DNA of 64,000 nt from Yoonia vestfoldensis SKA53 (GTDB lineage: Bacteria; Pseudomonadota; Alphaproteobacteria; Rhodobacterales; Rhodobacteraceae), in assembly GCF_000152785.1 (NCBI RefSeq), contig NZ_CH672414.1, positions 664,415 through 728,414 of the forward strand, read 5' to 3'. Both the position numbers and the translations under genes were made by a program. A model generated the notes under the pieces. It was not told the origin of the DNA. It did not search any database and saw only the letters and a program-made list of their open reading frames with translations. The number at the start of each line of letters is the position of its first letter. The stretch's first letter is position 1. Shown here piece after piece: positions 1 to 64,000 of this stretch.

Positions 1-101
1 TAGGGCAGGATCAGTTTTTTCTTGATGAAATCCCAGATGATCCGGGTCATTTCATCGCCGTCGAGTTCGACGACAGGGCTTTCTACCTTGATCTTGGTCA
101 T
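1..101 (-). CDS. icd: Isocitrate dehydrogenase (NADP+), N-terminal part
   Basis: This is the first 33 codons of a minus-strand gene cut by the window edge. The protein starts [20 protein letters not shown] and continues [11 protein letters not shown], the conserved N-terminus of the homodimeric, eukaryote-like NADP-dependent isocitrate dehydrogenase of alphaproteobacteria (TCA cycle, isocitrate to 2-oxoglutarate, cytoplasm). The ATG is at 101-99. Catalytic residues lie outside the window, so the call rests on the N-terminus alone. The roughly 270 bp to rsuA must contain promoters for both divergent genes; I recognise no specific operator there. Confidence 0.85.
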
Positions 102-369
102 GTCTTTGCTCCGCTTTTTTCTGGGATTCTGGCGCTTTCATAGCGCAAAATGACCGTTGCAGAAAGGGCTGTATGCCTTTGTATACCGAAAATATGGCAT
201 CCGAGGCGGGGCTTTGCCGATGACGGTGAAATCCGCGCCAGATGCGCCGGCCGCGCGGCCTTGGCGGCTTGTGGCAGCGCGCTGCGGGCGTTAGGTGTCC
301 TGCGCGCCGGTATCTGTGGTCGTGTTACGATCGTCTATGCTTGCGGCGGTTTTTAAGGGTCTGGACATA

Positions 370-1104
370 ATGACAAAAACGGCCACGGCACGGATTGACC
401 AATTGCTTGGATCATTGGGCTATGGGTCGCGTGGCGACATCGCGCGTATGGCGAAATCGGGCTGGATCACGCTGGACGATGCACGCATCTGGGATGCCAC
501 CACCCGTATCGCCGTTACCCCCGATCTGCCCGCGCGCATGGTTGTCAGCCGCGAACCGTTGGACCCTTTGGCGGGCATGGTCATCTTGTTGCACAAACCG
601 CTGGGCATGACCTGTTCGCATAAAGAAGACGGGCCGCTGGTTTACGACATTCTGCCCGATCGCTGGAAACGCCGGCAACCGGTGATTTCCACCGTGGGAC
701 GGCTGGATAAACAGACATCGGGCCTGTTGTTGCTGACTGATGATGGCCCGCTCTTGCACCGGATCATCAGCCCCAAACAGCATATCAAGAAAACCTATCG
801 CGCCACGCTGGCACGGCCGCTGGAGGGCAACGAGGCCGCGATTTTCGCCGCCGGTGATCTGGTGTTGCAGGGCGAGGACAAGCCATTGGCACCTGCCGAG
901 CTGCGGGTGATTTCCCCGACAGAGGCGGTGTTGACCGTGACCGAAGGGCGCTATCATCAGGTGCGCCGGATGTTTGCCGCCACCGGCAATCACGTCACCG
1001 CCTTGCACCGCGACGCCTTGGGCGGGCTGGTTCTGCCCGACGACCTGATGCCCGGCCAATGGCGCATCATTGATGGCGCCCAGATTGCCACGATCTTTGC
1101 CTAG
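370..1104 (+). CDS. rsuA: 16S rRNA pseudouridine synthase, RsuA family
   Basis: The 244-residue protein belongs to the RsuA/RluB/E/F family of pseudouridine synthases, which isomerise uridine in rRNA; RsuA acts on U516 of 16S rRNA. It has an N-terminal S4-like RNA-binding segment (about residues 1-60) and the catalytic motif GRLDKQTSGLLLLT with the nucleophile Asp113. KKTYRATL and GRYHQVRRMF motifs follow. The frame stays open upstream to 295, but ATG 370 gives the usual family N-terminus (MTKTATARIDQLLG). SPKQHIKKTY resembles RsuA more than RluB; exact target specificity is inferred. Confidence 0.85.
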   Translation: MTKTATARIDQLLGSLGYGSRGDIARMAKSGWITLDDARIWDATTRIAVTPDLPARMVVSREPLDPLAGMVILLHKPLGMTCSHKEDGPLVYDILPDRWKRRQPVISTVGRLDKQTSGLLLLTDDGPLLHRIISPKQHIKKTYRATLARPLEGNEAAIFAAGDLVLQGEDKPLAPAELRVISPTEAVLTVTEGRYHQVRRMFAATGNHVTALHRDALGGLVLPDDLMPGQWRIIDGAQIATIFA

Positions 1105-1332
1105 CACGTGCTGTCAGCGTGAAAAGCCCTGAAAAGCCGGATGCTGAAATCTGCACGGCGCGGCGAGGGGATCGAAAATGCCCCGGCGCCCGGACCCTAT
1201 GGTGCCAAGTTGTGCAGAGCACGTGCATCGCTATGGGGGTGTAGGGATCACCGCAGCAACTGGCCCTGGCGGAACGGGGGCTGGGTCGGGTCATTTGGGG
1301 GTGGCTGCCACGGGGGTCACCCCAAAGCAGAT

Positions 1333-1409
1333 TGGTAGGCCCGGCAGGACTTGAACCCGCAACCAAAGCGTTATGAGCGCTCTGCTCTGACCAATTGAGC
1401 TACAGGCCC
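1333..1409 (-). tRNA. tRNA with anticodon CAT, probably tRNA-Ile2 (lysidine type)
   Basis: The minus strand folds into a complete cloverleaf of 77 nt with an encoded CCA end. The acceptor strands are GGGCCTG and CGGGCCT, the anticodon stem GAGCG/CGCTT encloses the loop CTCATAA, and the T-arm is GCGGG-TTCAAGT-CCTGC. The anticodon is CAT. The TTGGTTGCGGGTTCAAGTCC stretch resembles the ATA-reading isoleucine tRNA (C34 modified by TilS) more than elongator methionine tRNA. It is not an initiator tRNA. The Ile2 assignment is by resemblance; an elongator Met is the alternative. Confidence 0.85.
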
Positions 1410-1587
1410 CCGGTGATCGGGTTAATCGGCGCTGTGCCGATGGTCAAGCGTTTCGCATTCGGCGCGGTCGAAAAGAACTTTTATGCCTCCGGCGGGGATA
1501 TTTATGCTCGGAAGATGCATGCGAGGGCGTTGCGCGGGGCGCAGGCTTGCGCTAACCGCAGGTCAACCAGACAAAGGGGTACCCCAG

Positions 1588-2628
1588 ATGAGTAAAAACG
1601 GCCTGACTTATGCGGATGCGGGGGTCGATATCGACGCGGGCAATTCTTTGGTGGAACGGATCAAGCCGGCGGCCAAGCGCACGGCGCGGTCGGGCGTGAT
1701 GTCCGGGCTGGGCGGGTTCGGTGCGCTGTTTGATCTGAAAGCGGCGGGGTTTGTCGATCCGGTGCTGGTGGCCGCAACCGATGGTGTCGGCACCAAGCTG
1801 CGCATTGCCATTGATACCGGCCATGTGGATACGATCGGGATTGATCTGGTTGCGATGTGCGTCAATGATCTGGTGTGTCAGGGTGCAGAACCTTTGTTCT
1901 TTTTGGACTATTTCGCCACCGGCAAGCTGGAACTGGATCAGGCGACGCGGATCATCAACGGGATCGCGGCGGGTTGCGAGGCCTCTGGCTGTGCCTTGAT
2001 CGGCGGCGAGACGGCGGAAATGCCGGGCATGTATCACAAGGGCGATTTCGATCTGGCCGGTTTTGCCGTGGGCGCGATGGAACGCGGGGCCGATTTGCCG
2101 CGCGATGTGGTGGCAGGCGATGTGCTGCTGGGGTTGGCGTCAGATGGCGTGCATTCCAACGGCTATTCGCTGGTGCGCCGCATTGTTGATCTGTCGGGGC
2201 TGGGTTGGGCGGATGATGCGCCTTTTGCAGACGGGTCCTTGGGCGAGGTGCTTTTGACCCCCACCCGGCTTTATGTGCAATCCGCGTTGGCCGCCGTGCG
2301 GGCAGGGGGCGTGCATGCGCTGGCGCATATCACCGGCGGCGGGCTGACCGAGAACCTGCCGCGCGTTTTGCCCGATGATCTGGGGGCGGATATTGATCTG
2401 GGGTCGTGGGCTTTGCCGCCTGTCTTTGGCTGGCTGGTGCAGACCGGCGGGATGGCGCAGGCCGAATTGCTGAAAACCTTCAATGCCGGCATCGGCATGG
2501 TACTGGTTGTCGATGCTGGCCGCGCCGAGGCGTTGGCTGCGGTGTTGGCTGCGGCGGGCGAGACGGTGCATCGTATCGGCACTGTCACCGAGGGCGCGGG
2601 CATCCGGTACACAGGCGCGCTTGTGTGA
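1588..2628 (+). CDS. purM: Phosphoribosylformylglycinamidine cyclo-ligase
   Basis: The 346-residue enzyme makes aminoimidazole ribonucleotide from FGAM with ATP, step five of purine synthesis. The N-terminus [19 protein letters not shown] is the classical PurM start. [12 protein letters not shown], the [11 protein letters not shown] loop and THITGGGL-type motifs ([13 protein letters not shown]) are present, and length matches the family. ATG 1588 was chosen over in-frame upstream ATGs at 1483 and later because conservation begins there. The stop overlaps the GTG start of purN by 4 nt (GTGA), so the two are translationally coupled. Confidence 0.96.
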
Positions 2629-3221
2629 CCAAACGGGTTGCTATCCTGATTTCTGGCGGCGGGTCCAATATGGTCTCGCTCGTCAATTCCATGACCGCCG
2701 ATCATGCTGCGCGTCCCGTGCTGGTGTTGGCCAATGATCCGGCGGCAGGCGGGCTTGCCAAGGCGGCAGGGCTTGGCGTGCCGCATGCTGTCGTGGATCA
2801 CCGCGCCTATGCCAAGGACCGTGCCGCGTTCGAGGCGGCATTGCACGCGGTCTTGCTGGAGGTGCGCCCCGATATCATCTGCCTTGCCGGTTTCATGCGC
2901 ATTCTGGGGGCGGAGTTTATCCGTCAATGGGAAGGGCGCATCCTGAATATCCATCCGTCACTTTTGCCGAAATATCGCGGCTTGCACACCCATGCCCGCG
3001 CGCTGGAAGCAGGCGACACCCATCACGGCTGTAGCGTGCATGAAGTCACCGCTGCACTGGATGACGGGCCGGTGCTGGGGCAGGCGCGGATGCCTGTGTT
3101 GCCCGGTGATACGCCCGAGACGCTGGCCGCGCGGCTTTTGCCGCTGGAACATGCGCTTTATCCTGCTGTTCTGCGCCGGTTTGCGGCAGGTGATCTCCGT
3201 CCGGTCATGCTGGGTGGCTGA
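2625..3221 (+). CDS. purN: Phosphoribosylglycinamide formyltransferase
   Basis: The 198-residue protein transfers formyl from 10-formyl-THF to GAR (third purine step). ISGGGSNM near the N-terminus binds the phosphate of GAR. The catalytic Asn-His pair is in [12 protein letters not shown], and the essential Asp is in LDDGPVLGQ. No ATG sits near the conserved start; GTG 2625 overlaps the purM stop (GTGA), placing [13 protein letters not shown] at the N-terminus, which fits family length. It forms an operon with purM; rnd follows 57 bp downstream. Confidence 0.95.
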
Positions 3222-3278
3222 TCTTTTCATTGCCGATCCGATGCCCTATCAAGGGTGCAACAAACCGACGGACATTGC

Positions 3279-4436
3279 ATGAAGATTATTTCCACGACCG
3301 CCGACCTTGCCGCATTTTGCACCCAAGCCGCCAAGCGCGCCTATGTCACCGTCGACACCGAATTTTTGCGCGAACGAACCTATTATTCCAAGCTTTGCCT
3401 TGTGCAGATGGCCTATCGCGATGCGGCAGGCGAAGATGCTGTGCTGGTTGATCCGCTGGCAGAGGGCATATCGCTTGACCCGCTTTATGACCTGTTCCGC
3501 GATCCCGGTGTCGTCAAGGTGTTCCATGCCGCCCGTCAGGATCTGGAGATTTTCCACGTCGATGCCGGTGTGATCCCCGCGCCCTTGTTCGACACGCAGG
3601 TTGCGGCGATGGTTTGCGGGTTCGGTGAACAGGCCGGGTATGAGACATTGGTGCGCAAGATCGCCAAGGCCGAGGTGGACAAATCGTCCCGCTTTACCGA
3701 CTGGTCGCGCCGCCCGCTGACCGATGCGCAGGCCGAATATGCGCTGGCCGATGTCACGCATCTGCGCGATGTTTACGAATATCTTGCCAACCGGCTGGCC
3801 AAATCGGGCCGCACGAAATGGGTGGCCGAGGAAATGGCGGTGCTGAACGATCCCGCCACCTATCAATCCAACCCTGACGAGGCGTGGATGCGGGTCAAGA
3901 CGCGCACCACTTCAGGCCGGTTTCTGGCCATCGTGCGCGAATTGGCGCGGTTTCGTGAAACCTATGCGCAGACCCGCGACATCCCGCGCAGCCGTGTGTA
4001 TAAAGATGATGCTCTGGTTGAACTTGCCTCGACCAAGCCATTGAATGAAAACGATTTGAACCGGTCACGCCTGTTGTTGCGCGAGGCCCGCAAAGGCGAG
4101 ATTGCCGATGGTATCCTGGCCAGTATCAAGGCCGGGCTGGCTGCCAAACCTGGCGATTTGCCCGAACCGGACCTGAGCCGTGCCAAGTTGCAGGTCAATC
4201 CGGCGCTGGCCGATATGCTGCGCGTGCTGCTGAAAGCGGTGACCGATGATGCGGGCGTTGCGCCCAAGCTGATCGCGTCGTCTGCCGATCTGGATGCCAT
4301 GGCTGCGGGGATGCGTGATGTGTCGGCCCTGAACGGCTGGCGGCGCGAAGTGTTCGGCGACGTGGCCTTGCAGCTGTGCGAAGGCAAGGTCGGGCTGGCG
4401 GTCAAAGGCCAAAAGGTGGTCACCGTCCCGCTTTAG
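3279..4436 (+). CDS. rnd: Ribonuclease D
   Basis: The 385-residue 3'-5' exoribonuclease trims tRNA precursors. The DEDD exonuclease domain spans about residues 1-170: VDTEFLRERTYYSKLCLVQM carries the first Asp-Glu pair, HAARQDLEIF the second Asp, and YALADVTHL the final Tyr and Asp. An HRDC-type helical domain follows (about 205-290). ATG 3279 gives MKIISTTADL; an ATG at 3255 would add eight unconserved residues. Length matches alphaproteobacterial RNase D. It lies downstream of purMN on the same strand and may be read through from them. Confidence 0.93.
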   Translation: MKIISTTADLAAFCTQAAKRAYVTVDTEFLRERTYYSKLCLVQMAYRDAAGEDAVLVDPLAEGISLDPLYDLFRDPGVVKVFHAARQDLEIFHVDAGVIPAPLFDTQVAAMVCGFGEQAGYETLVRKIAKAEVDKSSRFTDWSRRPLTDAQAEYALADVTHLRDVYEYLANRLAKSGRTKWVAEEMAVLNDPATYQSNPDEAWMRVKTRTTSGRFLAIVRELARFRETYAQTRDIPRSRVYKDDALVELASTKPLNENDLNRSRLLLREARKGEIADGILASIKAGLAAKPGDLPEPDLSRAKLQVNPALADMLRVLLKAVTDDAGVAPKLIASSADLDAMAAGMRDVSALNGWRREVFGDVALQLCEGKVGLAVKGQKVVTVPL

Positions 4437-4468
4437 GCTAGATCAGGCGAGACTGAAGGAACCCAGAT

Positions 4469-4879
4469 ATGACCAATGCCGCCTTTGAAGAGCTTGTCGC
4501 GACATTTGAATTCCTTGACGATTGGGAAGACCGCTATCGCCATGTTATCGACATGGGCCGCGCGATGGACCCGTTGGAGGATGCCTTGCGCGTGCCTGCG
4601 ACCAAGGTAGACGGCTGCGCCAGTCAGGTCTGGCTGGTCCCCCAGATCAAGGATGATGTGTTCACTTTCCGTGGTGAAAGCGATGCGATGATCGTGCGCG
4701 GGCTGATCGCGGTGTTGCGCACGCTTTATGACGACCAGCCTGTGTCCGAGGTGGTCAAGATCGACGCATCTGCTGCATTGGGCCGGTTGGGGTTGAACGA
4801 TCATCTGTCGGCGCAACGGTCCAACGGTTTGCGCGCCATGGTGGACAGGATCAGGCAGACGGCGGCGGCGGCGCTGTAA
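4469..4879 (+). CDS. sufE: Cysteine desulfuration protein SufE
   Basis: The 136-residue sulfur acceptor takes persulfide sulfur from SufS and passes it to SufB during Fe-S cluster assembly. The acceptor Cys50 lies in KVDGCASQVWL, the diagnostic SufE motif. LDDWEDRYRHVIDMG at the N-terminus and the conserved C-terminal helix (HLSAQRSNGLRAMVDRI) agree in position and length. The 3' end overlaps the convergent DUF1638 gene by 29 nt. Other suf genes are not in the window. A second NifS/SufS-like aminotransferase occurs at 31916 but is not linked. Confidence 0.94.
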   Translation: MTNAAFEELVATFEFLDDWEDRYRHVIDMGRAMDPLEDALRVPATKVDGCASQVWLVPQIKDDVFTFRGESDAMIVRGLIAVLRTLYDDQPVSEVVKIDASAALGRLGLNDHLSAQRSNGLRAMVDRIRQTAAAAL

Positions 4880-5498
4880 CGCTGGCCAATGTCGTGGCCA
4901 GATCGCCGTAGCCGGTAAAACGCCTCTCGAACGCCAGACCCAGCCGCGCGGCGCAATCCTGCGCCTTTTCGGTCAGGGCGGCATCATCGGTTTGCGCCTG
5001 ATAGACCAGTTTTTCGTAATTTCCGAAATACATGTCGCGCAGGGCAGGGTGCTTGTGCAGGCCCAAAGGTTCCCAGACGAAGGCATCGAATTGCCGGACC
5101 AGAAAATCGGTCAGGTAAAAGGCGGTCATCTCGTCGCGGGCGGCAAAGGCATCGACACCTTCAAAGAACGCATAGCAATGCGGCCCCGCAACCATCCGCA
5201 GGCCCATGTCGTCGCAGGCGGCCTGCAACAGCCCGCCGGTGCCGCAATCGGCATAGACCACAAAGATATCGTGATAATCCGCGCCATGTTTCGCCACAGC
5301 CGCGCGCAGGGCGGGGATGATCCTGTCGGGGTGGTTGTGCAGGATCGCGGGCAGGCAATGCAGGTCCATATGCGCCCAGCTGTTGGCAGCTTTCAGCGCA
5401 AGGATTTCACGCGCCAGCGCACCGCAGGCGATCAGCAGGATCTGGCCCTGTCCGGCGGGCGGCAGCCCGTCATGGCTTAGCTCTGCGTCACTGATCAC
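4851..5498 (-). CDS. DUF1638 family protein, corrinoid-methyltransferase associated
   Basis: The 215-residue soluble protein has the DUF1638 pattern (ILLIACGALAREI, VVYADCGTGG, HCYAFFEG, MYFGNYEKLVY). Its role is not established; members lie beside corrinoid proteins of methylamine, betaine or methionine systems, as here. Conserved cysteines in IACG and YADCGTGG and the His-Cys pair suggest metal or cofactor binding (inference). GTG 5498 was chosen: it leaves an 11-nt overlap with the 59-residue membrane gene upstream, whereas the ATG at 5588 would overlap it by about 100 nt and add an unconserved Cys/Trp-rich leader. It is last in the corrinoid operon. Confidence 0.75.
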   Translation of the reverse strand: MISDAELSHDGLPPAGQGQILLIACGALAREILALKAANSWAHMDLHCLPAILHNHPDRIIPALRAAVAKHGADYHDIFVVYADCGTGGLLQAACDDMGLRMVAGPHCYAFFEGVDAFAARDEMTAFYLTDFLVRQFDAFVWEPLGLHKHPALRDMYFGNYEKLVYQAQTDDAALTEKAQDCAARLGLAFERRFTGYGDLATTLASVTAPPPPSA

Positions 5499-5667
5499 GG
5501 TGGCGGCGCAACAGCACGCTGGCCAGCAGCACGGCAATGCTGATGACGGCAAGGCCCAGCATCGGCGCAAGGCCAGCCGCCCCCGCAACCCAAGCCCCCA
5601 ATGCGATGGTCACACCAGAGGCCGCGATCACGGCGGCAAGGATAATGGCAAGTTTTTCAAGCGGCAT
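5488..5667 (-). CDS. Small two-helix membrane protein, unknown function
   Basis: The 59-residue protein MPLEKLAIILAAVIAA... consists of two hydrophobic helices (about residues 5-27 and 31-51) ending in a basic tail (LLRRHRDQ). An AGGAG sequence lies at good distance before ATG 5667, which supports real translation. It sits between the corrinoid protein gene (52 bp upstream) and DUF1638 (11-nt overlap), so it is probably in the same transcript. I do not recognise a family. It could be a membrane anchor for a neighbour or an unrelated small protein. Confidence 0.6.
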   Translation of the reverse strand: MPLEKLAIILAAVIAASGVTIALGAWVAGAAGLAPMLGLAVISIAVLLASVLLRRHRDQ

Positions 5668-5719
5668 AATGGTTCTCCTATAGATCATAGGTAAGACCGG
5701 GTGCCGCCCGAATAAAGGG

Positions 5720-6427
5720 TCACGCGTGAACGGCACCCTGATTGTGCTTGCGCGCGACCAGCGTTTTGGCGGTTTCCACCGCCACGGCTGCATCGCGGCA
5801 ATAGGCGTCGGCGCCGATGGCGCGGCCGAATTCCTCGTTCAGGGGGGCACCGCCGACCAGCACGATGTAATCGTCGCGCACACCCTTTTCGACCAGCGTG
5901 TCGATCACGACCTTCATATAGGGCATGGTCGTGGTCAGCAGGGCGGACATGCCCAGAATATCAGGCTGTTCGGATTCGAGCGCACCCATATAGGATTCGA
6001 CCGAATTGTTGATGCCAAGGTCGATCACCTCGAAACCGGCCCCTTCCATCATCATCCCGACAAGGTTCTTGCCGATGTCATGGATGTCGCCCTTGACGGT
6101 GCCGATCACCATCTTGCCGACGCGCGGTGCGCCTGTCGCGATCAGCAGGGGCTTGAGGATGAACATGCCGCCTTTCATCGCATTGGCAGCCAGCAGCACC
6201 TCTGGCACAAACAAGATACCGTCGCGGAAATCATGGCCCACGATGGTCATGCCACCAACCAGCGCCTCTGTCAGCACGCGGTAAGGGGTCCAGCCACGGG
6301 CGATGAGGATGTTCACGCCTTCCTCGATCTCTTCTTTCATACCGTCGTACAGATCGTCGTACATCTGCGCGACAAGATCTTCGTCGCTCAGTTCGGACAG
6401 GATGATTTCGTCGTCTTGGTCGGACAT
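5720..6427 (-). CDS. Corrinoid (B12-binding) protein of MtbC/MetH type
   Basis: The 235-residue protein has a helical cap domain (about 20-95) and a cobalamin-binding Rossmann domain (about 100-225). The DxHxxG motif is GDIHDIGKNLVG with the lower cobalt ligand His116; ALLTTTMPYM and VLVGGAPL are the other base-off cobalamin motifs. It would carry a methyl group between methyltransferases. With the homocysteine methyltransferase upstream it resembles the B12 module of a split MetH. Start ATG 6427 has GAGGG upstream. The next gene upstream (bmt-like) is 270 bp away behind a stem-loop, so a separate promoter is likely. Confidence 0.88.
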   Translation of the reverse strand: MSDQDDEIILSELSDEDLVAQMYDDLYDGMKEEIEEGVNILIARGWTPYRVLTEALVGGMTIVGHDFRDGILFVPEVLLAANAMKGGMFILKPLLIATGAPRVGKMVIGTVKGDIHDIGKNLVGMMMEGAGFEVIDLGINNSVESYMGALESEQPDILGMSALLTTTMPYMKVVIDTLVEKGVRDDYIVLVGGAPLNEEFGRAIGADAYCRDAAVAVETAKTLVARKHNQGAVHA

Positions 6428-6655
6428 GGGAACCCTCATGAAAGTCGTTGTCACTGTAGTGCGCCGAATTGCGCGCCGCCACCCGATGAATTGCGACATT
6501 CACCGTCGCGGGACCGACGCGGGCGTGTTGGTATTCTGCTTTTGTTAGCGCAAGCGCCATGACCAATGATCTGACGCCCTGTTCGCACGGCCCTGGGGCG
6601 GCGCGCTTTGCAATCCGGCGGTGATTGGATACCTTTTATGCCTTTGGCAATGGTC

Positions 6656-6682
6656 GCGGTGAATTGTGCAACAATTCACCGC
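6656..6682 (-). terminator. Perfect 12-bp stem-loop after the homocysteine methyltransferase gene
   Basis: GCGGTGAATTGT and its exact complement ACAATTCACCGC are separated by 3 nt, beginning 15 nt past the stop codon of the minus-strand gene ending at 6698. There is no T-run after the stem, so it may act as a 3' end-stabilising or processing structure rather than a strong intrinsic terminator. Confidence 0.6.
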
Positions 6683-6697
6683 GCCCGCAAGATGGGC

Positions 6698-7717
6698 CTA
6701 GTCGCGTTTGGCGCGGCGGCCACGGCGGGGGGCGGCCTCAGGCCCTGCGCCATCGGTGCCGTCAGAGGCAGAGGAGAAGCCGCCCAATGCCGCGGTGATT
6801 GCGTCCAATGTTGGCGCTGTGCCTTTTGGGCGGGTCTCCAAGGCGTGACGCATGGCGCGCAGATGATCTGGCGTCGTGCCGCAGCAGCCGCCGATGATCG
6901 TGGCCCCGCTGTCGCGCGCCAGCACCGCGTAATCGGCCATCAATTCGGGTGTACCGTCGTAATGGATATGGCCGTCGTGGTATTTGGGAATGCCCGCATT
7001 GCCCTTAGCGATCAGCGGCAGGGTCGGGCCAGCGGCGGCAAAGCCCAGCACCGTGCGCAAAAGATCCGACGCGCCAGTGCCGCAATTGGCACCAAAGGCC
7101 AGCGGTTGATGCGCAAGTTTGCCGACCTTTTTGACCATGTCGGCGGATGTCAGGCCCATCATCGTGCGACCTGCAGTGTCAAAGCTCATCGTGCCGCACC
7201 AGGGCATGCCTGCCAGCGCAAAGGCTTCGGCCGCGGCGGCGAATTCTTCGGCGGCAGAGATGGTTTCGACCCAGAGCACATCCGCGCCGCCTGCCTTCAA
7301 CCCTTCGGCCTGTTCGTGGAACATTTCCACCGCGCGTTCGTGGGTCAAGGTGCCCATCGGGGACATGATTTCGCCGGTCGGGCCGACCGATCCTGCAACC
7401 ACGATGGTGCGCCCCGACGCATCGGCAATGTCGCGGCCAAGGGCGGCTGCGACCTTGTTAAGCTCATGCACCTGACCTTCGGCGCCATGCAATTTCATCC
7501 GAGAGGCATTGCCACCGAAAGAATTGGTCAGGAAAATATCACTGCCCGCATCGGCTGCGCCTTTATAAAGCGCGCGGATTTTTGCGGGTTCGTCGATGTT
7601 CCACATCTCGGGCGCGTCGCCCGACATCAGGCCCATGTTGAACAGGTTGGTGCCGGTTGCGCCATCGGCCATCAGCCAGTCGCGGGTTTCAAGAAGCTTG
7701 GACAAGGCATTGGTCAT
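6698..7717 (-). CDS. bmt: Homocysteine S-methyltransferase family protein (betaine/split-MetH type)
   Basis: The 339-residue protein has the homocysteine methyltransferase barrel: DGATGTNLF at the N-terminus and the zinc ligands Cys212 (GANCGTG) and Cys278-Cys279 (GGCCGTTPDHL). These bind Zn and activate the homocysteine thiol. Such genes are often annotated as betaine-homocysteine methyltransferase, but the nearby corrinoid protein suggests the homocysteine module of a cobalamin-dependent split methionine synthase. A Ser/Gly/Arg-rich tail follows residue 310. ATG 7717 is preferred; an in-frame TTG at 7738 would overlap the DUF1476 stop by 4 nt. Confidence 0.85.
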   Translation of the reverse strand: MTNALSKLLETRDWLMADGATGTNLFNMGLMSGDAPEMWNIDEPAKIRALYKGAADAGSDIFLTNSFGGNASRMKLHGAEGQVHELNKVAAALGRDIADASGRTIVVAGSVGPTGEIMSPMGTLTHERAVEMFHEQAEGLKAGGADVLWVETISAAEEFAAAAEAFALAGMPWCGTMSFDTAGRTMMGLTSADMVKKVGKLAHQPLAFGANCGTGASDLLRTVLGFAAAGPTLPLIAKGNAGIPKYHDGHIHYDGTPELMADYAVLARDSGATIIGGCCGTTPDHLRAMRHALETRPKGTAPTLDAITAALGGFSSASDGTDGAGPEAAPRRGRRAKRD

Positions 7718-7734
7718 GGCAGGGTCTTTTCGGG

Positions 7735-8049
7735 TCAAAGTTCGGTCATCAGCTGCGCCTTGGCCTCGGCCATCAGCGCGGCCATTTTGGCGCGGATCGT
7801 TGCGGCATCGGCAAGATCGCCCAGATCGCCCGACAATTTGCGAAACACGTCTTCTTCGCCGGTTTCTTCAAGATCGGATTTGACGACGTCGATGGCATAG
7901 GCAGCCGCATCCTCGCCGGTCTTGCCCAGCAACGCGGCGGCCCAAAGACCCAAGAGCTTGTTGCGCCGTGCCTCGGCCTTGAACTGCATTTGCGCGTCAT
8001 GGGCGAATTTGGCCTCGAAGGCCTGCTGGCGATCGTCGAAGGTGGACAT
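7735..8049 (-). CDS. DUF1476 protein, alphaproteobacterial ATP synthase zeta subunit
   Basis: The 104-residue helical protein begins MSTFDDRQQAFEAKFAHDAQ and ends with helices rich in Ala, Leu and Lys. This is the DUF1476 family, shown in Paracoccus to be the zeta subunit that binds F1 and blocks wasteful ATP hydrolysis; the inhibitory segment is the N-terminal helix (residues 1-20). Start ATG 8049 is used because conservation begins there; an upstream in-frame ATG at 8097 adds 16 unconserved residues. It precedes the homocysteine methyltransferase gene by 17 bp and is divergent from purC. Confidence 0.85.
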   Translation of the reverse strand: MSTFDDRQQAFEAKFAHDAQMQFKAEARRNKLLGLWAAALLGKTGEDAAAYAIDVVKSDLEETGEEDVFRKLSGDLGDLADAATIRAKMAALMAEAKAQLMTEL

Positions 8050-8181
8050 GGGGCAAACCTCGTTTTGCTGGAACGGTTGGATCAGATATGGCTGCACAGG
8101 TGCTTGCCCGCAAGGGGTGCTTGCACTAAGAGGCGATCATGTCAGCGCCTTGCACGGGCGCGAAAGGGGTAAGGGGTCAGC

Positions 8182-8943
8182 ATGGCGCGCCGCAAGAAAA
8201 TATACGAAGGCAAAGCAAAGATCCTTTATGAAGGCCCCGAACCGGGAACGTTGGTGCAATATTTCAAGGATGATGCCACCGCATTCAATGCTGAAAAGCG
8301 CGCGGTAATCGAAGGCAAGGGTGTGCTGAACAACCGCCTGAGCGAATTTTTCATGACAGGTCTTGGCCAGATCGGGATTCCCACGCATTTCATCCGCCGC
8401 CTGAACATGCGCGAACAGCTGATCCGGCAGGTCGAGATTATCCCGCTGGAAATCATCGTGCGCAATGTCGCTGCAGGGTCGATGGCCAAGCGCTTGGGAA
8501 TCGAAGAAGGCACCCAGCTGCCGCGACCGATTGTCGAGTTTTCCTATAAGGATGACGCGCTGGGTGATCCTTTGGTTCCTGAGGAATATATCATCGCCTT
8601 TGGTTGGGCCAGCCAGCAGGACATGGATGATATCGTCAGCCTTGCGTTGCGGGTGAACGACTGGATGTCGGGTGTGATGTATGGCGTCGGGATCAAGCTG
8701 GTGGATTTCAAGATCGAGGTTGGCCGCGTCTGGGATAATGAATTTCCCCGTCTGTTGCTGGCTGACGAGATCAGCCCTGACAGCTGCCGGTTGTGGGATA
8801 TCGAAACCGGCCAGAAGCTGGACAAGGATGTGTTCCGCCGCGATCTGGGCAATCTGACCGATGCCTATACCGAGGTTGCAAAGCGCCTTGGCGTGATGCC
8901 GTCCAATGTCACGCATCGGCCCAAGCCGACCCTGATCAACTGA
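8182..8943 (+). CDS. purC: Phosphoribosylaminoimidazole-succinocarboxamide synthase
   Basis: The 253-residue SAICAR synthetase joins CAIR and aspartate using [12 protein letters not shown] at the start, [26 protein letters not shown], and [11 protein letters not shown] with [12 protein letters not shown] are hallmark PurC motifs. The length matches the short bacterial form. It starts a plus-strand purine group, purC-purS-purQ; purL is not in the window. The 132-bp gap to the divergent DUF1476 gene probably holds both promoters; I see no PurR-type operator. Confidence 0.97.
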
Positions 8944-8983
8944 CGTTGATTTTTGAGTATTTGAAACAAAGCGAGGCAAGGCC

Positions 8984-9214
8984 ATGAAGGCGCGTGTTTA
9001 TGTGATGTTAAAGACCGGCGTTCTGGACCCGCAGGGCGAGGCGGTGCGCCATGCGCTCGGCAGTCTTGGCTTTGACGGGGTGCAGGGGGTGCGGCAGGGC
9101 AAGCTGATCGAGCTTGATCTGGCCGATGGCACGGATGAGGCTGTGATTGCGCAGATGTGTGACAAGCTGTTGGCCAATACCGTGATCGAAAGCTACCGGA
9201 TCGAGGTGCTGTAA
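8984..9214 (+). CDS. purS: Phosphoribosylformylglycinamidine synthase subunit PurS
   Basis: The 76-residue protein is the small subunit that bridges PurL and PurQ in the three-part FGAM synthetase. MKARVYVMLKTGVLDPQG and GKLIELDL are typical. It lies 40 bp after purC and abuts purQ exactly (TAA directly followed by ATG), so it is clearly operonic. Its separate existence implies the small-type PurL elsewhere in the genome. Confidence 0.95.
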   Translation: MKARVYVMLKTGVLDPQGEAVRHALGSLGFDGVQGVRQGKLIELDLADGTDEAVIAQMCDKLLANTVIESYRIEVL

Positions 9215-9883
9215 ATGCGCGCCGCTGTTGTCGTTTTCCCCGGATCGAATTGTGACCGCGACATGGCTGTCGCCCTGCGTGCGGCTGGTGCTGATGTGAC
9301 CATGGTCTGGCACAAGGATGCCAGCCTGCCTGATGGTGTTGATCTGGTCGCTATTCCGGGCGGGTTTTCCTTTGGTGATTACCTGCGCTGCGGGGCGATT
9401 GCCGCGCAATCGCCGATTTGTCGCGCCGTGGTGGCCCATGCGGGTCGTGGCGGCTATGTGCTTGGGGTGTGCAACGGGTTTCAAGTGTTGGCCGAAACCG
9501 GATTGTTGCCGGGGGCATTGATGCGCAATTCAGGCCTGAAGTTCATCTGCAAGACTGTTGATTTGATTGTACAAACCTCTGACACTGCATTCACCGCCGG
9601 CTATCAGGCGGGTCAGGCGATCCGGCTGCCGGTGGCGCATCACGATGGCAATTACACTGTTGATCCTGACATGCTGGCGCGGTTGCAGGGCGATGACAGG
9701 ATCGCGTTTCGCTATGCGCAGCCGTTGAACGGATCGGTTGAGGGTATCGCGGGGCTGGTGTCTGACAACCGCCGTGTGCTGGGGATGATGCCGCATCCTG
9801 AACGTGCGGTGGATGTGGGGCATGGCGGCACAGACGGGCAGGCGCTTTTCCGCGAACTGGTTGCGCAGGTCGTCGCGGCCTGA
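9215..9883 (+). CDS. purQ: Phosphoribosylformylglycinamidine synthase subunit PurQ (glutaminase)
   Basis: The 222-residue class I glutamine amidotransferase supplies ammonia to Pur[12 protein letters not shown] is the N-terminal signature, the nucleophile Cys is in [12 protein letters not shown], and the His/Glu partners lie in [22 protein letters not shown] is the oxyanion region. The start directly follows the purS stop. The gene ends about 45 bp before the sensor kinase gene, which is probably separately controlled. Confidence 0.97.
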
Positions 9884-9928
9884 GCTTTGAGAGTTGCCGC
9901 GCCGCAGCGCGCGGCGTAAACTCTGGCG

Positions 9929-11683
9929 ATGAATGACACCGTGCCACAAGGGTCGAAACGGGCTGCGCGCCGCTGGTATCGGCGGATCGCATTGGGCCTG
10001 TTCACGCTGTTCGCGGCCAGCGTCATGTATGTCACCAATGAATTGACGACCCAGCGTTATACCGAGACGATCAGCAACCGGTCGGAATTGCGCCTTGCGC
10101 TTTACAGCGCAAATCTGATGAGCGAGCTGCAGCGCAATTCGGTCGTGCCGCAGCTTTTGGCGCGTGATCCCGAACTGATCAGCGCGCTGAACAGCCAGGA
10201 TTATTCACGCTCGACCGCGCGGTTGATGTCCTTTGTTGATGAAATCGGGGCGGCGGCGCTGACCTTGCTGGACAGCGAGGGGCGCGCGGTGGCGGCAACG
10301 AACCGCAACGAGCTGGGCGTCAATCACAGCGACAGGCCGTATTTCGTCGATGCCTTGCGCAGTAACCGGACGGTCTATTCGACCTTTCGGATGGATACCG
10401 GCGCTTATGCGTTCATCTTTTCGCGCAAGATCGAATCCAACGGGCAGGTGTTGGGCACGATCATGGTCGAGGTTGATGTTGGCCGCATGGAACGTGGCTG
10501 GGCCGGTGTGACGGATGCGGTGTTCGTCACCGATGCCCAAGGCAAGATCATCATGTCCACCGAACCTTTGTGGCGCGGTTTGCAGGAACGCGATGCGCTG
10601 GCGCGCCAACCGGCATCATCGGCGATCGAGCGCGCGTTGCGTGCCACGCAAAGCTGGGCCATGGCCCCCGCCGAGGCCTATTTGCGCGGCGAGGCGGTGC
10701 TGCGCCGCGAAGCCCGTGTGCCGCATCAAGGTTGGCAGATTGTCAATTTCACCACCTACGATTCGGTGCGTGAAAAGGTGAATGGCATCCTTGCGCTGCA
10801 GGTGATGGGCTTTGCGATCATTCTGGCGGTCAGTTTCTGGGTCATGTCGCGCCAGACCGCATCGCGGCTGGTGCTGTTCCAGCGGGAATCGGCGGAACTG
10901 CGCGCATTGAACCGCCGTTTACAGCGGGAAATCGCCGAACGCGAAAGGGTAGAGAAAACGCTGCAAGTGGCCGAACAGACCATCGCGCAATCATCGAAAC
11001 TGGCGGCTTTGGGCGAGATGTCGGCGGCGGTCAGCCATGAATTGAACCAGCCACTGGCGGCGATGAAAACCTATCTGGCGGGCGCGCGGCTGTTGCTGCA
11101 ACGTCAAAGACCGGACGAAGCGCTGTCGTCGTTCCAGCGGATCGACGATCTGCTGGAACGGATGGGCGCGATTACGCGGCAGTTGAAATCCTATGCACGC
11201 AAGGGGTCTGACGCGTTCGAGCCGGTGGATACACGCGCTGCCGTTTCAACGGCGCTGGCGATGATGGAGCCGCAGTTGAAAACGCGCTCGGTCAATATCG
11301 TCCGCACCCTGCCCACCGAACCTGTGATGATCATGGGCGACAGGCTGCGGCTGGAACAGGTGATCATCAACCTGTTGCGCAATGCGCTGGATGCGACCAA
11401 GACATCCGACAACCCCACAATCGAGATCCTTTTGGCGGTCGGCGATACCGTCAGCCTGCAAATCCGCGACAACGGCGAAGGGATCGAAAACCTCGATGAA
11501 TTGTTTGAACCGTTCTATACCACCAAACAGCCCGGCGACGGGGTGGGCTTGGGGCTTGCCATCTCTTCGGGGATCGTCAACGACCTTGGTGGCCGCTTGA
11601 CCGCGCGCAATGCAGCGGATGGCGGGGCGATATTTGAAGTCCAGCTGCCGGCCTATATGCTGGGCCAGGCTGCGGCAGAATAG
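9929..11683 (+). CDS. dctB: DctB-like sensor histidine kinase
   Basis: The 584-residue membrane kinase has a TM helix at about 20-38, a periplasmic double-Cache/PDC sensor (NRNELGVNHSDRPYF, YSTFRMDTGAYAF) and a second TM at about 290-308. A coiled-coil linker, the H-box SHELNQPLAAMK with His370, and N/G boxes (NLLRNALDA, GLGLAISSGIV) follow. This is the DctB arrangement, which senses C4-dicarboxylates in rhizobia and Rhodobacter relatives. No dct transporter lies beside it, so its ligand is not proven. The response regulator gene starts 9 bp downstream. Confidence 0.88.
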   Translation: MNDTVPQGSKRAARRWYRRIALGLFTLFAASVMYVTNELTTQRYTETISNRSELRLALYSANLMSELQRNSVVPQLLARDPELISALNSQDYSRSTARLMSFVDEIGAAALTLLDSEGRAVAATNRNELGVNHSDRPYFVDALRSNRTVYSTFRMDTGAYAFIFSRKIESNGQVLGTIMVEVDVGRMERGWAGVTDAVFVTDAQGKIIMSTEPLWRGLQERDALARQPASSAIERALRATQSWAMAPAEAYLRGEAVLRREARVPHQGWQIVNFTTYDSVREKVNGILALQVMGFAIILAVSFWVMSRQTASRLVLFQRESAELRALNRRLQREIAERERVEKTLQVAEQTIAQSSKLAALGEMSAAVSHELNQPLAAMKTYLAGARLLLQRQRPDEALSSFQRIDDLLERMGAITRQLKSYARKGSDAFEPVDTRAAVSTALAMMEPQLKTRSVNIVRTLPTEPVMIMGDRLRLEQVIINLLRNALDATKTSDNPTIEILLAVGDTVSLQIRDNGEGIENLDELFEPFYTTKQPGDGVGLGLAISSGIVNDLGGRLTARNAADGGAIFEVQLPAYMLGQAAAE

Positions 11684-11692
11684 GAAGACAAG

Positions 11693-13024
11693 ATGAGCAA
11701 AGCCATGAAGATCGCAATCGTCGACGACGAAAAGGACATGCGCCAGTCGATCAGCCAATGGCTGGCCCTATCGGGCTTTGACACCGAAACCTTTGCCAGC
11801 GCCGAAGACGCGCTCAAGGGCCTTGGCAGCGATTACCCCGGTATCGTGGTCAGCGACATCAAGATGCCCGGCATGGACGGGATGCAGTTTCTCAGAAAGC
11901 TCAAAGGCGTGGACAGCACCTTGCCGGTGATCATGATCACCGGTCACGGCGATGTGCCGATGGCGGTCGAGGCGATGCGGATCGGGGCCTTCGATTTTCT
12001 GGAAAAGCCGTTCAACCCCGACCGGATGACCGAACTGGCCAAAAAGGCCGCCAACGCCCGCCGCCTGACGCTGGACAACCGCGCGCTGCGGCGTGAATTG
12101 TCCGACGGCAGCTTGCTGATGAAAAAACTGATCGGCCAGTCGCCCAGCATGGAACGGCTGAAAGAGGATATTCTTGATCTGGGGCAGGCGGACGGCCATG
12201 TGCTGATCGAAGGTGAAACCGGCACTGGCAAGACGCTGATTGCCCATGCGCTGCATGCGGTCGGTGCGCGCGCCAACCGTAAATTCGTGCTGCTCAGCTG
12301 TTCGGCCTATGATGAGGACACGCTGACGCGGATCATCTTTGGGCCTGGGCATGACGACGAACCGATCCCCGCGATTGAAGAAGCGCGTGGCGGTACGCTG
12401 GTGCTGGAAGATATCGAAACTCTCAGCCATGCCTTGCAGTCGCGGCTTTTGACCGCGATCAATGATCAGGGCACGCCTGCAGAAACCCGCATCGTGGCGA
12501 TCTGCAATCTGCAAGAACAGGACAAGACCTGCGAAAGCGTGCTGCGCCCTGATCTGTTCTATCGGCTGGCCGCGCTACGGATCACCGTGCCGCCGCTGCG
12601 CCAGCGTGGCGAGGATATTTTGACCCTGTTCACCCGTCTGGGGGAACAATTCGCCGATGAATATGGCTGTGACGCACCGCAAGTCAGCGCGCAGGAAGCC
12701 GCGCAATTGTTGCAGGCCCCATGGCCGGGCAATGTGCGCCAACTGATCAACGTGGCCGAACGTGCCGTGTTGCAAAACCGGCGCGGCAGCGGCTCTATCG
12801 CGTCGCTTTTGATGACCGAGACTGAAGATTCCCAATCCGCCATGACGACCGAAGGCAAACCGCTGAAAGAATTTGTCGAAGCCTTCGAACGGATGCTGAT
12901 CGACAACACGATGCGCCGGCATCGCGGGTCTATCGTTGCGGTGATGGATGAATTGTGTCTGCCACGCCGGACCTTGAACGAAAAGATGGCCAAATACAGC
13001 CTGCAACGGTCGGACTATCTCTAG
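11693..13024 (+). CDS. dctD: DctD-like NtrC-family response regulator lacking the sigma-54 loop
   Basis: The 443-residue protein has a receiver domain (about 5-120; DDE at 11-13, phospho-acceptor Asp55 in VVSDIKMPG). An AAA+ domain follows with Walker A GETGTGKT (174-181), then a Fis-type helix-turn-helix (about 395-440). The GAFTGA loop that contacts sigma-54 is absent; the region reads FGPGHDDEPIPAIEEARGG, and Walker B is LVLEDIE instead of LFLDEIG. R-finger region PPLRQRGEDI is kept. Family order says DctD, but this degenerate AAA+ domain suggests sigma-54-independent action, like Rhodobacter NtrC. It is cotranscribed with the kinase. Confidence 0.85.
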   Translation: MSKAMKIAIVDDEKDMRQSISQWLALSGFDTETFASAEDALKGLGSDYPGIVVSDIKMPGMDGMQFLRKLKGVDSTLPVIMITGHGDVPMAVEAMRIGAFDFLEKPFNPDRMTELAKKAANARRLTLDNRALRRELSDGSLLMKKLIGQSPSMERLKEDILDLGQADGHVLIEGETGTGKTLIAHALHAVGARANRKFVLLSCSAYDEDTLTRIIFGPGHDDEPIPAIEEARGGTLVLEDIETLSHALQSRLLTAINDQGTPAETRIVAICNLQEQDKTCESVLRPDLFYRLAALRITVPPLRQRGEDILTLFTRLGEQFADEYGCDAPQVSAQEAAQLLQAPWPGNVRQLINVAERAVLQNRRGSGSIASLLMTETEDSQSAMTTEGKPLKEFVEAFERMLIDNTMRRHRGSIVAVMDELCLPRRTLNEKMAKYSLQRSDYL

Positions 13025-13063
13025 CCCCGCAAGCTGCCTCTCGCCCCGCTAACCGCCATTTGA

Positions 13064-13097
13064 GCCCCCGTGCAGCAAGCCACTTGTGCAGGGGGGC
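13064..13097 (+). terminator. Long hairpin after the dctD-like gene
   Basis: GCCCCCGTGCA (13064-13074) pairs with TGCAGGGGGGC (13087-13097) with one mismatch, and the loop itself contains a CAAG/CTTG mini-stem. It lies 40 nt after the stop codon. It lacks a clear T-run, so it may be a weak or Rho-assisted terminator. Confidence 0.55.
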
Positions 13098-13454
13098 AAA
13101 TCTCCATTATGTATTCATTACGGGTGCTCGTGCTTTGGTTGCGCGGTGATGCCCGATCGAGATTCTCTGCCCAAAGCTGGTTTCATCCTCTTTGTGGCGG
13201 CTGATTTGATCCCTTGGGGTCAGAAAAACGCCCTGCGCCGCGCGCCCAAAAGCGCCGACCGGGCCTTGAACGGGCCTCGGACCATTTCCGGGGTCGGAGA
13301 AGAACCGCGATGCAACGCGCGCAACATACAGGCAAGACCATGACGGCCCCGAGGGGCCCGGCATCTGCCCGCGCGACGCACGCCACAATCAGACACATCA
13401 CGCGGACGGCCGCACCCCCTGGGGGGCCTGCCGCGCCATGTGCGAATGGACAAA
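13098..13454 (+). other. Long GC-rich leader region upstream of rne
   Basis: About 360 bp without a credible gene separates the dctD hairpin from rne. It holds several potential RNA stems, among them GGCCC-CGAG-GGGCC at 13345-13358 and a run of C then G around 13413-13427. Purine-rich single-stranded stretches such as AGAAGAACC lie between. RNase E mRNAs commonly have long structured leaders through which the enzyme controls its own level. That role here is inferred; I cannot match a known RNA family. Confidence 0.4.
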
Positions 13455-16043
13455 ATGCCAAAGAAAATGCTAATCGATGCCACCCATGCGGAGGAAACCC
13501 GCGTGGTGGTGGTGGACGGCAACAAGGTCGAAGAATTTGATTTTGAAAGCCAATTCAAACGCCAGCTGGCGGGTAACATCTACCTTGCAAAGGTAACACG
13601 CGTCGAACCATCGCTGCAGGCCGCTTTCGTCGATTACGGCGGAAACCGGCATGGCTTTCTTGCGTTCGCGGAAATCCATCCCGATTACTATCAGATCCCG
13701 GTCGCCGACCGCGAGGCGCTGATGGCCGAAGAACGCGCCTATGCCGAAAGCCTCAAGGCCGAGGAAGACGAAGAAGACGCGCCCAAACAACCCCGCCGTC
13801 GCACGCGCAGCAAATCGCGCGCGGCCCCGGTCGAGGGCAGCGATGCTGTTGTGACCTCTGGCGATGATCCGGTCGGTCTGGAAACGATTGACCTGGACGA
13901 CGATCTTGAAGGCAGCTCGCCGATGGAACTGGTCGGCGAAACGCCGGTCGAAACCCCTGCTGCCGACGAAGATATCGACGATGCGACGGCTGATGATGCC
14001 ATCGAAAGCGTCGCTGAAACCGACGATATTGACGACATGCGCCCGGTGCGCAAACCGCGCCCGCGCCGCTACAAGATCCAAGAGGTCATCAAGGTCCGTC
14101 AGATCCTGCTGATCCAGGTCGTCAAAGAAGAACGCGGCAACAAGGGTGCGGCGCTGACCACCTATCTGTCGCTGGCGGGTCGTTATTGCGTGCTGATGCC
14201 CAATACCGCACGCGGTGGCGGGATCAGCCGCAAGATCACCAATGCGGTGGACCGCAAGAAACTCAAGGAAATCGCCAGCGAAATGACCGTGCCTGATGGC
14301 GCGGGTCTGATTATCCGCACCGCCGGGTCACAGCGGACCAAGGCGGAAATCAAGCGCGATTACGAATATCTGCAACGGATGTGGGAACAGATCCGCGAAC
14401 TGACGCTGAAATCCATCGCGCCTGCGCGAATCTACGAAGAAGGCGATCTGATCAAACGCTCGATCCGCGATCTGTATTCCAAAGATATCGACGAGGTCAT
14501 CGTCGCGGGCGAGGCGGGCTATCGCTCGGCCAAGGATTTCATGCGGATGATCATGCCGTCGCATGCAAAAAACGTGAAATTCTACGCCGAACCAATGCCG
14601 ATCTATGCGCGCTATCAGGTCGAAACCTATCTTGCGGGCATGTTCAATCCCACGGTGCAATTACCCTCTGGCGGCTATATCGTGATCGGGATCACCGAGG
14701 CGCTGGTCGCCATCGACGTGAACTCTGGCCGCGCGACCAAGGAAGGCTCGATCGAACAGACCGCGCTGAAAACCAACCTTGAAGCCGCCGACGAGGTGGC
14801 GCGCCAACTGCGCTTGCGTGACCTTGCCGGTCTGATCGTGATCGATTTCATCGACATGGACGAACGCAAGAACAATGCTGCCGTCGAAAAACGGTTCAAG
14901 GACAAGCTGAAAACAGACCGCGCGCGCATTCAGGTCGGCCGGATTTCCGGTTTTGGCCTGATGGAAATGTCGCGCCAGCGCCTGCGCCCCGGCATGCTCG
15001 AGGCGACGACGCAAATGTGCAGCCATTGCCATGGCACCGGCCTGTTGCGCTCTGATGACAACGTGGCCCTGTCGATCCTGCGCCAATTGGAAGAAGAGGG
15101 CGTGCGCGCGCGCAGCAAAGAAGTGCTGGTTCGTGCTCCCATCGCGATTGCCAATTTCCTGATGAACGGCAAACGCGAAAACATCGCCGAGATCGAGGCC
15201 TGTTACGGCATGTCTGTTAGGGTCGAATGTGACCCTGTGCTGATCTCGCCCGATTTCGTGGTGGAAAAGTTCAAGACCGCAACCCGCATTGTCCCCGAAG
15301 CAGCACCGATCGTGGCCAGCGCGCTGTTGATGGACGATGACGAAGACGACGATCTGATCATCGAAACCCCCGATGAAGACGAAGAAGACGCAGTCGCACC
15401 TACGCCCAAAGCCGCAGCCGCCGTGCTCGACGCCCCCGAGGCCGACGGCGAAGACCGGCCCAAGCGCAAGCGGCGGCGGCGGCGGCGGCGGCGGACCGGC
15501 GCGGGCGATGCCCCGCAGGCCGAGGGTGCAGAGCCGTCAGATGCCGAGGACGAGGCTTTGCCCCTGTCCGAACCCGCCACTGCTTCTGCCACCGAGGACA
15601 AGCCCAAGCGTCGCCGCACAAGGACCCGCAAATCCGCCGATGCCGCCCCGCAAGAGGTGGTAGAAACTGTTGCCGAAGCTGTCATGGACACGCCCGTCGC
15701 AGCCCAAGCGGCACAGGAGCCTGCACAAGACGCGACACCGGCAAAAAGGATCCGCAGTCGCCGTAAACCTGCTGTCGCGCAGGATGCGGCCCCAGAGCCT
15801 GTGGCCACGGCCGAAATCGCCGTGACCGAAGATGTGCCGGCCCCTGCCAAGCGCCGCAGCCGTGCAAAGCCGAAACCGACCGAGCCCGCGCCTGCCGCGG
15901 TGCCAGACCCTGTCGCCGAGGCCCCCACCGATAGCGCGCCCGCAGCAGAACCGGCCCCCACACCGCAGCCCCTGCCTGACTCTGCGCCGGAACCCGCTGC
16001 TGATAAACCGCGCCGCAAAGGCTGGTGGTCACTCGGAAAATAA
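13455..16043 (+). CDS. rne: Ribonuclease E
   Basis: The 862-residue endoribonuclease organises the RNA degradosome. The catalytic half has an S1 domain near the N-terminus (QLAGNIYLAKVTRVEPSLQA) interrupted by a long acidic/basic insertion at about residues 90-210. DNase I-like motifs GLIVIDFIDMDE and the Zn-link CSHCHGTG follow. From about 620 the protein is disordered and alternates acidic (DDDEDDD) and Arg-rich (KRKRRRRRRRR) stretches, the RNA/partner-binding tail. ATG 13455 starts MPKKMLIDATHAEETRVV; an ATG at 13440 adds five residues. A strong terminator follows. Confidence 0.93.
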   Translation: MPKKMLIDATHAEETRVVVVDGNKVEEFDFESQFKRQLAGNIYLAKVTRVEPSLQAAFVDYGGNRHGFLAFAEIHPDYYQIPVADREALMAEERAYAESLKAEEDEEDAPKQPRRRTRSKSRAAPVEGSDAVVTSGDDPVGLETIDLDDDLEGSSPMELVGETPVETPAADEDIDDATADDAIESVAETDDIDDMRPVRKPRPRRYKIQEVIKVRQILLIQVVKEERGNKGAALTTYLSLAGRYCVLMPNTARGGGISRKITNAVDRKKLKEIASEMTVPDGAGLIIRTAGSQRTKAEIKRDYEYLQRMWEQIRELTLKSIAPARIYEEGDLIKRSIRDLYSKDIDEVIVAGEAGYRSAKDFMRMIMPSHAKNVKFYAEPMPIYARYQVETYLAGMFNPTVQLPSGGYIVIGITEALVAIDVNSGRATKEGSIEQTALKTNLEAADEVARQLRLRDLAGLIVIDFIDMDERKNNAAVEKRFKDKLKTDRARIQVGRISGFGLMEMSRQRLRPGMLEATTQMCSHCHGTGLLRSDDNVALSILRQLEEEGVRARSKEVLVRAPIAIANFLMNGKRENIAEIEACYGMSVRVECDPVLISPDFVVEKFKTATRIVPEAAPIVASALLMDDDEDDDLIIETPDEDEEDAVAPTPKAAAAVLDAPEADGEDRPKRKRRRRRRRRTGAGDAPQAEGAEPSDAEDEALPLSEPATASATEDKPKRRRTRTRKSADAAPQEVVETVAEAVMDTPVAAQAAQEPAQDATPAKRIRSRRKPAVAQDAAPEPVATAEIAVTEDVPAPAKRRSRAKPKPTEPAPAAVPDPVAEAPTDSAPAAEPAPTPQPLPDSAPEPAADKPRRKGWWSLGK

Positions 16044-16063
16044 CAGGCCACAAGACAACAAAC

Positions 16064-16098
16064 AAAACGCCGCCCTGTCACGGGGCGGCGTTTTTCTT
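16064..16098 (+). terminator. Intrinsic terminator of rne
   Basis: ACGCCGCCC (16067-16075) pairs with GGGCGGCGT (16083-16091) over a 7-nt loop, with flanking A/T extending the stem and a TTTTTCTTT tail. It lies 20 nt after the rne stop codon. Confidence 0.92.
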
Positions 16099-16174
16099 TG
16101 CCGACTTCTTATTTCCAAAAATACTCATCTTGTCCCGGATGAAATCCGGGAGAGGGGCAGCGCCCCTTCAACTC

Positions 16175-16402
16175 TCAGCCCTTGCGGATCAGATAGACCT
16201 GCGCGCCGTCCGTATCCTGACAGTCCAGCATCTTATGCCCCGCCTCGGCGCAGAAATGCGGCACATCGACGATGGCGGCGGGGTCATCGGCGGTCATGCG
16301 CAATACCTGGCCAGAGGCCAGCGCGCCAAGGCGCTTGCGTGCCTTCAATACAGGCAGCGGGCACAGCAGCCCGCGCGCATCAAGTTCAGCGTCATATGTC
16401 AT
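16175..16402 (-). CDS. TusA-family sulfurtransferase
   Basis: The 75-residue protein has the sulfur-relay motif LDARGLLCPLPVLKARKRL with the persulfide-forming Cys14 in the CPLP context. TusA-like proteins carry sulfur for tRNA thiolation, molybdenum cofactor or other thiol systems. The gene is divergent from ccdA with a 93-bp spacer, suggesting a shared promoter region. Functional coupling to CcdA (thiol/disulfide transfer) is plausible but unproven. ATG 16402 starts MTYDAELDARG; the frame stays open upstream only as antisense to ccdA. Confidence 0.88.
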   Translation of the reverse strand: MTYDAELDARGLLCPLPVLKARKRLGALASGQVLRMTADDPAAIVDVPHFCAEAGHKMLDCQDTDGAQVYLIRKG

Positions 16403-16495
16403 GGCCGCAATCTGGGGGGGATGTTTCACTTTGTCCACCAAGATGTGACGCAACAGGGCGTGACGCTGCGCGATTGCTGGTCTAGGAACGTCGTG

Positions 16496-17251
16496 ATGTT
16501 GGACACCGGATTGATCTTTGACGCAGGTTTGCTGCCTGCCATGATCGTCGCCTTGGCGGCGGGGGTCTTGTCGTTTCTCAGCCCCTGTGTGTTGCCGGTC
16601 GTGCCGCCTTATCTGGCCTATATGGGCGGCGTGTCCGTGACTGAAATGGAAAAAGCCAGCACCGCGCGCAGGCGCGTATTCATCGCTGCGCTGTTTTTCG
16701 TGATGGGCCTGTCTACGGTGTTCCTGCTGCTCGGGATCGCCTTTTCCACGATGGGGCGGATGCTGATCGGGGTGCAGGAATATTTCGTGATCGGCGCGGG
16801 GCTGGTCGTGATGGTGCTGGGCGCGCATTTTGTAGGCGTGTTCCGCATCGGTTTTCTGGACCGCGAAATGCGGCTTGATGCGGGCGACAAGGGCGGGTCG
16901 GCTTTTGGGGCCTATCTTTTGGGGCTGGCCTTTGCCTTTGGCTGGACGCCCTGTCTGGGGCCGGTGCTGGGCGCGATCCTCAGCCTTGCCGCGTCAGAGG
17001 CGGATGTCGGGCGCGGCACGGTCCTGCTGGGGGCCTATGCGGTGGGTCTGGGTATTCCGTTTCTGCTGGTCGCGGCGTTTTTCCCGCGGCTCAAGGGCGT
17101 CATGGGCTGGATGAAACGCCATATGCGCCAGATCGAGGCGACATCGGGCCTTTTATTATGGACCGTGGGGTTGATGATGCTGACCGGCCAGTTCGCGGCG
17201 TTCAGCTTTTGGTTGCTGGAACGCTTTCCATTTTTGGCCAGCGTGGGCTAG
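16496..17251 (+). CDS. ccdA: Cytochrome c biogenesis protein CcdA
   Basis: The 251-residue inner-membrane protein passes electrons from thioredoxin to periplasmic thiol acceptors for cytochrome c maturation. Six TM segments are visible. The first carries SFLSPCVLPVVPPYLAYM with the first redox Cys, and the fourth carries FGWTPCLGPVLGAIL with the second; both have the P-C-x-x-P context of CcdA. ATG 16496 is chosen; a GTG lies one codon earlier. The next gene starts 29 bp downstream on the same strand. Confidence 0.93.
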   Translation: MLDTGLIFDAGLLPAMIVALAAGVLSFLSPCVLPVVPPYLAYMGGVSVTEMEKASTARRRVFIAALFFVMGLSTVFLLLGIAFSTMGRMLIGVQEYFVIGAGLVVMVLGAHFVGVFRIGFLDREMRLDAGDKGGSAFGAYLLGLAFAFGWTPCLGPVLGAILSLAASEADVGRGTVLLGAYAVGLGIPFLLVAAFFPRLKGVMGWMKRHMRQIEATSGLLLWTVGLMMLTGQFAAFSFWLLERFPFLASVG

Positions 17252-17280
17252 ACTGCTTCTGCAATAATCAGGGCAAGGCG

Positions 17281-18549
17281 ATGACCAGTGACCTAAAACC
17301 CGTCAGCCTGCGCCGCGTGTTCCATATTCCGGGCTATGATCCGATCCACCCGCGCCGATACCGCGAACTCTACCGTAGCGAGAGTGCGACGCAGGCGCAT
17401 ATCAGCGGCTACGACATCACCGTGCAAGGCGGCAGTGCCGGTGATATATTCCATTGGTTCGTGCAGGCACGGATCGCTGGACAGGCGGTGCAGGCGCGAA
17501 TCGACGTGCTGGTCTGGGCCGATATCGTGCGGGCCAGCATGGCGCAGTCGGTGGGCGCGACCTATCTGCAACTGGTGCAGACGGCGTTGATCTATCTTGG
17601 CACCGGCACGCTGCGGCGGCTGATGTGGCTGCGCAAGGGGCCGATCATCGCCGCGTTCTACCCCGTGGGCATGCTGCTGGGGCAATTGCTGCTGGCAGTG
17701 TTGGCGGGCTGGTGGTTGGGCGGGCTGGTGCAGGCGGGGCTGGGTGCAGCCCTTGGCGCGGCTGGTTGGGGCGGTGGGGCTGTTGCGACAGATGTGATCT
17801 GGCTGGTCCGGCTGGGGGTTCTGGCATGTGTCGCCCTGTTCCTGCTGCGCTGGTTCAAGGCGCGCGACAACCGGGTGTTCGCACATTACCTGATGCATGA
17901 TTACGCCTTCAGCGCGCAGCATCTGGGGGCCACGCCGCCTGCCTTGGACGACCGGCTGGCGCAGTTCACCGGCCAGATCGCTCGCGCGCTCCAAGACCCT
18001 GTGGACGAGGTGCTGGTGGTTGGTCATTCCTCTGGTGCGCATCTGGCGATCAGCGTGGTGGCCGATCTGATCCGCGCGGGCCATGTGCCTGCGGGCGGGC
18101 CACGTCTCGCCTTGCTGACGCTGGGGCAGGTCGTGCCGATGGTGTCGTTCCTGCCGCAGGCCAGACAGCTGCGCGCCGATCTGGCCTATCTGGCGACGCA
18201 GGATGCGCTGACATGGGTTGATGTCACCGCGCCGGGTGACGGCTGTTGCTTCGCGCTTTGCGATCCGGTTGCGGTCAGCGGTGTCACGCCGCCCGGCAAA
18301 CGCTGGCCTTTGGTGATTTCGGCCGCTTTCACCCAAAGCCTGTCACCGGCGCGCTGGAAAGCCCTGCGCTGGCGTTTTTTCCGGCTGCATTTTCAATATC
18401 TTTGCGCTTTTGACCGGCCCAAGGATTATGATTATTTCCAGATCACCGCAGGCCCGCTGACATTGGCGGACAGGTTTCGTGACCGCGCGCCATCGGCCTC
18501 GCGCATTGATGTGGCGGCGTCCAAATATACCTCGATGGCGCTGCCATGA
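17281..18549 (+). CDS. Membrane alpha/beta-hydrolase-like protein of unknown function
   Basis: The 422-residue protein begins with a conserved-looking VFHIPGYDPIHPRRYRELYR segment. It has two hydrophobic regions (about 120-170 and 178-198) and then a hydrolase-like half with the nucleophile elbow GHSSGAH (residues 248-254, candidate Ser250). A DGCCFALCDP stretch lies near 320. I recognise an alpha/beta-hydrolase-like fold but no named family. It overlaps the following cytochrome P450 gene by 4 nt (ATGA), so the two are made together. A role in hydrolysing or presenting a lipid-like P450 substrate is speculation. Confidence 0.7.
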   Translation: MTSDLKPVSLRRVFHIPGYDPIHPRRYRELYRSESATQAHISGYDITVQGGSAGDIFHWFVQARIAGQAVQARIDVLVWADIVRASMAQSVGATYLQLVQTALIYLGTGTLRRLMWLRKGPIIAAFYPVGMLLGQLLLAVLAGWWLGGLVQAGLGAALGAAGWGGGAVATDVIWLVRLGVLACVALFLLRWFKARDNRVFAHYLMHDYAFSAQHLGATPPALDDRLAQFTGQIARALQDPVDEVLVVGHSSGAHLAISVVADLIRAGHVPAGGPRLALLTLGQVVPMVSFLPQARQLRADLAYLATQDALTWVDVTAPGDGCCFALCDPVAVSGVTPPGKRWPLVISAAFTQSLSPARWKALRWRFFRLHFQYLCAFDRPKDYDYFQITAGPLTLADRFRDRAPSASRIDVAASKYTSMALP

Positions 18550-19901
18550 CCTTGCCGCCCAAACCTGTCGCGCGGCCTGACAAGGTATCCTTGTGGCGCT
18601 ATATGCGCCTGTTCCGGCGGGACATTCTGTCGGCGCAACCCGCGCGGCTTTACCGTGCATGGATGGCAGAATTCCGCACGCCGTTCTTTCGGTCGTTTCT
18701 GATCAATGATCCCGCCTTGCTGCGCGAGGTGCTGAAAGACAATCCCGACAGCTATCCCAAATCCGACCGGATCGGCGCGGGTCTGCGCCCTTTGCTGGGC
18801 AAGAGCGTGTTTTTGACCAATGGCGCGCAATGGCGCGCACAGCGGCGCATCATCGACCCCGCGTTCGAAGGCGGGCGGCTGCGCGACACGTTCCCCGGCA
18901 TCGTCGCCGCGGGGCAGGCGGGCTGCGGCCGGTTTGCCGCCATGGCCGATGACACGCCCCGCGCGATTGACGCGGCGGCCAGCCATATCGCTGCTGACGT
19001 GATCTTTCGCACGCTGTTTTCCCTGCCGATCGAGGATGAAACCGCAGGCGAGGTGTATCACCGGTTCCAAGCCTATCAACAGGCACAGCCGATCCTGAAT
19101 CTGGCCGCTTTTCTGCCCCTTCTGCGCTGGATGCCCGCGTTTTTCCGCCCCGGTGTGCGGGGGCAGGCGCGCGCGATCCGCCGCCTGATCGCGGATCTGA
19201 CGCAGGCACGGCTGGACCAGATCGCTGCGGGAACTGCGCCCGACGATCTGGCGACCAAGATCATGACGACCCCTGACCCGGAAACTGGCAAGACCTTTAG
19301 CAAGGCCGAAATGGTCGATCAGGTGGCGATCTTTTTTCTGGCGGGGCATGAAACCAGCGCCTCTGCACTGGCTTGGGCGCTGTATCTGCTGGCCACCCAT
19401 CCCGACTGGCAAGACAAAGTCGCCGCAGAGGCTGCCACATTCGATGCAGTGTTCAGCGATCTGTCGCGGCTGTCCGCCACACGCGATGTGTTCCGCGAGG
19501 CGCTGCGGCTGTATCCGCCGGTGCCGATGATGGTGCGGCAGGCGTCCAAGGCCACGATATTCCGGTCGCGCCGCGTGCCTGCGGGCGCACAGATCGTGCT
19601 GTCGCCGTGGCATTTGCACCGGCATGAACGGATATGGGATGCGCCCGATGCCTTTGATCCCGCCCGCTGGCAGGATGGCGCGACCAAGACCGCGCAGCGC
19701 GATGGCTACTTGCCGTTTTCCGCCGGTCCGCGGATGTGCAGCGGCGCGGGTTTCGCGATGATCGAAGGTGTCGTGCTGCTGGCGCAACTGGTGGGCCGGT
19801 TCCGCTTTGCGCCGGTCGCGGGGCAGGTGCCGGTGCCTACGGCGCATCTGACGGTGCGCGCGCGCGATGGAATCATGCTGCGGATCACGCCAAGGGATTG
19901 A
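18546..19901 (+). CDS. Cytochrome P450, CYP4/CYP102-like class
   Basis: The 451-residue heme monooxygenase has the I-helix motif FFLAGHETSASAL, the K-helix EALRLYPP, and the heme loop FSAGPRMCSGAGFAM with the iron ligand Cys398. The layout and the AGHETS motif resemble fatty-acid or terpenoid hydroxylases rather than camphor-type bacterial P450s. No N-terminal anchor is evident (starts MTLPPKPVARPDK). No redox partner is encoded nearby. Translation is coupled to the preceding hydrolase-like gene by an ATGA overlap. The substrate is unknown. Confidence 0.9.
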   Translation: MTLPPKPVARPDKVSLWRYMRLFRRDILSAQPARLYRAWMAEFRTPFFRSFLINDPALLREVLKDNPDSYPKSDRIGAGLRPLLGKSVFLTNGAQWRAQRRIIDPAFEGGRLRDTFPGIVAAGQAGCGRFAAMADDTPRAIDAAASHIAADVIFRTLFSLPIEDETAGEVYHRFQAYQQAQPILNLAAFLPLLRWMPAFFRPGVRGQARAIRRLIADLTQARLDQIAAGTAPDDLATKIMTTPDPETGKTFSKAEMVDQVAIFFLAGHETSASALAWALYLLATHPDWQDKVAAEAATFDAVFSDLSRLSATRDVFREALRLYPPVPMMVRQASKATIFRSRRVPAGAQIVLSPWHLHRHERIWDAPDAFDPARWQDGATKTAQRDGYLPFSAGPRMCSGAGFAMIEGVVLLAQLVGRFRFAPVAGQVPVPTAHLTVRARDGIMLRITPRD

Positions 19902-19940
19902 TGCATTGTTTCCAATAATGATGATTTAGCGGCATACCGG

Positions 19941-20081
19941 ATGGGTTCAGTGAATATAATGAAACAATCGCGCGATACCTTGCCCGAAAAGCGGATAACA
20001 CCCGCGACGCTGAATGACAGCGAACACCAAGATATCGCGCGCCTGTCCAGCCTGCGTGGCGCGCTTTATGCCAAGGATTGA
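19941..20081 (+). CDS. Possible small protein, 46 residues
   Basis: A short frame (ATG 19941, or ATG 19959) encodes a charged peptide ending LSSLRGALYAKD. It lies 40 nt after the P450 gene and overlaps the end of the convergent ribbon-helix-helix gene by 16 nt. There is no clear ribosome-binding site and I recognise no family. It may be chance; the composition (no hydrophobic core, balanced charges) would suit a small regulatory peptide. Confidence 0.25.
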   Translation: MGSVNIMKQSRDTLPEKRITPATLNDSEHQDIARLSSLRGALYAKD

Positions 20082-20299
20082 CCCTGCGCCAAGCTGCGTT
20101 CCAGAACATAGATCCTGATCGCCGAGGCCAGCCCGATATCACCCCGTTCTGCGTCGATTTCGGCAGCTAAGCCGTTGATCGTCTTGGCATCACGCCGCGC
20201 GATGTCGCAAAAGGCGGTCCAGAAAATATCTTCCAGCGTCACGCTGGTGCGATGCCCCCGCAAGGTCAGCGAATGTTTCGCGGGGCGACGGTGGTTCAC
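20066..20299 (-). CDS. Ribbon-helix-helix domain protein
   Basis: The 77-residue protein has the RHH_4-type pattern KHSLTLRGHRTSVTLEDIFW (DNA-contacting strand then helix) followed by AIRIYVLERS. This short RHH family is widespread in Rhodobacteraceae and Rhizobiales directly behind fumC and DUF4169 genes, and is sometimes mislabelled as an aryl-sulfate sulfotransferase. GTG 20299 starts immediately after the TAG of DUF4169. It is probably a dimeric DNA-binding regulator; the target is unknown. Confidence 0.8.
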   Translation of the reverse strand: MNHRRPAKHSLTLRGHRTSVTLEDIFWTAFCDIARRDAKTINGLAAEIDAERGDIGLASAIRIYVLERSLAQGQSLA

Positions 20300-20476
20300 C
20301 TAGTCTTCCTCGAATTTCAGCTGCGACAGGTGGTCATGCGCCTTTTGCGCGCGGGCCGCATCCAGCAGACGTTCGGCCTTGGTGCGGCCAAAGCGGATGG
20401 CGTTTTCATCCGCCTTGGCCTTGGCCGCCGCACGGTCGCGTTCCTTGCGGGCTTGGTTGAGGTTGACCGGCTTCAC
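20300..20476 (-). CDS. DUF4169 family protein
   Basis: The 58-residue basic protein starts with GTG 20476 ([20 protein letters not shown]) and continues with [19 protein letters not shown], the DUF4169 signature. It is strongly helical and rich in Ala, Arg and Lys. It overlaps the fumC stop by 4 nt (GTGA) and abuts the RHH gene with no gap, so fumC-DUF4169-RHH is one translation-coupled unit. The function is unknown. Confidence 0.85.
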
Positions 20477-21864
20477 TTGGGTCCGATCATGTCTTCGGGG
20501 CGCACGACGCGGTCGAATGTTGCTTCGTCCACAAAGCCCAGCTTGATCGCCTCTTCTTTCAGGGTAGTGCCATTTTTATGCGCGGTTTTCGCCACGGTGG
20601 TCGCGTTGTCATAGCCGATGGTCGGCGCCAATGCCGTGACCAGCATCAGCGATTCGCGCATCAGTTTTTCGATCCGCGTGCGGTCGGCCTGAATACCCAC
20701 AACGCAATTGTCGGTAAAGGCACCGCAGGCATCCCCGATCAACTGCATGGATTGAAGGACGTTATAGGCCATCATCGGCTTCATCACGTTCAGTTCGAAA
20801 TGACCCTGCGACCCCGCAAACCCGACAGCGGCGTCATTGCCCATGACATGGGCGCAGACCTGGGTGATCGCCTCGACCTGGGTGGGGTTGACCTTGCCGG
20901 GCATGATGGATGATCCGGGTTCATTCTCGGGCAGCATCAATTCGCCAAGGCCACAGCGCGGGCCGGACCCCAGCATGCGGATATCGCAGGCGATCTTGTA
21001 CAGGCTGGCGGCCACTGTTTTCAGCGACCCCGACATTTCGACCAGCGCGTCATGGGCGGCCAGTGCCTCGAATTTATTGGGCGCGGTGACAAAGGGCAGG
21101 CCAGTGATTTGCGCCATATGCGCCGCCACCGTTTCGCCCCAACCCACAGGGCTGTTCAGGCCCGTGCCGACGGCGGTGCCGCCTTGGGCGAGTTCATAGA
21201 TCGCGGGCAGGGCGCCCTTGATCCGGCGGATGCCCATGGCGACCTGATGGGTATAGCCCGAAAATTCCTGCCCCAAGGTCAGCGGCGTTGCATCCATCGT
21301 ATGGGTGCGGCCGATCTTGATGATGTCGTTGAAATCTTCTTGCTTGGCGGCCAAGGCGGCATGCAGTTTTTCCAAGCCCGGCAGCAGCACATCGCGCGCG
21401 GTGGTCGCGATGGCGATATGCATGGCCGTTGGGAAGGTGTCATTGGACGATTGGCCCATGTTGACGTGGTCATTGGGGTGGACAGGGGTCTTGGACCCGA
21501 TCACGCCGCCCAGCATTTCGATGGCGCGGTTGCTGATCACCTCGTTGGCGTTCATGTTCGATTGGGTGCCAGAGCCTGTCTGCCAGACGACGAGCGGGAA
21601 ATGATCGTCCAGCTTGCCTGCGACCACCTCGGCCGCGGCGGCAATGATCGCATCGGCCAGTTTGCTATCCAGCGCGCCACGGTCTTTGTTGGCGATGGCA
21701 CAGGCCTGTTTGATCACGCCAAGGCCGCGCACGATGGCGACAGGCTGCTTTTCCCAGCCAATGGGAAAGTTCAGGATCGAGCGTTGCGTCTGCGCGCCCC
21801 AATAGCGGTCTGCCTGCACCTCTAACGGGCCAAAGCTGTCGGTCTCAATGCGGGTCGCGGTCAT
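20473..21864 (-). CDS. fumC: Fumarate hydratase class II
   Basis: The 463-residue TCA-cycle enzyme interconverts fumarate and malate. The fumarase/aspartase superfamily signature [13 protein letters not shown] is present with its active-site Ser, along with [13 protein letters not shown], and [11 protein letters not shown]. Length equals typical class II fumarases, which are iron-independent and oxygen-stable. Its start is 65 bp from the sspB stop on the same strand. Confidence 0.97.
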
Positions 21865-21929
21865 GGGTTGATCCTTTGGTTCAATGGTCCAAAGGGTTTT
21901 AGCAGCGGACGCGCCCTGCGCAAGTCACC

Positions 21930-22397
21930 CTATTTGCGGAATTTGTCGAGGCTGACAACCTCGGCCTCTTTCCTTGCGGCGGGTTTGGTATCGTCGGGTT
22001 CGGCCATTTCATGCATCGGCGCTTCTGTGATTGCGGTGGGTTCGTCCTGTGTTTCGAACCGCAGGCCGAATTCGACGGATGGATCGACGAAAGTCTTGAT
22101 CGCGTCATAAGGGATATAGAGCGTTTCGGGATTATCCCCGAAATTCAGCGTGATGGTAAAACCTTCGTCGGTGACATCAAGATTGGCAAACCAATGCTGG
22201 ATCACGACGGTCATTTCGCCCGGATACCGGTCGGACAACCAATCCGCGATTTCGACATCAGGATGCATCGTGTCAAAGGTGACAAAGAAATGGTGATTGC
22301 CGGGCAGACCGGTCTTGGCGACGTTTTCCAGCACCTGCTGGATCAGGCCACGCATGGCGCGGTGCATCAGGTTTCCATAATCAATGGTATTTGGCAC
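21930..22397 (-). CDS. sspB: SspB-family ClpXP adaptor
   Basis: The 155-residue protein begins TIDYGNLMHRAMRGLIQQVL and has the substrate-binding core FFVTFDTMHPDVEIADWL and LNFGDNPETLYIPYDAI. A disordered linker ends in VVSLDKFRK, the ClpX-binding tail. This is the alphaproteobacterial SspB (DUF2073-like) that hands SsrA-tagged proteins to ClpXP. GTG 22397 is used because AGGAG lies 7 nt upstream; an ATG at 22445 is unconserved. The tmRNA gene that makes the tag is only 2 kb away. Confidence 0.9.
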   Translation of the reverse strand: MPNTIDYGNLMHRAMRGLIQQVLENVAKTGLPGNHHFFVTFDTMHPDVEIADWLSDRYPGEMTVVIQHWFANLDVTDEGFTITLNFGDNPETLYIPYDAIKTFVDPSVEFGLRFETQDEPTAITEAPMHEMAEPDDTKPAARKEAEVVSLDKFRK

Positions 22398-22457
22398 GGC
22401 GCTACTCCTGTCGTTCTTAACCAGCATACGGGATTCTGCGGCCAAGAAAAGAGGCAG

Positions 22458-23708
22458 TCAAACTCCGCCCAAGGCAAATGTCAGCCCCAGTGCCGTGATC
22501 GCCACCAGCGGCAGGACCAGCGCTAGCGGCCATTTCTGGCGCAACAGCAAGATCGCGGCCAATCCGGCCAGCCCAATCACCAGCGGTTGCAGGCTGGCCG
22601 GATCGGGAATGACCATGCTGATCACGCCGCTTTGCAGCCGCGTCACACTGCTGAACATCACATGCAGCGCGAACCACAAAGACAGGTTTGCAATCACCCC
22701 CACGACCGCCGCCGTGATCCCCGCAAGGGCTGCGCGCAAGCGCGGGCGCCCATCCAGCCAGTCGATCAGTGGCGCGCCTGCGAAAATCCAGATGAAGCAG
22801 GGCACGAATGTCACCCATAGCGTCAACGCCCCCGCCGCCAGCGCCAAGGCCGTCCCACCCTGCGCCAGCCCCGCCACCATAGCCACGAATTGCGTCACAA
22901 GGATCAGCGGCCCTGGTGTCGTTTCGGCCAGCCCCAGCGCATCCATCATCTGTGGCGTCGTCAACCAGCCATAGGAAAAGACGACCTCTTGGGTCATATA
23001 GGCCAGAACGGCATAGGCCCCGCCGAATGTGACCACCGCCATGAGTGAGAAAAATGACGCCACATCCAGCAGGAACGCGCTGCCCGACAGCGCCACGATC
23101 ACGACAGGTGCGGCCCATAACGCAGCACCGATCAGCAGCACCCGTCCGGCGGATCGCAGATAGCCGCCCGGTGGCGGTGCTGTCGTGGTCCGGTCATGCG
23201 GCATTACCGCCCCCGCAATCCCTGCCATCAGCACGACAACCGGAAACGGCACCGCGAAGAAAAACAGCGCGACAAAAGCTGCACCCGCGATCAGCATATG
23301 CGCGCGCGACACCAGCGCGCGGCCCGCGATCTTGATCAGCGCCGCGATGACGATGACAATCACCGTCGCCTTGACGCCCAAAAACAGCGCCTGCACGACG
23401 GGCAGATTGCCGTAAGCCCCATAAAGCAGTGCCAGTGCTGCAATTACCATGGCCCCCGGCAGTACGAACAACCCGCCGCCGACCAGCCCGCCGATCACGC
23501 CACCGCGTTTCCAGCCGGCATAGGTGGCCAGCTGCATCGCCTCTGGCCCGGGCAGCAACATGCAGAACGACAACGCGCGCAGAAATTGCGCCTCGGTCAG
23601 CCAGCTGCGCTTGTCCACCAGTTCGCGATGCATCAGCGCGATCTGTGCGGCCGGTCCGCCGAAAGACAACAGGCCGATCCGGCCAAAGACCGTGAATAGT
23701 TCTTTCAA
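22458..23708 (-). CDS. chrA: Chromate transporter ChrA
   Basis: The 416-residue membrane protein has two homologous CHR domains. The first contains FGRIGLLSFGGPAAQIALMH and FCMLLPGPEAMQLATY; the second contains FFSLMAVVTFGGAYAVLAYM and ETTPGPLILVTQFVAM. This is the long-chain ChrA type, which exports chromate. No ATG fits: TTG 23708 (LLKELFTVFGRIG) or the adjacent CTG seems to be the start, 11 bp after the DUF1194 stop. The frame stays open far upstream, but that part is antisense noise over DUF1194. Confidence 0.88.
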   Translation of the reverse strand: MKELFTVFGRIGLLSFGGPAAQIALMHRELVDKRSWLTEAQFLRALSFCMLLPGPEAMQLATYAGWKRGGVIGGLVGGGLFVLPGAMVIAALALLYGAYGNLPVVQALFLGVKATVIVIVIAALIKIAGRALVSRAHMLIAGAAFVALFFFAVPFPVVVLMAGIAGAVMPHDRTTTAPPPGGYLRSAGRVLLIGAALWAAPVVIVALSGSAFLLDVASFFSLMAVVTFGGAYAVLAYMTQEVVFSYGWLTTPQMMDALGLAETTPGPLILVTQFVAMVAGLAQGGTALALAAGALTLWVTFVPCFIWIFAGAPLIDWLDGRPRLRAALAGITAAVVGVIANLSLWFALHVMFSSVTRLQSGVISMVIPDPASLQPLVIGLAGLAAILLLRQKWPLALVLPLVAITALGLTFALGGV

Positions 23709-23719
23709 CAGGGCATGTC

Positions 23720-24367
23720 CTAACCAACCACTTTGGAAATTTCGCGCAGGATCTTGGCCCTGATCGCTGCGGGATAATCCTGATGCATGCGGGCCGTCAT
23801 GACAAACCCGTCCCGCGTGATGACCGCGCTTTGTAAAAAGTTTGTAATGGTGCGCCCCATGCTTTCGATCCCGATCCCGTTGATCGTGACTCCGGCACGT
23901 TCGGCGCGGCCCCGCACAAGGCGCACGTCGCCGCCCGCATTGGCGGTGCCGTCGGTGGAAATGTCGATCACCTTGCGTTTGCAATCGGCGACCGCATCGA
24001 ATTGCGCCAGTGAAAACAGCAGCGCCTCGGCTGTGGCGGTGCCGGACAAAACGAAAGCACGCTCCATCGTGCGGGCGCGGCGCGACAGCTGGTCCAGCTG
24101 ACCGGCATGGCTGATCCGTTCCCAAGGGATGGCCACGACCTGGTCTGCCACCCCCGACCATTGCACAACGGCGACAGCGACACGGTCGCGCAGCATGATA
24201 TCCACGATGGCGGGATCACGCAAAGCATCGGCCAAGCCATCGGTTTGCAGGCGGTATTCGGCGGCATCGACGCTGTTGGACACATCGATCGTGAGCAAGA
24301 GTGCTGTTTCGCACGCGACCGCAGGCGTGACCGACAGGGCAAAGAAAAACGGGACAAGACAACGCAT
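23720..24367 (-). CDS. DUF1194 secreted von Willebrand-like protein
   Basis: The 215-residue protein has a signal peptide (MRCLVPFFFALSVTPAVA) and then LLLTIDVSNSVDAAEYRLQ, a MIDAS-like DxSxS metal site. KVIDISTDGTANAGGDV and GITINGIGIES-like segments (here VTINGIGIES) follow. This is the DUF1194 periplasmic vWA-like family of unknown role. It lies just upstream of chrA (11 bp) and is presumably cotranscribed. ATG 24367 is chosen since it yields the clean signal peptide; an upstream in-frame start at 24391 adds eight residues. Confidence 0.82.
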   Translation of the reverse strand: MRCLVPFFFALSVTPAVACETALLLTIDVSNSVDAAEYRLQTDGLADALRDPAIVDIMLRDRVAVAVVQWSGVADQVVAIPWERISHAGQLDQLSRRARTMERAFVLSGTATAEALLFSLAQFDAVADCKRKVIDISTDGTANAGGDVRLVRGRAERAGVTINGIGIESMGRTITNFLQSAVITRDGFVMTARMHQDYPAAIRAKILREISKVVG

Positions 24368-24451
24368 GGCCCAGCATCCTTGCCCCGCCAAGGCTTGGCA
24401 AGTCCTTGCTGGCTGCAGTGATCATCACGAAACCGTCTGTGATCAGCAAAA

Positions 24452-24780
24452 ATGGGGGGGGAAGGTGCAGGTTTCTGTTGCCAGGTACCTGCGGACCCCG
24501 CCTATGGTCGCAAAACCATAGGGCTTAAGGTTTCAATAGTTCCGACTGCTTACGCAGCCATCGCCATTGGTGCTTTGTTGTCATTTGCAACTAGCTTTTT
24601 TGTACCGATAACGGTGGTAACTCACCGAGCCAAAGCAAACCCCTTTAGACGTTCGTCGATCCTGTTTCGTCCCCATGGCTGCCAAATGAGCAGTGTTTGG
24701 TGGAGACGCCGGGTACCGCCCCCGGGTCCGATCCGCGTATTACGAGCGCGTTTATGTCCATAGTCCCGAAGGACACTTCA
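24452..24780 (-). ncRNA. ssrA: tmRNA, circularly permuted two-piece form
   Basis: Reading the minus strand, the acceptor piece comes first: a T-arm CCGGG/CCCGG, then CGTCTCC and the ACCA end at 24698. A spacer of about 23 nt precedes the coding piece, which starts GGGGACG at 24674 and pairs with CGTCTCC to form the acceptor stem. The tag frame is at 24588-24550 and encodes ANDNKAPMAMAA-stop. A hairpin (CCTATGGT/ACCATAGG) and a pseudoknot-like C-rich end follow. This permuted order is characteristic of alphaproteobacteria. The outer ends (24780 and 24452) are estimates. Confidence 0.93.
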
Positions 24781-24798
24781 GAGGTAGGCTTTCATCCG

Positions 24799-25155
24799 TC
24801 ACAATGCAAGAGGCAGGTTCAGCGCCAGCGCGCCCAGACCAACGACAGCTTCGATCCCAAAGAACGTCCATTTCTTGCGTGATGTGCCGTCAAGCGCCAG
24901 CGACGTCGCGCGCCCCACAGCTGCCCCCAGCCAGCAAAAGCCCAGCATGGCATAGGCTTCTGGCCCGCCAATCATCAGCGCGCCCACACCCATGCCCACG
25001 AACAAAGCGCCCGCCGACGCGCGGATTTCGGATGGGCCCATACCAGATGGCCCAGCCTGCAAATCCAGCGTTTCCAGCGTATAGCGCGGGGCGAGCCAGC
25101 CAAAGAAACCCAGCCCGATACTGGCCAGCGCAAAGATGATATTGATGATGTCCAT
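24799..25155 (-). CDS. DUF4345-like four-helix membrane protein
   Basis: The 118-residue protein has four hydrophobic helices and a GPSEIRASAGALFVGMGVGALMI-like core typical of DUF4345 proteins (quoted part shortened: EIRASAGALFVGMG). Function is unknown. It lies between hemN (48 bp downstream) and the tmRNA gene (about 20 bp). It starts with ATG 25155 (MDIINIIFALASIGLGFF). Confidence 0.65.
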   Translation of the reverse strand: MDIINIIFALASIGLGFFGWLAPRYTLETLDLQAGPSGMGPSEIRASAGALFVGMGVGALMIGGPEAYAMLGFCWLGAAVGRATSLALDGTSRKKWTFFGIEAVVGLGALALNLPLAL

Positions 25156-25203
25156 GAATTGTTCCCTTTTTCAGTCCTAAAACTGGCGCAACGGCCCGCC
25201 AGA

Positions 25204-26553
25204 TCAAGAGGCTTGGGAATAGCGCGCCGCCATCGCACCCGACCCGTCATAGGCATTGGCGATGATCCGCGTCAGCGGCCGGCCTTGTGGCAGGATGCGG
25301 ATTGTATCGCCGTCGCGTACCACCATGCCTGCGAATTGGTCGAGTACCGCATCATGCACGGGGGCCAGAATTGCAGCCTCTGGGTGTTGGTGCAGCACGG
25401 TCAGATCAATCTGAAAATCGCACATCAGCATGCTGATCGCCTGTGCGCGCAGCCGGTCCTGCGGCCCCATCGCATAGCCGCGATGGCCGGCCAGATCGCC
25501 CGCTGCGATCTGCGCGATATAGGCGGCGGTGGCGGCGGCGTTCTGGACATAGCCGCCCGCATAATGCGAAATCGACGACGCACCGATCCCGATCAGGCTG
25601 GGGCAGGTATCATCGGTATAGCCTTGGAAATTGCGCCGCAGGCGGCCCGCTTGCATCGCTTGCGTCAGGCTGTCGGCGGGTTTGCCGAAATGGTCGATCC
25701 CGATGGGCAGATAGCCTGCATCCGTAAACGCGCGCGCGGCCTGTTGGGCCAGCGCGTACCGGTCTTCTTCCTTGGGCAGGGCTGCGTCGGGGATGAGTTT
25801 CTGGCGTTTGGAAAAAGTCGGCACATGCGCATAACCGAACAGCGCGATCCGGTCAGGATCAAGGCTGCGCACCTGCGCGATCGTATCGGCCAGTTTCGGC
25901 TGGGTTTGATGCGGCAACCCGTAAACCAGATCGGCGTTTAGCGATGTGATCCCCGCCGCGCGCAGGCTGTCCACGCAGGTCTTGGTTGCGGCAAAGCTTT
26001 GTTCGCGGCCAATCGCGGCCTGCACATCTGGGGCGAAATCCTGAATCCCGATACTGGCGCGGGTCATGCCCATCTTGGCCAGCATGGCGATTTTGGCATC
26101 ATCCACCAAGGTGGGGTCAATCTCGACCGAGAAACTGAAATGATCGCTGGGCGGGATCACCGCCTTCACCGCCTGTGCCAGATCGCGGATCATGGCGGGC
26201 GGCAGGATCGTGGGTGTGCCGCCGCCCCAATGCATCTGGCCCATGCGGATACCGGCAGGCAGCGCGCGCGCCAGCAACGCCAGTTCCAGTTGCACCACCC
26301 GCAGATAGTTTTCGACAGGTTTCAGCGTGCTGGTGCCTTGTGTGGCACAGGCGCAAAACCAGCACAGCCGTTCGCAAAAAGGGATGTGGATATAGACCGA
26401 CACCGGCACGGCAGGGTCCAGCGCGGCAAGGCTTGCGCGTTGGAAATCAGCCCCCACCCCCGCGGTGAACGCCGTGGCGGGAGGATAGCTGGTGTAGCGG
26501 GGCACGCGCGCATCGAACAGACCCATGCGGCGCAGATTTGCAATATGATCCAT
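25204..26553 (-). CDS. hemN: Oxygen-independent coproporphyrinogen III oxidase
   Basis: The 449-residue radical SAM enzyme decarboxylates coproporphyrinogen III without oxygen in heme and bacteriochlorophyll synthesis. The 4Fe-4S ligands are Cys60, Cys64 and Cys67 in FCERLCWFCAC, with the HemN-specific fourth Cys69. RYTSYPPATAF lies in the N-terminus and GGGTPTILP follows. True HemN, unlike HemW, has this CxC pattern and length near 450. A near-palindromic FNR-type box lies just upstream, matching anaerobic control known for Rhodobacter hemN. Confidence 0.95.
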   Translation of the reverse strand: MDHIANLRRMGLFDARVPRYTSYPPATAFTAGVGADFQRASLAALDPAVPVSVYIHIPFCERLCWFCACATQGTSTLKPVENYLRVVQLELALLARALPAGIRMGQMHWGGGTPTILPPAMIRDLAQAVKAVIPPSDHFSFSVEIDPTLVDDAKIAMLAKMGMTRASIGIQDFAPDVQAAIGREQSFAATKTCVDSLRAAGITSLNADLVYGLPHQTQPKLADTIAQVRSLDPDRIALFGYAHVPTFSKRQKLIPDAALPKEEDRYALAQQAARAFTDAGYLPIGIDHFGKPADSLTQAMQAGRLRRNFQGYTDDTCPSLIGIGASSISHYAGGYVQNAAATAAYIAQIAAGDLAGHRGYAMGPQDRLRAQAISMLMCDFQIDLTVLHQHPEAAILAPVHDAVLDQFAGMVVRDGDTIRILPQGRPLTRIIANAYDGSGAMAARYSQAS

Positions 26554-26586
26554 CAGGCCATCTTGCAGATGATCCGGCGCGGTTTA

Positions 26587-26600
26587 TTGCGCCAGATCAA
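26587..26600 (-). promoter_or_regulatory. Candidate FNR/FnrL box upstream of hemN
   Basis: On the minus strand the sequence TTGATCTGGCGCAA matches the FNR consensus TTGAT-N4-ATCAA at 8 of 10 defined positions. It sits 34 nt before the hemN ATG. The left half-site is perfect. In the usual class II position (-41.5) transcription would begin near the ATG, so the message would have almost no leader. Confidence 0.45.
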
Positions 26601-26613
26601 CATATTTGCAAAA

Positions 26614-27219
26614 TCAGCCCAGCTGGCCTGCAAAACAGGCGGTGATTTCGGCCACCTGTTCGGCGGGCGTGTCGCGCCGAAAGAAAGTGGCGAAACCCGT
26701 GTCCGGGAACATCAGATAGGTCTGGGTCGAATGATCGACCAGATAATACTCTGGGTCGCCTTCGACCGCGCGGTAATAGGTCTTGTAGGCTTGGGATGCC
26801 GCGCGCACCTGGTCGGGGCTGCCGGTCAGCCCGATCATGTCAGCGTGGAAATTATCGGTGAAATCACCCACAACCTGCGGCGTGTCGCGTGCCGGATCGA
26901 CGGAAATGAACACGGTGCCGATATCAACGCCCTGATCGGCCAGAATATCCGCCGCGATGGCATTGCGCATCGAATCCAGCGGGCAGACATCGGGGCAGAA
27001 GGTATAGCCGAAATAGACCAGCGTCGGCTTGGTGATCACATCCGTGTCGGTGACGGTGGCACCGGTTTCCGAGACCAGCTCGAACGGGCCGCCGATAGCC
27101 GCACCCGCAACGGTGGTATTGCCGCAAGGGTCAGGTACGGCATTGGTGGTCTGCCAAGTGTAAACCCCCAGCCCGACCGCAACAGCGAGAACGCCTGATC
27201 CGATAATAACAGATTTCAT
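26614..27219 (-). CDS. SCO1/SenC-family copper chaperone
   Basis: The 201-residue protein has an N-terminal membrane anchor (about 4-22) and a thioredoxin-like domain with the copper-binding CPDVCP (Cys75, Cys79) in FGYTFCPDVCP. The distal His is in LVDHSTQTYL. SCO proteins deliver copper or reduce the CuA site of cytochrome c oxidase. A PCu(A)C chaperone gene lies 60 bp upstream on the same strand, a common partnership. hemN follows 60 bp downstream. Confidence 0.93.
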   Translation of the reverse strand: MKSVIIGSGVLAVAVGLGVYTWQTTNAVPDPCGNTTVAGAAIGGPFELVSETGATVTDTDVITKPTLVYFGYTFCPDVCPLDSMRNAIAADILADQGVDIGTVFISVDPARDTPQVVGDFTDNFHADMIGLTGSPDQVRAASQAYKTYYRAVEGDPEYYLVDHSTQTYLMFPDTGFATFFRRDTPAEQVAEITACFAGQLG

Positions 27220-27279
27220 ATGGTTTCCTTTCGGGATGTGGCACCCCCCGCACGGTGGCAGGGTGGTGCCATGCCAGGA

Positions 27280-27732
27280 TCAGTGGGTTTTGCCGTGGCC
27301 TGCCATGTCGCGTTTCACGATGGCAAAGGTAACGGGGATTTCGCCGGCCTGTTCAAAGACCAGCGTGGCGTCAATTGTGGCCCCTGCCATCAGCGGATTG
27401 CCTTGCAGGCCCATAAACATCACATGCAGCCCGCCCGGTTCCAGTGTGACGGTTTCGCCCGCAGGCACGGGGATTGTATCGACATGGACCATGCGGGCGA
27501 TGTCATTTTCAAATTCGGTGGTGTGGAGTTGAACGCGCGGGAAATCGGCCAGTACGGCGATCAGCGTATCATCGCTGGTGCCGGTATTGGTGATGGCAAA
27601 AAACCCGCCACCCGCCATTGCACTGGGGGCAGTTTCAAAAGCGCGGGCATCGCTGACGCTGATCGCGCTATCTGCCGTGGCCGTGGTGGCAATGGCAAGC
27701 AGGGCCAAGCTGGCCAAAAAGGTCGTTTTCAT
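27280..27732 (-). CDS. Periplasmic copper chaperone PCu(A)C
   Basis: The 150-residue protein has a signal peptide (MKTTFLASLALLAIATTATA) and the copper motif H-x(n)-M-x(n)-H-x-M: LHTTEFENDIARM followed by GGLHVMFMGL. It receives Cu(I) and loads the CuA centre with SCO. ATG 27732 is used because it starts the signal peptide. The last residues (MAGHGKTH) add two His that may also bind metal. It is in line with the SCO gene and the small DUF2946-like gene. Confidence 0.9.
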   Translation of the reverse strand: MKTTFLASLALLAIATTATADSAISVSDARAFETAPSAMAGGGFFAITNTGTSDDTLIAVLADFPRVQLHTTEFENDIARMVHVDTIPVPAGETVTLEPGGLHVMFMGLQGNPLMAGATIDATLVFEQAGEIPVTFAIVKRDMAGHGKTH

Positions 27733-27781
27733 GAGGATATATCTTTCCGTTATGCGCAGGCAGGCTGCGCCGATGATCGTT

Positions 27782-28180
27782 TCAAAGAGAAGTTGAATGA
27801 TCAGCAAACGGGGGCGCACGCGCCGGATAGGCATTGGCGATTTTCAGCTCGGGGCGTGCCGTGGCCTGCATTGTCCAGACCATAGGCTGCGCGGTCACCG
27901 TGGCGCGCGGTGTCAGCACGGGGGCAGGCAATGTCATGGCCTTGGCCAGAATACAGGCTGCGCAATGGTCGCCCGCGCGATGCGGCAAATCGTCTTGCGC
28001 ACAAAGATCGGCCCAATCGCCACCAGCCAGAAGATAGGCAATGGCCTGCGGTTCGGCCTGCGCGGGGCGATGCCCGAAACCCACCAGAACAAGCGCCATC
28101 GACAGCACAGACGCCAGCACCATACGCCAGATCAGGCGCGGGTGGCGGGCGGTCGCGGTGGTGTGACGCTGCGGTTGCAT
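27782..28180 (-). CDS. DUF2946-like secreted protein
   Basis: The 132-residue protein has a basic start, one hydrophobic helix (about 17-35), and a motif LCAQDDLPHRAGDHCAACILA. The HCxxC pattern with a neighbouring Cys is typical of DUF2946-like proteins, which occur near copper chaperones and TonB receptors. It is the first gene of the copper group (about 50 bp before the PCu(A)C gene). Metal binding is inferred from the Cys/His spacing. The exact start within the basic leader is uncertain. Confidence 0.6.
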   Translation of the reverse strand: MQPQRHTTATARHPRLIWRMVLASVLSMALVLVGFGHRPAQAEPQAIAYLLAGGDWADLCAQDDLPHRAGDHCAACILAKAMTLPAPVLTPRATVTAQPMVWTMQATARPELKIANAYPARAPPFADHSTSL

Positions 28181-28242
28181 GCGCAGTGGTTTACGACCTT
28201 TCGCGCGAAGGTCCAGTCACTTTTTTGCGCCAACGGGCCGGC

Positions 28243-28274
28243 AAAGAAAAAGGGCGGCACCATCGGCACCGCCC
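28243..28274 (-). terminator. Intrinsic terminator of the ABC substrate-binding protein gene
   Basis: On the minus strand GGGCGG (28274-28269) pairs with CCGCCC (28257-28252), with an internal loop and an inner CC/GG pairing, followed by TTTTTCTTT. It begins 22 nt after the stop codon of the gene ending at 28297. Confidence 0.88.
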
Positions 28275-28296
28275 CCGTTCTTTGCAAAGGACCAGA

Positions 28297-29337
28297 TCAG
28301 AACCCGGCTTTGATCAATTCAAACGTCTCTGCCATCCGTTCGCGGTCGTCATTGCTGGTCGGCAATTGCGCCAGGATCGGCACGTCGATGTCCTCAAGGC
28401 CCGAAGCGACCAGATCTTCTTCGGTGACCAGCGCGTTCAATGCTGCGGCATTGGCAGAGCCATAGCCCGCTTCCAGCAACGGCAGGACCGACGATTCCGC
28501 CAAAAACGCGTTCAGATAATCATAGGCCTTGTCCACGCTGCCCTGACCTTCGGCCAGTTTCACATAACCACACAGCCACAGCGACGACCCCTCGGTTGCT
28601 TGACGCTGGAACGCGATGGGACGGTCTTCTTCGACCATGGTGGGGTAGGTTTCGTTCCACGCCCAGCTGACCAGAATTTCGCCCGAGGACAAAAGTTGCG
28701 CCAGTTCGGCCGGATCGGTCCAATAGGTGCGCAGGTTCGGATGGACGGCGCGCAGCCAGTTGGCGGCTGCTTCGAACTGCTCATCCGTCACCTCTTGCCA
28801 GTTGGTGACTCCGGTCGCCAGATAGGCCAGCGCGAACGCGTCATCAACGTTGTCAGGCAGCGTCATGCGGCCGGCATAGGCAGGGTTGGTGAACACCTGC
28901 AGGCTGGCCACATCTGCGGCAGGGACCTCGTCAGGGTTATAGGCGATGGCGGTGGACCCGAAATCTGTCGGGATAAAATAGGTCTGGCCTGCGCCGATTT
29001 CTTCGCCGGTCAGGCTGGCGTTCAGATCGTCATAGGCGGTGATGCGCGCGGTATCCCATGGTTCCAGAATGCCGCTTTCGGTCCAGCGCGTGACCGACGG
29101 CGCGCAGACATGCGACACATCGGCCCGGAAACCTGAACGCAGTTTCTGGAACGCCTCGTCTTCGTCGCCAAAGAAGGTGAAGGTCGGGCTGGCCCCGTGC
29201 TTTTCGATGTAACCTTGATGGTATTCCGGCATCTCGAAGCCGGAATAATCGAACACCAGTAATTCGGCATCTTGTGCAAAGGCTGTGGTGGCCAGCGCCA
29301 TGACACAGGTGGCACCCATGAATCTTGTTATCTTCAT
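28297..29337 (-). CDS. ABC transporter periplasmic substrate-binding protein, PotD/PotF-like
   Basis: The 346-residue protein has a signal peptide (MKITRFMGATCVMALATTAFA) and the fold pattern of polyamine/spermidine-type binding proteins: LLVFDYSGFEMPEY, FIPTDFGSTAIAYNPDEV and LVSWAWNETYP. No permease or ATPase genes lie beside it, so it is an orphan or serves a transporter encoded elsewhere. GGGAGAACC precedes ATG 29337. The ligand is unknown; putrescine/spermidine or a related cation is a family-based guess. Confidence 0.82.
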   Translation of the reverse strand: MKITRFMGATCVMALATTAFAQDAELLVFDYSGFEMPEYHQGYIEKHGASPTFTFFGDEDEAFQKLRSGFRADVSHVCAPSVTRWTESGILEPWDTARITAYDDLNASLTGEEIGAGQTYFIPTDFGSTAIAYNPDEVPAADVASLQVFTNPAYAGRMTLPDNVDDAFALAYLATGVTNWQEVTDEQFEAAANWLRAVHPNLRTYWTDPAELAQLLSSGEILVSWAWNETYPTMVEEDRPIAFQRQATEGSSLWLCGYVKLAEGQGSVDKAYDYLNAFLAESSVLPLLEAGYGSANAAALNALVTEEDLVASGLEDIDVPILAQLPTSNDDRERMAETFELIKAGF

Positions 29338-29453
29338 TTTGGTTCTCCCGGTTGAAGTTGACGTGAAATCTAGGTGCGTGCCTGCCGCACTGCAAGGGTA
29401 TTTGCGCATTGCCGGGCCGGTGATTGTCTGACAGGCTTTGGTGATACGGGGGG

Positions 29454-30221
29454 ATGCTTAATTTGCTGGCAGACAGGATCAGGGGAATGGGAACGGCGCA
29501 TTGGCTGCTGGTCTTTGGGCTGATTCTGGTGGCTTGGTCGGCGCTGTTCGTGCTGGCGGTCCCGGCTGATCTGCGCAGCGCCGCGCGGTTTTACGGTGCC
29601 GATTTCTGGGACACGCTTTGCATGGTCACGCTCGACGGGGCGGGCTATGCCAATGCCGCGCTGATGTGGGCGCTGATGGCGGCGGCGATGATGCTGCCCA
29701 GCGCCTTGCCCGCCTTTGCCACCCATGACGATCTGGGCCGCCAGACCGGCGTGCCGTTTCTGCCACTGGTGCTGGGCTATGGTTGCGTCTGGATCGGGTT
29801 TGCATTGACCGCCGCGGCGCTCCAGCTGGGGCTGTACCGTTTCGGGCTGATCAGCGCGATTGGCGACAGCCTGTCGGTCTGGCTGACGGCAGGGCTGCTG
29901 CTGGGCGCGGGGCTGTACCAGTTTTCCCCGGTGAAAGAAGCCTGCCTTGCCAAATGCCGCCGCCCGCTGACATTTTTCATGCAGCATTGGGACGAAGGGC
30001 CATGGCGCAACGGTGTCAGGCTTGGCCTTGTTTGCCTTGGCTGCTGTTGGGCGCTGATGCTGCTTGCCTTCGTGGGCGGGGTGATGAACCTTGCCTTCAT
30101 GGGGGTCGCCACGCTGATCATGGTGGGTGAAAAGATGGACATTGTCGGTCGCTATATCACGCGGCCTTTGGGGGTCATCCTGATTTTTGGGGCGTTTCTC
30201 GTCCTGCTGCGCACGGTTTAG
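29454..30221 (+). CDS. DUF2182 metal-binding integral membrane protein
   Basis: The 255-residue protein has about seven TM helices with conserved ALMWALMAAAMMLPSALPAF, FSPVKEACLAKCRRPLTFF and GLVCLGCCWALMLLAFVGGVMNL-type motifs (partly quoted). This is the DUF2182 family, described as predicted metal-binding. Cys and His residues cluster at the membrane boundary (KEACLAKC, LGCCW). DUF1326 follows 13 bp downstream, and this pair is recurrent in proteobacteria, suggesting joint function. Confidence 0.82.
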   Translation: MLNLLADRIRGMGTAHWLLVFGLILVAWSALFVLAVPADLRSAARFYGADFWDTLCMVTLDGAGYANAALMWALMAAAMMLPSALPAFATHDDLGRQTGVPFLPLVLGYGCVWIGFALTAAALQLGLYRFGLISAIGDSLSVWLTAGLLLGAGLYQFSPVKEACLAKCRRPLTFFMQHWDEGPWRNGVRLGLVCLGCCWALMLLAFVGGVMNLAFMGVATLIMVGEKMDIVGRYITRPLGVILIFGAFLVLLRTV

Positions 30222-30234
30222 AAAGGAAAATATT

Positions 30235-30876
30235 ATGGCTTTGGATCAGAACGCACTTGTCGGCACAGTGCCTTGGGCGATCAAAGGGGAATTGATCCTC
30301 AACTGCAATTGCACGGTGTTCTGCCCCTGCGTGGTGTCACTGGGCAAACATGCCCCGACCGAGGGCTATTGTCAGGCCTGGGCGGGCATCCGCATCGACG
30401 ATGGCCATTATGGTGACGAAGACCTTGGCGGGCTGAACGTCGGGCTGGTGCTGGAAATCCCCGGTCTGATGGCCCGCGGCAATTGGAAAGCTGCGGCCTA
30501 TATCGACGACCGCGCCTCTGCGGCCGCTTATGACGGGTTGCTTAATATTTTTACCGGCAAGGCGCGTGGCACCACGGGCCTGTTCAAGGTGCTGGTCAGC
30601 GAATTTCTGGGCGCCGAACGCGCGCCTGTCGTGTTTGAAACCGAAGGCAAGGCCCGCCGCCTGATGGTCGGCAAAGCGATTCAGGGCGAAATTGTGCCTG
30701 TTGTGGGCAAAGACCCTGACACCGATATCGTTGTCACTAATACCGGCTATTGGATGGGGCCTGACATTACTGTCGCCACGGCCACCAAGGGCCGCGTGCG
30801 CGCTTTTGGCCGCGTGTGGGACTTTGACGGGCGCAGCGCCGAGATTTGCCAGATTGACTGGCATGGCCCGCAATGA
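30235..30876 (+). CDS. DUF1326 domain protein
   Basis: The 213-residue soluble protein has the DUF1326 N-terminal signature GELILNCNCTVFCPC, with four closely spaced Cys that look metal-binding or redox active, and a central LVLEIPGLMARGNWKAAAY. ATG 30235 follows an AAGGAAAATATT ribosome-binding region; an earlier in-frame ATG at 30187 lies inside DUF2182. It follows the DUF2182 gene in the same operon; a shared metal-handling role is inferred from gene pairing and cysteines, not known. Confidence 0.8.
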   Translation: MALDQNALVGTVPWAIKGELILNCNCTVFCPCVVSLGKHAPTEGYCQAWAGIRIDDGHYGDEDLGGLNVGLVLEIPGLMARGNWKAAAYIDDRASAAAYDGLLNIFTGKARGTTGLFKVLVSEFLGAERAPVVFETEGKARRLMVGKAIQGEIVPVVGKDPDTDIVVTNTGYWMGPDITVATATKGRVRAFGRVWDFDGRSAEICQIDWHGPQ

Positions 30877-30939
30877 TCAACGCTTTTTCACACGCGCGTT
30901 ACCCAATGATTTCTGCTTCGCTTTATAAAGGATAGACCC

Positions 30940-31923
30940 ATGTTCAAGGCCCTGATTGTCGACAAAGATGATACCGGCAAAACCCACGCCGCCGTACAGG
31001 ACATCACGCTTGACCGGCTGCCCGCGGGCGATGTGACGGTCGCGGTTGATTATTCGACCGTGAATTACAAGGACGGGCTGTGCATCGGGCCGGGTGGCGG
31101 GTTGGTGCGTCATTATCCGCATATCCCCGGCATTGATTTTGCCGGCACGGTCGAGGCGTCGGACGATCCGCGCTATGCGCCGGGCGATAAGGTCGTGCTG
31201 ACTGGGTGGCGCGTGGGCGAGGCGCATTGGGGCGGCTATGCCCAAAAGGCCCGGGTCAAGGCCGATTGGCTGGTGCCTTTGCCCGATGGTTTGACGACAC
31301 GGGCTGCGATGGCGGTCGGCACTGCCGGATTTACTGCGATGCTGGCGGTGATGGCGCTGGAAGATCACGGCATCAAATCTGGTCCCGTGCTGGTGACGGG
31401 TGCTGCCGGCGGCGTGGGCTCCGTCGCGACGGCGATCCTTGCGCATCTGGGGTATCAGGTCGCCGCTGTCACCGGACGGCCAGAGACAGCCGATTACCTG
31501 ACATCTTTGGGTGCCACCCAGATTGTCGCACGCGAAGACTTGGCCGAAACGGTCAAACGCCCGCTGGAAGGCGAAACATGGGGCGGTTGCGTTGATGCTG
31601 TGGGTGGCGCGATGCTGGCGCGCGTATTGGGGCAGATGGAATATGGCGCCTCGGTCGCGGCCGTGGGGCTGGCCGGGGGCGCGAACTTGCCTGCGACGGT
31701 CATTCCGTTTTTGTTGCGCGGGGTAAACCTTTTGGGCATCGACAGCGTGATGCAGCCTTACGACAACCGTCTGCGCGCCTGGGCGCGGATCGCGCGCGAT
31801 CTGCCGATGGACAAGCTTGACGCGATGATCCAGCCCGCGACGCTGGCGGAGCTGCCGCAACTGGGTGCGGATATTCTGGCAGGCCGCGTCAAGGGCCGTG
31901 TGGTGGTGGATGTGAATGCTTGA
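30940..31923 (+). CDS. acuI: Acrylyl-CoA reductase (NADPH), AcuI/YhdH-type
   Basis: The 327-residue medium-chain reductase has STVNYKDGLCIGPGGG, PGIDFAGTV, the cofactor motif VTGAAGGVGSVATAIL, and AAVTGRPETADYL. No zinc ligands are visible. This matches the AcuI/YhdH clade that reduces toxic acryloyl-CoA to propionyl-CoA; in roseobacters it serves DMSP and 3-hydroxypropionate metabolism. No other dmd/acu genes are nearby. It overlaps the next gene by 8 nt. Confidence 0.9.
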   Translation: MFKALIVDKDDTGKTHAAVQDITLDRLPAGDVTVAVDYSTVNYKDGLCIGPGGGLVRHYPHIPGIDFAGTVEASDDPRYAPGDKVVLTGWRVGEAHWGGYAQKARVKADWLVPLPDGLTTRAAMAVGTAGFTAMLAVMALEDHGIKSGPVLVTGAAGGVGSVATAILAHLGYQVAAVTGRPETADYLTSLGATQIVAREDLAETVKRPLEGETWGGCVDAVGGAMLARVLGQMEYGASVAAVGLAGGANLPATVIPFLLRGVNLLGIDSVMQPYDNRLRAWARIARDLPMDKLDAMIQPATLAELPQLGADILAGRVKGRVVVDVNA

Positions 31924-33130
31924 TCTGGCATGGGTGCGGGCGCAATTCCCCGCGTTCTCGGAACCCGGCCTGCAAGGACAGGCGTTTTTCGGCAATGCGG
32001 GTGGGTCCTATGCCTGCCAGCAGGTCATCGACCGGCTGCACCGGTTTTACACCCAGCGCAAGGTCCAGCCCTATTCGGCTTACGAGGCCTCGCGCCTTGG
32101 CGGCGCGGAAATGGACGAGGCTCGCACGCGGCTGGCCGCGATGTTGGGGGTGGCACGGCACGAATTGTCCTTTGGCCCGTCCACCACGCAGAATACCTAT
32201 GTGCTGGCGCAGGCCGTGCGCCGCTGGATCAAGCCGGGGCAAAAGATCATCGTCACCAGTCAGGACCACGAGGCCAATTCCGGCCCGTGGCGAAGGCTGG
32301 CCGAGGATGGCGTGCGCGTGGTCGAATGGCAGCTTGATCCCGCCACGGGGCTGCTGAACCCCGATGATCTGGCGCAGCTTTTGGGTGATGATACAGCTTT
32401 GGTCTGTTTTCCGCATTGTTCCAACGTGGTAGGGGCCATAAATGATGTGGCAGCCATCACGCAGGTCGCCAAATCGGCAGGCGCGCGGGTCTGTGTTGAC
32501 GGGGTCAGCTATGCGCCACATGGCTTTGCCGATGTTGGCGCGCTGGGGTGCGATGTCTATCTGTTCAGCGCCTATAAAACCTATGGCCCGCATCAGGGGA
32601 TCATGGTGATCCGCGAAGATTTCGGGTTTGAGCTGCCCAATCAGGGGCACCATTTCAACGGTGATGTGCTCTATAAACGCTTCACCCCCGCAGGCCCGGA
32701 TCATGCGCAGATCGCGGCCAGTGCCGGTATGGCGGATTATTTCGATGCCATGTCTCAGCATCACGGCGGTGGCACCGGTGCCTCTGCCGCGCGGCTGTCA
32801 CATGACCTGATGCGCGCGCAGGAAATCGCCTTGCTGACGCCGCTGCTGGATTATGTCAGCGCCAAAAACTCGGTTCGGCTGATCGGCCCTGCGGATGCCA
32901 AAACCCGCGCGCCGACCGTGGCGATGGCCTTGCAAGGCAATGCTGCCGATGTCGCCGCACGGCTGGTGCCGTTCGGGATCATGGCCGAGGGCGGTGATTT
33001 TTATGCCCAGCGTCCCTTGCAGGCGATGGGGGTCGATCTGGACAAAGGCGTGCTGCGGGTCAGTTTCACGCATTACACCAGCATGGCAGAGGTTGACCAG
33101 CTGATGGCGGCGCTAGATCAGGTGCTATGA
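31916..33130 (+). CDS. Class V aminotransferase family (cysteine desulfurase-like) enzyme
   Basis: The 404-residue PLP enzyme has the fold-type I pattern: FGNAGGSYACQQV at the start, STTQNTYVLA, SQDHEANSGPW, VDGVSYAPHG, and the Schiff-base lysine in YLFSAYKTYGPHQG. It resembles the SufS/CsdA and isopenicillin-epimerase-like branch, but the active-site Cys loop of a desulfurase is not evident near the C-terminus, so the reaction is uncertain. It is coupled to acuI (8-nt overlap) and to the photolyase gene (ATGA overlap). Confidence 0.8.
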   Translation: MLDLAWVRAQFPAFSEPGLQGQAFFGNAGGSYACQQVIDRLHRFYTQRKVQPYSAYEASRLGGAEMDEARTRLAAMLGVARHELSFGPSTTQNTYVLAQAVRRWIKPGQKIIVTSQDHEANSGPWRRLAEDGVRVVEWQLDPATGLLNPDDLAQLLGDDTALVCFPHCSNVVGAINDVAAITQVAKSAGARVCVDGVSYAPHGFADVGALGCDVYLFSAYKTYGPHQGIMVIREDFGFELPNQGHHFNGDVLYKRFTPAGPDHAQIAASAGMADYFDAMSQHHGGGTGASAARLSHDLMRAQEIALLTPLLDYVSAKNSVRLIGPADAKTRAPTVAMALQGNAADVAARLVPFGIMAEGGDFYAQRPLQAMGVDLDKGVLRVSFTHYTSMAEVDQLMAALDQVL

Positions 33131-34542
33131 CACAAACACCGATCATCGTGTGGGTCCGCCGCGACCTGCGGCTTGCCGACCATCCCGCGCTCACCGCTGC
33201 CTGCGAAAGCGGGCAGCCTGTGATTGCTGTGTATATCCACGACGATCAGGTGGCCTCGCTGGGGGGCGCGCAGAAACTGCGGCTGGATCTGGCACTGGCG
33301 CAATTTGGCAAGACGTTGGCGGATCGGGGCAGCAGGCTGATCCTGCGCAAGGGTCCGGCGCTTGGCGTGCTGCGCGATCTGATCCGTGAAACGGGGGCAG
33401 GGGCTGTTTACTGGTCGCGGCTTTACCATGCGACGGCCAATGACCGCGATGCAGCTGTGAAATCTGCGCTGAAAGCAGACGGGATCGTGGCGCGCAGTTT
33501 CACCGGACATCTGCTGTTCGAACCTTGGACAGTCGCCACCAAGACGGGCGGCTTTTACAAGGTCTACACCCCGATGTGGAACGCTGTGCGGGGCAATGAA
33601 GTCGCCGAACCCCTGCCTTGCCCTGCGAAAATCACGGCCCCCGCCGTTTGGCCTGCCAGCGACGCGCTGGCCGATTGGCAGCTGCGCCGCGCGATGCAGC
33701 GCGGGGGCGATATTCTGGCCCGCCATTGCACCGTGGGCGAAGATGCAGCGCGTGACAGGCTGGGTGCGTTTATTGCCGACCGCGTCGCTAATTACGTCAA
33801 GGGCCGCGACTTGCCCGCGATCAAAGGCACGTCGAACCTGTCCGAAAATCTGACTTTCGGCGAAATCAGCCCGCGCATGTGCTGGCATGCGGGCCAGCGC
33901 GCCTTGCGCGACGGCAAGGCCGATGCCGAGGTGTTTCTCAAAGAACTGGTCTGGCGCGAATTCGCCTATCACCTGGCGCATCACACGCCGCGTATCCTGA
34001 CGGATAATTGGAAAGAGGATTGGGATGCTTTCCCGTGGAATACCCAGATCACGCCAGAGGTGGCGGCATGGCAACAAGGGCGCACCGGCATCCCCTTTGT
34101 CGATGCCGCCATGCGCGAGATGTATGTCACCGGCACCATGCATAACCGGGGCCGGATGATTGTCGCATCCTACCTGACCAAGCATCTGCTGACGCATTGG
34201 AAAGTCGGGCTGGATTGGTTCGCCGATCATCTGATCGACTGGGACCCCGCCAGCAATGCGATGGGCTGGCAATGGTCGGCAGGGTCGGGGCCGGATGCGA
34301 CGCCCTATTTCCGCGTGTTCAATCCGGTGACGCAGCTGGATAAATTCGACAAAGACCGCGCCTATGTCAAACGCTGGATCGCGGAACGGTACCGCAGCCC
34401 GCAAGACAGCGCGCTGACCTATTTCGAAATGATCCCGCAAAGCTGGCAGATGCGCCCTGACGCCGCCTATCCCGACCCCGTGGTCACCCCCGAACAGGGC
34501 CGGACCCGCGCGCTTGACGCCTACGGCAACCGCGGATTTTGA
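33127..34542 (+). CDS. phrB: Deoxyribodipyrimidine photolyase
   Basis: The 471-residue DNA repair flavoprotein has the N-terminal antenna domain (WVRRDLRLADHPAL) and the FAD domain (KGRDLPAIKGTSNLSENLTFGEISPR, shortened; then ELVWREFAYH). Trp-triad positions are in DWDPASNAMGWQWSAGSG. The NRGRMIVASYLTKHLL motif is class I CPD photolyase. It repairs UV pyrimidine dimers using light. It overlaps the aminotransferase gene by 4 nt. In Rhodobacter sphaeroides photolyase and cfa are both part of the singlet-oxygen response. Confidence 0.95.
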   Translation: MTQTPIIVWVRRDLRLADHPALTAACESGQPVIAVYIHDDQVASLGGAQKLRLDLALAQFGKTLADRGSRLILRKGPALGVLRDLIRETGAGAVYWSRLYHATANDRDAAVKSALKADGIVARSFTGHLLFEPWTVATKTGGFYKVYTPMWNAVRGNEVAEPLPCPAKITAPAVWPASDALADWQLRRAMQRGGDILARHCTVGEDAARDRLGAFIADRVANYVKGRDLPAIKGTSNLSENLTFGEISPRMCWHAGQRALRDGKADAEVFLKELVWREFAYHLAHHTPRILTDNWKEDWDAFPWNTQITPEVAAWQQGRTGIPFVDAAMREMYVTGTMHNRGRMIVASYLTKHLLTHWKVGLDWFADHLIDWDPASNAMGWQWSAGSGPDATPYFRVFNPVTQLDKFDKDRAYVKRWIAERYRSPQDSALTYFEMIPQSWQMRPDAAYPDPVVTPEQGRTRALDAYGNRGF

Positions 34543-34643
34543 ACCATGCAGTGACTTTTTGACAAGGATTGCCGTGACTTCGCCGGCGCAAAGGTTAATT
34601 AGCTGTCAACGCAGTCACCACAAATCTTACGAACGGAATACGC

Positions 34644-35852
34644 ATGATTCTGACGACCACGCATGGGCAGACCGGACTGCCGCGGTATTTCAGCAATGTC
34701 TTTGACACGCTCAAGTCGATGAAACGCGGACGGCTCGATATCATCCTGCCCGATGGCCGCCATTTCCGTGCCGACGGGGCCGAACCCGGCTATGTCGCCG
34801 AAGTGCATGTCCACAATACCGATGTCTTTGCGCGCACCGTGCGCGAAGGCGATCTGGGCTTTTGCGAATCCTACATGGACGGCTGGTGGTCCACGCCCGA
34901 CCTGATGGCTTTCATGGATCTGATGCATGACGACATGGAACATATCTATGACGGCTTTCCAGGCCAGTTTCTGGTGCGGTTTTATGAACGGGTGCGGTTT
35001 TGGTTGCAGAACAATTCGAAAAAGCAGGCGCGCAAGAACATCAGCTATCACTATGATCTGGGCAATGAATTCTATGGTCTGTGGCTGGATGACACGATGA
35101 CCTATTCCTCGGCCAAGTTTGTCACCGGTCAGGAAAGCATGGAAGCAGGCCAGATCGAAAAATACAAAAGCATGGTTGACCAGATGGGCGTGCAACCGGG
35201 CGATCATGTGCTGGAAATCGGCTGTGGCTGGGGCGGGTTTGCCGAATATGCCGCCAAGGAACGCGGGCTGCGCGTGACCGGTCTGACAATCAGCCAGGCG
35301 CAGCATGATTATGCGGTGGAGCGGATGCAAAAGGCCGGTCTGTCCGACAAGGTCACAATCAAGATGCAGGATTACCGCGACGAAAAAGGCATCTATGACG
35401 GCATCGCCAGCATCGAGATGTTCGAGGCGGTGGGCGAAAAATACTGGCCGGTCTATTTTGAAACCCTGCACGACAGGCTCAAGCCCGGCAAGAATGCGAC
35501 CTTGCAGATCATCACCGTCGAACACCGGCGCTGGCATGTCTACAAACGCGGCGTCGATTTCATCCAGAAATACATCTTTCCTGGTGGCATGTTGCCCAGC
35601 CCCGTTGTTCTGCGCCAAGAGATTGAAAAAGCAGGGCTGCAAGTCGCGCAATCGATCGAATTCGGCGAAAGCTATAGCCAGACCTTGCGCCGCTGGCACG
35701 ACACGTTCAACGCGCGCTGGGATCAGGTGCAGGCGTTGGGGTTCGATGACAGGTTCCGGCGGATGTGGAACTTTTATCTGACCTCTTGCGCGGGGACATT
35801 TCATAGTGGAAACTGCGACGTCACGCAGATAACGGTGACCCGCGCGTCCTGA
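34644..35852 (+). CDS. cfa: Cyclopropane-fatty-acyl-phospholipid synthase family methyltransferase
   Basis: The 402-residue SAM-dependent enzyme methylenates unsaturated phospholipid acyl chains. Motif I is VLEIGCGWGGFAEYAA, preceded by ISYHYDLGNEFYGLWLDDTM and followed by GLTISQAQHDYA and MFEAVGEKYWP. The conserved Cys in the C-terminal SCAGTFHSG segment is also CFA-like. Length matches Cfa. It stands alone, 101 bp after the photolyase gene. A related 10-methyl or furan-fatty-acid enzyme cannot be excluded by sequence alone. Confidence 0.9.
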   Translation: MILTTTHGQTGLPRYFSNVFDTLKSMKRGRLDIILPDGRHFRADGAEPGYVAEVHVHNTDVFARTVREGDLGFCESYMDGWWSTPDLMAFMDLMHDDMEHIYDGFPGQFLVRFYERVRFWLQNNSKKQARKNISYHYDLGNEFYGLWLDDTMTYSSAKFVTGQESMEAGQIEKYKSMVDQMGVQPGDHVLEIGCGWGGFAEYAAKERGLRVTGLTISQAQHDYAVERMQKAGLSDKVTIKMQDYRDEKGIYDGIASIEMFEAVGEKYWPVYFETLHDRLKPGKNATLQIITVEHRRWHVYKRGVDFIQKYIFPGGMLPSPVVLRQEIEKAGLQVAQSIEFGESYSQTLRRWHDTFNARWDQVQALGFDDRFRRMWNFYLTSCAGTFHSGNCDVTQITVTRAS

Positions 35853-35908
35853 TCGGGGCGTGTTGGTGTAAGGTTTCAAGTGTTTGGTAACGAGTATGAG
35901 GTTGCAAG

Positions 35909-36373
35909 ATGTCGGTATCGTATCGGTCTTCTATGCCCACAGCCGCGCGTTTGGCTGGGGCGATTTTGTTCGGGCTTTGGGGTTTTTATCATGCAGCGCT
36001 GGCTGCGCCGTTTTTCCTTGAAGGCAGACCGCCCAGGTCTTTCCTGCCGGCCAGCGTGATCATCGGTCTTTACCTTGGCTGGCGCTATGTGGGGCGGCGC
36101 GCGGGCAACGGATATGGCGCCGCCATCGGGGCCGGTGTGACGGCGGGGTTTGCCTTTGGCTTTTTGTCACTGTTGGTGATCGCCTTTTCGCAGATGATCC
36201 GCCACTCGCTGCACAACCGCTATCAAGGTTTGTCAGATGCGATCCTCGATATCTTCGATCTGATGATCTCTGAAAGCAGCCGGTTTACCGATATAAACCT
36301 GTTCATAAGCCTCTTTGGTGGTGCCGTTTTATGTGCTTGGGTGACGGAATATGTTGGACAGAAATATCGCTAG
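35909..36373 (+). CDS. trgA: TrgA family membrane protein
   Basis: The 154-residue protein has four TM helices and begins MSVSYRSSMPTAARLAGAILFGLWG; TrgA proteins generally start at the MPTAA segment. GAGG at 8 nt before ATG 35909 supports the longer start; ATG 35933 is the alternative. TrgA is linked to tellurite resistance in R. sphaeroides, where it neighbours trgB and cysK. Here cysK follows in the same orientation after 123 bp but trgB is missing. Confidence 0.82.
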   Translation: MSVSYRSSMPTAARLAGAILFGLWGFYHAALAAPFFLEGRPPRSFLPASVIIGLYLGWRYVGRRAGNGYGAAIGAGVTAGFAFGFLSLLVIAFSQMIRHSLHNRYQGLSDAILDIFDLMISESSRFTDINLFISLFGGAVLCAWVTEYVGQKYR

Positions 36374-36496
36374 GTAGCGGACCTTTTCGTTCACAGGGCC
36401 TTGGTGTCACAAGGGCTGATCCGGCCCTGCTGCGCGCGATGGGTTGATGTCGGGCGGGTGCGGTTCTACACATCAAGGGTGTAATGAAAGGCCCTG

Positions 36497-37531
36497 ATGA
36501 TGCAGATCCGCAATGATTTCGCCGAAGCAATCGGCAATACCCCCCTGATCAAGCTGCGCGCCGCATCGCAGGCGACAGGCTGCACCATTCTGGGCAAGGC
36601 CGAATTTCTGAATCCTGGCCAATCGGTCAAGGATCGCGCCGCGCTTTACATGATCAAGGATGCCATCGCGCGCGGCGATCTGCGCCCGGGTGGCACCATC
36701 GTCGAAGGCACGGCAGGCAATACAGGGATCGGACTGGCGCTGCTGGGCTCGTCGATGGGGTTCAAGACGGTGATCGTCATTCCTGAAACCCAAAGTCAGG
36801 AAAAGAAAGACATGCTGCGCCTTGCGGGCGCCAAGCTGGTCGAGGTGCCTGCCGCCCCCTATAGCAACCCCAACAATTACGTCCGCTATTCCGAACGGTT
36901 GGCCATTGCGCTGCGCGAAACCGAACCCAATGGCGTGATCTGGGCCAATCAGTTCGACAATACGGCCAACCGGCAGGCCCATGTGGAAACCACAGCCCCT
37001 GAAATCTGGGCGCAGACGGATGGCAAGGTGGATGGGTTCATTTGCGCGGTGGGGTCCGGCGGCACGCTGGCAGGCGTCGCGCTTGCGCTGCAGCCCAAGG
37101 GCGTCAAGATCGGGCTGGCCGACCCCGAAGGATCGGCGCTGTATAATTTCTATGAACATGGCGCTTTGAAATCCGAGGGCGGGTCGGTGTCCGAAGGCAT
37201 CGGGCAGGGCCGGATCACGGCCAACCTTGAAGGTCTGACCCCCGATTACGCCTATCGGATTCCCGATGCCGAAGCCTTGCCGCTGATCTATGACCTGATG
37301 CAGCACGAAGGTCTGTGCATGGGCGGGTCCACCGCGATCAATATGGCGGGTGCGATCCGCATGGCGCGCGATATGGGGCCAGGCCATGTGATCGTGACGA
37401 TCCTGTGTGATGTCGGCAGCCGGTACCAATCCAAGATCTACAACCCCGCCTTCATGCGCGAAAAGGGTCTGCCGGTGCCGGCATGGCTGGAAGAAAAGGC
37501 CGATGTGCCATCGGTGCGCGCAGCCGTATGA
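36497..37531 (+). CDS. cysK: Cysteine synthase A
   Basis: The 344-residue PLP enzyme makes cysteine from O-acetylserine and sulfide. The Schiff-base Lys45 lies in PGQSVKDRAAL, the phosphate loop is GTAGNTGIG and VGSGGTLAGV, and MGGSTAINMAGA is conserved. The protein is longer than E. coli CysK and has the extended C-terminus of alphaproteobacterial forms. ATG 36497 and ATG 36500 are both possible. It is coupled to the mechanosensitive channel gene by an ATGA overlap. The trgA-cysK order recalls the tellurite-resistance locus of Rhodobacter. Confidence 0.94.
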   Translation: MMQIRNDFAEAIGNTPLIKLRAASQATGCTILGKAEFLNPGQSVKDRAALYMIKDAIARGDLRPGGTIVEGTAGNTGIGLALLGSSMGFKTVIVIPETQSQEKKDMLRLAGAKLVEVPAAPYSNPNNYVRYSERLAIALRETEPNGVIWANQFDNTANRQAHVETTAPEIWAQTDGKVDGFICAVGSGGTLAGVALALQPKGVKIGLADPEGSALYNFYEHGALKSEGGSVSEGIGQGRITANLEGLTPDYAYRIPDAEALPLIYDLMQHEGLCMGGSTAINMAGAIRMARDMGPGHVIVTILCDVGSRYQSKIYNPAFMREKGLPVPAWLEEKADVPSVRAAV

Positions 37532-39840
37532 CGGCACGGTCGCTGGTCTTTCGCCTGCTCGTCTGCCTGTTGTGGCCGATGGCCGCGCTGGCGCAGGACG
37601 CAGCGCCATTGCCGGGTGGACCCTATGACGATACCGCCGTGTGGTCCGCGCTGGCCGAACGGGCCGAAACGCTGGTGATGCGCGACACATCCTCGCAATT
37701 TGCGATCATGCGGCTGCGTGCAGAACTGGCGGGGTGGCGCGACCATTTCCTGTCGCAGAGCAATGTCAACGCGAACAGGCTTGCGACGGTGAATGCGCAG
37801 CTGTCCGCATTGGGCGCCATGCCAGACAGCGGCGCAGAACCAGCACAGGTCGCCGACAGGCGGGCCGCACTGCAGGCGCAGCGTGACGCCCTGCTGGCGC
37901 CCCGCGCGCTGGCGCAAGAGGCCTTTGCGCGCGCCAACGGGCTGATCAGCGAGCTGGACATGAAGGTCCTGCAACAACAGACTGCCCAGCTGTTCCAGCG
38001 GGGGCCGTCGCCGCTGAACCCCGCGCTCTGGCCGGCGGCGGCCAGTGCGACATGGCAGGTGTTCCGCACCGTCGGCGCGGAAACGCTGGCTGGTTTGCAG
38101 GTCCAGTCCGGTAACAGGCGGCTGTTGGCGAACCTGCCGCGCGCGGCCTTGTTCATCGGCCTTGCGGTGTTGCTGGTCGGCTATACGCGTTGGTGGCTGG
38201 TGCAATGGCGTGCGCGGTTGTCGCATCGTGACACGTTCCTGCTGCCGATCTGGCTGTTTCTTTTGTCGCTGATGCAGATCCTTGTCTCGCTGGTCGGGCT
38301 GGTGGCCTTGGCGCAGGGGCTGGATACGCTGGCGATCTTCGGGCTGCGCGGACAGGCGGTGATCGCCGCGATCCCTGCGGCGGGGATGACGGTGGTGCTG
38401 GGCTGGTGGCTGGGCCGGCAGGTGTTCAGCGACGGCACACTGCCTGCGCATCTTGGGTATGGCAAAGACACCCGCGCCAATGCGCGGCGGATCACGCTGG
38501 CGCTGGCATGGGTACTGGCCTTTGGTGCCGTGTTCGAGGCGGCGGCGGGGTCTGTCGATCTGGCAGCGGGGGTTGCGGCCACCATGGGCTTGCCGGTGAT
38601 CGGCGTGGCTGGCGCATTGTTCTGGCAGCTGGGACGGTTGATCAAGACGCCCCCCATCGCATCCGACACCGCGCCTGTGTCGCAAGGCCGGATGCGGATA
38701 CAGGTTGGCCGGTTCTGCACGATCGTGGCGGTGGCAAGCCCGGCGCTGGCCGCTGTGGGCTATTCGGCGGCGGGGCAGGGGATTTTGACATCCTCGATCC
38801 TGTCGCTGGCCTTGTTGGGGGCGATCCTTGTCTTGCAGCGGATCGTGCATGACATCACTCTGCGCCACGCATCCGCCGACGAAGCCAAAGGCCTGATGGC
38901 CCTGCTGCCTGTCCTTGCCAGTCTGGCGATCTATCTTGGCAGCCTGCCGGTCCTTGCCCTGATCTGGGGCGCGCGCACCGACGATATTCTGGAAATTTGG
39001 AACCGGTTCCGCGAAGGGTTTGCTATCGGCGAGACGCGGATTTCGCCCACCGATTTCCTGACCTTCGCCATCATCTTTTCGCTGGGCTATGCGCTGACGC
39101 GGTTCATTCAGGCCACGTTGCGGCGCACCGTATTGCCACGCACACGGCTGGACCTCGGCGGGCAGAACGCCATCGCCGTTGGGTTTGGCTATGTCGGTAT
39201 CTTGCTGGCGGCGCTGATCGCGATCACATCGGCGGGGATTGACCTGTCTAGCCTGGCTATTGTGGCGGGGGCGCTGTCGGTGGGCATCGGGTTTGGCCTA
39301 CAGAATATCGTGTCGAATTTCGTGTCTGGCATTATCTTGCTGATCGAACGCCCGATCAGCGAAGGCGACTGGATCGAGGTTGGCGGCCAGATGGGCTATG
39401 TGCGCGCGATCTCGGTGCGCTCCACGCGGATCGAAACCTTTGACCGGACCGATGTCATCGTGCCGAATGCCGATCTGGTCAGCGGGCAGGTCACCAACTG
39501 GACCCGCGGCAATCTGGTAGGTCGCGTGATCGTGCCGGTGGGCGTGGCCTATGGCACCGATACCGCAGTGGTCGAAAAAATACTGTCCGAGATCGCGCAG
39601 GCGCATCCGATGGTCATTGTCACGCCGCCCCCCGCGGTGTTGTTCATCGGTTTTGGCGCAAGTTCACTGGATTTCGAGATCCGCGCCATCCTGCGTGACG
39701 TGAATTTCGTCCTGCGCGTCAAATCCGAGATGAACCACGAAATCGCCCGCAGATTTGCCGCCGAAGGGATCGAGATTCCCTTTCCGCAGCAGGATCTGTG
39801 GCTGCGCAATCCCGAAACCCTGAAAGGCGATCCCGCATGA
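37528..39840 (+). CDS. MscS-family mechanosensitive channel with DUF3772 periplasmic domain
   Basis: The 770-residue protein has a signal peptide (to about residue 24) and a DUF3772-type helical periplasmic domain (about 30-210). Many TM helices follow, then the MscS core: SLAIVAGALSVGIGFGLQNI (pore helix TM3), SNFVSGIILLIERP and EGDWIEVGGQMGYV, and the beta domain with RTDVIVPNADLVS. It releases solutes on osmotic downshock. Its start overlaps the cysK stop (ATGA), and its stop overlaps alaX (ATGA), an operon with no obvious functional theme. Confidence 0.92.
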   Translation: MTARSLVFRLLVCLLWPMAALAQDAAPLPGGPYDDTAVWSALAERAETLVMRDTSSQFAIMRLRAELAGWRDHFLSQSNVNANRLATVNAQLSALGAMPDSGAEPAQVADRRAALQAQRDALLAPRALAQEAFARANGLISELDMKVLQQQTAQLFQRGPSPLNPALWPAAASATWQVFRTVGAETLAGLQVQSGNRRLLANLPRAALFIGLAVLLVGYTRWWLVQWRARLSHRDTFLLPIWLFLLSLMQILVSLVGLVALAQGLDTLAIFGLRGQAVIAAIPAAGMTVVLGWWLGRQVFSDGTLPAHLGYGKDTRANARRITLALAWVLAFGAVFEAAAGSVDLAAGVAATMGLPVIGVAGALFWQLGRLIKTPPIASDTAPVSQGRMRIQVGRFCTIVAVASPALAAVGYSAAGQGILTSSILSLALLGAILVLQRIVHDITLRHASADEAKGLMALLPVLASLAIYLGSLPVLALIWGARTDDILEIWNRFREGFAIGETRISPTDFLTFAIIFSLGYALTRFIQATLRRTVLPRTRLDLGGQNAIAVGFGYVGILLAALIAITSAGIDLSSLAIVAGALSVGIGFGLQNIVSNFVSGIILLIERPISEGDWIEVGGQMGYVRAISVRSTRIETFDRTDVIVPNADLVSGQVTNWTRGNLVGRVIVPVGVAYGTDTAVVEKILSEIAQAHPMVIVTPPPAVLFIGFGASSLDFEIRAILRDVNFVLRVKSEMNHEIARRFAAEGIEIPFPQQDLWLRNPETLKGDPA

Positions 39841-40553
39841 CCACCCCGTTGTTTCGTGACGATGCCTATGCCCGTCAGGCCGAAGGCCGCGTGCTGGACA
39901 TCACCTCTGAAGGGGGGATCGTACTGGATGCCTGCCTGTTCTATCCGACCGCAGGTGGCCAACCGGGCGACAGTGGCAGCCTGTCATGGCAGGGGACCAC
40001 GCTGGATATCGCCACGGCGGTCAAGGGCGAGGGGGACAGTATCATCCTGTTGCCGGCCGAACCTGCCCCCTTGCCATCTGTCGGACAGAGCTTGTTGCAA
40101 AAGTTGAACTGGGACAGGCGATACCGCCATATGCGTGTGCATACTGCGTTGCATTTGTTATCGGTCGTGATCCCATTGCCGGTGTCGGGCGGGGCTATCG
40201 CCACCGATAAGGGGCGGCTCGATTTTGACATGCCAGATGCCCCGGAGGACAAAGAAGCTCTCGAAGACGCGCTGAACCGGTTGATTGCCTGCAACATGGC
40301 CGTGACCGAGGAATGGATCACCGAGGCTGATCTTGATGCGCAACCCGATCTGGTGAAAACGATGTCGGTGCAGCCACCGCGCGGGTCGGGCCGGATCAGG
40401 CTGGTGCGGATCGGGATCGGCGCGGAAACCGCCGATCTGCAACCCTGCGGCGGCACCCATGTCGCCAATACATCCGAAATCGGGCCGGTGCGGATTGGCA
40501 AGATTGAAAAGAAAGGCCGCCAGAACCGGCGTGTCTATCTGCATCTGGACTAG
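39837..40553 (+). CDS. Alanyl-tRNA editing protein AlaX
   Basis: The 238-residue stand-alone editing domain hydrolyses Ser-tRNA(Ala) or Gly-tRNA(Ala). Zinc ligands are His102 and His106 in VHTALHLLSV and the C-terminal CGGTHVANT. FYPTAGGQPGDSG is the conserved Gly-rich motif of the AlaRS editing/AlaX fold. Its length suits AlaX-M. ATG 39837 overlaps the mscS stop by 4 nt; an ATG at 39798 is unconserved. The M35 protease gene starts 3 bp downstream. Confidence 0.92.
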   Translation: MTTPLFRDDAYARQAEGRVLDITSEGGIVLDACLFYPTAGGQPGDSGSLSWQGTTLDIATAVKGEGDSIILLPAEPAPLPSVGQSLLQKLNWDRRYRHMRVHTALHLLSVVIPLPVSGGAIATDKGRLDFDMPDAPEDKEALEDALNRLIACNMAVTEEWITEADLDAQPDLVKTMSVQPPRGSGRIRLVRIGIGAETADLQPCGGTHVANTSEIGPVRIGKIEKKGRQNRRVYLHLD

Positions 40554-40556
40554 GCC

Positions 40557-41183
40557 ATGCGGGTGATATTGGTTGTTTTATGTCTGCTGGGGGCGCAATC
40601 CGCGATAGCGCAGAATGTGGTGCATTGCAGCCCCGCGCAGGATGTGATTGTGCGCGCCGCATTGGACCACGCCAAATCCCTGGCAATCACGGCTGCCTCC
40701 GCGGTGGGCGATACACCGGATTATGCCCGCTGGTTTGGCACCTATTCCGACCGTAACGCCGAAACGGCGCGCGCCACGCTTAAATCGGTGGTGCGGGCAA
40801 TCCGCGCGGGCGGTGTCAGCTTGCAATGCGACACCCTGCGCGACCAAGGGTGTGGCAACGACGAATATGCGTGGGTCTATGCGGATAAACCTTATCATAT
40901 CTATCTGTGTCCATCTTTCTTTGACATGCCCGTGCTTGCATCCCTGCGGCCTGGCACCCGCGCCAGTGACAATGGCACCCGCGAAGGCACCTTGATCCAT
41001 GAGTTGTCGCATTTCCGCAGCGCCGGTGGGACCGAGGATCATTGCTATACCCGCCGCGATTGCATGGGCATGGCTCTGCAAGAGCCTGACCTCGCGATTG
41101 AAAACGCCGACAGCTATCAATATTTCACCGAAGATGTGATCTATTACGCCAGCCAACCCGTCATAGGCAAAGCGAGCCCCTAA
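40557..41183 (+). CDS. Secreted M35-like (aspzincin) zinc metallopeptidase
   Basis: The 208-residue protein has a signal peptide (MRVILVVLCLLGAQSAIA) and the zincin motif IHELSHF (His148, Glu149, His152). GGTEDHCY supplies the third-ligand Asp161, and ENADSYQYF is a hallmark of deuterolysin/M35 peptidases. Several Cys pairs suggest disulfides in the periplasm or outside the cell. It is the last gene of the trgA-to-alaX run and ends 4 nt into the convergent permease gene. Its substrate is unknown. Confidence 0.8.
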   Translation: MRVILVVLCLLGAQSAIAQNVVHCSPAQDVIVRAALDHAKSLAITAASAVGDTPDYARWFGTYSDRNAETARATLKSVVRAIRAGGVSLQCDTLRDQGCGNDEYAWVYADKPYHIYLCPSFFDMPVLASLRPGTRASDNGTREGTLIHELSHFRSAGGTEDHCYTRRDCMGMALQEPDLAIENADSYQYFTEDVIYYASQPVIGKASP

Positions 41184-42334
41184 ATGCCGCCTGAGGGTTT
41201 CGGCGGCTTTTGGAAAACGTCACGCTTGGCCGTTTCATTCAGCATCTGTTCGGTGTCGGGCAATCCTTCGCGTGACAACAAGATTGCAAAGGGGCGCAGG
41301 TGAGGCACATGGCTGCATACCACCAGCAACATGACCATGATCGGCACCGACAAGAACATGCCCGGAACGCCCCAGACAGCCCCCCAAAACGCAAGCGACA
41401 GGATGATCCCGAATGACGACAGCCGCAGCGCGCGGCCCATGAGCATCGGGTCGATGACATTGCCGTTCAGAAACTGGATACCGGTCGCGATGACGAATAT
41501 CGCCAATGTCGTATTCGGGGCGCCGAACTGCACATGCGTCACCAGCGCGATCAGGCCGGTTGCAAGGATCGACCCGATATTGGGGATGAAATTCAAAACA
41601 AAGGTGATGACGCCCAGCGCGGTTGCCAGTTCCAGCTGGAAGGCAAGGGCCAGCGCATAGACCATCGCACCGGTGATGCCGCTGATCACGGTCTTGACCA
41701 GCAGGTAATAGTTCACGCGGTGGATGATCGACTGGATGATCTTGCGCACGCGCAGGGCCTGCGCCTTGTCGCCGATCAGGCTTTCAAGCTTGGTATCGAA
41801 CCAGATCCGTTCGGCGAACAAAAACCCGACGAACAGGATGATCAAAACGGTGGCCTGTGTGATGCCGCTGGCCTGTCCTGCCGCGCTGCGCAGATAGCTG
41901 GTCGCATCGATCGACCGGACCGCGTTGAAAATGGCGGCCTGATTATCCTCGCTTAGCCAGCCAAACATCGACGCAATCGCCGATGGCGCCCGTTCGGTAT
42001 AGGCCAGCGTCGTCACCAGCACGGTGTTGACCTGCGCCAGCAGCACCGATGTCAGGATCAGCAAGGCCGTCGCGATCAGCACCATGGCCGCGATGCTGGC
42101 AATGGCATTTGGAATCCGCAACGGGCCGATCCGCTGGCGGGCGATGAAATTGATCACATCGCTGGTCAGGCTGAACAGGATGATCGCGGTCGCCAATGAA
42201 ATCAGGATGAACCGGGCCTGCACCAGCAGGAACAACACCACCGCAAAAGCGATTATCATCAGCGCGCCGGTCTGCAGCCGGGCCGTATCGATACGCTTTT
42301 CCGGGCTGGTCGGCTTGGGCGGGTCATGCAACAT
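41180..42334 (-). CDS. AI-2E family (PerM) transporter
   Basis: The 384-residue membrane protein has about eight TM helices and the AI-2E/PerM pattern: central [35 protein letters not shown] and the C-terminal [20 protein letters not shown]. Family members transport varied substrates or act as Na+/H+ antiporters; AI-2 export is proven for few, so the name is only a family label. It is the last clearly core gene before the tRNA-Ser and the island scar. Confidence 0.9.
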
Positions 42335-42460
42335 CGGGGGTCAATAGCTCCGCTTGGGTTAGGGCAATATAGCGGGGCTGCGGGGCAGGGGCAAACAGGC
42401 AGAACAAATCGTTCGGAAGGTCTTGCAAAGTCTGCCAAGTTGCGGCTAAACCCGCGCAAC

Positions 42461-42550
42461 GGACAGGTGGCCGAGTGGTCGAAGGCGCACGCCTGGAAAG
42501 TGTGTAGGCGGGAGACCGTCTCCAGGGTTCGAATCCCTGTCTGTCCGCCA
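42461..42550 (+). tRNA. tRNA-Ser (anticodon GGA)
   Basis: A 90-nt class II tRNA with encoded CCA. The acceptor stem is GGACAGG/TCTGTCC with discriminator G73, the D-arm is GCCGAGTGGTCGAAGGC, and the anticodon loop CTGGAAA gives GGA. A long variable arm (GGCGGGAGACCGTC) is typical of serine. The T-arm is AGGGTTCGAATCCCT. Confidence 0.95.
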
Positions 42551-43112
42551 AATCACCCCCTTAAATCATTGTTTATATTATATTATATAGTTTATGATCG
42601 GTATCCAGATACATCTATGGATACACTTTATCGATCAACAATGGTCTGACCGTAAAATAAGTTCGTAAATCTTATAGCCAACTTGAAATGCCTTGCTGTG
42701 TATAAAACTTATCTTGCGAGACAAAGGGTGTTGTTGGTTTTGACACACTCCCAGTTTGGTGAGCATGTCAGTCGGCAATTGTATGTAGCGGTTTTGAAAA
42801 TATGGGCCGCTAGCAAAGTTCTGGTAAATTTAGGCTCATAACCTGAAGGTCGTAGGTTCAAATCCTACTCCCGCAACAAAATATTCCAAATATATCAAAT
42901 GCTTAAGTTGGTGGTATCATAATACCATCGGCCTTTTGCACGTTTACGTCAACACCACGTCAACAAATCACGAGCCCCCCAATCTGCAGGACCGTGTTCG
43001 AAGGACAAAAGGGTTTGGTGTGTCCGAATACCCTGCAGCCTCTTGCATGGCTTGGATCGGTGGCTGGGACATTCACAGATCGCAACGAAACAAGACCGGA
43101 ATTCATTATTTT
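42551..43112 (+). other. AT-rich gap with mobile-element scar
   Basis: No credible gene lies in these 562 bp. The first 250 bp are strikingly AT-rich (runs such as TATATTATATTATATAG) compared with the roughly 60 percent GC around them. Then comes the initiator-tRNA fragment at 42832-42877, a TGGTAT/ATACCA inverted repeat at 42912-42927, and two copies of CGTCAACA near 42948 and 42959. It looks like a decayed integration boundary. No integrase or transposase frame remains. Confidence 0.6.
42832..42877 (+). repeat. 3' half of an initiator tRNA, likely attachment-site remnant
   Basis: The 46 bp start AGGCTCATAACCTGAAGGTC and run through GTAGG-TTCAAAT-CCTAC to CCCGCAAC. This is the anticodon arm (CAT), variable loop, T-arm and acceptor 3' strand of an fMet-type tRNA. 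No matching D-arm or 5' acceptor strand lies upstream, and the CCA end is altered (CAACAAA). Integrases that use tRNA 3' halves leave such copies when an element inserts. A functional tRNA is excluded; remnant att is the inference. Confidence 0.7.
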
Positions 43113-43595
43113 TCAATTCCGGCCACAGCACTGCTTGTACTTGCGGTCCGATCCGCATGAGCAGGGATCGTTCCGCCCGGGGCGGGGTTCCGCCTTGTGT
43201 GGCTTACCAGGGAGATTGGCTGCAACCGTCCCAGCCAGCTCAGGGCGCGATTGATGCAGGATCGTAGCCACGCAATTCGGGATAAGATCGGGCGCCTCGA
43301 GGTCGATTTCATCAATCTCTTCTTCGCTGAACTTACTTTTGCCGGTGTATATATCCTGCAAAGCCAGCAGGAAGATCATGGTGCTGCGGGTTTCTTCATC
43401 GGCCCGATCTAGCAGCTTCTCCCAGGCATCCGGTCTTAGGCCCAACGCGCGAGTGTAACCATCTACCCAAGGTTCCCACCGTATTTCGTCACTGTTCGTG
43501 TCAATCTCGTAAATCGGCTCGATCCAGAGCGACAGAGACATTGCCTGCGCAACGGCATTGTAATGTGTCATAACGGCACGGATCGTTTCCTCAGC
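43113..43595 (-). pseudogene. UPF0149 (YecA/YgfB) protein with SEC-C motif, 5'-truncated
   Basis: The open frame (ATG 43571) encodes 152 residues with UPF0149 features (HYNAVAQAMSLSLW, EPWVDGYTRAL, FLLALQDI) and a C-terminal SEC-C zinc motif RNDPCSCGSDRKYKQCCGRN. Codons upstream of that ATG still read AEETIRAV, as in intact homologues, up to an in-frame TAG at 43596-43598. The conserved LDGFLTAL-type N-terminal part (about 60-70 residues) is missing. So the gene was cut at its 5' end, consistent with its place in the scar region. Residual expression is possible. Confidence 0.7.
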
Positions 43596-43598
43596 CTA

Positions 43599-43801
43599 TT
43601 GTAGAGAGACTGCATTTAATGGGGGTAGGTCAGGCGAATTACCGGTGTCACGCCACTAATGAATAGGGTGCGGATTGTATCGGGTTCGACTACGATTATG
43701 CGACCTGCCTCCTGCGGCCGCAGCTTGCCTGCGTGATGGCGCCTATTGTTCTTCCAAGACTAGACCACGGCTGGTGCAGGTTCAGCCTAAGGCGGCTCAG
43801 C
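43599..43801. other. Intergenic stretch between the truncated UPF0149 gene and the SulP gene
   Basis: I see no gene here. A 12-bp perfect palindrome CTGCGGCCGCAG lies at 43712-43723, downstream of the SulP stop codon. It could fold as part of a terminator for the SulP operon, but has no T-run. The 5' part missing from the UPF0149 gene is not found in this stretch. Confidence 0.35.
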
Positions 43802-45553
43802 TTATGTCTGGTGGTGCGGTTGTTCTGCGCATTCTGTGAAAACGCGCTTGATGCAGCCTGCACAAATGCTCTGGTCAAGGTGTCGGACAGTGGCGCCAAT
43901 GGCATCTCCCTTGGAGATGTACAAGCAATCGGTGTCCAGTTCCTCCAGCACATGGAACCGGCGCAGGCATTCCAGCAGCGGCGGAAACAGCGCGACGATC
44001 CGAAATGTGCCGCCTTGGGCCCTGATCTCACGGATGGCATGAACAAGAAAATCGGCACCCGAAAGGTCGATCTTGCCCACGCCCTTGAGATAAAAGATCA
44101 CATGTATCTGTTTGGGCCGCTTTGCCCGCAGTGCCTGCCACTGAGCCTCGATATGTTCGACTGACCCAAAGTAAAGGGGTCCGTCAAGGCGCACTGATAC
44201 CAGTTGCAAACATTCTGGCACGCCGTGCAGGTCGGCGTTGCGAAACTTGCGACGACCCGATGCTGAAATCACTGGCGCACTGACGCGCAGTGATGGATGC
44301 GCGCTTTCATAAATGAATACCGAAAAGGATGCGATCACACCGACATAGATCGCGAAATCCAGCTCTAGCAAAAGGCCCGCACCCAACGTCAGCCCAAGGA
44401 TCAGTGTTTCGGGCCGCGAAGTTTGAACGATGTGCAGAATTTCCTTTTTGTCGATCAGCCGCCAAGCGACATAAATAATCAGGCCCGCCATAGCTGGTTT
44501 CGGAATAACGGTGATGTAGCTGCCAAGGGCCAGCAGGATCGCCGCTAAAAAAAGGCTGGAAAAGATTGCGGCAAGCGGGGTTCGCGCGCCCGATTGCTCG
44601 TTCACGCCCGACCGCGTGAACGAGCCTGACCCAGCATAGCAGCTGAAAAAACTGCCCACCGCGTTGGACAGGCCCTGAGCGATCATTTCCTGATTGGGGG
44701 CAAAGGGTTCCTTGCGCCGAATGGCAAAAGTGCGCCCGATCGAGATCGCCTCGAGCAGGCCGACAAGGGCGACCGCCGCCGCGCCAGGTGCCAACAGGGC
44801 AATGTCAGACCACTGGATCTGTGGCGACGACAGGCTGGGCAGGGCGGCTGGGATGGCGCCCAGCATTTCAACCCCGCGATTTGCGGCATCAGTCGCAACG
44901 GCAACGCCTGCTCCAACCCCTAGCGCAATCAGAAAACCTGGCAGCCGCGGGGCAAAAGCCTGACAGATTGCTACCGTCACCAAAGTGACCAGCGCAATCA
45001 TCACCGCGAAGAGGTTCACGTCACCCGCCATTGCCGCCACACGGTGGACCCGCTCGATCACATTGCCGCCCCCCGCTATGCTGACGCCAAGCATACCCGC
45101 AAGCTGGCTAACCGCGATCAGCAGCGCCGCTGCCGCCGTAAATGCGACGATAACAGAATGCGAAACAAAAGAGACAAGACCCCCCAACCGTGCGACACCA
45201 GCCAAGATCTGAAACAGCCCCACCAACAACGTCAGCAGCAGGGCAAGTTCGATGTAGCGCGCCGAACCAGCGGGCGCGATACCTTGCAGCGTCACGAAAA
45301 CCAGTGCCGAAATCGCCGTGGTAGGCCCTGAAACCATGACCATGGACGATCCAAACAGCGCGGCCACGATGGCCGTTACCATGGCGGTGTATAGGCCAAA
45401 TTCAGGCGGCAGTCCTGCAATCGTTGCAAAAGCAACCCCTTGCGGCAGGACGATCGCTGCGCCAGTCAGCCCCGCGAAAAGATCAGCCCTGATCGCAGAT
45501 GACGAAACACCGCGCAGCCATCGGCCCGCAGGAAACAGCGACAGGCGCTTCAT
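43802..45553 (-). CDS. SulP-family anion transporter with STAS domain
   Basis: The 583-residue protein has a SulP transport domain of about 12-14 helices (LTGAAIVLPQGVAFATIAG, SGPTTAISALVF, GSFFSCYAGSGSFTRSGVN) and a cytoplasmic STAS domain (about 440-560; FYLKGVGKIDLSGADFL). SulP proteins move sulfate, bicarbonate or dicarboxylates. The gene starts 1 bp after the sulfatase stop, last of the operon SDR-P450-sulfatase-SulP. Movement of sulfate released by the sulfatase is a reasonable inference, but import of another anion is equally compatible. Confidence 0.9.
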   Translation of the reverse strand: MKRLSLFPAGRWLRGVSSSAIRADLFAGLTGAAIVLPQGVAFATIAGLPPEFGLYTAMVTAIVAALFGSSMVMVSGPTTAISALVFVTLQGIAPAGSARYIELALLLTLLVGLFQILAGVARLGGLVSFVSHSVIVAFTAAAALLIAVSQLAGMLGVSIAGGGNVIERVHRVAAMAGDVNLFAVMIALVTLVTVAICQAFAPRLPGFLIALGVGAGVAVATDAANRGVEMLGAIPAALPSLSSPQIQWSDIALLAPGAAAVALVGLLEAISIGRTFAIRRKEPFAPNQEMIAQGLSNAVGSFFSCYAGSGSFTRSGVNEQSGARTPLAAIFSSLFLAAILLALGSYITVIPKPAMAGLIIYVAWRLIDKKEILHIVQTSRPETLILGLTLGAGLLLELDFAIYVGVIASFSVFIYESAHPSLRVSAPVISASGRRKFRNADLHGVPECLQLVSVRLDGPLYFGSVEHIEAQWQALRAKRPKQIHVIFYLKGVGKIDLSGADFLVHAIREIRAQGGTFRIVALFPPLLECLRRFHVLEELDTDCLYISKGDAIGATVRHLDQSICAGCIKRVFTECAEQPHHQT

Positions 45554-45554
45554 T

Positions 45555-47219
45555 TCAGGACGGCTGATCGGGGCGCGGCCTGCCGCGATAGAACTGCGTC
45601 ATCTCTTGCGGCAGGTCAGCCTCGTCATAGACGCCAAGTGTGATCCCCCGCATCGGCGAACGTCCGCGTTCCGTGATAATTTGCGCATCCGTGCGTGTGG
45701 TGCGCTGCGACAGGCGGCGCGCCCAGATTGCCAGGCGGTCATTCATTTGCGCGATGATGTCCCGATGTGCCGCGCTTTCGCCCAAATCGACATATTCTAA
45801 TGGGTCATTTTGCAGATCAAATAACTGGGGGCGCATGCCTTCGGCGTGCATGAACTTCCACCTCGCATCGGCAATCATGAACAGCCGCGCTGACGAAGGA
45901 TCTTTTGCCAGTTTCGACACTGCGGGGTTCATGGAATAGTCATATTCGCTTACAACGTAGTCGCGCCAGTCTGGCGTCTGCCCATGCAGCCAAGGCATCA
46001 GTGACCGACCTTCCAGAATATGTGGCCGCTCCGCGCCGCCCGCTACCTCTAGGAACGTTGGCGCCAGATCAATCGCCTCGACCAAGGCATCGCAGGTCGA
46101 ACCGCGAGTGACATCCGCTTGCGGACTGGGGTCGCGTATGATCAGCGGCACTTTTACCGACGGCTCGTGGAACAGGTCTTTTTCACCCATCCAGTGATCG
46201 CCCAGATAATCCCCGTGATCAGATGTCAGCACGATCAGCGTATCATCCCAGCGGCCAGTATCGCGCAGCCAAGCGAACAGCCGCCCCATCTGGTCGTCGC
46301 ATTGCTTGATCAGGCCCATATAGGCAGGGATCACCGCCTCTCGGACTTCGTCGCGGCTGAATGCCTTGCCGATGCGCCCGTCCATGAAGGCTTTGAAGAC
46401 TGGATGCGCTTCGGTCAGCTCGCGCTTGTGCCGCGCGACGGCAAGAACATGCTCTGGCCCATACATGTCGTTATAGGGCGCTGGTGCGATATAGGGCCAG
46501 TGCGGTTTGATATAGCTTAGATGCAGGCACCAAGGCGTATCGCCCGCCTGTTGCATGAATGCGATCGCGCGCGATGTCATATAGGGCGTTTCGCTGTCAT
46601 CCTCGCGGATCGCCGCTGCCTTGCGCGCATTCTTGAGAAACCACCCCGACGCCATTTCTTGGGGGTCGTCGTCCTTGCGGCCACTATTTGCAAAGTCGTG
46701 CCAAGGGTTGGCGCTGTGATAACCATTCTCGCGCAGCCAATCATTGTAGACAGCAGCGCCATATTTTTCATCATACAGGCCGTCTGGCCCCTCGGGGCGC
46801 ATACCGTCGTCGCGTTCCCAAACGTCGAAACCGCATTGTTCGACACGCGCACCGATGACGCTTTCGCGATCAATGCCCAGCCATGCCATACCCTCGTCGT
46901 CGGCCTTCATGTGGGTTTTTCCCACCAGCCAGCAATCCATTCCAGCATCGCGCAGATGGTCGCCGATCGTGCGTTCGCCAACCTTTAGCGGCACACGGTT
47001 CCATGTTGCGCCATGCGAATGTACATAGCGCCCTGTGTAAAAGCTCATCCGCGAGGCGCCGCAGACGGGCGACTGCACATATGCGCGGGTAAAACGCACT
47101 CCCTCGGCGGCCAGCGCATCGATATGCGGCGTTTGCAAATGTGGATGCCCAGCGCAGCTAAGGTAATCCCACCGAAGCTGGTCGAACATGATGAATAGAA
47201 TGTTTTTAGGCTTGCCCAT
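45555..47219 (-). CDS. Sulfatase (formylglycine-dependent, alkaline phosphatase superfamily)
   Basis: The 554-residue hydrolase has the metal motif FIMFDQLRWDYL and the formylglycine core CGASRMSFYTGRY with the convertible Cys53 (C-x-A-x-R). VGKTHMK and the second metal motif TSDHGDYLGDHWM follow. No signal peptide is present, so it acts in the cytoplasm, unlike many polysaccharide sulfatases; this favours a small imported substrate. Phosphonate monoester hydrolases share this fold and are an alternative. Start ATG 47219 overlaps the P450 stop by 1 nt. The maturing enzyme is not in the window. Confidence 0.9.
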   Translation of the reverse strand: MGKPKNILFIMFDQLRWDYLSCAGHPHLQTPHIDALAAEGVRFTRAYVQSPVCGASRMSFYTGRYVHSHGATWNRVPLKVGERTIGDHLRDAGMDCWLVGKTHMKADDEGMAWLGIDRESVIGARVEQCGFDVWERDDGMRPEGPDGLYDEKYGAAVYNDWLRENGYHSANPWHDFANSGRKDDDPQEMASGWFLKNARKAAAIREDDSETPYMTSRAIAFMQQAGDTPWCLHLSYIKPHWPYIAPAPYNDMYGPEHVLAVARHKRELTEAHPVFKAFMDGRIGKAFSRDEVREAVIPAYMGLIKQCDDQMGRLFAWLRDTGRWDDTLIVLTSDHGDYLGDHWMGEKDLFHEPSVKVPLIIRDPSPQADVTRGSTCDALVEAIDLAPTFLEVAGGAERPHILEGRSLMPWLHGQTPDWRDYVVSEYDYSMNPAVSKLAKDPSSARLFMIADARWKFMHAEGMRPQLFDLQNDPLEYVDLGESAAHRDIIAQMNDRLAIWARRLSQRTTRTDAQIITERGRSPMRGITLGVYDEADLPQEMTQFYRGRPRPDQPS

Positions 47220-49405
47220 CAGACGTCAAGAACCAGTGTTTTTGTCTTTGATCGGGAGCAACAGACGGTAATCTGCGCATTGGATGCCTTTTCCAGATCT
47301 GTTTGCACCATATCCCTATGGTCTGGCATCCCCTCCAGCACGCGGGTCAGGCAGGTGCCGCAGACCCCCGACTGGCAAGAAACCTGCACGGCGATGCTGT
47401 TTTCCGCCAACTTATGCGCAATCGTTTCGCCAGGCTGAACCACGAAGGTCTTGCCAGATTTCTTGGCAACCACGGTAAAGGGTGCGCCGTCGGTATTCAC
47501 CTCGGCGCCAAAATGCTCAAGGTGAATGGTGTCTTTGGTCCAGCCATGCGCATCAGCCGATCGCACGATGAAATCCATAAATCCATTTGGCCCGCAGACA
47601 TACAGGTGATGATCGTGCGCCGCATTGGACAGCACCGCGTTGATGTCAAGCTGCTGATCCTTGGTGCCGTCGTCGGTATGCAGATGCACTTTGCCGCCAA
47701 AGCGCGCCAACTCGTTCCGAAAGGCCAGACGGTCCAGAGTGCGCCCGCAATAATGCATTTCCCACGAGGCGCCAGAGCGTTCCAGCGCATAGGCCATGCC
47801 GAGCATCGGCGTGATACCAATGCCGCCCGCGAACAAAATCGTATGGCCTGCATCCGCGATAAGCGGGAAACTGTTACGCGGCCGACCGATGCGAATTTTT
47901 GCGCCCTGTTGGAACTTGGCATGGATCGCCGCCGAACCGCCCCGCGAATTGGGGTCCAGCAGGATGCCCAGCCGGTATTTCATGCGATCAGCAGGATCAC
48001 CCGTCAGGGAATACTGCCGGATCAAACCAGATTTCACATAGACATCCACATGCGCGCCCGCGTCATATGCGGGCAGGGGCGATCCATCGGGACTGTGCAA
48101 TTCAAGGCTGATAATATCCGTGGCCGCGGCTGTGCGTGTGGCGATCGTGACGTCCAACCACGGGCTGGCGGCATCAATGCGGTCTGCGTCATGCAACACT
48201 TGGTCGCCCAAATGCACCCGAACTGGCATTGTGGCATAGCCCCTGATGGAATTGTTCAGAGCGATCTGGGGCGCTGCGGTCAATTCGAAACGTGCAACGC
48301 GGCGGCGCAGCGCCCGCACCAAGCTTTGCATCTCAAGTCGGGCCAGATGCATACCCATGCACATATGCACCCCCTGACCAAAGCCGACATGATCATGCAC
48401 GTCGCGCGTGATGTCAAAACGCGCGGGGTCGGGGTATTTGTTCGGGTCACGGTTGGCCGACGCGAACATCACCAACACACGGCAGCCTTGGGGCAACAGA
48501 TGACCCGCCAATTTGCTGTCTTCGGCGACATAGCGGGTCCATCCGCGCACGGGCGCTGCGATGCGCATGGATTCTTCGATGGCATTGGCAATTAATTCGG
48601 GGGTGTCGCGCAGTTTCTGCCATTGATCGGGGTTTTCAGCAAAAAGACGGATCAACTGCCCCGAAACCGAAATTGTCGTGTCCAAGGACGGGTTGATGTA
48701 ATCGCGCATCAGCTGCGCGCAGGTTTCAAAGCTGATGCCGCGTTCGGGGCCGACCTCGAAAATGCGCTTGGCCCAGCCCCCATCCATCAGTTTTTCAGGG
48801 CGGCCATATTCAATCAGGAAATCGCGCAGATCCTTGAGGTCCTCAAACGCTTCTTTTGTCCGCGCGTTGTCGGCACCGAACAGGTTGAACGTTGCCGAGG
48901 CCCATTTGAGCATCTGCGCGCTATCCACCACTGGCGGCAGGCCGACTAATTCGGCAACGATTGTCACGGGCAGGAAACGCGCGAAATCGGCGATCGCGTC
49001 AAACTCGCGGCGCTGGCAAAGTGTATCGACCAACCCGTCAGCCGCGTTCTGGATACGGCCTTCGACCTCTTTTAAGGCACCGGGCAACAGCGGCTCAGAG
49101 GTGATGGCGCGCGTGCGGTCATGCGCTGGTGGATCAGAATTCAGCGTCGAGCCGATCAAGATATCGTTCACCTTTTGCAGTGGCGATACCCCGCGCGCAT
49201 TCGAATAACGCAGCGGTTGGCGCAAAACTTCGCTGACTTCGCGATAGTTTGGCAATGCGTATAGATCATGCTTTTCAAGATAGACGACTGGACCCAAGGC
49301 ACGCAGTTCTTCGTAAACGGGATAGGGGTCGCTGATTGACGCGTCAGAATAGAAATCTATCGCAGAAACAGGGATGGCCTTTGTGGCCTGATCTATCTTG
49401 TTCAT
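47219..49405 (-). CDS. Self-sufficient cytochrome P450: CYP199-like heme domain fused to reductase and 2Fe-2S ferredoxin
   Basis: The 728-residue fusion has a P450 domain (about 1-400; SDPPAHDRTR, FASANRDP, heme loop VGFGQGVHMCMGMH with Cys349). A phthalate-dioxygenase-type reductase (about 415-635; RQYSLTGDP, nucleotide motif FAGGIGITPMLGM) follows, then a plant-type 2Fe-2S domain (Cys677, 682, 685, 715 in CQSGVCGTC and TVCC). Domain order equals CYP116B self-sufficient enzymes, but the heme part looks like CYP199, the 4-methoxybenzoate O-demethylase family. The I-helix reads NPSLDTT, lacking the usual A/G-G pair. It overlaps the SDR stop (ATGA). Confidence 0.9.
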   Translation of the reverse strand: MNKIDQATKAIPVSAIDFYSDASISDPYPVYEELRALGPVVYLEKHDLYALPNYREVSEVLRQPLRYSNARGVSPLQKVNDILIGSTLNSDPPAHDRTRAITSEPLLPGALKEVEGRIQNAADGLVDTLCQRREFDAIADFARFLPVTIVAELVGLPPVVDSAQMLKWASATFNLFGADNARTKEAFEDLKDLRDFLIEYGRPEKLMDGGWAKRIFEVGPERGISFETCAQLMRDYINPSLDTTISVSGQLIRLFAENPDQWQKLRDTPELIANAIEESMRIAAPVRGWTRYVAEDSKLAGHLLPQGCRVLVMFASANRDPNKYPDPARFDITRDVHDHVGFGQGVHMCMGMHLARLEMQSLVRALRRRVARFELTAAPQIALNNSIRGYATMPVRVHLGDQVLHDADRIDAASPWLDVTIATRTAAATDIISLELHSPDGSPLPAYDAGAHVDVYVKSGLIRQYSLTGDPADRMKYRLGILLDPNSRGGSAAIHAKFQQGAKIRIGRPRNSFPLIADAGHTILFAGGIGITPMLGMAYALERSGASWEMHYCGRTLDRLAFRNELARFGGKVHLHTDDGTKDQQLDINAVLSNAAHDHHLYVCGPNGFMDFIVRSADAHGWTKDTIHLEHFGAEVNTDGAPFTVVAKKSGKTFVVQPGETIAHKLAENSIAVQVSCQSGVCGTCLTRVLEGMPDHRDMVQTDLEKASNAQITVCCSRSKTKTLVLDV

Positions 49406-50214
49406 TCGGCCATTTCCTTTTCGGGCAGGCGCAGACCGTGTAGGTCCATCAGGTCGGCCTGGTTGAATGCACCCATCCCCCCATCGATAGCGATATCGGT
49501 TCCCTTGATCCAGTTCGATGCAGGCGACAGCAGGAATGCGGCAATCTTGGCGATTTCGTCGGGGCGCCCTGGGCGACCGGCCCGCGCGACGTTGCGAGCC
49601 ATTTTCGCGCCGAACGCTCTTTGGAAATCGCCAAGGATGCCAGTGGCAATGCCACCTGGGCTAAGCGAGTTGATCCGAAAGCCGCGGTTCACAATCGTCT
49701 CGGCTTCGGCAAGGGTCCACAGGATAACCGCCTCTTTGGTCAGATTGTAACAGCGCGTGGCGTCAAGTTTTTCGTCAACAATAAATTGCGCCAGCTGATC
49801 ACGGCGTTTTAGCCGCCCCAAGCGTTTGACCTGTTCGACACCATCGCGCCAACCGTGGCCTGCGCGGCTGGCCATATTAATAATCGAGGCATCGGGGCGC
49901 AGCAACGGCAAAACAGCATATGTCAATGCGCGCGTTCCAAGGAAATTGACTTGTAGGATCGTTTCCTCCAGCCCGTCACGCGGCGGCAGGCCCGCGTTAT
50001 TGCACAGCCCATCCAGCGGTTCGCTGATCGCTTGGGCCGCCTGTTGAATACTGTCGGCATCATTCAGGTCCAGCGGGATAAAACGGTCGATATTTTCGAC
50101 GGTGTGCTGAATGTCAAAACCGATCACTCGGTGGCCTTGGGCGGTCAGAATGCGGGCAAGTTCCGCACCGATACCACTTGCAACGCCAGTCACTGCGTAG
50201 GTCAGCTGCTGCAT
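49402..50214 (-). CDS. Short-chain dehydrogenase, coniferyl-alcohol-dehydrogenase-like
   Basis: The 270-residue SDR has the NAD motif TGVASGIG, LCNNAGL, and catalytic YNLTKEA with Ser in NMASRAG. The C-terminal pattern (CYNLTKEAVILWTLAEAE, SPGGIATGI) resembles CalA-type coniferyl alcohol dehydrogenases and 3-alpha-hydroxysteroid dehydrogenases. It would oxidise an aryl alcohol to an aldehyde, a step before the aldehyde dehydrogenase encoded at 54223. It is the first gene of the minus-strand operon, divergent from the LysR gene with a 93-bp spacer. Confidence 0.85.
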   Translation of the reverse strand: MQQLTYAVTGVASGIGAELARILTAQGHRVIGFDIQHTVENIDRFIPLDLNDADSIQQAAQAISEPLDGLCNNAGLPPRDGLEETILQVNFLGTRALTYAVLPLLRPDASIINMASRAGHGWRDGVEQVKRLGRLKRRDQLAQFIVDEKLDATRCYNLTKEAVILWTLAEAETIVNRGFRINSLSPGGIATGILGDFQRAFGAKMARNVARAGRPGRPDEIAKIAAFLLSPASNWIKGTDIAIDGGMGAFNQADLMDLHGLRLPEKEMAE

Positions 50215-50307
50215 GAATTACCCTCCCAAATTGTGGGCAATCTATTGGCGGCAGGCCTATCAAGAATAGACTTGAAAAAGCGCTACGTATTTGATCTGCT
50301 TATCACC
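50215..50307. promoter_or_regulatory. Divergent promoter region with inverted repeat, SDR operon and LysR gene
   Basis: The 93-bp spacer contains TCTATT (50241-50246) and AATAGA (50265-50270) as an 18-bp-spaced inverted repeat, and further AT-rich elements. LysR proteins usually bind such a divergent spacer and control the adjacent operon. The repeat is only 6 bp, so this is a candidate. Confidence 0.35.
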
Positions 50308-51207
50308 ATGAAGGTGCAGCACATCCAGATCCTTGTCGCGATTGCCGAACACGGCAGTCTGCGCGGCGCAGCCAAGGCGCTTGGGAAATCGCAGCCCGCG
50401 ATGACGCAGGCATTGCGCCAAGCCGAAGATGATTTGGGCGTTTCGATTTTCGCGCGCACGTCGCGCGGCGTAGAGCTGACCGAGGTGGGCGAGCGTGTTC
50501 TGGTGCGTGCCCGAACCATTACCTCGGAAATTAATCGTCTTGACGAAGAAGTCACGCAACTGCGTGGTGAACAGGCTGGCGCAGTGCATGTGTGCGTATC
50601 ACCCTTGGCGGCGGTGCGGATCATGCCGCGGGCGCTGACCTTGTTTCGCAAGACCCATCCAAAGATCGACGTGCGCCTGACCAGCGGCCTGTTTCCCGGC
50701 GCCCTGAAACCGCTGCGTGAAGGGCGCACTGATATTGTGATCGGTCCAGCCCCGCCCGCAGGCATGCTGCGCGAGATTGCGATTGAACATTTGGTCGATA
50801 CACCTATTCAGGTGATCACAGCGGCAAATTCGCCCCTTCTATCTGCACGATCACTGGGCGATCTGGCCGAGGCGCAATGGATCATGATTGGCGCGCCAAC
50901 TGGACCGGGCGATATTTTCCGGCAGCCGTTTCTGGACCATGGATTTGCGCCACCGCACGCGACAACCACATCCGAGTCATACTTTGGCGCGCTTGCCCTT
51001 GTCGAAAGCCTTGGGGCTGTCTGCACCTTTCCCCAATTGCTGTTGGATGATGTGCAAAAGACATGGCGCATTGCGCCAATCCCCATCCAAGAAACGATCA
51101 CGCCGTTAAAAATATCGCTCATGACGCGGGCAGGGCACCCGCTGACACCTGCGGCCGATGCACTGGCGAATTGTATTCGCCGTCGGGCATCGTCGATATT
51201 GCGATAA
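50308..51207 (+). CDS. LysR-family transcriptional regulator
   Basis: The 299-residue regulator has an N-terminal winged helix (HIQILVAIAEHGSLRGAAKALGKSQ, shortened; SQPAMTQALRQAEDDLG) and a periplasmic-binding-like effector domain (about 90-295). The ATG at 50308 is the standard start; the frame stays open upstream but is antisense to the SDR gene. Its placement between the SDR-P450-sulfatase operon and the TRAP-aldehyde dehydrogenase genes suggests it senses the imported aromatic substrate and controls both. Confidence 0.9.
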   Translation: MKVQHIQILVAIAEHGSLRGAAKALGKSQPAMTQALRQAEDDLGVSIFARTSRGVELTEVGERVLVRARTITSEINRLDEEVTQLRGEQAGAVHVCVSPLAAVRIMPRALTLFRKTHPKIDVRLTSGLFPGALKPLREGRTDIVIGPAPPAGMLREIAIEHLVDTPIQVITAANSPLLSARSLGDLAEAQWIMIGAPTGPGDIFRQPFLDHGFAPPHATTTSESYFGALALVESLGAVCTFPQLLLDDVQKTWRIAPIPIQETITPLKISLMTRAGHPLTPAADALANCIRRRASSILR

Positions 51208-51324
51208 GCTAGATAGATCGCGATCAGAGAATTGGCTTTGATCATTATCGCCGATCAGGGTTATCACACCCCAGCAGAAGGTGCGGGAGGTGCCTTCTAA
51301 CTCACTAAGGGAGGAGGCCCCACA

Positions 51325-52359
51325 ATGATCACACGCAAATCGCTTTTTGCTTCGCTTTTAGCTGCCAGCGCTTTGGCTGGACCTGCTGCATCACAAACCG
51401 AATTGACATTCAATATATTCTTTCCGCAAACGCATTTTGCATGGCCAGTGTTTCAGGCGTGGGCGCAGGATATCTCGGCAGCGACCAATGGGCAGGTCAG
51501 CATCGCATTTCCACCGCAATCCGTCGCGCCGCCGCCAGGCATCGTCGATGCGGTGCGCAACGGCGTGGCGGACGGTGGCTTCATCTTTAACGGGTTCATC
51601 GGCCAGCAGTATCCTGGCACGATGTTGACGCAAATGCCGTTCATTGATTTGGGCAACAGCGAGGCGATGTCGGTTGCTTTTTGGGAAACCTATCAGGAAC
51701 ATTTCCTAGGGGTCGAGGATGTGCGCGGCGTGAAAATGCTGTCGGGGTTCCATCTTGGGCCGACGTATCTGTGTTCCACGACCGATGCACCGATCACAAC
51801 GATCGCAGACTTACAGGCGCGGCGCGTTTGGGCACTGCCTGGCACCATCGCCGACACGCTGGCAGCGATGGATCTGGCGATCACCGCGTCACCAGCGGTG
51901 CAACTACAGGAATTGACGTCGCGCAACACTGTTGATGCGCATCTGGGCGTGACCATGGAAACGATCGTCGCCTTCGGCGCGGCACCCTATACGAAATCTT
52001 GTGTTGAAATGGCCCCCGCACTGCAATCGGCCAGCTTTTCGATCTTTTTCAACCAGCGTAGCTGGGATCGGCTGTCAGACGAACACCGCGACGCAATCAC
52101 GCAATTGTCGGGTTCGGCGCTGGCCGCACGCCTTGGCGCGGCGACCGACGTAGCAGACGATGAGGCGCGCACCCAGCTAGAAGCGATGGGCGTCAGCTTT
52201 GCACCGATCGACGCTAATCTGCTGGCGGAAATGCAGGCGGCATCATCCAGCGTTGCGCTATCTTGGTCCGAGGCGCTGAACGCGGCCTATGATCTGGATG
52301 GCATGGAGCTCATCGCGAAAACCCGCGACCGCGTCGCACAGGTGTCTGCCAACGAATGA
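51325..52359 (+). CDS. dctP: TRAP transporter substrate-binding protein, DctP family
   Basis: The 344-residue protein has a signal peptide (about residues 1-23, cleaved near AAS-QTE), then the DctP fold (FFPQTHFAWPVFQAWAQDI; VRNGVADGGFIFNGF; ALPGTIADTLAAM). A very strong ribosome-binding site, GGGAGGAGG, precedes ATG 51325. It binds the substrate in the periplasm for the DctQM permease encoded next. Position beside aromatic genes suggests an aromatic carboxylate or related acid; the usual conserved Arg needed to bind a carboxylate cannot be assigned with certainty. Confidence 0.92.
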   Translation: MITRKSLFASLLAASALAGPAASQTELTFNIFFPQTHFAWPVFQAWAQDISAATNGQVSIAFPPQSVAPPPGIVDAVRNGVADGGFIFNGFIGQQYPGTMLTQMPFIDLGNSEAMSVAFWETYQEHFLGVEDVRGVKMLSGFHLGPTYLCSTTDAPITTIADLQARRVWALPGTIADTLAAMDLAITASPAVQLQELTSRNTVDAHLGVTMETIVAFGAAPYTKSCVEMAPALQSASFSIFFNQRSWDRLSDEHRDAITQLSGSALAARLGAATDVADDEARTQLEAMGVSFAPIDANLLAEMQAASSSVALSWSEALNAAYDLDGMELIAKTRDRVAQVSANE

Positions 52360-52365
52360 TGTTCT

Positions 52366-52390
52366 TGCGGTGCCGCCTTGCGGCACCGCA
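52366..52390 (+). promoter_or_regulatory. Perfect 11-bp hairpin between dctP and dctQ
   Basis: TGCGGTGCCGC (52366-52376) and GCGGCACCGCA (52380-52390) form a perfect stem with a 3-nt loop. It begins 7 nt after the dctP stop and has no T-run. Such intercistronic stems in binding-protein operons stabilise the upstream message and partially end transcription, so that binding protein exceeds permease. Confidence 0.75.
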
Positions 52391-52413
52391 GCCAGCATCC
52401 GCATAAGGGGGGC

Positions 52414-52902
52414 ATGATGCGCATAATCCGCAGATTTACAGTTTTGCTTGGCGCAGTTTGCCTTGTCGCAATGACTGTCTTGACATGCGCCGAGGTCGTG
52501 ATGCGATACGCCTTTCACAGCCCGATCTTTGGATCGGCCGAGATGATCCAAATGCTGCTGGGGATCTTGGTGTTTTCGGGTATGTTCGCTGTCACCCGCG
52601 ATCGCGGCCATGTCAACGTATCGCTGTTTGAACCCTTTTTGCTGCGGCATTTCCGGCGCTTGTATCGCAGCATCTTTGACGTCATGACCCTTGTCGGGGT
52701 CGTCGCCATCTTTGGCATACTGGGCTGGCGGACGTGGGATCTGACTCATTACCCCGAAACCAGCGTGGTGCTGCGCCTTGAGATGATCTGGATCATCGGG
52801 GCCATGGCCGCTCTGGCGGGATTGGCCATCGTCGCGGCCCTTGCCGCCATGGCAGATGAACGTCGGAACACACCGCCACATTCCCCCCAAGATTATGAAT
52901 AG
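52414..52902 (+). CDS. dctQ: TRAP transporter small permease subunit, DctQ family
   Basis: The 162-residue protein has four TM helices with the DctQ pattern (LTCAEVVMRYAFHSPIFGSAEM, shortened; MLLGILVFSGMFAVTRDRGHVNV). ATG 52414 or 52417 are the candidate starts, behind AAGGGGGGC; an in-frame TTG at 52378 lies inside the hairpin. The protein joins DctM in the membrane. Its stop is 11 bp before dctM. Confidence 0.88.
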   Translation: MMRIIRRFTVLLGAVCLVAMTVLTCAEVVMRYAFHSPIFGSAEMIQMLLGILVFSGMFAVTRDRGHVNVSLFEPFLLRHFRRLYRSIFDVMTLVGVVAIFGILGWRTWDLTHYPETSVVLRLEMIWIIGAMAALAGLAIVAALAAMADERRNTPPHSPQDYE

Positions 52903-52913
52903 AAAGTCTTGCC

Positions 52914-54209
52914 ATGGAACTTGCTCTTCTCGGCTTTGCGATCCTGCTGTTTTTGGCCTTCATTGGCGTCCCCCTTGCCTTTGCAACGCTGGCTGTGGGC
53001 TTTTTTGGCCTGATGTATCTGCGCGGCTTTGATGCGGCCCTGTCTGTCTCGTCGCAATGGATCGTCGATACCTCGATCAATTATCATCTTTCGATCATTC
53101 CGCTGTTCGTGCTGATGGGGGCGTTTATCCACCGTTCTGGCATCAGCAAGGACCTGTTCGACGCTTCTTATGCTTGGTTCGGGCGGTTTCGTGGCGGCCT
53201 TGCGCTGTCGGGGATCCTGTCCTGTGCGGGTTTTGCCGCTGTCTGCGGATCATCGCTAGCCACCGCGGCGACAATGACGCGGGTTGCGGTGCCGCCGATG
53301 CGTGCATTCAAATACAATGACGGCTTTTCCGCAGGCACAATCGCGGCAGGCGGCACTCTGGGCATCATGATCCCGCCATCTGTGCCACTGGCAATCTACG
53401 GCATCGTCGCTGGTCAAGACATCGGCCTGTTGTTCATCGCAGGCATCCTGCCGGGAATCTTGCTGATCTGCCTGTTCATGCTAGCCGCCTATATCGTGAC
53501 GGCGATCCGCCCCGATTTTGGGCCCGCAGGCAAGGCTATGGGCCTGAGAGAGACACTGCGCGCATCCACCGCGACATGGCCGGTGATCATTCTTTTCGGC
53601 ATCGTGCTTGGCGGTATCTACACGGGTATCTTTACCCCAACCGAGGCCGCGGGGGTGGGATGCGCGGGCGCGTTTTTGTTCGGTCTGGCGCGCGGCCATT
53701 TCATGGATCGTCAAAGCCTGTGGGCCGTATTTTCCGAGACGGTCACAACGACAGCGATGATCTTTGCCATCGTCTTTTCGGCCCTTGTGTTGGCGCAATT
53801 CGTCAATCTCACGGGGATGCCTTATGACTTGCAGGCGTTAATCTTGGGCTGGGAATTGGGCCCGATCGGGCTGGTCCTGATGATCTGCGGAATCTGCGTG
53901 CTGCTTGGCATGGTGTTTGAGTCAATTGGCATTCTATTGCTGATCATTCCCGTTTTTCTGCCGTCGCTGGATGCGCTTGGCGTAGACCTGATCTGGTTTG
54001 GTATCCTTGTCATCATCGTGATCGAACTTGGCCTGATTTCGCCCCCGATCGGGATGAATGTTTTCACTGTGAAATCGGTCGCCCCCGAGATTCCGCTTGG
54101 GTCAATCTTTCTGGGGGTGTCCCCCTATATCGTGGCGATGGTGATTGGCGGTGTGCTGATCATCTTGTTCCCGCAGATTGCCACGCTGCTACCCCAAGCG
54201 ATGAGATAA
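52914..54209 (+). CDS. dctM: TRAP transporter large permease subunit, DctM family
   Basis: The 431-residue Na+-coupled permease has about 12-13 TM helices. Typical DctM segments are present: FIGVPLAFATLAVG at the start, GGTLGIMIPPSVPLAIYG, FTPTEAAGVGCAGAFL and LISPPIGMNVFTVKSVAPEI (last motif shortened). It completes the dctP-dctQ-dctM set. The aldehyde dehydrogenase gene begins 13 bp downstream and is very likely in the same transcript. Confidence 0.94.
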   Translation: MELALLGFAILLFLAFIGVPLAFATLAVGFFGLMYLRGFDAALSVSSQWIVDTSINYHLSIIPLFVLMGAFIHRSGISKDLFDASYAWFGRFRGGLALSGILSCAGFAAVCGSSLATAATMTRVAVPPMRAFKYNDGFSAGTIAAGGTLGIMIPPSVPLAIYGIVAGQDIGLLFIAGILPGILLICLFMLAAYIVTAIRPDFGPAGKAMGLRETLRASTATWPVIILFGIVLGGIYTGIFTPTEAAGVGCAGAFLFGLARGHFMDRQSLWAVFSETVTTTAMIFAIVFSALVLAQFVNLTGMPYDLQALILGWELGPIGLVLMICGICVLLGMVFESIGILLLIIPVFLPSLDALGVDLIWFGILVIIVIELGLISPPIGMNVFTVKSVAPEIPLGSIFLGVSPYIVAMVIGGVLIILFPQIATLLPQAMR

Positions 54210-54222
54210 GGCAGTTTTGACC

Positions 54223-55698
54223 ATGACCGACATTGTTGAAACGCAGCTGTATATCAATGGCGCGCCCTGCGCGGCATCGGACAGGGGCTTTTACGATATC
54301 TTCAACCCTGCGCGCCCCGCAGAACTGGTCGGCCGCGCCGCCGCTGGCACGCCGCAGGATGTCGATCGCGCGGTAAAGGCAGCTCATGCTGCATTCCCAG
54401 CTTGGGCGGCGCTAAGCTACGCCGAGCGTGCCGACATACTGCGTAAGGTTGCCGCCGCAATCACCCAAGACATGGCCGAGGTCGAAACCCGTGCGCGCCT
54501 GTTTACCCGTGAACACGGCAAGATACTGCGCGAAACACATCTAGAAATCAGCCGCCTTGGCGAACGCTTTATCCAGTCGGCCAACTATGCCGCGCGTCTG
54601 GCCGAGGACGAGATCATCCGCGCCGCGCCGAACGATACGATCATCACCCGCCAGCCACGCGGCGTTGCCGCGCTGGTGGTGCCATGGAACTGGCCGCTGG
54701 CCATTCTGGGGGCAAAATTGCCGCAGGCGCTGATGGCAGGGAATACGGTGGTGGTAAAACCTTCGGCGAATTCGGCGCTGGCACCAACGATGACGCTGCA
54801 CAAGATCGCCGCCTTGCTGCCCCCTGGGGTGGTGAACATCCTGACAGGCTCGGCCAGTCGGATTGGCGATGCGATCATCGGGCATCCGCTGGTGCGTTAC
54901 GTGAATTTCACAGGCTCGGTCGATGTTGGCCGTCATGTGATGAAGGTCGCGGCCGAAAACATCACGCCCGTCACGCTAGAGCTTGGCGGAAATGACGCTG
55001 GCCTGATCCTGCATGATGCCGATTTGTCAGGCGATGCCTTTGATCGTCTTTATCGGGCGGCTTTTATGTCCACAGGGCAAATCTGCTACGCGCTTAAGCG
55101 GCTTTATGTGCACAGGTCCCGCTTTGAACAGGTCGTCGCGGGCCTGAGCGCGGTGCTAGACGCACAAATTGTGGGCGACGGCCTGTTGCCAGAAACGACG
55201 ATGGGTCCGATGAATAATGCCAAGCAATTAAAGGTCGTCACCGATATGATCGCCGAGGCCCGCGCCAAAGGGCAGAGCGTGGTCGAGCTGGGCCAAATTG
55301 CCGATCCGGATCTTTATGCGCAAGGTCACTTTCAGCGCCCTACGCTGGTCATCGACGCTGACCCAAGGCTGTCGGTGGTGCGGCATGAACAGTTTGGGCC
55401 AGTGCTGCCAATCTTGCCCTTTGACGACGAACAGACGGCGATCAACATGGCCAATGACGACCAATTTGGCCTTGCATCGTCGGTGTGGTCGGCTGACGTT
55501 GATCGCGCAATCAAGCTCGCGCGGGGGATCGAGGCGGGCTATTCGTTTATAAATGCCCATGGTCCTTCGGCGCAGGATGGCAACGGGCCGTTCGGCGGAT
55601 TCAAGCAATCGGGAATTGGCCGTAACTTTGGCTATGAAGGCGTGATCCAGTTTCAAGGGTACCATTCAATCGCTGGGGCACCTGGCACGTTGGTCTAG
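54223..55698 (+). CDS. Aldehyde dehydrogenase family protein
   Basis: The 491-residue NAD(P)-dependent enzyme has VPWNWPLAILGAKLPQAL, the cofactor motif FTGSVDVG, the general base Glu in LELGGNDAG, and the nucleophile Cys288 in STGQICYAL. It resembles aromatic or betaine-type aldehyde dehydrogenases. ATG 54223 is preferred to an in-frame TTG at 54217. It follows dctM by 13 bp, so it probably oxidises an aldehyde from the SDR step or formaldehyde-like products of P450 demethylation. A 3' duplicate fragment follows immediately. Confidence 0.92.
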   Translation: MTDIVETQLYINGAPCAASDRGFYDIFNPARPAELVGRAAAGTPQDVDRAVKAAHAAFPAWAALSYAERADILRKVAAAITQDMAEVETRARLFTREHGKILRETHLEISRLGERFIQSANYAARLAEDEIIRAAPNDTIITRQPRGVAALVVPWNWPLAILGAKLPQALMAGNTVVVKPSANSALAPTMTLHKIAALLPPGVVNILTGSASRIGDAIIGHPLVRYVNFTGSVDVGRHVMKVAAENITPVTLELGGNDAGLILHDADLSGDAFDRLYRAAFMSTGQICYALKRLYVHRSRFEQVVAGLSAVLDAQIVGDGLLPETTMGPMNNAKQLKVVTDMIAEARAKGQSVVELGQIADPDLYAQGHFQRPTLVIDADPRLSVVRHEQFGPVLPILPFDDEQTAINMANDDQFGLASSVWSADVDRAIKLARGIEAGYSFINAHGPSAQDGNGPFGGFKQSGIGRNFGYEGVIQFQGYHSIAGAPGTLV

Positions 55699-55700
55699 GC

Positions 55701-55802
55701 GGGTTCAAGCTATCTGGCATTGGGCAGGATTTCGGGTATGTAGGCGTGGTACAGTTTCAGGGCCACCATTCGATTGCCGCAGGCCTGGGAAAGCTTGTCT
55801 AG
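55701..55802 (+). pseudogene. 3' fragment of a second aldehyde dehydrogenase gene
   Basis: The 34 codons right after the aldehyde dehydrogenase stop read GFKLSGIGQDFGYVGVVQFQ and then GHHSIAAGLGKLV-stop. They match the C-terminus of the preceding gene (GFKQSGIGRNFGYEGVIQFQ then GYHSIAGAPGTLV) with about 70 percent identity. The rest of this copy is absent. The arrangement suggests two tandem paralogues that recombined or replaced one another, leaving this tail. It has no start codon and is not expected to be translated. Confidence 0.85.
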
Positions 55803-55829
55803 CAGCGCAAAGTGGAACGGGATGCAGCC

Positions 55830-56885
55830 ATGACGAATGCCTTTACGACATCGGGTTTATTTGGCGGGCTGCTGTGCGATCCCGCGATTGCGCAGGAATT
55901 TGACGCTCCCGCCTTTACTGCGCGGATGCTGGCCTTCGAAGCGGCATGGACGCAGGCGCTTGGGACGTGCGGTGTCGTTCCAGCGGATGACGCAGAAACA
56001 GCATTGACGGCAATCAAGGCGTTTTCAAATCACACCCTAGGGCAGGGCAGCGACCGTGATGGTCTGCCTGTTCCGGATTTGGTGGCCGCACTGAAATCAG
56101 ACCTAAGCAGTAGTGCTGCCCGCGCAGTTCATACGGGTGCGACCAGTCAGGATGTGATCGACACGGCGATGGTGCTGACGTGTCTTGCCGTGATGGACCG
56201 CTTGACAGACCGGTTGCACCGCGTGATTGCGGCGCTTGAATCCGTTCTGGCCCGCTTTGGCGATGCACCCCTGACCGCGCGCACAAGGATGCAGGCCGCT
56301 TTGCCTGCCACAATTGCACTGCGGGTTGCTGCGTGGCGGCGGCCTTTGGCAGACCATCTGGCGCGGGCGGTTGACGTGCGAGCGCAGCTTGCCTTTGTTC
56401 AGATCGGCGGGCCCATCGGCACCCGCGAAATGCCGCAGATCCATGTCGCGGAATGTGCGGGCAGGGTGGCGGCAACGCTGGGCCTGTCGCTTGGTCCTGT
56501 CTGGCATACAGATCGTAGCCGGATCATTGCCTTGGGTCACTGGCTGGCGCTGGTGGCTGGATCACTTGGCAAGATCGGGCAAGATGTGGCGTTGATGGCC
56601 CAGCAAGGCGTCGATGAAATATCGCTGTCCGGTGGTGGCGTGTCGTCTGCGATGGCACATAAACAGAACCCTATCGGCGCAGAGATGATGGTTGCGCTGG
56701 CGCGCTATGTTGCTGGGCAGCAGGGAATTCTGGGTCAGGCGATGATCCACGAACAAGAACGATCTGGTGCGGCTTGGGCGTTGGAATGGTTGACCCTGCC
56801 CGCCATGGCAGAGGCGACAGGTGCCACGCTGAACCACGCCGAAAGCCTGATTGCGTCGATCGAAAGGATTGGCATACCGGACTGA
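55830..56885 (+). CDS. pcaB: 3-carboxy-cis,cis-muconate cycloisomerase
   Basis: The 351-residue fumarase-superfamily enzyme turns carboxymuconate into gamma-carboxymuconolactone. The signature is GGGVSSAMAHKQNPIGAEMM, with GATSQDVIDTAMVL and QIGGPIGTR upstream. ATG 55830 (MTNAFTTSGLFGGLL) is preferred to ATG 55812. Slightly short compared with 450-residue PcaB, it matches the shorter alphaproteobacterial form. It is on the plus strand, convergent with the main pca operon and co-oriented with the aldehyde dehydrogenase genes, and ends 24 bp from pcaJ. Confidence 0.92.
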   Translation: MTNAFTTSGLFGGLLCDPAIAQEFDAPAFTARMLAFEAAWTQALGTCGVVPADDAETALTAIKAFSNHTLGQGSDRDGLPVPDLVAALKSDLSSSAARAVHTGATSQDVIDTAMVLTCLAVMDRLTDRLHRVIAALESVLARFGDAPLTARTRMQAALPATIALRVAAWRRPLADHLARAVDVRAQLAFVQIGGPIGTREMPQIHVAECAGRVAATLGLSLGPVWHTDRSRIIALGHWLALVAGSLGKIGQDVALMAQQGVDEISLSGGGVSSAMAHKQNPIGAEMMVALARYVAGQQGILGQAMIHEQERSGAAWALEWLTLPAMAEATGATLNHAESLIASIERIGIPD

Positions 56886-56909
56886 TTCGGTACGCCAATG
56901 CCCTGAAAA

Positions 56910-57536
56910 TCAAACAATATTTCCTTCCGTCGCGGCGCGCAGTTCTTCTTCGGTGACGCCTTCAGCGGTCTCGACGATGCGCAGCCCGCCTTCGACAACA
57001 TCCAGCACACCAAGGTTGGTGATGATCCGGTCAACGACGCATTGTCCGGTTAGCGGCAGGGTGCAGGATTTCAACACCTTGCTTTCGCCATGCTTGTTGG
57101 TGTGGTCCATCACCACAACAACACGGCCGACACCGGCGACCAGATCCATTGCACCACCCATGCCTTTGACCAGCTTGCCGGGGATCATCCAGTTGGCCAG
57201 ATCACCGTTCTCAGCCACTTCCATTGCACCCAGAATAGCCATCGCGATCTTGCCGCCACGGATCATGCCAAAGGATGTGGCACTATCGAAATAGGCGGTT
57301 TGGGGCAGTTCGGTGATCGTCTGCTTGCCTGCATTGATCAGATCGGCATCTTCGGTCCCGGCGATTGGGAAGGGGCCCATGCCCAACATCCCATTTTCCG
57401 ATTGGAGGGTCACTTCGATGCCTTCGGGGATATAGTTCGACACTAACGTCGGTATCCCGATCCCAAGGTTCACATACCAGCCGTCCTGCAGTTCTTTTGC
57501 GGCGCGTGCCGCCATCTGATTGCGATCCCAAGGCAT
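56910..57536 (-). CDS. pcaJ: 3-oxoadipate CoA-transferase subunit B
   Basis: The 208-residue class I CoA-transferase subunit has [19 protein letters not shown], the catalytic Glu in [12 protein letters not shown], and GGAMDLVAG. With PcaI it activates beta-ketoadipate using succinyl-CoA. It starts at ATG 57536, sharing one base with the pcaI stop (TAATG). This subunit is intact although pcaI upstream appears frameshifted. Acetoacetate-CoA transferases (AtoA/ScoB) look similar, and specificity is inferred from the operon. Confidence 0.92.
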
Positions 57537-58230
57537 TATGCGACCCTCACTGTGCGTTGTTCGATGCGCTTTTCATGTTCGCCTTGCACGATGCGATGCA
57601 CGTAGATGCCGGGCAAATGGATGCTGTCGGGATCAAGGCTGCCGGTGGGCACGATCTCTTCGACCTCGACCACACAGACCTTACCGCACATGGCGGCAGG
57701 CGGGTTGAAGTTGCGGGCCGTCTTGCGGAACACCAGATTGCCGGTCTCGTCGGCTTTCCACGCCTTCACGATCGACAGATCGGCGAAGATACCTTCCTCC
57801 AGAATATAGGTCTGGCCGTTGAAATCCTTGTGTTCTTTGCCCTCGGCGATGACGGTACCAACGCCTGTCTTTGTATAGAAACCAGGGATACCGCAGCCGC
57901 TGCGCGCATCCGTTCGGCCAAAGTGCCTTGGGGGTTGAATTCAAGCTCGAGTTCGCCGGACAGATACTGGCGCATGAATTCGGCGTTCTCGCCCACATAG
58001 GAACTGATCATCTTCTTGACCTGACGGGTCTGGAGCAAGATTCCGATGCCGAAATCATCCACGCCTGCGTTGTTGGACGCAAAGGTCAGATCCCTGGTGC
58101 CCGCGTCCCTGATCGCAGACAACAACAATTCGGGGATACCGCACAGGCCAAACCCGCCTGCCGCAATGAACATGCCGTCATGCAAAAGACCATCAAGGGC
58201 CGCAGCGGCATTGGGGTAAATCTTTTTCAT
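57536..58230 (-). pseudogene. pcaI: 3-oxoadipate CoA-transferase subunit A, apparent 1-nt frameshift
   Basis: The N-terminal part (ATG 58230; MKKIYPNAAAALDGLL, FIAAGGFGLCGIPELL) runs in one frame to ...GTLAERMRA, then changes to nonsense. From near 57893-57905 the correct continuation (GCGIPGFYTKTGVGTVIAEG, then ADLSIVKAWKADETGN to the end at 57536) lies in another frame. Deletion of one base in the GCAGCGGCTGCGG stretch explains this. Without it the protein would be about 231 residues, the normal length. It could be a real inactivating mutation, programmed slippage or an assembly error. It overlaps BKACE by 4 nt. Confidence 0.88.
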
Positions 58231-59063
58231 GCGGCTACCTTTTTCAGACCAAGAATGTCGCGTGCCTGCTGCCATGTGGCGACGGGGCGTTCGTATTTTT
58301 CGCATAAATCAACCGCCCGCCGCACCAGCGCGGCATTGGACGGTGCAAGGGTATTGCGATCAAGGCGCACATTATCTTCCAGCCCCGTGCGGGTGTGCCC
58401 GCCCTTGGCGATCGCCCATTCGTTGATGGTCAGTTGCGCGGGCCCGATACCTGCCGCACACCATTGCGCATCTGGCGCCAGGCGCTTGAGCGTTTCGATA
58501 TAGAAATCGAAAATCACCTCGTCCGCAGGCATGGAATTTTTCACCCCCATCACGAATTGGACGTAAAGCGGGGTTTTCAGGCGGCCATCGGCGGCCATGC
58601 GCGTGGCTTGGACGATATGGCCCAGATCAAAGGCTTCGATTTCGGGTTTCACATCATGTGCGATCATTTCGGACGCCAGCCAGTCCACCAGATCGGGGCT
58701 GTTTTCATAGACGCGGGTGGGAAAGTTGTTCGACCCGACCGACAGTGAGGCCATATCAGGCGAAAGGGGCAACATCCCGCCGCGTTCGCGCCCCGACCCA
58801 GAGCGCCCGCCGGTGGAAAGCTGCACGATCATGCCGGGGCAGTGTTTTTCAATGCCTTCTTTGAGCCGCGCAAAGCGTTCGGGGTCCGATGTGGGTTTGC
58901 CGTCATCGTCGCGGACATGGCAGTGGGCGATGGTCGCACCTGCTTCAAAGGCTTCTTGCGTGCTTTCGATCTGTTCGGAAATGGTGATCGGCACAGCGGG
59001 GTTGTTGGCTTTGGTGGGCAGTGATCCTGTGATCGCTACGCAGATGATGCAGGGGTTTGTCAT
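58227..59063 (-). CDS. Beta-keto acid cleavage enzyme (BKACE, DUF849 family)
   Basis: The 278-residue TIM-barrel metalloenzyme has the DUF849 pattern: AGATIAHCHVRDDDGKPTSD (metal His pair), VQLSTGGRSG, EIEAFDLGHIV and QFVMGVKNSMPAD. BKACE enzymes split beta-keto acids with acetyl-CoA to acetoacetate and a CoA ester. Inside a pca operon the natural substrate would be beta-ketoadipate, giving succinyl-CoA and acetoacetate. ATG 59063 is chosen for MTNPCIICVAITGS; upstream in-frame sequence is pcaG antisense noise. It overlaps pcaI (ATGA) and follows pcaG by 7 bp. Confidence 0.9.
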   Translation of the reverse strand: MTNPCIICVAITGSLPTKANNPAVPITISEQIESTQEAFEAGATIAHCHVRDDDGKPTSDPERFARLKEGIEKHCPGMIVQLSTGGRSGSGRERGGMLPLSPDMASLSVGSNNFPTRVYENSPDLVDWLASEMIAHDVKPEIEAFDLGHIVQATRMAADGRLKTPLYVQFVMGVKNSMPADEVIFDFYIETLKRLAPDAQWCAAGIGPAQLTINEWAIAKGGHTRTGLEDNVRLDRNTLAPSNAALVRRAVDLCEKYERPVATWQQARDILGLKKVAA

Positions 59064-59070
59064 CGCAACC

Positions 59071-59688
59071 TCAAATATCGAAAAAGATGGTTTCAGCCGG
59101 CCCTTGCAGGTGGATGTCGAAACGATAGAGGCCAGCGGCCTCTTTTTTTGCCAGCAGGGTGGGTACACGGTTTTGATGTTCGATCCGGCTTAGAACAGGA
59201 TCAGCGGCATTCGCCACCTGTTCATCGTCAAAGTAAATCCGCGTGTGCAGGCCGATGTTGATCCCGCGTGCAACGATCCACGCTGTGATATGCGGTGCCT
59301 GCATACGGCCATCGGGATAGGGGACCGCGCCGGGCTTGACAGTGTCAAAGGTGAATTCGCCGGTTTCCATGTCGCCGGGCGACCGCCCCCAGCCGGTAAA
59401 GTTCGGGTCGGGTGTTCCGCGCGTCTCATTGGCAGAGGGAAACAGCCCCGCCGCATCCGGTTGCCAGATTTCGATCATGGCGTCACGCAAGGGTGCGCCC
59501 ATACCGTCGAAAACGGTGCCTTTGATCGTGATCTCGGTGCCCTGAACGGGGCCGGTTTTCATGGATGTCCCCAGATCGCCACCATAGATGTCGATGCCGG
59601 TAAAGTTGGGCGTGCAGCCGATGTGAACATAGGGGCCAGCGGTTTGGCTGGGGCTTTCGCGCAGGTAGTCGTGCAGTTTCTGGACCAT
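59071..59688 (-). CDS. pcaG: Protocatechuate 3,4-dioxygenase alpha subunit
   Basis: The 205-residue alpha subunit has GPYVHIGCTPNF, the central GAPLRDAMIEIWQPDAAGLF and TVKPGAVPYPDGRMQAPHI, and ITAWIVARGINIGLHTRIYF-type strands (shortened). It packs with PcaH to form the intradiol-cleaving dioxygenase; iron ligands are in PcaH. The start is 2 bp after the pcaH stop and the stop 7 bp before BKACE. Confidence 0.94.
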   Translation of the reverse strand: MVQKLHDYLRESPSQTAGPYVHIGCTPNFTGIDIYGGDLGTSMKTGPVQGTEITIKGTVFDGMGAPLRDAMIEIWQPDAAGLFPSANETRGTPDPNFTGWGRSPGDMETGEFTFDTVKPGAVPYPDGRMQAPHITAWIVARGINIGLHTRIYFDDEQVANAADPVLSRIEHQNRVPTLLAKKEAAGLYRFDIHLQGPAETIFFDI

Positions 59689-59690
59689 GC

Positions 59691-60437
59691 TTATAGCCCC
59701 TCCTTGCGGTTTTCAAAATAGGTCTGGCGCTGGCCGCGCAGGACCATGTCGAACTTATAGGCAAGACAATCCATCGGGACTGACTGGTGCATATCCAATG
59801 GCGCGGTCAGCGCATCCACCGCCTCTTGTGATTTGAGGACGCCGACGATGGGGCAGCGTTTGATCAGCGGATCCCCCTCGAAATACATCTGCGTGATCAG
59901 CCGCTGCGCAAAGCCGTGTCCGAACAGCGAGAAATGGATATGCGCAGGGCGCCAGTCGTTCATCCCATTGGGCCAAGGATATGGGCCAGGTTGGATCGTG
60001 CGGAATTCATAGGAACCGTCAGCGCCGGTGATTGTCCGCCCGCAGCCGCCGAAATTAGGGTCAAGAGCCGCCTGATAGCTTTCCTTTTTGTGGCGATAAC
60101 GGCCACCTGCGTTGGCTTGCCAAAACTCGACCAAGGCACCGGCGACACCGCGGCCCAGTTCATCCAGAACGCGGCCGTGGACGATGATCCGTGGGCCAAT
60201 CGCGCTTTGCCCAGGCTGGGCATAATTCAAGATCAGGTCGTTATCCAAAGGGCCGATCAGGTGATGGCCAAACACGGGCGAGGTTTCTTCGCTAAGGGTC
60301 GATGGAAACGATAGCAGCGGGGCTTGCGGACTGCGTCTGACGCTGGTTTTGTAGGTCGGGGTCAGGCCGTCTGGTTGCCATGTGCGGTCGCGGGGAATGA
60401 AGCCGCCCGGTTTTGGCGGCAGGTTCACAAGGCTCAT
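59691..60437 (-). CDS. pcaH: Protocatechuate 3,4-dioxygenase beta subunit
   Basis: The 248-residue beta subunit carries the Fe(III) site: one Tyr in [20 protein letters not shown] and His residues in [11 protein letters not shown], with [13 protein letters not shown] and [12 protein letters not shown] before. The enzyme opens protocatechuate to carboxy-cis,cis-muconate. ATG 60437 overlaps the pcaC stop (ATGA). Much longer in-frame sequence upstream is antisense to pcaC and was ignored. Confidence 0.95.
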
Positions 60438-60814
60438 AGCTCTACTCCCATCTCTTTGTAGGTTTGCTTGGCAAGTTTGATCGCGTGGTTCGCTTTTGGC
60501 ACCCCTGCATAGATTGCCACGTGCATGAAGGCTTGCAACACGTCTTGTGGTGATGCGCCTGTATTGGCTGTGGCGCGAATATGCATTGGGATTTCCTCGA
60601 AGTTCCCTGTTGCAGCCAGCAGCGACAGTGTCAGCATAGAACGCTCTCGCTTGCTGATTGTGTCGTCTGACCACAGCGTGCCCCACGCCCCTTCGGTGAT
60701 CATCGTTTGAAAGGGTGTATCAAAACTGCTTTTGGTGGCCTCGGCGTGATCGACATGAGCGTCACCCAGAACGTAGCGGCGGGTGGCCATCCCTTGTGCA
60801 AAACGGTCAGGCAT
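60434..60814 (-). CDS. pcaC: 4-carboxymuconolactone decarboxylase
   Basis: The 126-residue protein has the AhpD-like CMD pattern: [37 protein letters not shown] and [20 protein letters not shown], then [16 protein letters not shown]. It converts carboxymuconolactone to beta-ketoadipate enol-lactone. It stands alone rather than being fused to PcaD as PcaL, and its start overlaps the pcaD stop by 8 nt. Confidence 0.95.
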
Positions 60815-61595
60815 CGGCGTGCTCCTTTAGGAATGGGTTCAGGATAGCGGCATAGGCTGCAGGGTTTTCGACGCATGGCAAGTGGCCAGCGCCGTCAATG
60901 ATATGGTACTGGGCCCCATTGATCAGTGCTGCGGTCGCGGCGACCTGATCGGGTGGGCTGGCGCCATCGTGGCTGCCGCCGATGGCAAGTGTGGGTAAGC
61001 TTAACCTACGGGTGCGTTGCGTCAGGTCGGTTGCTGCGATTGCTGCGCAGCATCCAATATATCCTTCTTGTGGTGTGCGTGACAGCATTGCGCCCCAGAG
61101 CGCTGCCCGCGGGTTGGCGCGAAAGGCAGGACCAAACCAGCGGTCGAGAATGGCCGCCTCCATCGCGGCTATCCCATTTGCGTTGATCGCCGCGATGCGG
61201 TCGGCCCATGTTTCTGGCTCGCCCATCTTGGCGGCTGTGTTTGACAGCACCAATGCGCGCACCAGATCGGAGTGTGTTGCGGCAAGGTTCTGACCGATCA
61301 TACCACCAATTGACAGGCCGACAAAGATGACCGGACCCAAATCCATGGCCACGATCAATGCTGCGGCATCGGTGGTTAAATTATCCATCGTGTAAGGACC
61401 CGCAGGGCAACCCGACAGACCGTGCCCGCGATTGTCATAGCGGATCAGACGCAGCCCTTGGGGTAACAGCGGGATCAGCGCATCCCAAAGACGCAGATCG
61501 GTGCCCAGCGAATTGGCAAAAAGAACTGGCGTGCCATCTGGATCACCATCTTCCCGCACATGCAGTGCCACGCCGTTTGCGTCAACAACCCGCAT
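60807..61595 (-). CDS. pcaD: 3-oxoadipate enol-lactonase
   Basis: The 262-residue alpha/beta hydrolase has the oxyanion region LFANSLGTDLRLWD, YDNRGHGLS, the nucleophile elbow VGLSIGGMIGQ with Ser, and DGAGHLPCVENP supplying the catalytic His. It hydrolyses enol-lactone to beta-ketoadipate. ATG 61595 shares one base with the pobA stop (TGATG); a TTG one codon earlier is less likely. Confidence 0.95.
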   Translation of the reverse strand: MRVVDANGVALHVREDGDPDGTPVLFANSLGTDLRLWDALIPLLPQGLRLIRYDNRGHGLSGCPAGPYTMDNLTTDAAALIVAMDLGPVIFVGLSIGGMIGQNLAATHSDLVRALVLSNTAAKMGEPETWADRIAAINANGIAAMEAAILDRWFGPAFRANPRAALWGAMLSRTPQEGYIGCCAAIAATDLTQRTRRLSLPTLAIGGSHDGASPPDQVAATAALINGAQYHIIDGAGHLPCVENPAAYAAILNPFLKEHADA

Positions 61596-62764
61596 CAATA
61601 GGGCAGCCCGATATAGTTTTCGGCCATGGATTTTTGTGCGGCCTTGTTAGAGCGCAGAAACTCGATTTCGGCGACCTGCATTTTCAGATCGAATTCGGAT
61701 TGGTCGGGGTAGGTATGCATCAGCGATGAGAACCACCAACTAAAGCGCTCGGCCTTCCAGACGCGGGCAAGCGCTTTTTGCGAATAGGTATCAATGCCCT
61801 CAGTGCTGTTGTTTTCGTAAAAATCGCGCAGACCGTTATAAAGGTAATGAACATCGGACGCGGCTGTGTTCAGACCCTTGGCCCCTGTCGGTGGTACGAT
61901 ATGCGCAGCGTCCCCGCACAAAAATAACCGCCCCCAGCGCATCGGTTCAGTAACAAAGGACCGCAGCGGTGCGATGGATTTTTCGATGCTTGGGCCGGTG
62001 ACAAGATTTGCGGCCTGATCTGCGGGGATACGGCGTTTGAGTTCCTGCCAGAACGCCTCGTCCGTCCAGTCTTCGGGTTTGTCGCTCAGTGAACACTGGA
62101 TGTAATAGCGGCTGAGGTTTTCATTTCGCATGGAACACAGCGCAAAGCCGCGCGGTGAATTGGCATAGATCAATTCGTGGTTTACGGGCGGCGTTTCCGA
62201 CAGGATGCCCAGCCAGCCGAAGGGATATATTTTTTCATATTCCTTGCGCACATCTAGCGGGATCGTCTGGCGACTGACGCCATGAAACCCGTCGCATCCT
62301 GCCACGAAATCGCAATCAAGACGATGTGCCGTGCCATCAACCGTATAGTAAACATGGGGCGTGTCAGTGTCTGCGCCGTGGATGACCACATCCTCGACAT
62401 TGAATTCAATCTTGCCACCGGTCTTTTCGCGGGCCTCATACAAATCGCGCGTCACCTCAGTCTGGCCATAGACCATAACGGGCGTGCCGGTGTGTTCGGT
62501 GAAGTCGATGCGGAACATCTCGTCGCCATAGGAAATCAATGTGCCATCGTGCGGGATGCCTTCGGCGTGCAAACGCGTGGCGCAACCGGCCTCTTGCATC
62601 AGCTTGATAAGGCCCTGTTCCAGAACACCGGCGCGGATGCGGCTAAGAACATAGTCCTTGGTTTTGCGCTCCAACACGACGCTATCAATCCCGCGTGTAT
62701 GCAGAAGTTGCGCCAGCAAAAGCCCCGATGGACCACCGCCAATGATTGCGACCTGTGTTTTCAT
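61595..62764 (-). CDS. pobA: 4-hydroxybenzoate 3-monooxygenase
   Basis: The 389-residue FAD enzyme hydroxylates 4-hydroxybenzoate to protocatechuate with NADPH and O2. The FAD motifs are IIGGGPSGLLLAQLL, a DG motif FVAGCDGFHGVSR, and GDAAHIVPPTGAKGLN. YYIQCSLSDKPEDW and the active-site region with LSRIRAGVLEQ are typical PobA. ATG 62764 is chosen over an upstream in-frame start at 62812. It heads the pca operon and is divergent from pcaQ, with a palindromic operator candidate between. Confidence 0.96.
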   Translation of the reverse strand: MKTQVAIIGGGPSGLLLAQLLHTRGIDSVVLERKTKDYVLSRIRAGVLEQGLIKLMQEAGCATRLHAEGIPHDGTLISYGDEMFRIDFTEHTGTPVMVYGQTEVTRDLYEAREKTGGKIEFNVEDVVIHGADTDTPHVYYTVDGTAHRLDCDFVAGCDGFHGVSRQTIPLDVRKEYEKIYPFGWLGILSETPPVNHELIYANSPRGFALCSMRNENLSRYYIQCSLSDKPEDWTDEAFWQELKRRIPADQAANLVTGPSIEKSIAPLRSFVTEPMRWGRLFLCGDAAHIVPPTGAKGLNTAASDVHYLYNGLRDFYENNSTEGIDTYSQKALARVWKAERFSWWFSSLMHTYPDQSEFDLKMQVAEIEFLRSNKAAQKSMAENYIGLPY

Positions 62765-62813
62765 TTCATTCTCCCGAAAATGTCCCCTTTGATAGCATGT
62801 TTGTATCGACATT

Positions 62814-62837
62814 TAAAATGAGATATTACGCATTTTA
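62814..62837. promoter_or_regulatory. Candidate PcaQ operator between pobA and pcaQ
   Basis: TAAAATG (62814-62820) and CATTTTA (62831-62837) form a perfect 7-bp inverted repeat with 10-bp spacing, the T-N11-A-like geometry of LysR sites. It lies 50 bp before the pobA start and 22 bp before the pcaQ start. PcaQ of rhizobia binds a similar dyad beside pcaD operons, though its published sequence differs. Binding here is inferred. Confidence 0.5.
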
Positions 62838-62858
62838 GTTATCGAAAAAGGAATGAAT

Positions 62859-63779
62859 ATGGATCGACGCATCAAGTTCCGCCATCTGGATGCTTTTAGC
62901 GCTATCGCGCGTGCGCGCAGCTTCAAGATCGCAGCAGAGCTGTTGAACCTGACGCAACCGGCGATTTCAAAAACCCTCAAGGAACTTGAGGACATCCTTG
63001 GTGTCGTCGTGCTGGAACGCAGCCGGTCGGGTGTGGCGCTGACGCCGCAAGGCGAGGTGTTTTTGCAATTTGCAGAACAAAGCACCGCCGCCCTGCGCCA
63101 TGGGCTGCGCAGTATTCAGGGCGATGACAGTGCCGGGGGGCAGTTGAAGCTGGGTGCTTTGCCCAGTGTGGCCTCATCCATATTGCCAGCGGCTGTGCTG
63201 GAATTTGCGGCAAAAAGCCCGACTACTCTGGTAGAAATCCACGAAGGACCCCACCTAGATCTGACCACGCGCCTGCGCAGCGGGGGGCTTGATCTGGTTG
63301 TCGGGCGGTTGGGCAAACCCGACACGATGGTGGGTCTGACGTTCCAGCAGCTTTATTCCGAAAAAGTCGTCGTTGTCGCCAGTCCGCAAAGCCGGGCGAT
63401 CGACATTCGGAATCCGGCGGAACTGGCTGCTTTTCGCGTGCTGTATCCCCCGAAGGATTCCGCGATCCGGCCGCTTGTCGCGCGGTTGTTGATCGCGCAA
63501 GGTGTGCCCTTGTTCGGCAACCGGATTGAAACGGCATCACCCGCCTTTGCGCGTGCCGTCATCTTGGCAGACCCCGACACCGTCTGGATCATCAGCAAGG
63601 GCGTTGTTGCCGATGATATCGCGCAGGGACGGTTGAAGGCGCTTGAAATTGATCTGGCCTCTACCCAAGGTGCAGTAGGTATCATGAGCCGCGCCGAAGA
63701 AGTTCCTTCGGTCGCGACGCGCACATTCGCGAAACTTCTCAACCGCCTCTGCAAAGACGGGCCTTCAGGCAATGGATGA
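62859..63779 (+). CDS. pcaQ: LysR-family activator PcaQ
   Basis: The 306-residue regulator begins MDRRIKFRHLDAFSAIARAR, with HTH residues LLNLTQPAISKTLKELEDILG; the rest is the ligand-binding domain. PcaQ activates pca genes with beta-carboxymuconate/gamma-carboxymuconolactone as signal. Two ATGs (62853, 62859) are possible; AGGA is better spaced for 62859 and MDRRIKFRHL is the usual PcaQ start. It is divergent from the pobA-pca operon. A partial gene starts within its last codons. Confidence 0.92.
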   Translation: MDRRIKFRHLDAFSAIARARSFKIAAELLNLTQPAISKTLKELEDILGVVVLERSRSGVALTPQGEVFLQFAEQSTAALRHGLRSIQGDDSAGGQLKLGALPSVASSILPAAVLEFAAKSPTTLVEIHEGPHLDLTTRLRSGGLDLVVGRLGKPDTMVGLTFQQLYSEKVVVVASPQSRAIDIRNPAELAAFRVLYPPKDSAIRPLVARLLIAQGVPLFGNRIETASPAFARAVILADPDTVWIISKGVVADDIAQGRLKALEIDLASTQGAVGIMSRAEEVPSVATRTFAKLLNRLCKDGPSGNG

Positions 63780-64000
63780 CAGATCAGAACAGATTGATAC
63801 GGCTGAAAACAACGCGGGCCAGTCATGCGCGTTGAATATCTCGGTGATCTATGATGACGCCGATGGCGGATTTCTGACAGACGCCCTTGCGCAGATCACC
63901 GCAGCGTCGGGGGCCTTGGTCGTGACAAATGCGGCCCAGTTCCTGACGGACCTGCAAGGTCAAGCGCGCATGGATTTTACGCAGGCGGGTCTGGATCACG
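63772..64000 (+). CDS. Hypothetical protein, N-terminal part
   Basis: An open frame starts at ATG 63772, overlapping the end of pcaQ by 8 nt, and runs past the window edge. Its 76 visible residues begin MDDRSEQIDTAENNAGQSCA and include NISVIYDDADGGFLTDALAQ, which looks like the first strand-helix of a Rossmann-like or flavodoxin-like fold. I do not recognise the family. The overlap with pcaQ suggests cotranscription and so possibly a pca-related role. Confidence 0.45.
   Translation, partial: MDDRSEQIDTAENNAGQSCALNISVIYDDADGGFLTDALAQITAASGALVVTNAAQFLTDLQGQARMDFTQAGLDH

Follow-up and report, generated by a model that had tools for sequence, protein, structure and literature searches.

The locus studied here, in Yoonia vestfoldensis SKA53, carries a cytochrome P450 and a sulfatase next to genes for the breakdown of 4-hydroxybenzoate, and it raises the question of which aromatic compound these enzymes handle and whether they serve one pathway. 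Sulfated phenols are made by animals, seagrasses and algae and reach the water, p-cresyl sulfate being a common animal product. A literature search found no bacterial route from sulfated phenols of the p-cresyl sulfate type to 4-hydroxybenzoate. The window, which is the whole stretch of DNA that was analyzed, has a length of 64,000 nucleotides, and the cluster is distributed in it as follows.

43802..45553, minus strand, SulP-family anion permease with STAS domain (PF00916 305 bits, PF01740)
45555..47219, minus strand, sulfatase of SpAS2 type (PF00884; nearest PDB chain 4upl)
47219..49405, minus strand, self-sufficient P450, heme domain at about residues 1–400 and phthalate-dioxygenase-type reductase at about 415–728
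49402..50214, minus strand, SDR, probable aryl-alcohol dehydrogenase (NCBIfam PRK12428)
50305..51207, plus strand, LysR-type regulator, separated by 90 nt from the divergent SDR
51325..52359, plus strand, TRAP solute-binding protein DctP (PF03480)
52417..52902, plus strand, TRAP small permease DctQ (PF04290)
52914..54209, plus strand, TRAP large permease DctM (PF06808; TIGR00786 above cut-off)
54217..55698, plus strand, aldehyde dehydrogenase, ALDH (PF00171 432 bits)
55701..55802, plus strand, remnant, C-terminus of a second ALDH copy between ALDH and pcaB

All nine cluster genes are open at these positions. Pfam and NCBIfam models support the SulP with its STAS domain, the sulfatase, the P450 with its NAD-binding and 2Fe-2S domains and the SDR, and they likewise back the assignments of LysR, DctP, DctQ, DctM and the aldehyde dehydrogenase. 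The layout agrees with the original prediction, which had read SDR, P450, sulfatase and SulP as a tight operon, LysR, DctPQM and ALDH as a divergent arm, and pobA-pca as adjoining. Overlaps of 1–4 nt had been claimed along the whole operon; on direct reading of the junctions this holds for SDR/P450 (4 nt, ATGA) and P450/sulfatase (1 nt, TGATG), whereas sulfatase and SulP are separated by a gap of 1 nt.

The P450 is fused to its own reductase on a chain of 728 residues, a feature absent from the earlier reading. Among solved P450s the heme domain is nearest to CYP199A2/A4 and PbdA, and the 18 sequences listed for it at E 1e-60 are CYP199 where named and otherwise just "cytochrome P450". P450 families are named at more than 40% identity, and CYP199A4, the one CYP199 member measured, lies below this threshold with 139 of 384 aligned residues identical (36.2%). 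The Asp251-Thr252 pair of CYP199A4 is kept, and Arg243 is kept in the fusion members aligned to it. The benzoate anchors are gone in the window and in 27/27 alignable fusions, with Arg92 and Ser95 of CYP199A4 falling in a gap and Ser244 replaced by Asp; no CYP199A4 with S244D was found in the literature search. Most members have a basic residue, Arg or Lys, at the site of Gln203, the alignment there being a loop and unsure. In PbdA the counterparts of these anchors, Arg84, Ser87 and Ser237, bind the carboxylate, and PbdA demethylates para-methoxybenzoates together with a separate cognate reductase, PbdB, as described in parts of PMC11530827. The window P450 thus differs from the CYP199A/PbdAB para-methoxybenzoate O-demethylases of Rhodopseudomonas and Rhodococcus jostii RHA1 by its fused reductase and by the loss of Arg92 and Ser244, and its identification as such a demethylase is weakened by these pocket residues.

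A P450 followed by a C-terminal phthalate-family reductase on one chain is also the architecture given in passages of PMC11889516 for the CYP116B self-sufficient P450s (P450 RhF, CYP116B46), from which the window protein differs by its CYP199-like heme domain. Membership in CYP116B was rejected, since a search with just the heme domain brought up no CYP116B entry at E 1e-60 and ranked CYP199 entries first; the fusion probably arose separately from CYP116B. The best full-length match in a plasmid search with the P450, among the 40 of 108 records listed, was 35.9% identical (Cupriavidus necator N-1).

Lack of co-occurrence beyond this strain had been named beforehand as a refuting outcome, and the survey showed the opposite. 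A pattern-based genome scan found the fusion, whole or in part, in 34 loci of 33 genomes, whose record titles span Alpha-, Beta- and Gammaproteobacteria and include many MAGs; Pararhodobacter aggregans D1-19, Amylibacter cionae m18 and Polaromonas sp. C04 are among the hosts known from other than MAG records. The SDR stands directly before the fusion in 24 of the 27 testable loci with at least 54% identity, so the SDR-P450 arrangement is no chance pairing. A sulfate-ester enzyme is present in 16/34 loci and belongs to one of two sulfatase groups or is an arylsulfotransferase-type protein; this type in three relatives (L078, L074, L045) has the ASST fold, and the ASST-type proteins of the relatives carry several conserved His motifs. 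The predicted linkage of a sulfated-aromatics pathway draining into pobA-pca is thereby supported, as the P450 repeatedly has a sulfatase, an arylsulfotransferase-type protein or, in rare cases, SulP as a neighbor. The remaining 18/34 loci, some on short contigs, have no sulfate-ester gene, which counts against the explanation favored below, and four loci with a standalone P450 (L112, L113, L114, L118) have no sulfatase in the DNA examined. The Pfam content of 10 further neighbors gave no hint of the substrate.

The sulfatase is similar over its full length to SpAS2 of Silicibacter pomeroyi (4upl, 825 bits, residues 5–548), which together with SpAS1 (4upi) provides the closest PDB chains; the window gene differs from these in sitting within a pathway. 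Its nucleophile motif reads CGASR, which does not fit the FGE-type motif CxPxR, and no signal peptide was seen by eye. A profile search of its own genome gave no match to the FGE family (PF03781) or anSME (TIGR03942), which leaves the maturation of this enzyme without an explanation and is counted against the favored reading. In the sulfatase tree, with duplicates left out, 6 changes were counted, at least 5. The SpAS-like sulfatase was rejected as a general marker, the P450 being found within 1.5-kb flanks in 0/28 other family loci (L006, L008-L033; L012 lies beside pca genes), and a plasmid copy in Sulfitobacter THAF37 has sugar-uptake and other genes as neighbors.

For uptake, the nearest folds of DctP are mainly aromatic-acid receptors, including those with cinnamate, coumarate, caffeate, ferulate and 4-hydroxyphenylacetate. 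Carboxylate-binding TRAP receptors carry a conserved Arg (described in part of PMC3610893). This residue, SiaP Arg147, is replaced by Trp in the window DctP and in the cluster DctPs aligned, which sets the window apart from TarPQM and other aromatic-acid TRAP transporters of similar fold; among the aligned DctPs Arg occupies the site only in L058, a reductase-only locus. The SulP scores 329 bits against a TIGR00815 cut-off of 380 and may perhaps move the released sulfate. It was rejected as a conserved part of the set, as it occurs beside the P450 in one of the 34 loci besides the window (Gemmobacter, L094, 78%), a different SulP following the standalone P450 of L103; it is thus nearly private to the window, and this is counted against the favored explanation. 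Three loci (L088-L090) carry an ALDH of another kind (29–32%), with ABC, TAXI or TctC systems in the place of the TRAP transporter seen elsewhere; the substrate may therefore differ between loci, which is likewise a point against the favored explanation.

The pobA-pca genes said to lie next door are all present, namely pcaB, pcaJ, BKACE, pcaG, pcaH, pcaD, pobA and pcaQ, with the following assignments.

55812..56885, plus strand, pcaB (NCBIfam PRK05975 401 bits, cut-off 371)
58227..59168, minus strand, 3-oxoadipate:acetyl-CoA acetyltransferase, BKACE (NF053568 499 bits, cut-off 350)
59071..60686, minus strand, pcaG and pcaH, protocatechuate 3,4-dioxygenase (TIGR02423, TIGR02422 above cut-off)
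60807..61598, minus strand, pcaD (TIGR02427 above cut-off)
61595..62812, minus strand, pobA, 4-hydroxybenzoate 3-monooxygenase (TIGR02360 687 bits, cut-off 539)
62853..63779, plus strand, pcaQ regulator (TIGR02424 above cut-off)

An ALDH match of at least 64%, whole or partial, occurs in 12/34 loci, and the sole solved relative listed for the SDR is a 3alpha-hydroxysteroid dehydrogenase. Records of Sulfitobacter and of Granulosicoccus show linkage of the set to pobA-pca, which makes 4-hydroxybenzoate the likely product. In two Granulosicoccus MAGs the sulfatase lies on the same strand as pobA-pca. The gene order is ALDH-sulfatase-pcaB-pobA in L108 and sulfatase-pcaB-pobA in L107. The Granulosicoccus records are MAGs with a pobA about 86% identical to that of the window, and transfer or mis-binning from Rhodobacteraceae is therefore possible and the span of phyla unsure.

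We favor, with some reservation, the reading that the cluster is a catabolic module which converts a para-substituted aryl sulfate to 4-hydroxybenzoate and through PobA/Pca to central metabolism; the class of conversion, from aryl sulfate to 4-hydroxybenzoate, is probable. The simplest compound that would use every enzyme once is p-cresyl sulfate, which is put forward tentatively as the substrate. The TRAP transporter would take up the aryl sulfate anion and the cytoplasmic arylsulfatase would strip the sulfate, which SulP would then move, while the CYP199-like fusion would hydroxylate the para-methyl (benzylic) carbon. The SDR would then convert the aryl alcohol to the aldehyde, which the ALDH would oxidize in turn, and the resulting 4-hydroxybenzoate would pass to PobA. 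A comparable logic is known from the cre pathway, where a kinase and a phosphatase act by way of phosphate esters, the phosphate being put on and then taken off, and later steps lead to 4-hydroxybenzoate; CreJ reportedly acts on p-cresyl phosphate. Sections of PMC9549646 describe CreH, CreI, CreJ and CreD of C. glutamicum as a p-cresol-derived oxidation system in which the P450 CreJ oxidizes the alkyl group of para-alkylphenols. The cre system has separate redox partners, CreE and CreF, whereas the window P450 is fused to its reductase, and a phosphate is added there, whereas here the sulfate would come on the substrate. The p-cresol route of Rhodococcus opacus 1CP was rejected as a model for its different gene set; passages of PMC13101518 describe meta cleavage and a first hydroxylation that is assigned to a predicted p-nitrophenol monooxygenase, GcoAB-like genes also being induced.

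The cre precedent suits a reversed order of steps, in which P450, SDR and ALDH work on p-cresyl sulfate and on the alcohol and aldehyde derived from it, both still sulfated. The resulting 4-sulfooxybenzoate would lose its sulfate to the sulfatase last, and 4-hydroxybenzoate would go straight on to PobA. This order has a real chance of being correct, somewhat short of even. It agrees with the gene orders of L107 and L108, with the basic residues at the Gln203 site and the retained Arg243, and with two genomes where a sulfatase lies near pobA (G084, 0.1 kb; G290, 4.8 kb) and the search found no CYP199-like fusion, which could point to 4-sulfooxybenzoate; the Asp at 244 would, however, repel an anion, the uncertain loop limits what can be drawn from site 203, and the 18 loci devoid of a sulfate-ester gene also weigh against it. 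A stronger form, which we regard as improbable, makes the sulfate a removable handle: the P450 would act only on sulfated phenols, in L074, L078 and L080 the arylsulfotransferase-type enzyme would recycle the sulfate from the oxidized product to the next phenol, and in the other members the sulfatase would free it last. The idea comes from p-cresyl sulfate having about the length of 4-methoxybenzoate, with sulfate in the carboxylate's place. Some other aryl sulfate, such as sulfated 4-hydroxybenzyl alcohol, a sulfated algal or seagrass phenolic or 4-sulfooxybenzoate, with the P450 on a side branch or ring substituent, is rather unlikely; names or record titles mark several hosts as marine (Granulosicoccus, Amylibacter cionae, Sulfitobacter), transporters vary and a flavin monooxygenase follows the P450 in L099, but a benzyl alcohol or benzoate would need no P450, yet it was through the P450 that all loci were found, and it keeps its SDR.

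The original prediction had also offered an aryl ether, and a methoxylated aromatic (4-methoxybenzoate, anisyl or coniferyl alcohol), O-demethylated by the P450 while the sulfatase has another purpose, would likewise end at 4-hydroxybenzoate. The kinship of the heme domain with CYP199A2/A4 and PbdA speaks for it, as does the SDR, which passes the PRK12428 coniferyl-alcohol dehydrogenase model by 1 bit (243.1 bits, cut-off 242). This half of the prediction lost ground, however, as neither the heme domain nor the TRAP receptor retains its carboxylate-binding residues, an argument that does not reach a neutral methoxy compound, and the recurring sulfatase and ASST would be left unexplained; we consider it unlikely. 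There is also little probability that the genes form no single pathway, the sulfatase scavenging sulfur or detoxifying and being merely co-transcribed, with the linkage arising from regions rich in catabolic genes. The lower-GC DNA of the cluster and the commonness of the SpAS-like family (137/295 family genomes) would suit this, but the linkage is far above expectation and involves unrelated sulfate-ester enzymes. The sulfatase is present in 27/31 fusion genomes, against 135/293 other family genomes (Fisher p 7e-6; the samples differ in taxonomy, and L103, whose genome lacks a fusion, is not counted among the 31). The 4/31 fusion genomes that gave no SpAS-like sulfatase weigh against the favored reading.

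If the favored reading is true, some of the SpAS-like sulfatases that are widespread in this family would gain a physiological role. It would also set apart two protein groups, self-sufficient P450s whose pocket is distinct and TRAP receptors that bind aromatics other than carboxylates, and provide a marker gene set for marine aryl sulfate turnover.

As for the genomic setting, the far end of the island was sought with 10 kb from across the G294 site, for which the own genome held no match. At the near end, in the comparison with a single same-genus genome, synteny breaks off at 42550, where a tRNA-Ser gene has its 3′ end, and the lower-GC DNA that holds the cluster starts at this tRNA gene. 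The remnant behind ALDH consists of 33 in-frame residues resembling the end of ALDH, followed by a stop.

The nine genes of the cluster at window 43802..55698 were found complete, and their positions and family profile matches bear out the families originally named. The left arm (minus strand) runs SDR, P450, sulfatase and SulP, and the right arm (plus strand), divergent from it over 90 nt, runs LysR, DctP, DctQ, DctM and ALDH. The overlaps of 1-4 nt claimed along the left arm hold for SDR/P450 (-4 nt) and P450/sulfatase (-1 nt) but not for sulfatase/SulP, where the junction is +1 nt. The pobA-pca genes said to adjoin the cluster are likewise there, as pcaB, pcaJ, BKACE (3-oxoadipate:acetyl-CoA acetyltransferase), pcaG, pcaH, pcaD, pobA and pcaQ next to the right arm, and one remnant lies before them:
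window 55701-55802, C-terminal remnant of a second ALDH (33 residues), between ALDH and pcaB
The pcaI gene (window 57681-58305) has an apparent frameshift, its frame stopping near 57900 while an overlapping frame continues; this looks like a pseudogene or a sequencing error, and the adjoining BKACE gene may take over the role of pcaI. The same genome has a second pobA at G000:C1:163012-164178, which shares 89% identity with the cluster's neighbouring copy.

The P450 is a fusion of 728 aa, in which domain and structure-chain matches identify a heme domain and a reductase resembling phthalate dioxygenase reductase. In a search of solved structures the heme domain by itself was closest to CYP199A2, CYP199A4 and PbdA, with 36.2% identity to CYP199A4. 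The motif RDYINPSLDTT is present in all 27 of the 34 fusion loci which the region alignment took in; among standalone relatives (heme domain without reductase) at 39-51% identity, RDY..PSLDTT is kept in 11 of 13, with L046 and L050 deviating, and the rows L041 and L047 at 31-33% are without it. According to the binding data of PMC11530827, PbdA binds the carboxylate through Arg84, Ser87 and Ser237, and substitutions at these residues lower its affinity about tenfold. The matching positions of CYP199A4 are Arg92, Ser95 and Ser244, and these carboxylate anchors of PbdA and CYP199A4 are lost in all 27 aligned fusions. Judged from the alignment, the fusion is CYP199-like but not built for a benzoate held in the PbdA manner, because Ser244 is replaced by Asp and Arg92 and Ser95 both fall in a gap; Ala248 is also replaced, by Pro.

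Among the matches listed for 394 family genomes (the comparison set, scored for no more than two candidates per genome), the high-identity fusion was found only in this genome and in G027. A wider pattern-based scan took one genome from each of 84,980 species and, though it may have missed some cases, yielded 38 loci:
L069-L102, fusion or part of it (34 loci in 33 genomes; L096 and L102 in the same genome)
L103, standalone P450
L104-L106, reductase-only matches
By record title the hosts are Rhodobacteraceae, Granulosicoccus, Polaromonas and other Burkholderiales, Marinobacterium and Thiotrichaceae, and some may be mis-binned because many records are MAGs.

The association predicted from this strain recurs outside it, as the SDR-P450 pair and sulfate-ester genes are found repeatedly across the fusion loci. 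An SDR (54% or more) stands immediately upstream of the P450 in 24 of the 27 loci where the P450 start and preceding DNA are covered, the exceptions being L080, with a 41% SDR, and L082 and L095, with none. An ALDH match of 64% or more, in some cases partial, is present in 12/34 fusion loci and, leaving out L073, which ends in a sulfatase fragment of 63 residues, a sulfate-ester enzyme gene is present in 16/34:
L069, L071, L072, L078, L079, L083, L087, L089, L090, L093, L094, L102, SpAS-like sulfatase (resembling SpAS1/SpAS2 of Silicibacter pomeroyi; just 45-53% identical in L083, L087, L089, L090 and L093, the L083 copy 7 kb off)
L077, other sulfatase type; L101 by similarity to L077
L074, L078, arylsulfotransferase-type (ASST) protein; L080, a fragment without its own Pfam match
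No sulfate-ester gene was found in the locus DNA examined for the remaining 18/34, which tells against sulfate in every version of the cluster. At standalone P450s, a sulfatase is the next gene downstream in genome G176, in G142 one faces the P450, the other sulfatase type (that of L077) is upstream in G370 and the ASST-type gene is divergent in G201, and none was found in the locus DNA examined at L112, L113, L114 and L118; the view of L046, L048 and L050 covers 1.5-kb flanks only. In one Sulfitobacter genome, a flavin monooxygenase gene (L099:12227-13834; PRK08132 above cut-off) follows the fusion P450 and might open a further branch for the same phenol. An ABC transporter set and a LysR gene adjoin the SDR-P450 pair in L073, L076, L081 and L099, three of which also have a polysaccharide-deacetylase-like protein.

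From 60 SpAS-like matches in 31 fusion genomes (~127 Mb), about 1% would be expected per 22-kb locus by chance, whereas 10/31 was observed at the P450 locus (binomial p 5e-13). Genome-wide, a SpAS-like sulfatase is present in 27/31 fusion genomes vs 135/293 other family genomes (Fisher p 7e-6), which is only supportive because the two samples differ in taxonomy. A tree built from 47 sulfatases, 19 of them P450-linked, requires 6 label changes, at least 5 on well-supported branches; these changes may be gains or losses, with unlinked rows mostly judged from 1.5-kb flanks and the long branches L087 and L083 unsure. Recruitment of the sulfatase to the P450 more than once is likely, though not proved.

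The link to 4-hydroxybenzoate was analyzed through gene order. The Sulfitobacter locus L074 reads pcaQ<>pobA-pcaH-pcaG-ASST-SDR-P450 and the Granulosicoccus locus L102 reads P450-sulfatase-DctPQM-sulfatase-pcaQ<>pobA-pcaD. Two genomes, those of L070 and L097, each have a one-strand set with a sulfatase at its head (loci L107 and L108): the order in L107 is sulfatase-pcaB-pobA-pcaD-pcaH-pcaG-BKACE, and in L108 the end of the ALDH stands upstream of the sulfatase. Without the fusion, sulfatase and pobA are 4.8 kb apart in G290 and 0.1 kb apart in G084. Linkage of pobA rather than its presence (28/31 fusion genomes) counts as evidence, because pobA is also in 198/295 family genomes. Taken together, the pobA-pca linkages of L074, L102, L107, L108, G290 and G084 point to 4-hydroxybenzoate as the probable pathway product.

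In the proposed pathway an aryl sulfate would be taken up, its sulfate removed, the para-methyl group hydroxylated by the P450 and the resulting alcohol and then aldehyde oxidised, after which PobA and then the Pca enzymes would act. On chemical grounds p-cresyl sulfate is the simplest compound giving one job to each enzyme. Desulfation first would present the P450 with a neutral phenol, and the Asp at position 244, which favours such a substrate, speaks for this order; desulfation last, after oxidation, is the order for which a sulfatase placed between ALDH and pobA speaks. Searches of the open-access literature on aryl/p-cresyl sulfate sulfatases, p-cresol and 4-methoxybenzoate P450s and self-sufficient/CYP199 P450s listed no account of this gene set. 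Each part of the cluster has known relatives; the gene combination and the P450 and TRAP receptor pockets are new.

The window sulfatase (45555-47219) was closest to 4upl, SpAS2, in the PDB chain search, and a table in PMC12421950 gives SpAS2 a kcat/KM for p-nitrophenyl sulfate >10,000x that for the phosphate. Its nucleophile motif is CGASR, which departs from the CxPxR of FGE, and other rows have CGSSR or CGPSR. Neither FGE-family (PF03781) nor anSME (TIGR03942) gave a match in this genome, which bears Cys-type sulfatases, and PF03781 gave none in 52/137 family genomes bearing a SpAS-like sulfatase. An FGE-free maturation route is plausible, because in E. coli such sulfatases are modified by an unknown enzyme, as a passage of PMC5870055 states. 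At G271:C24:507665-509690 an FGE-family gene directly adjoins pobA.

In the genome of Yoonia vestfoldensis SKA53 (3 contigs, 3.07 Mb) the cluster probably lies in a variable region or island beside tRNA-Ser(GGA) (window 42461-42550), because synteny with G294, the one same-genus genome searched, ends at 42550, the last base of the tRNA. The far end of the island was searched for and not found. GC per 4-kb step is 0.56-0.58 from 40 kb onward vs 0.59-0.63 earlier in the window, a fall that sets in near the tRNA and likewise suits an island site. A near relative of this genome is a Roseicyclus MAG, whose locus L100 is 99-100% identical across the genes matched there and is nearly the window itself.
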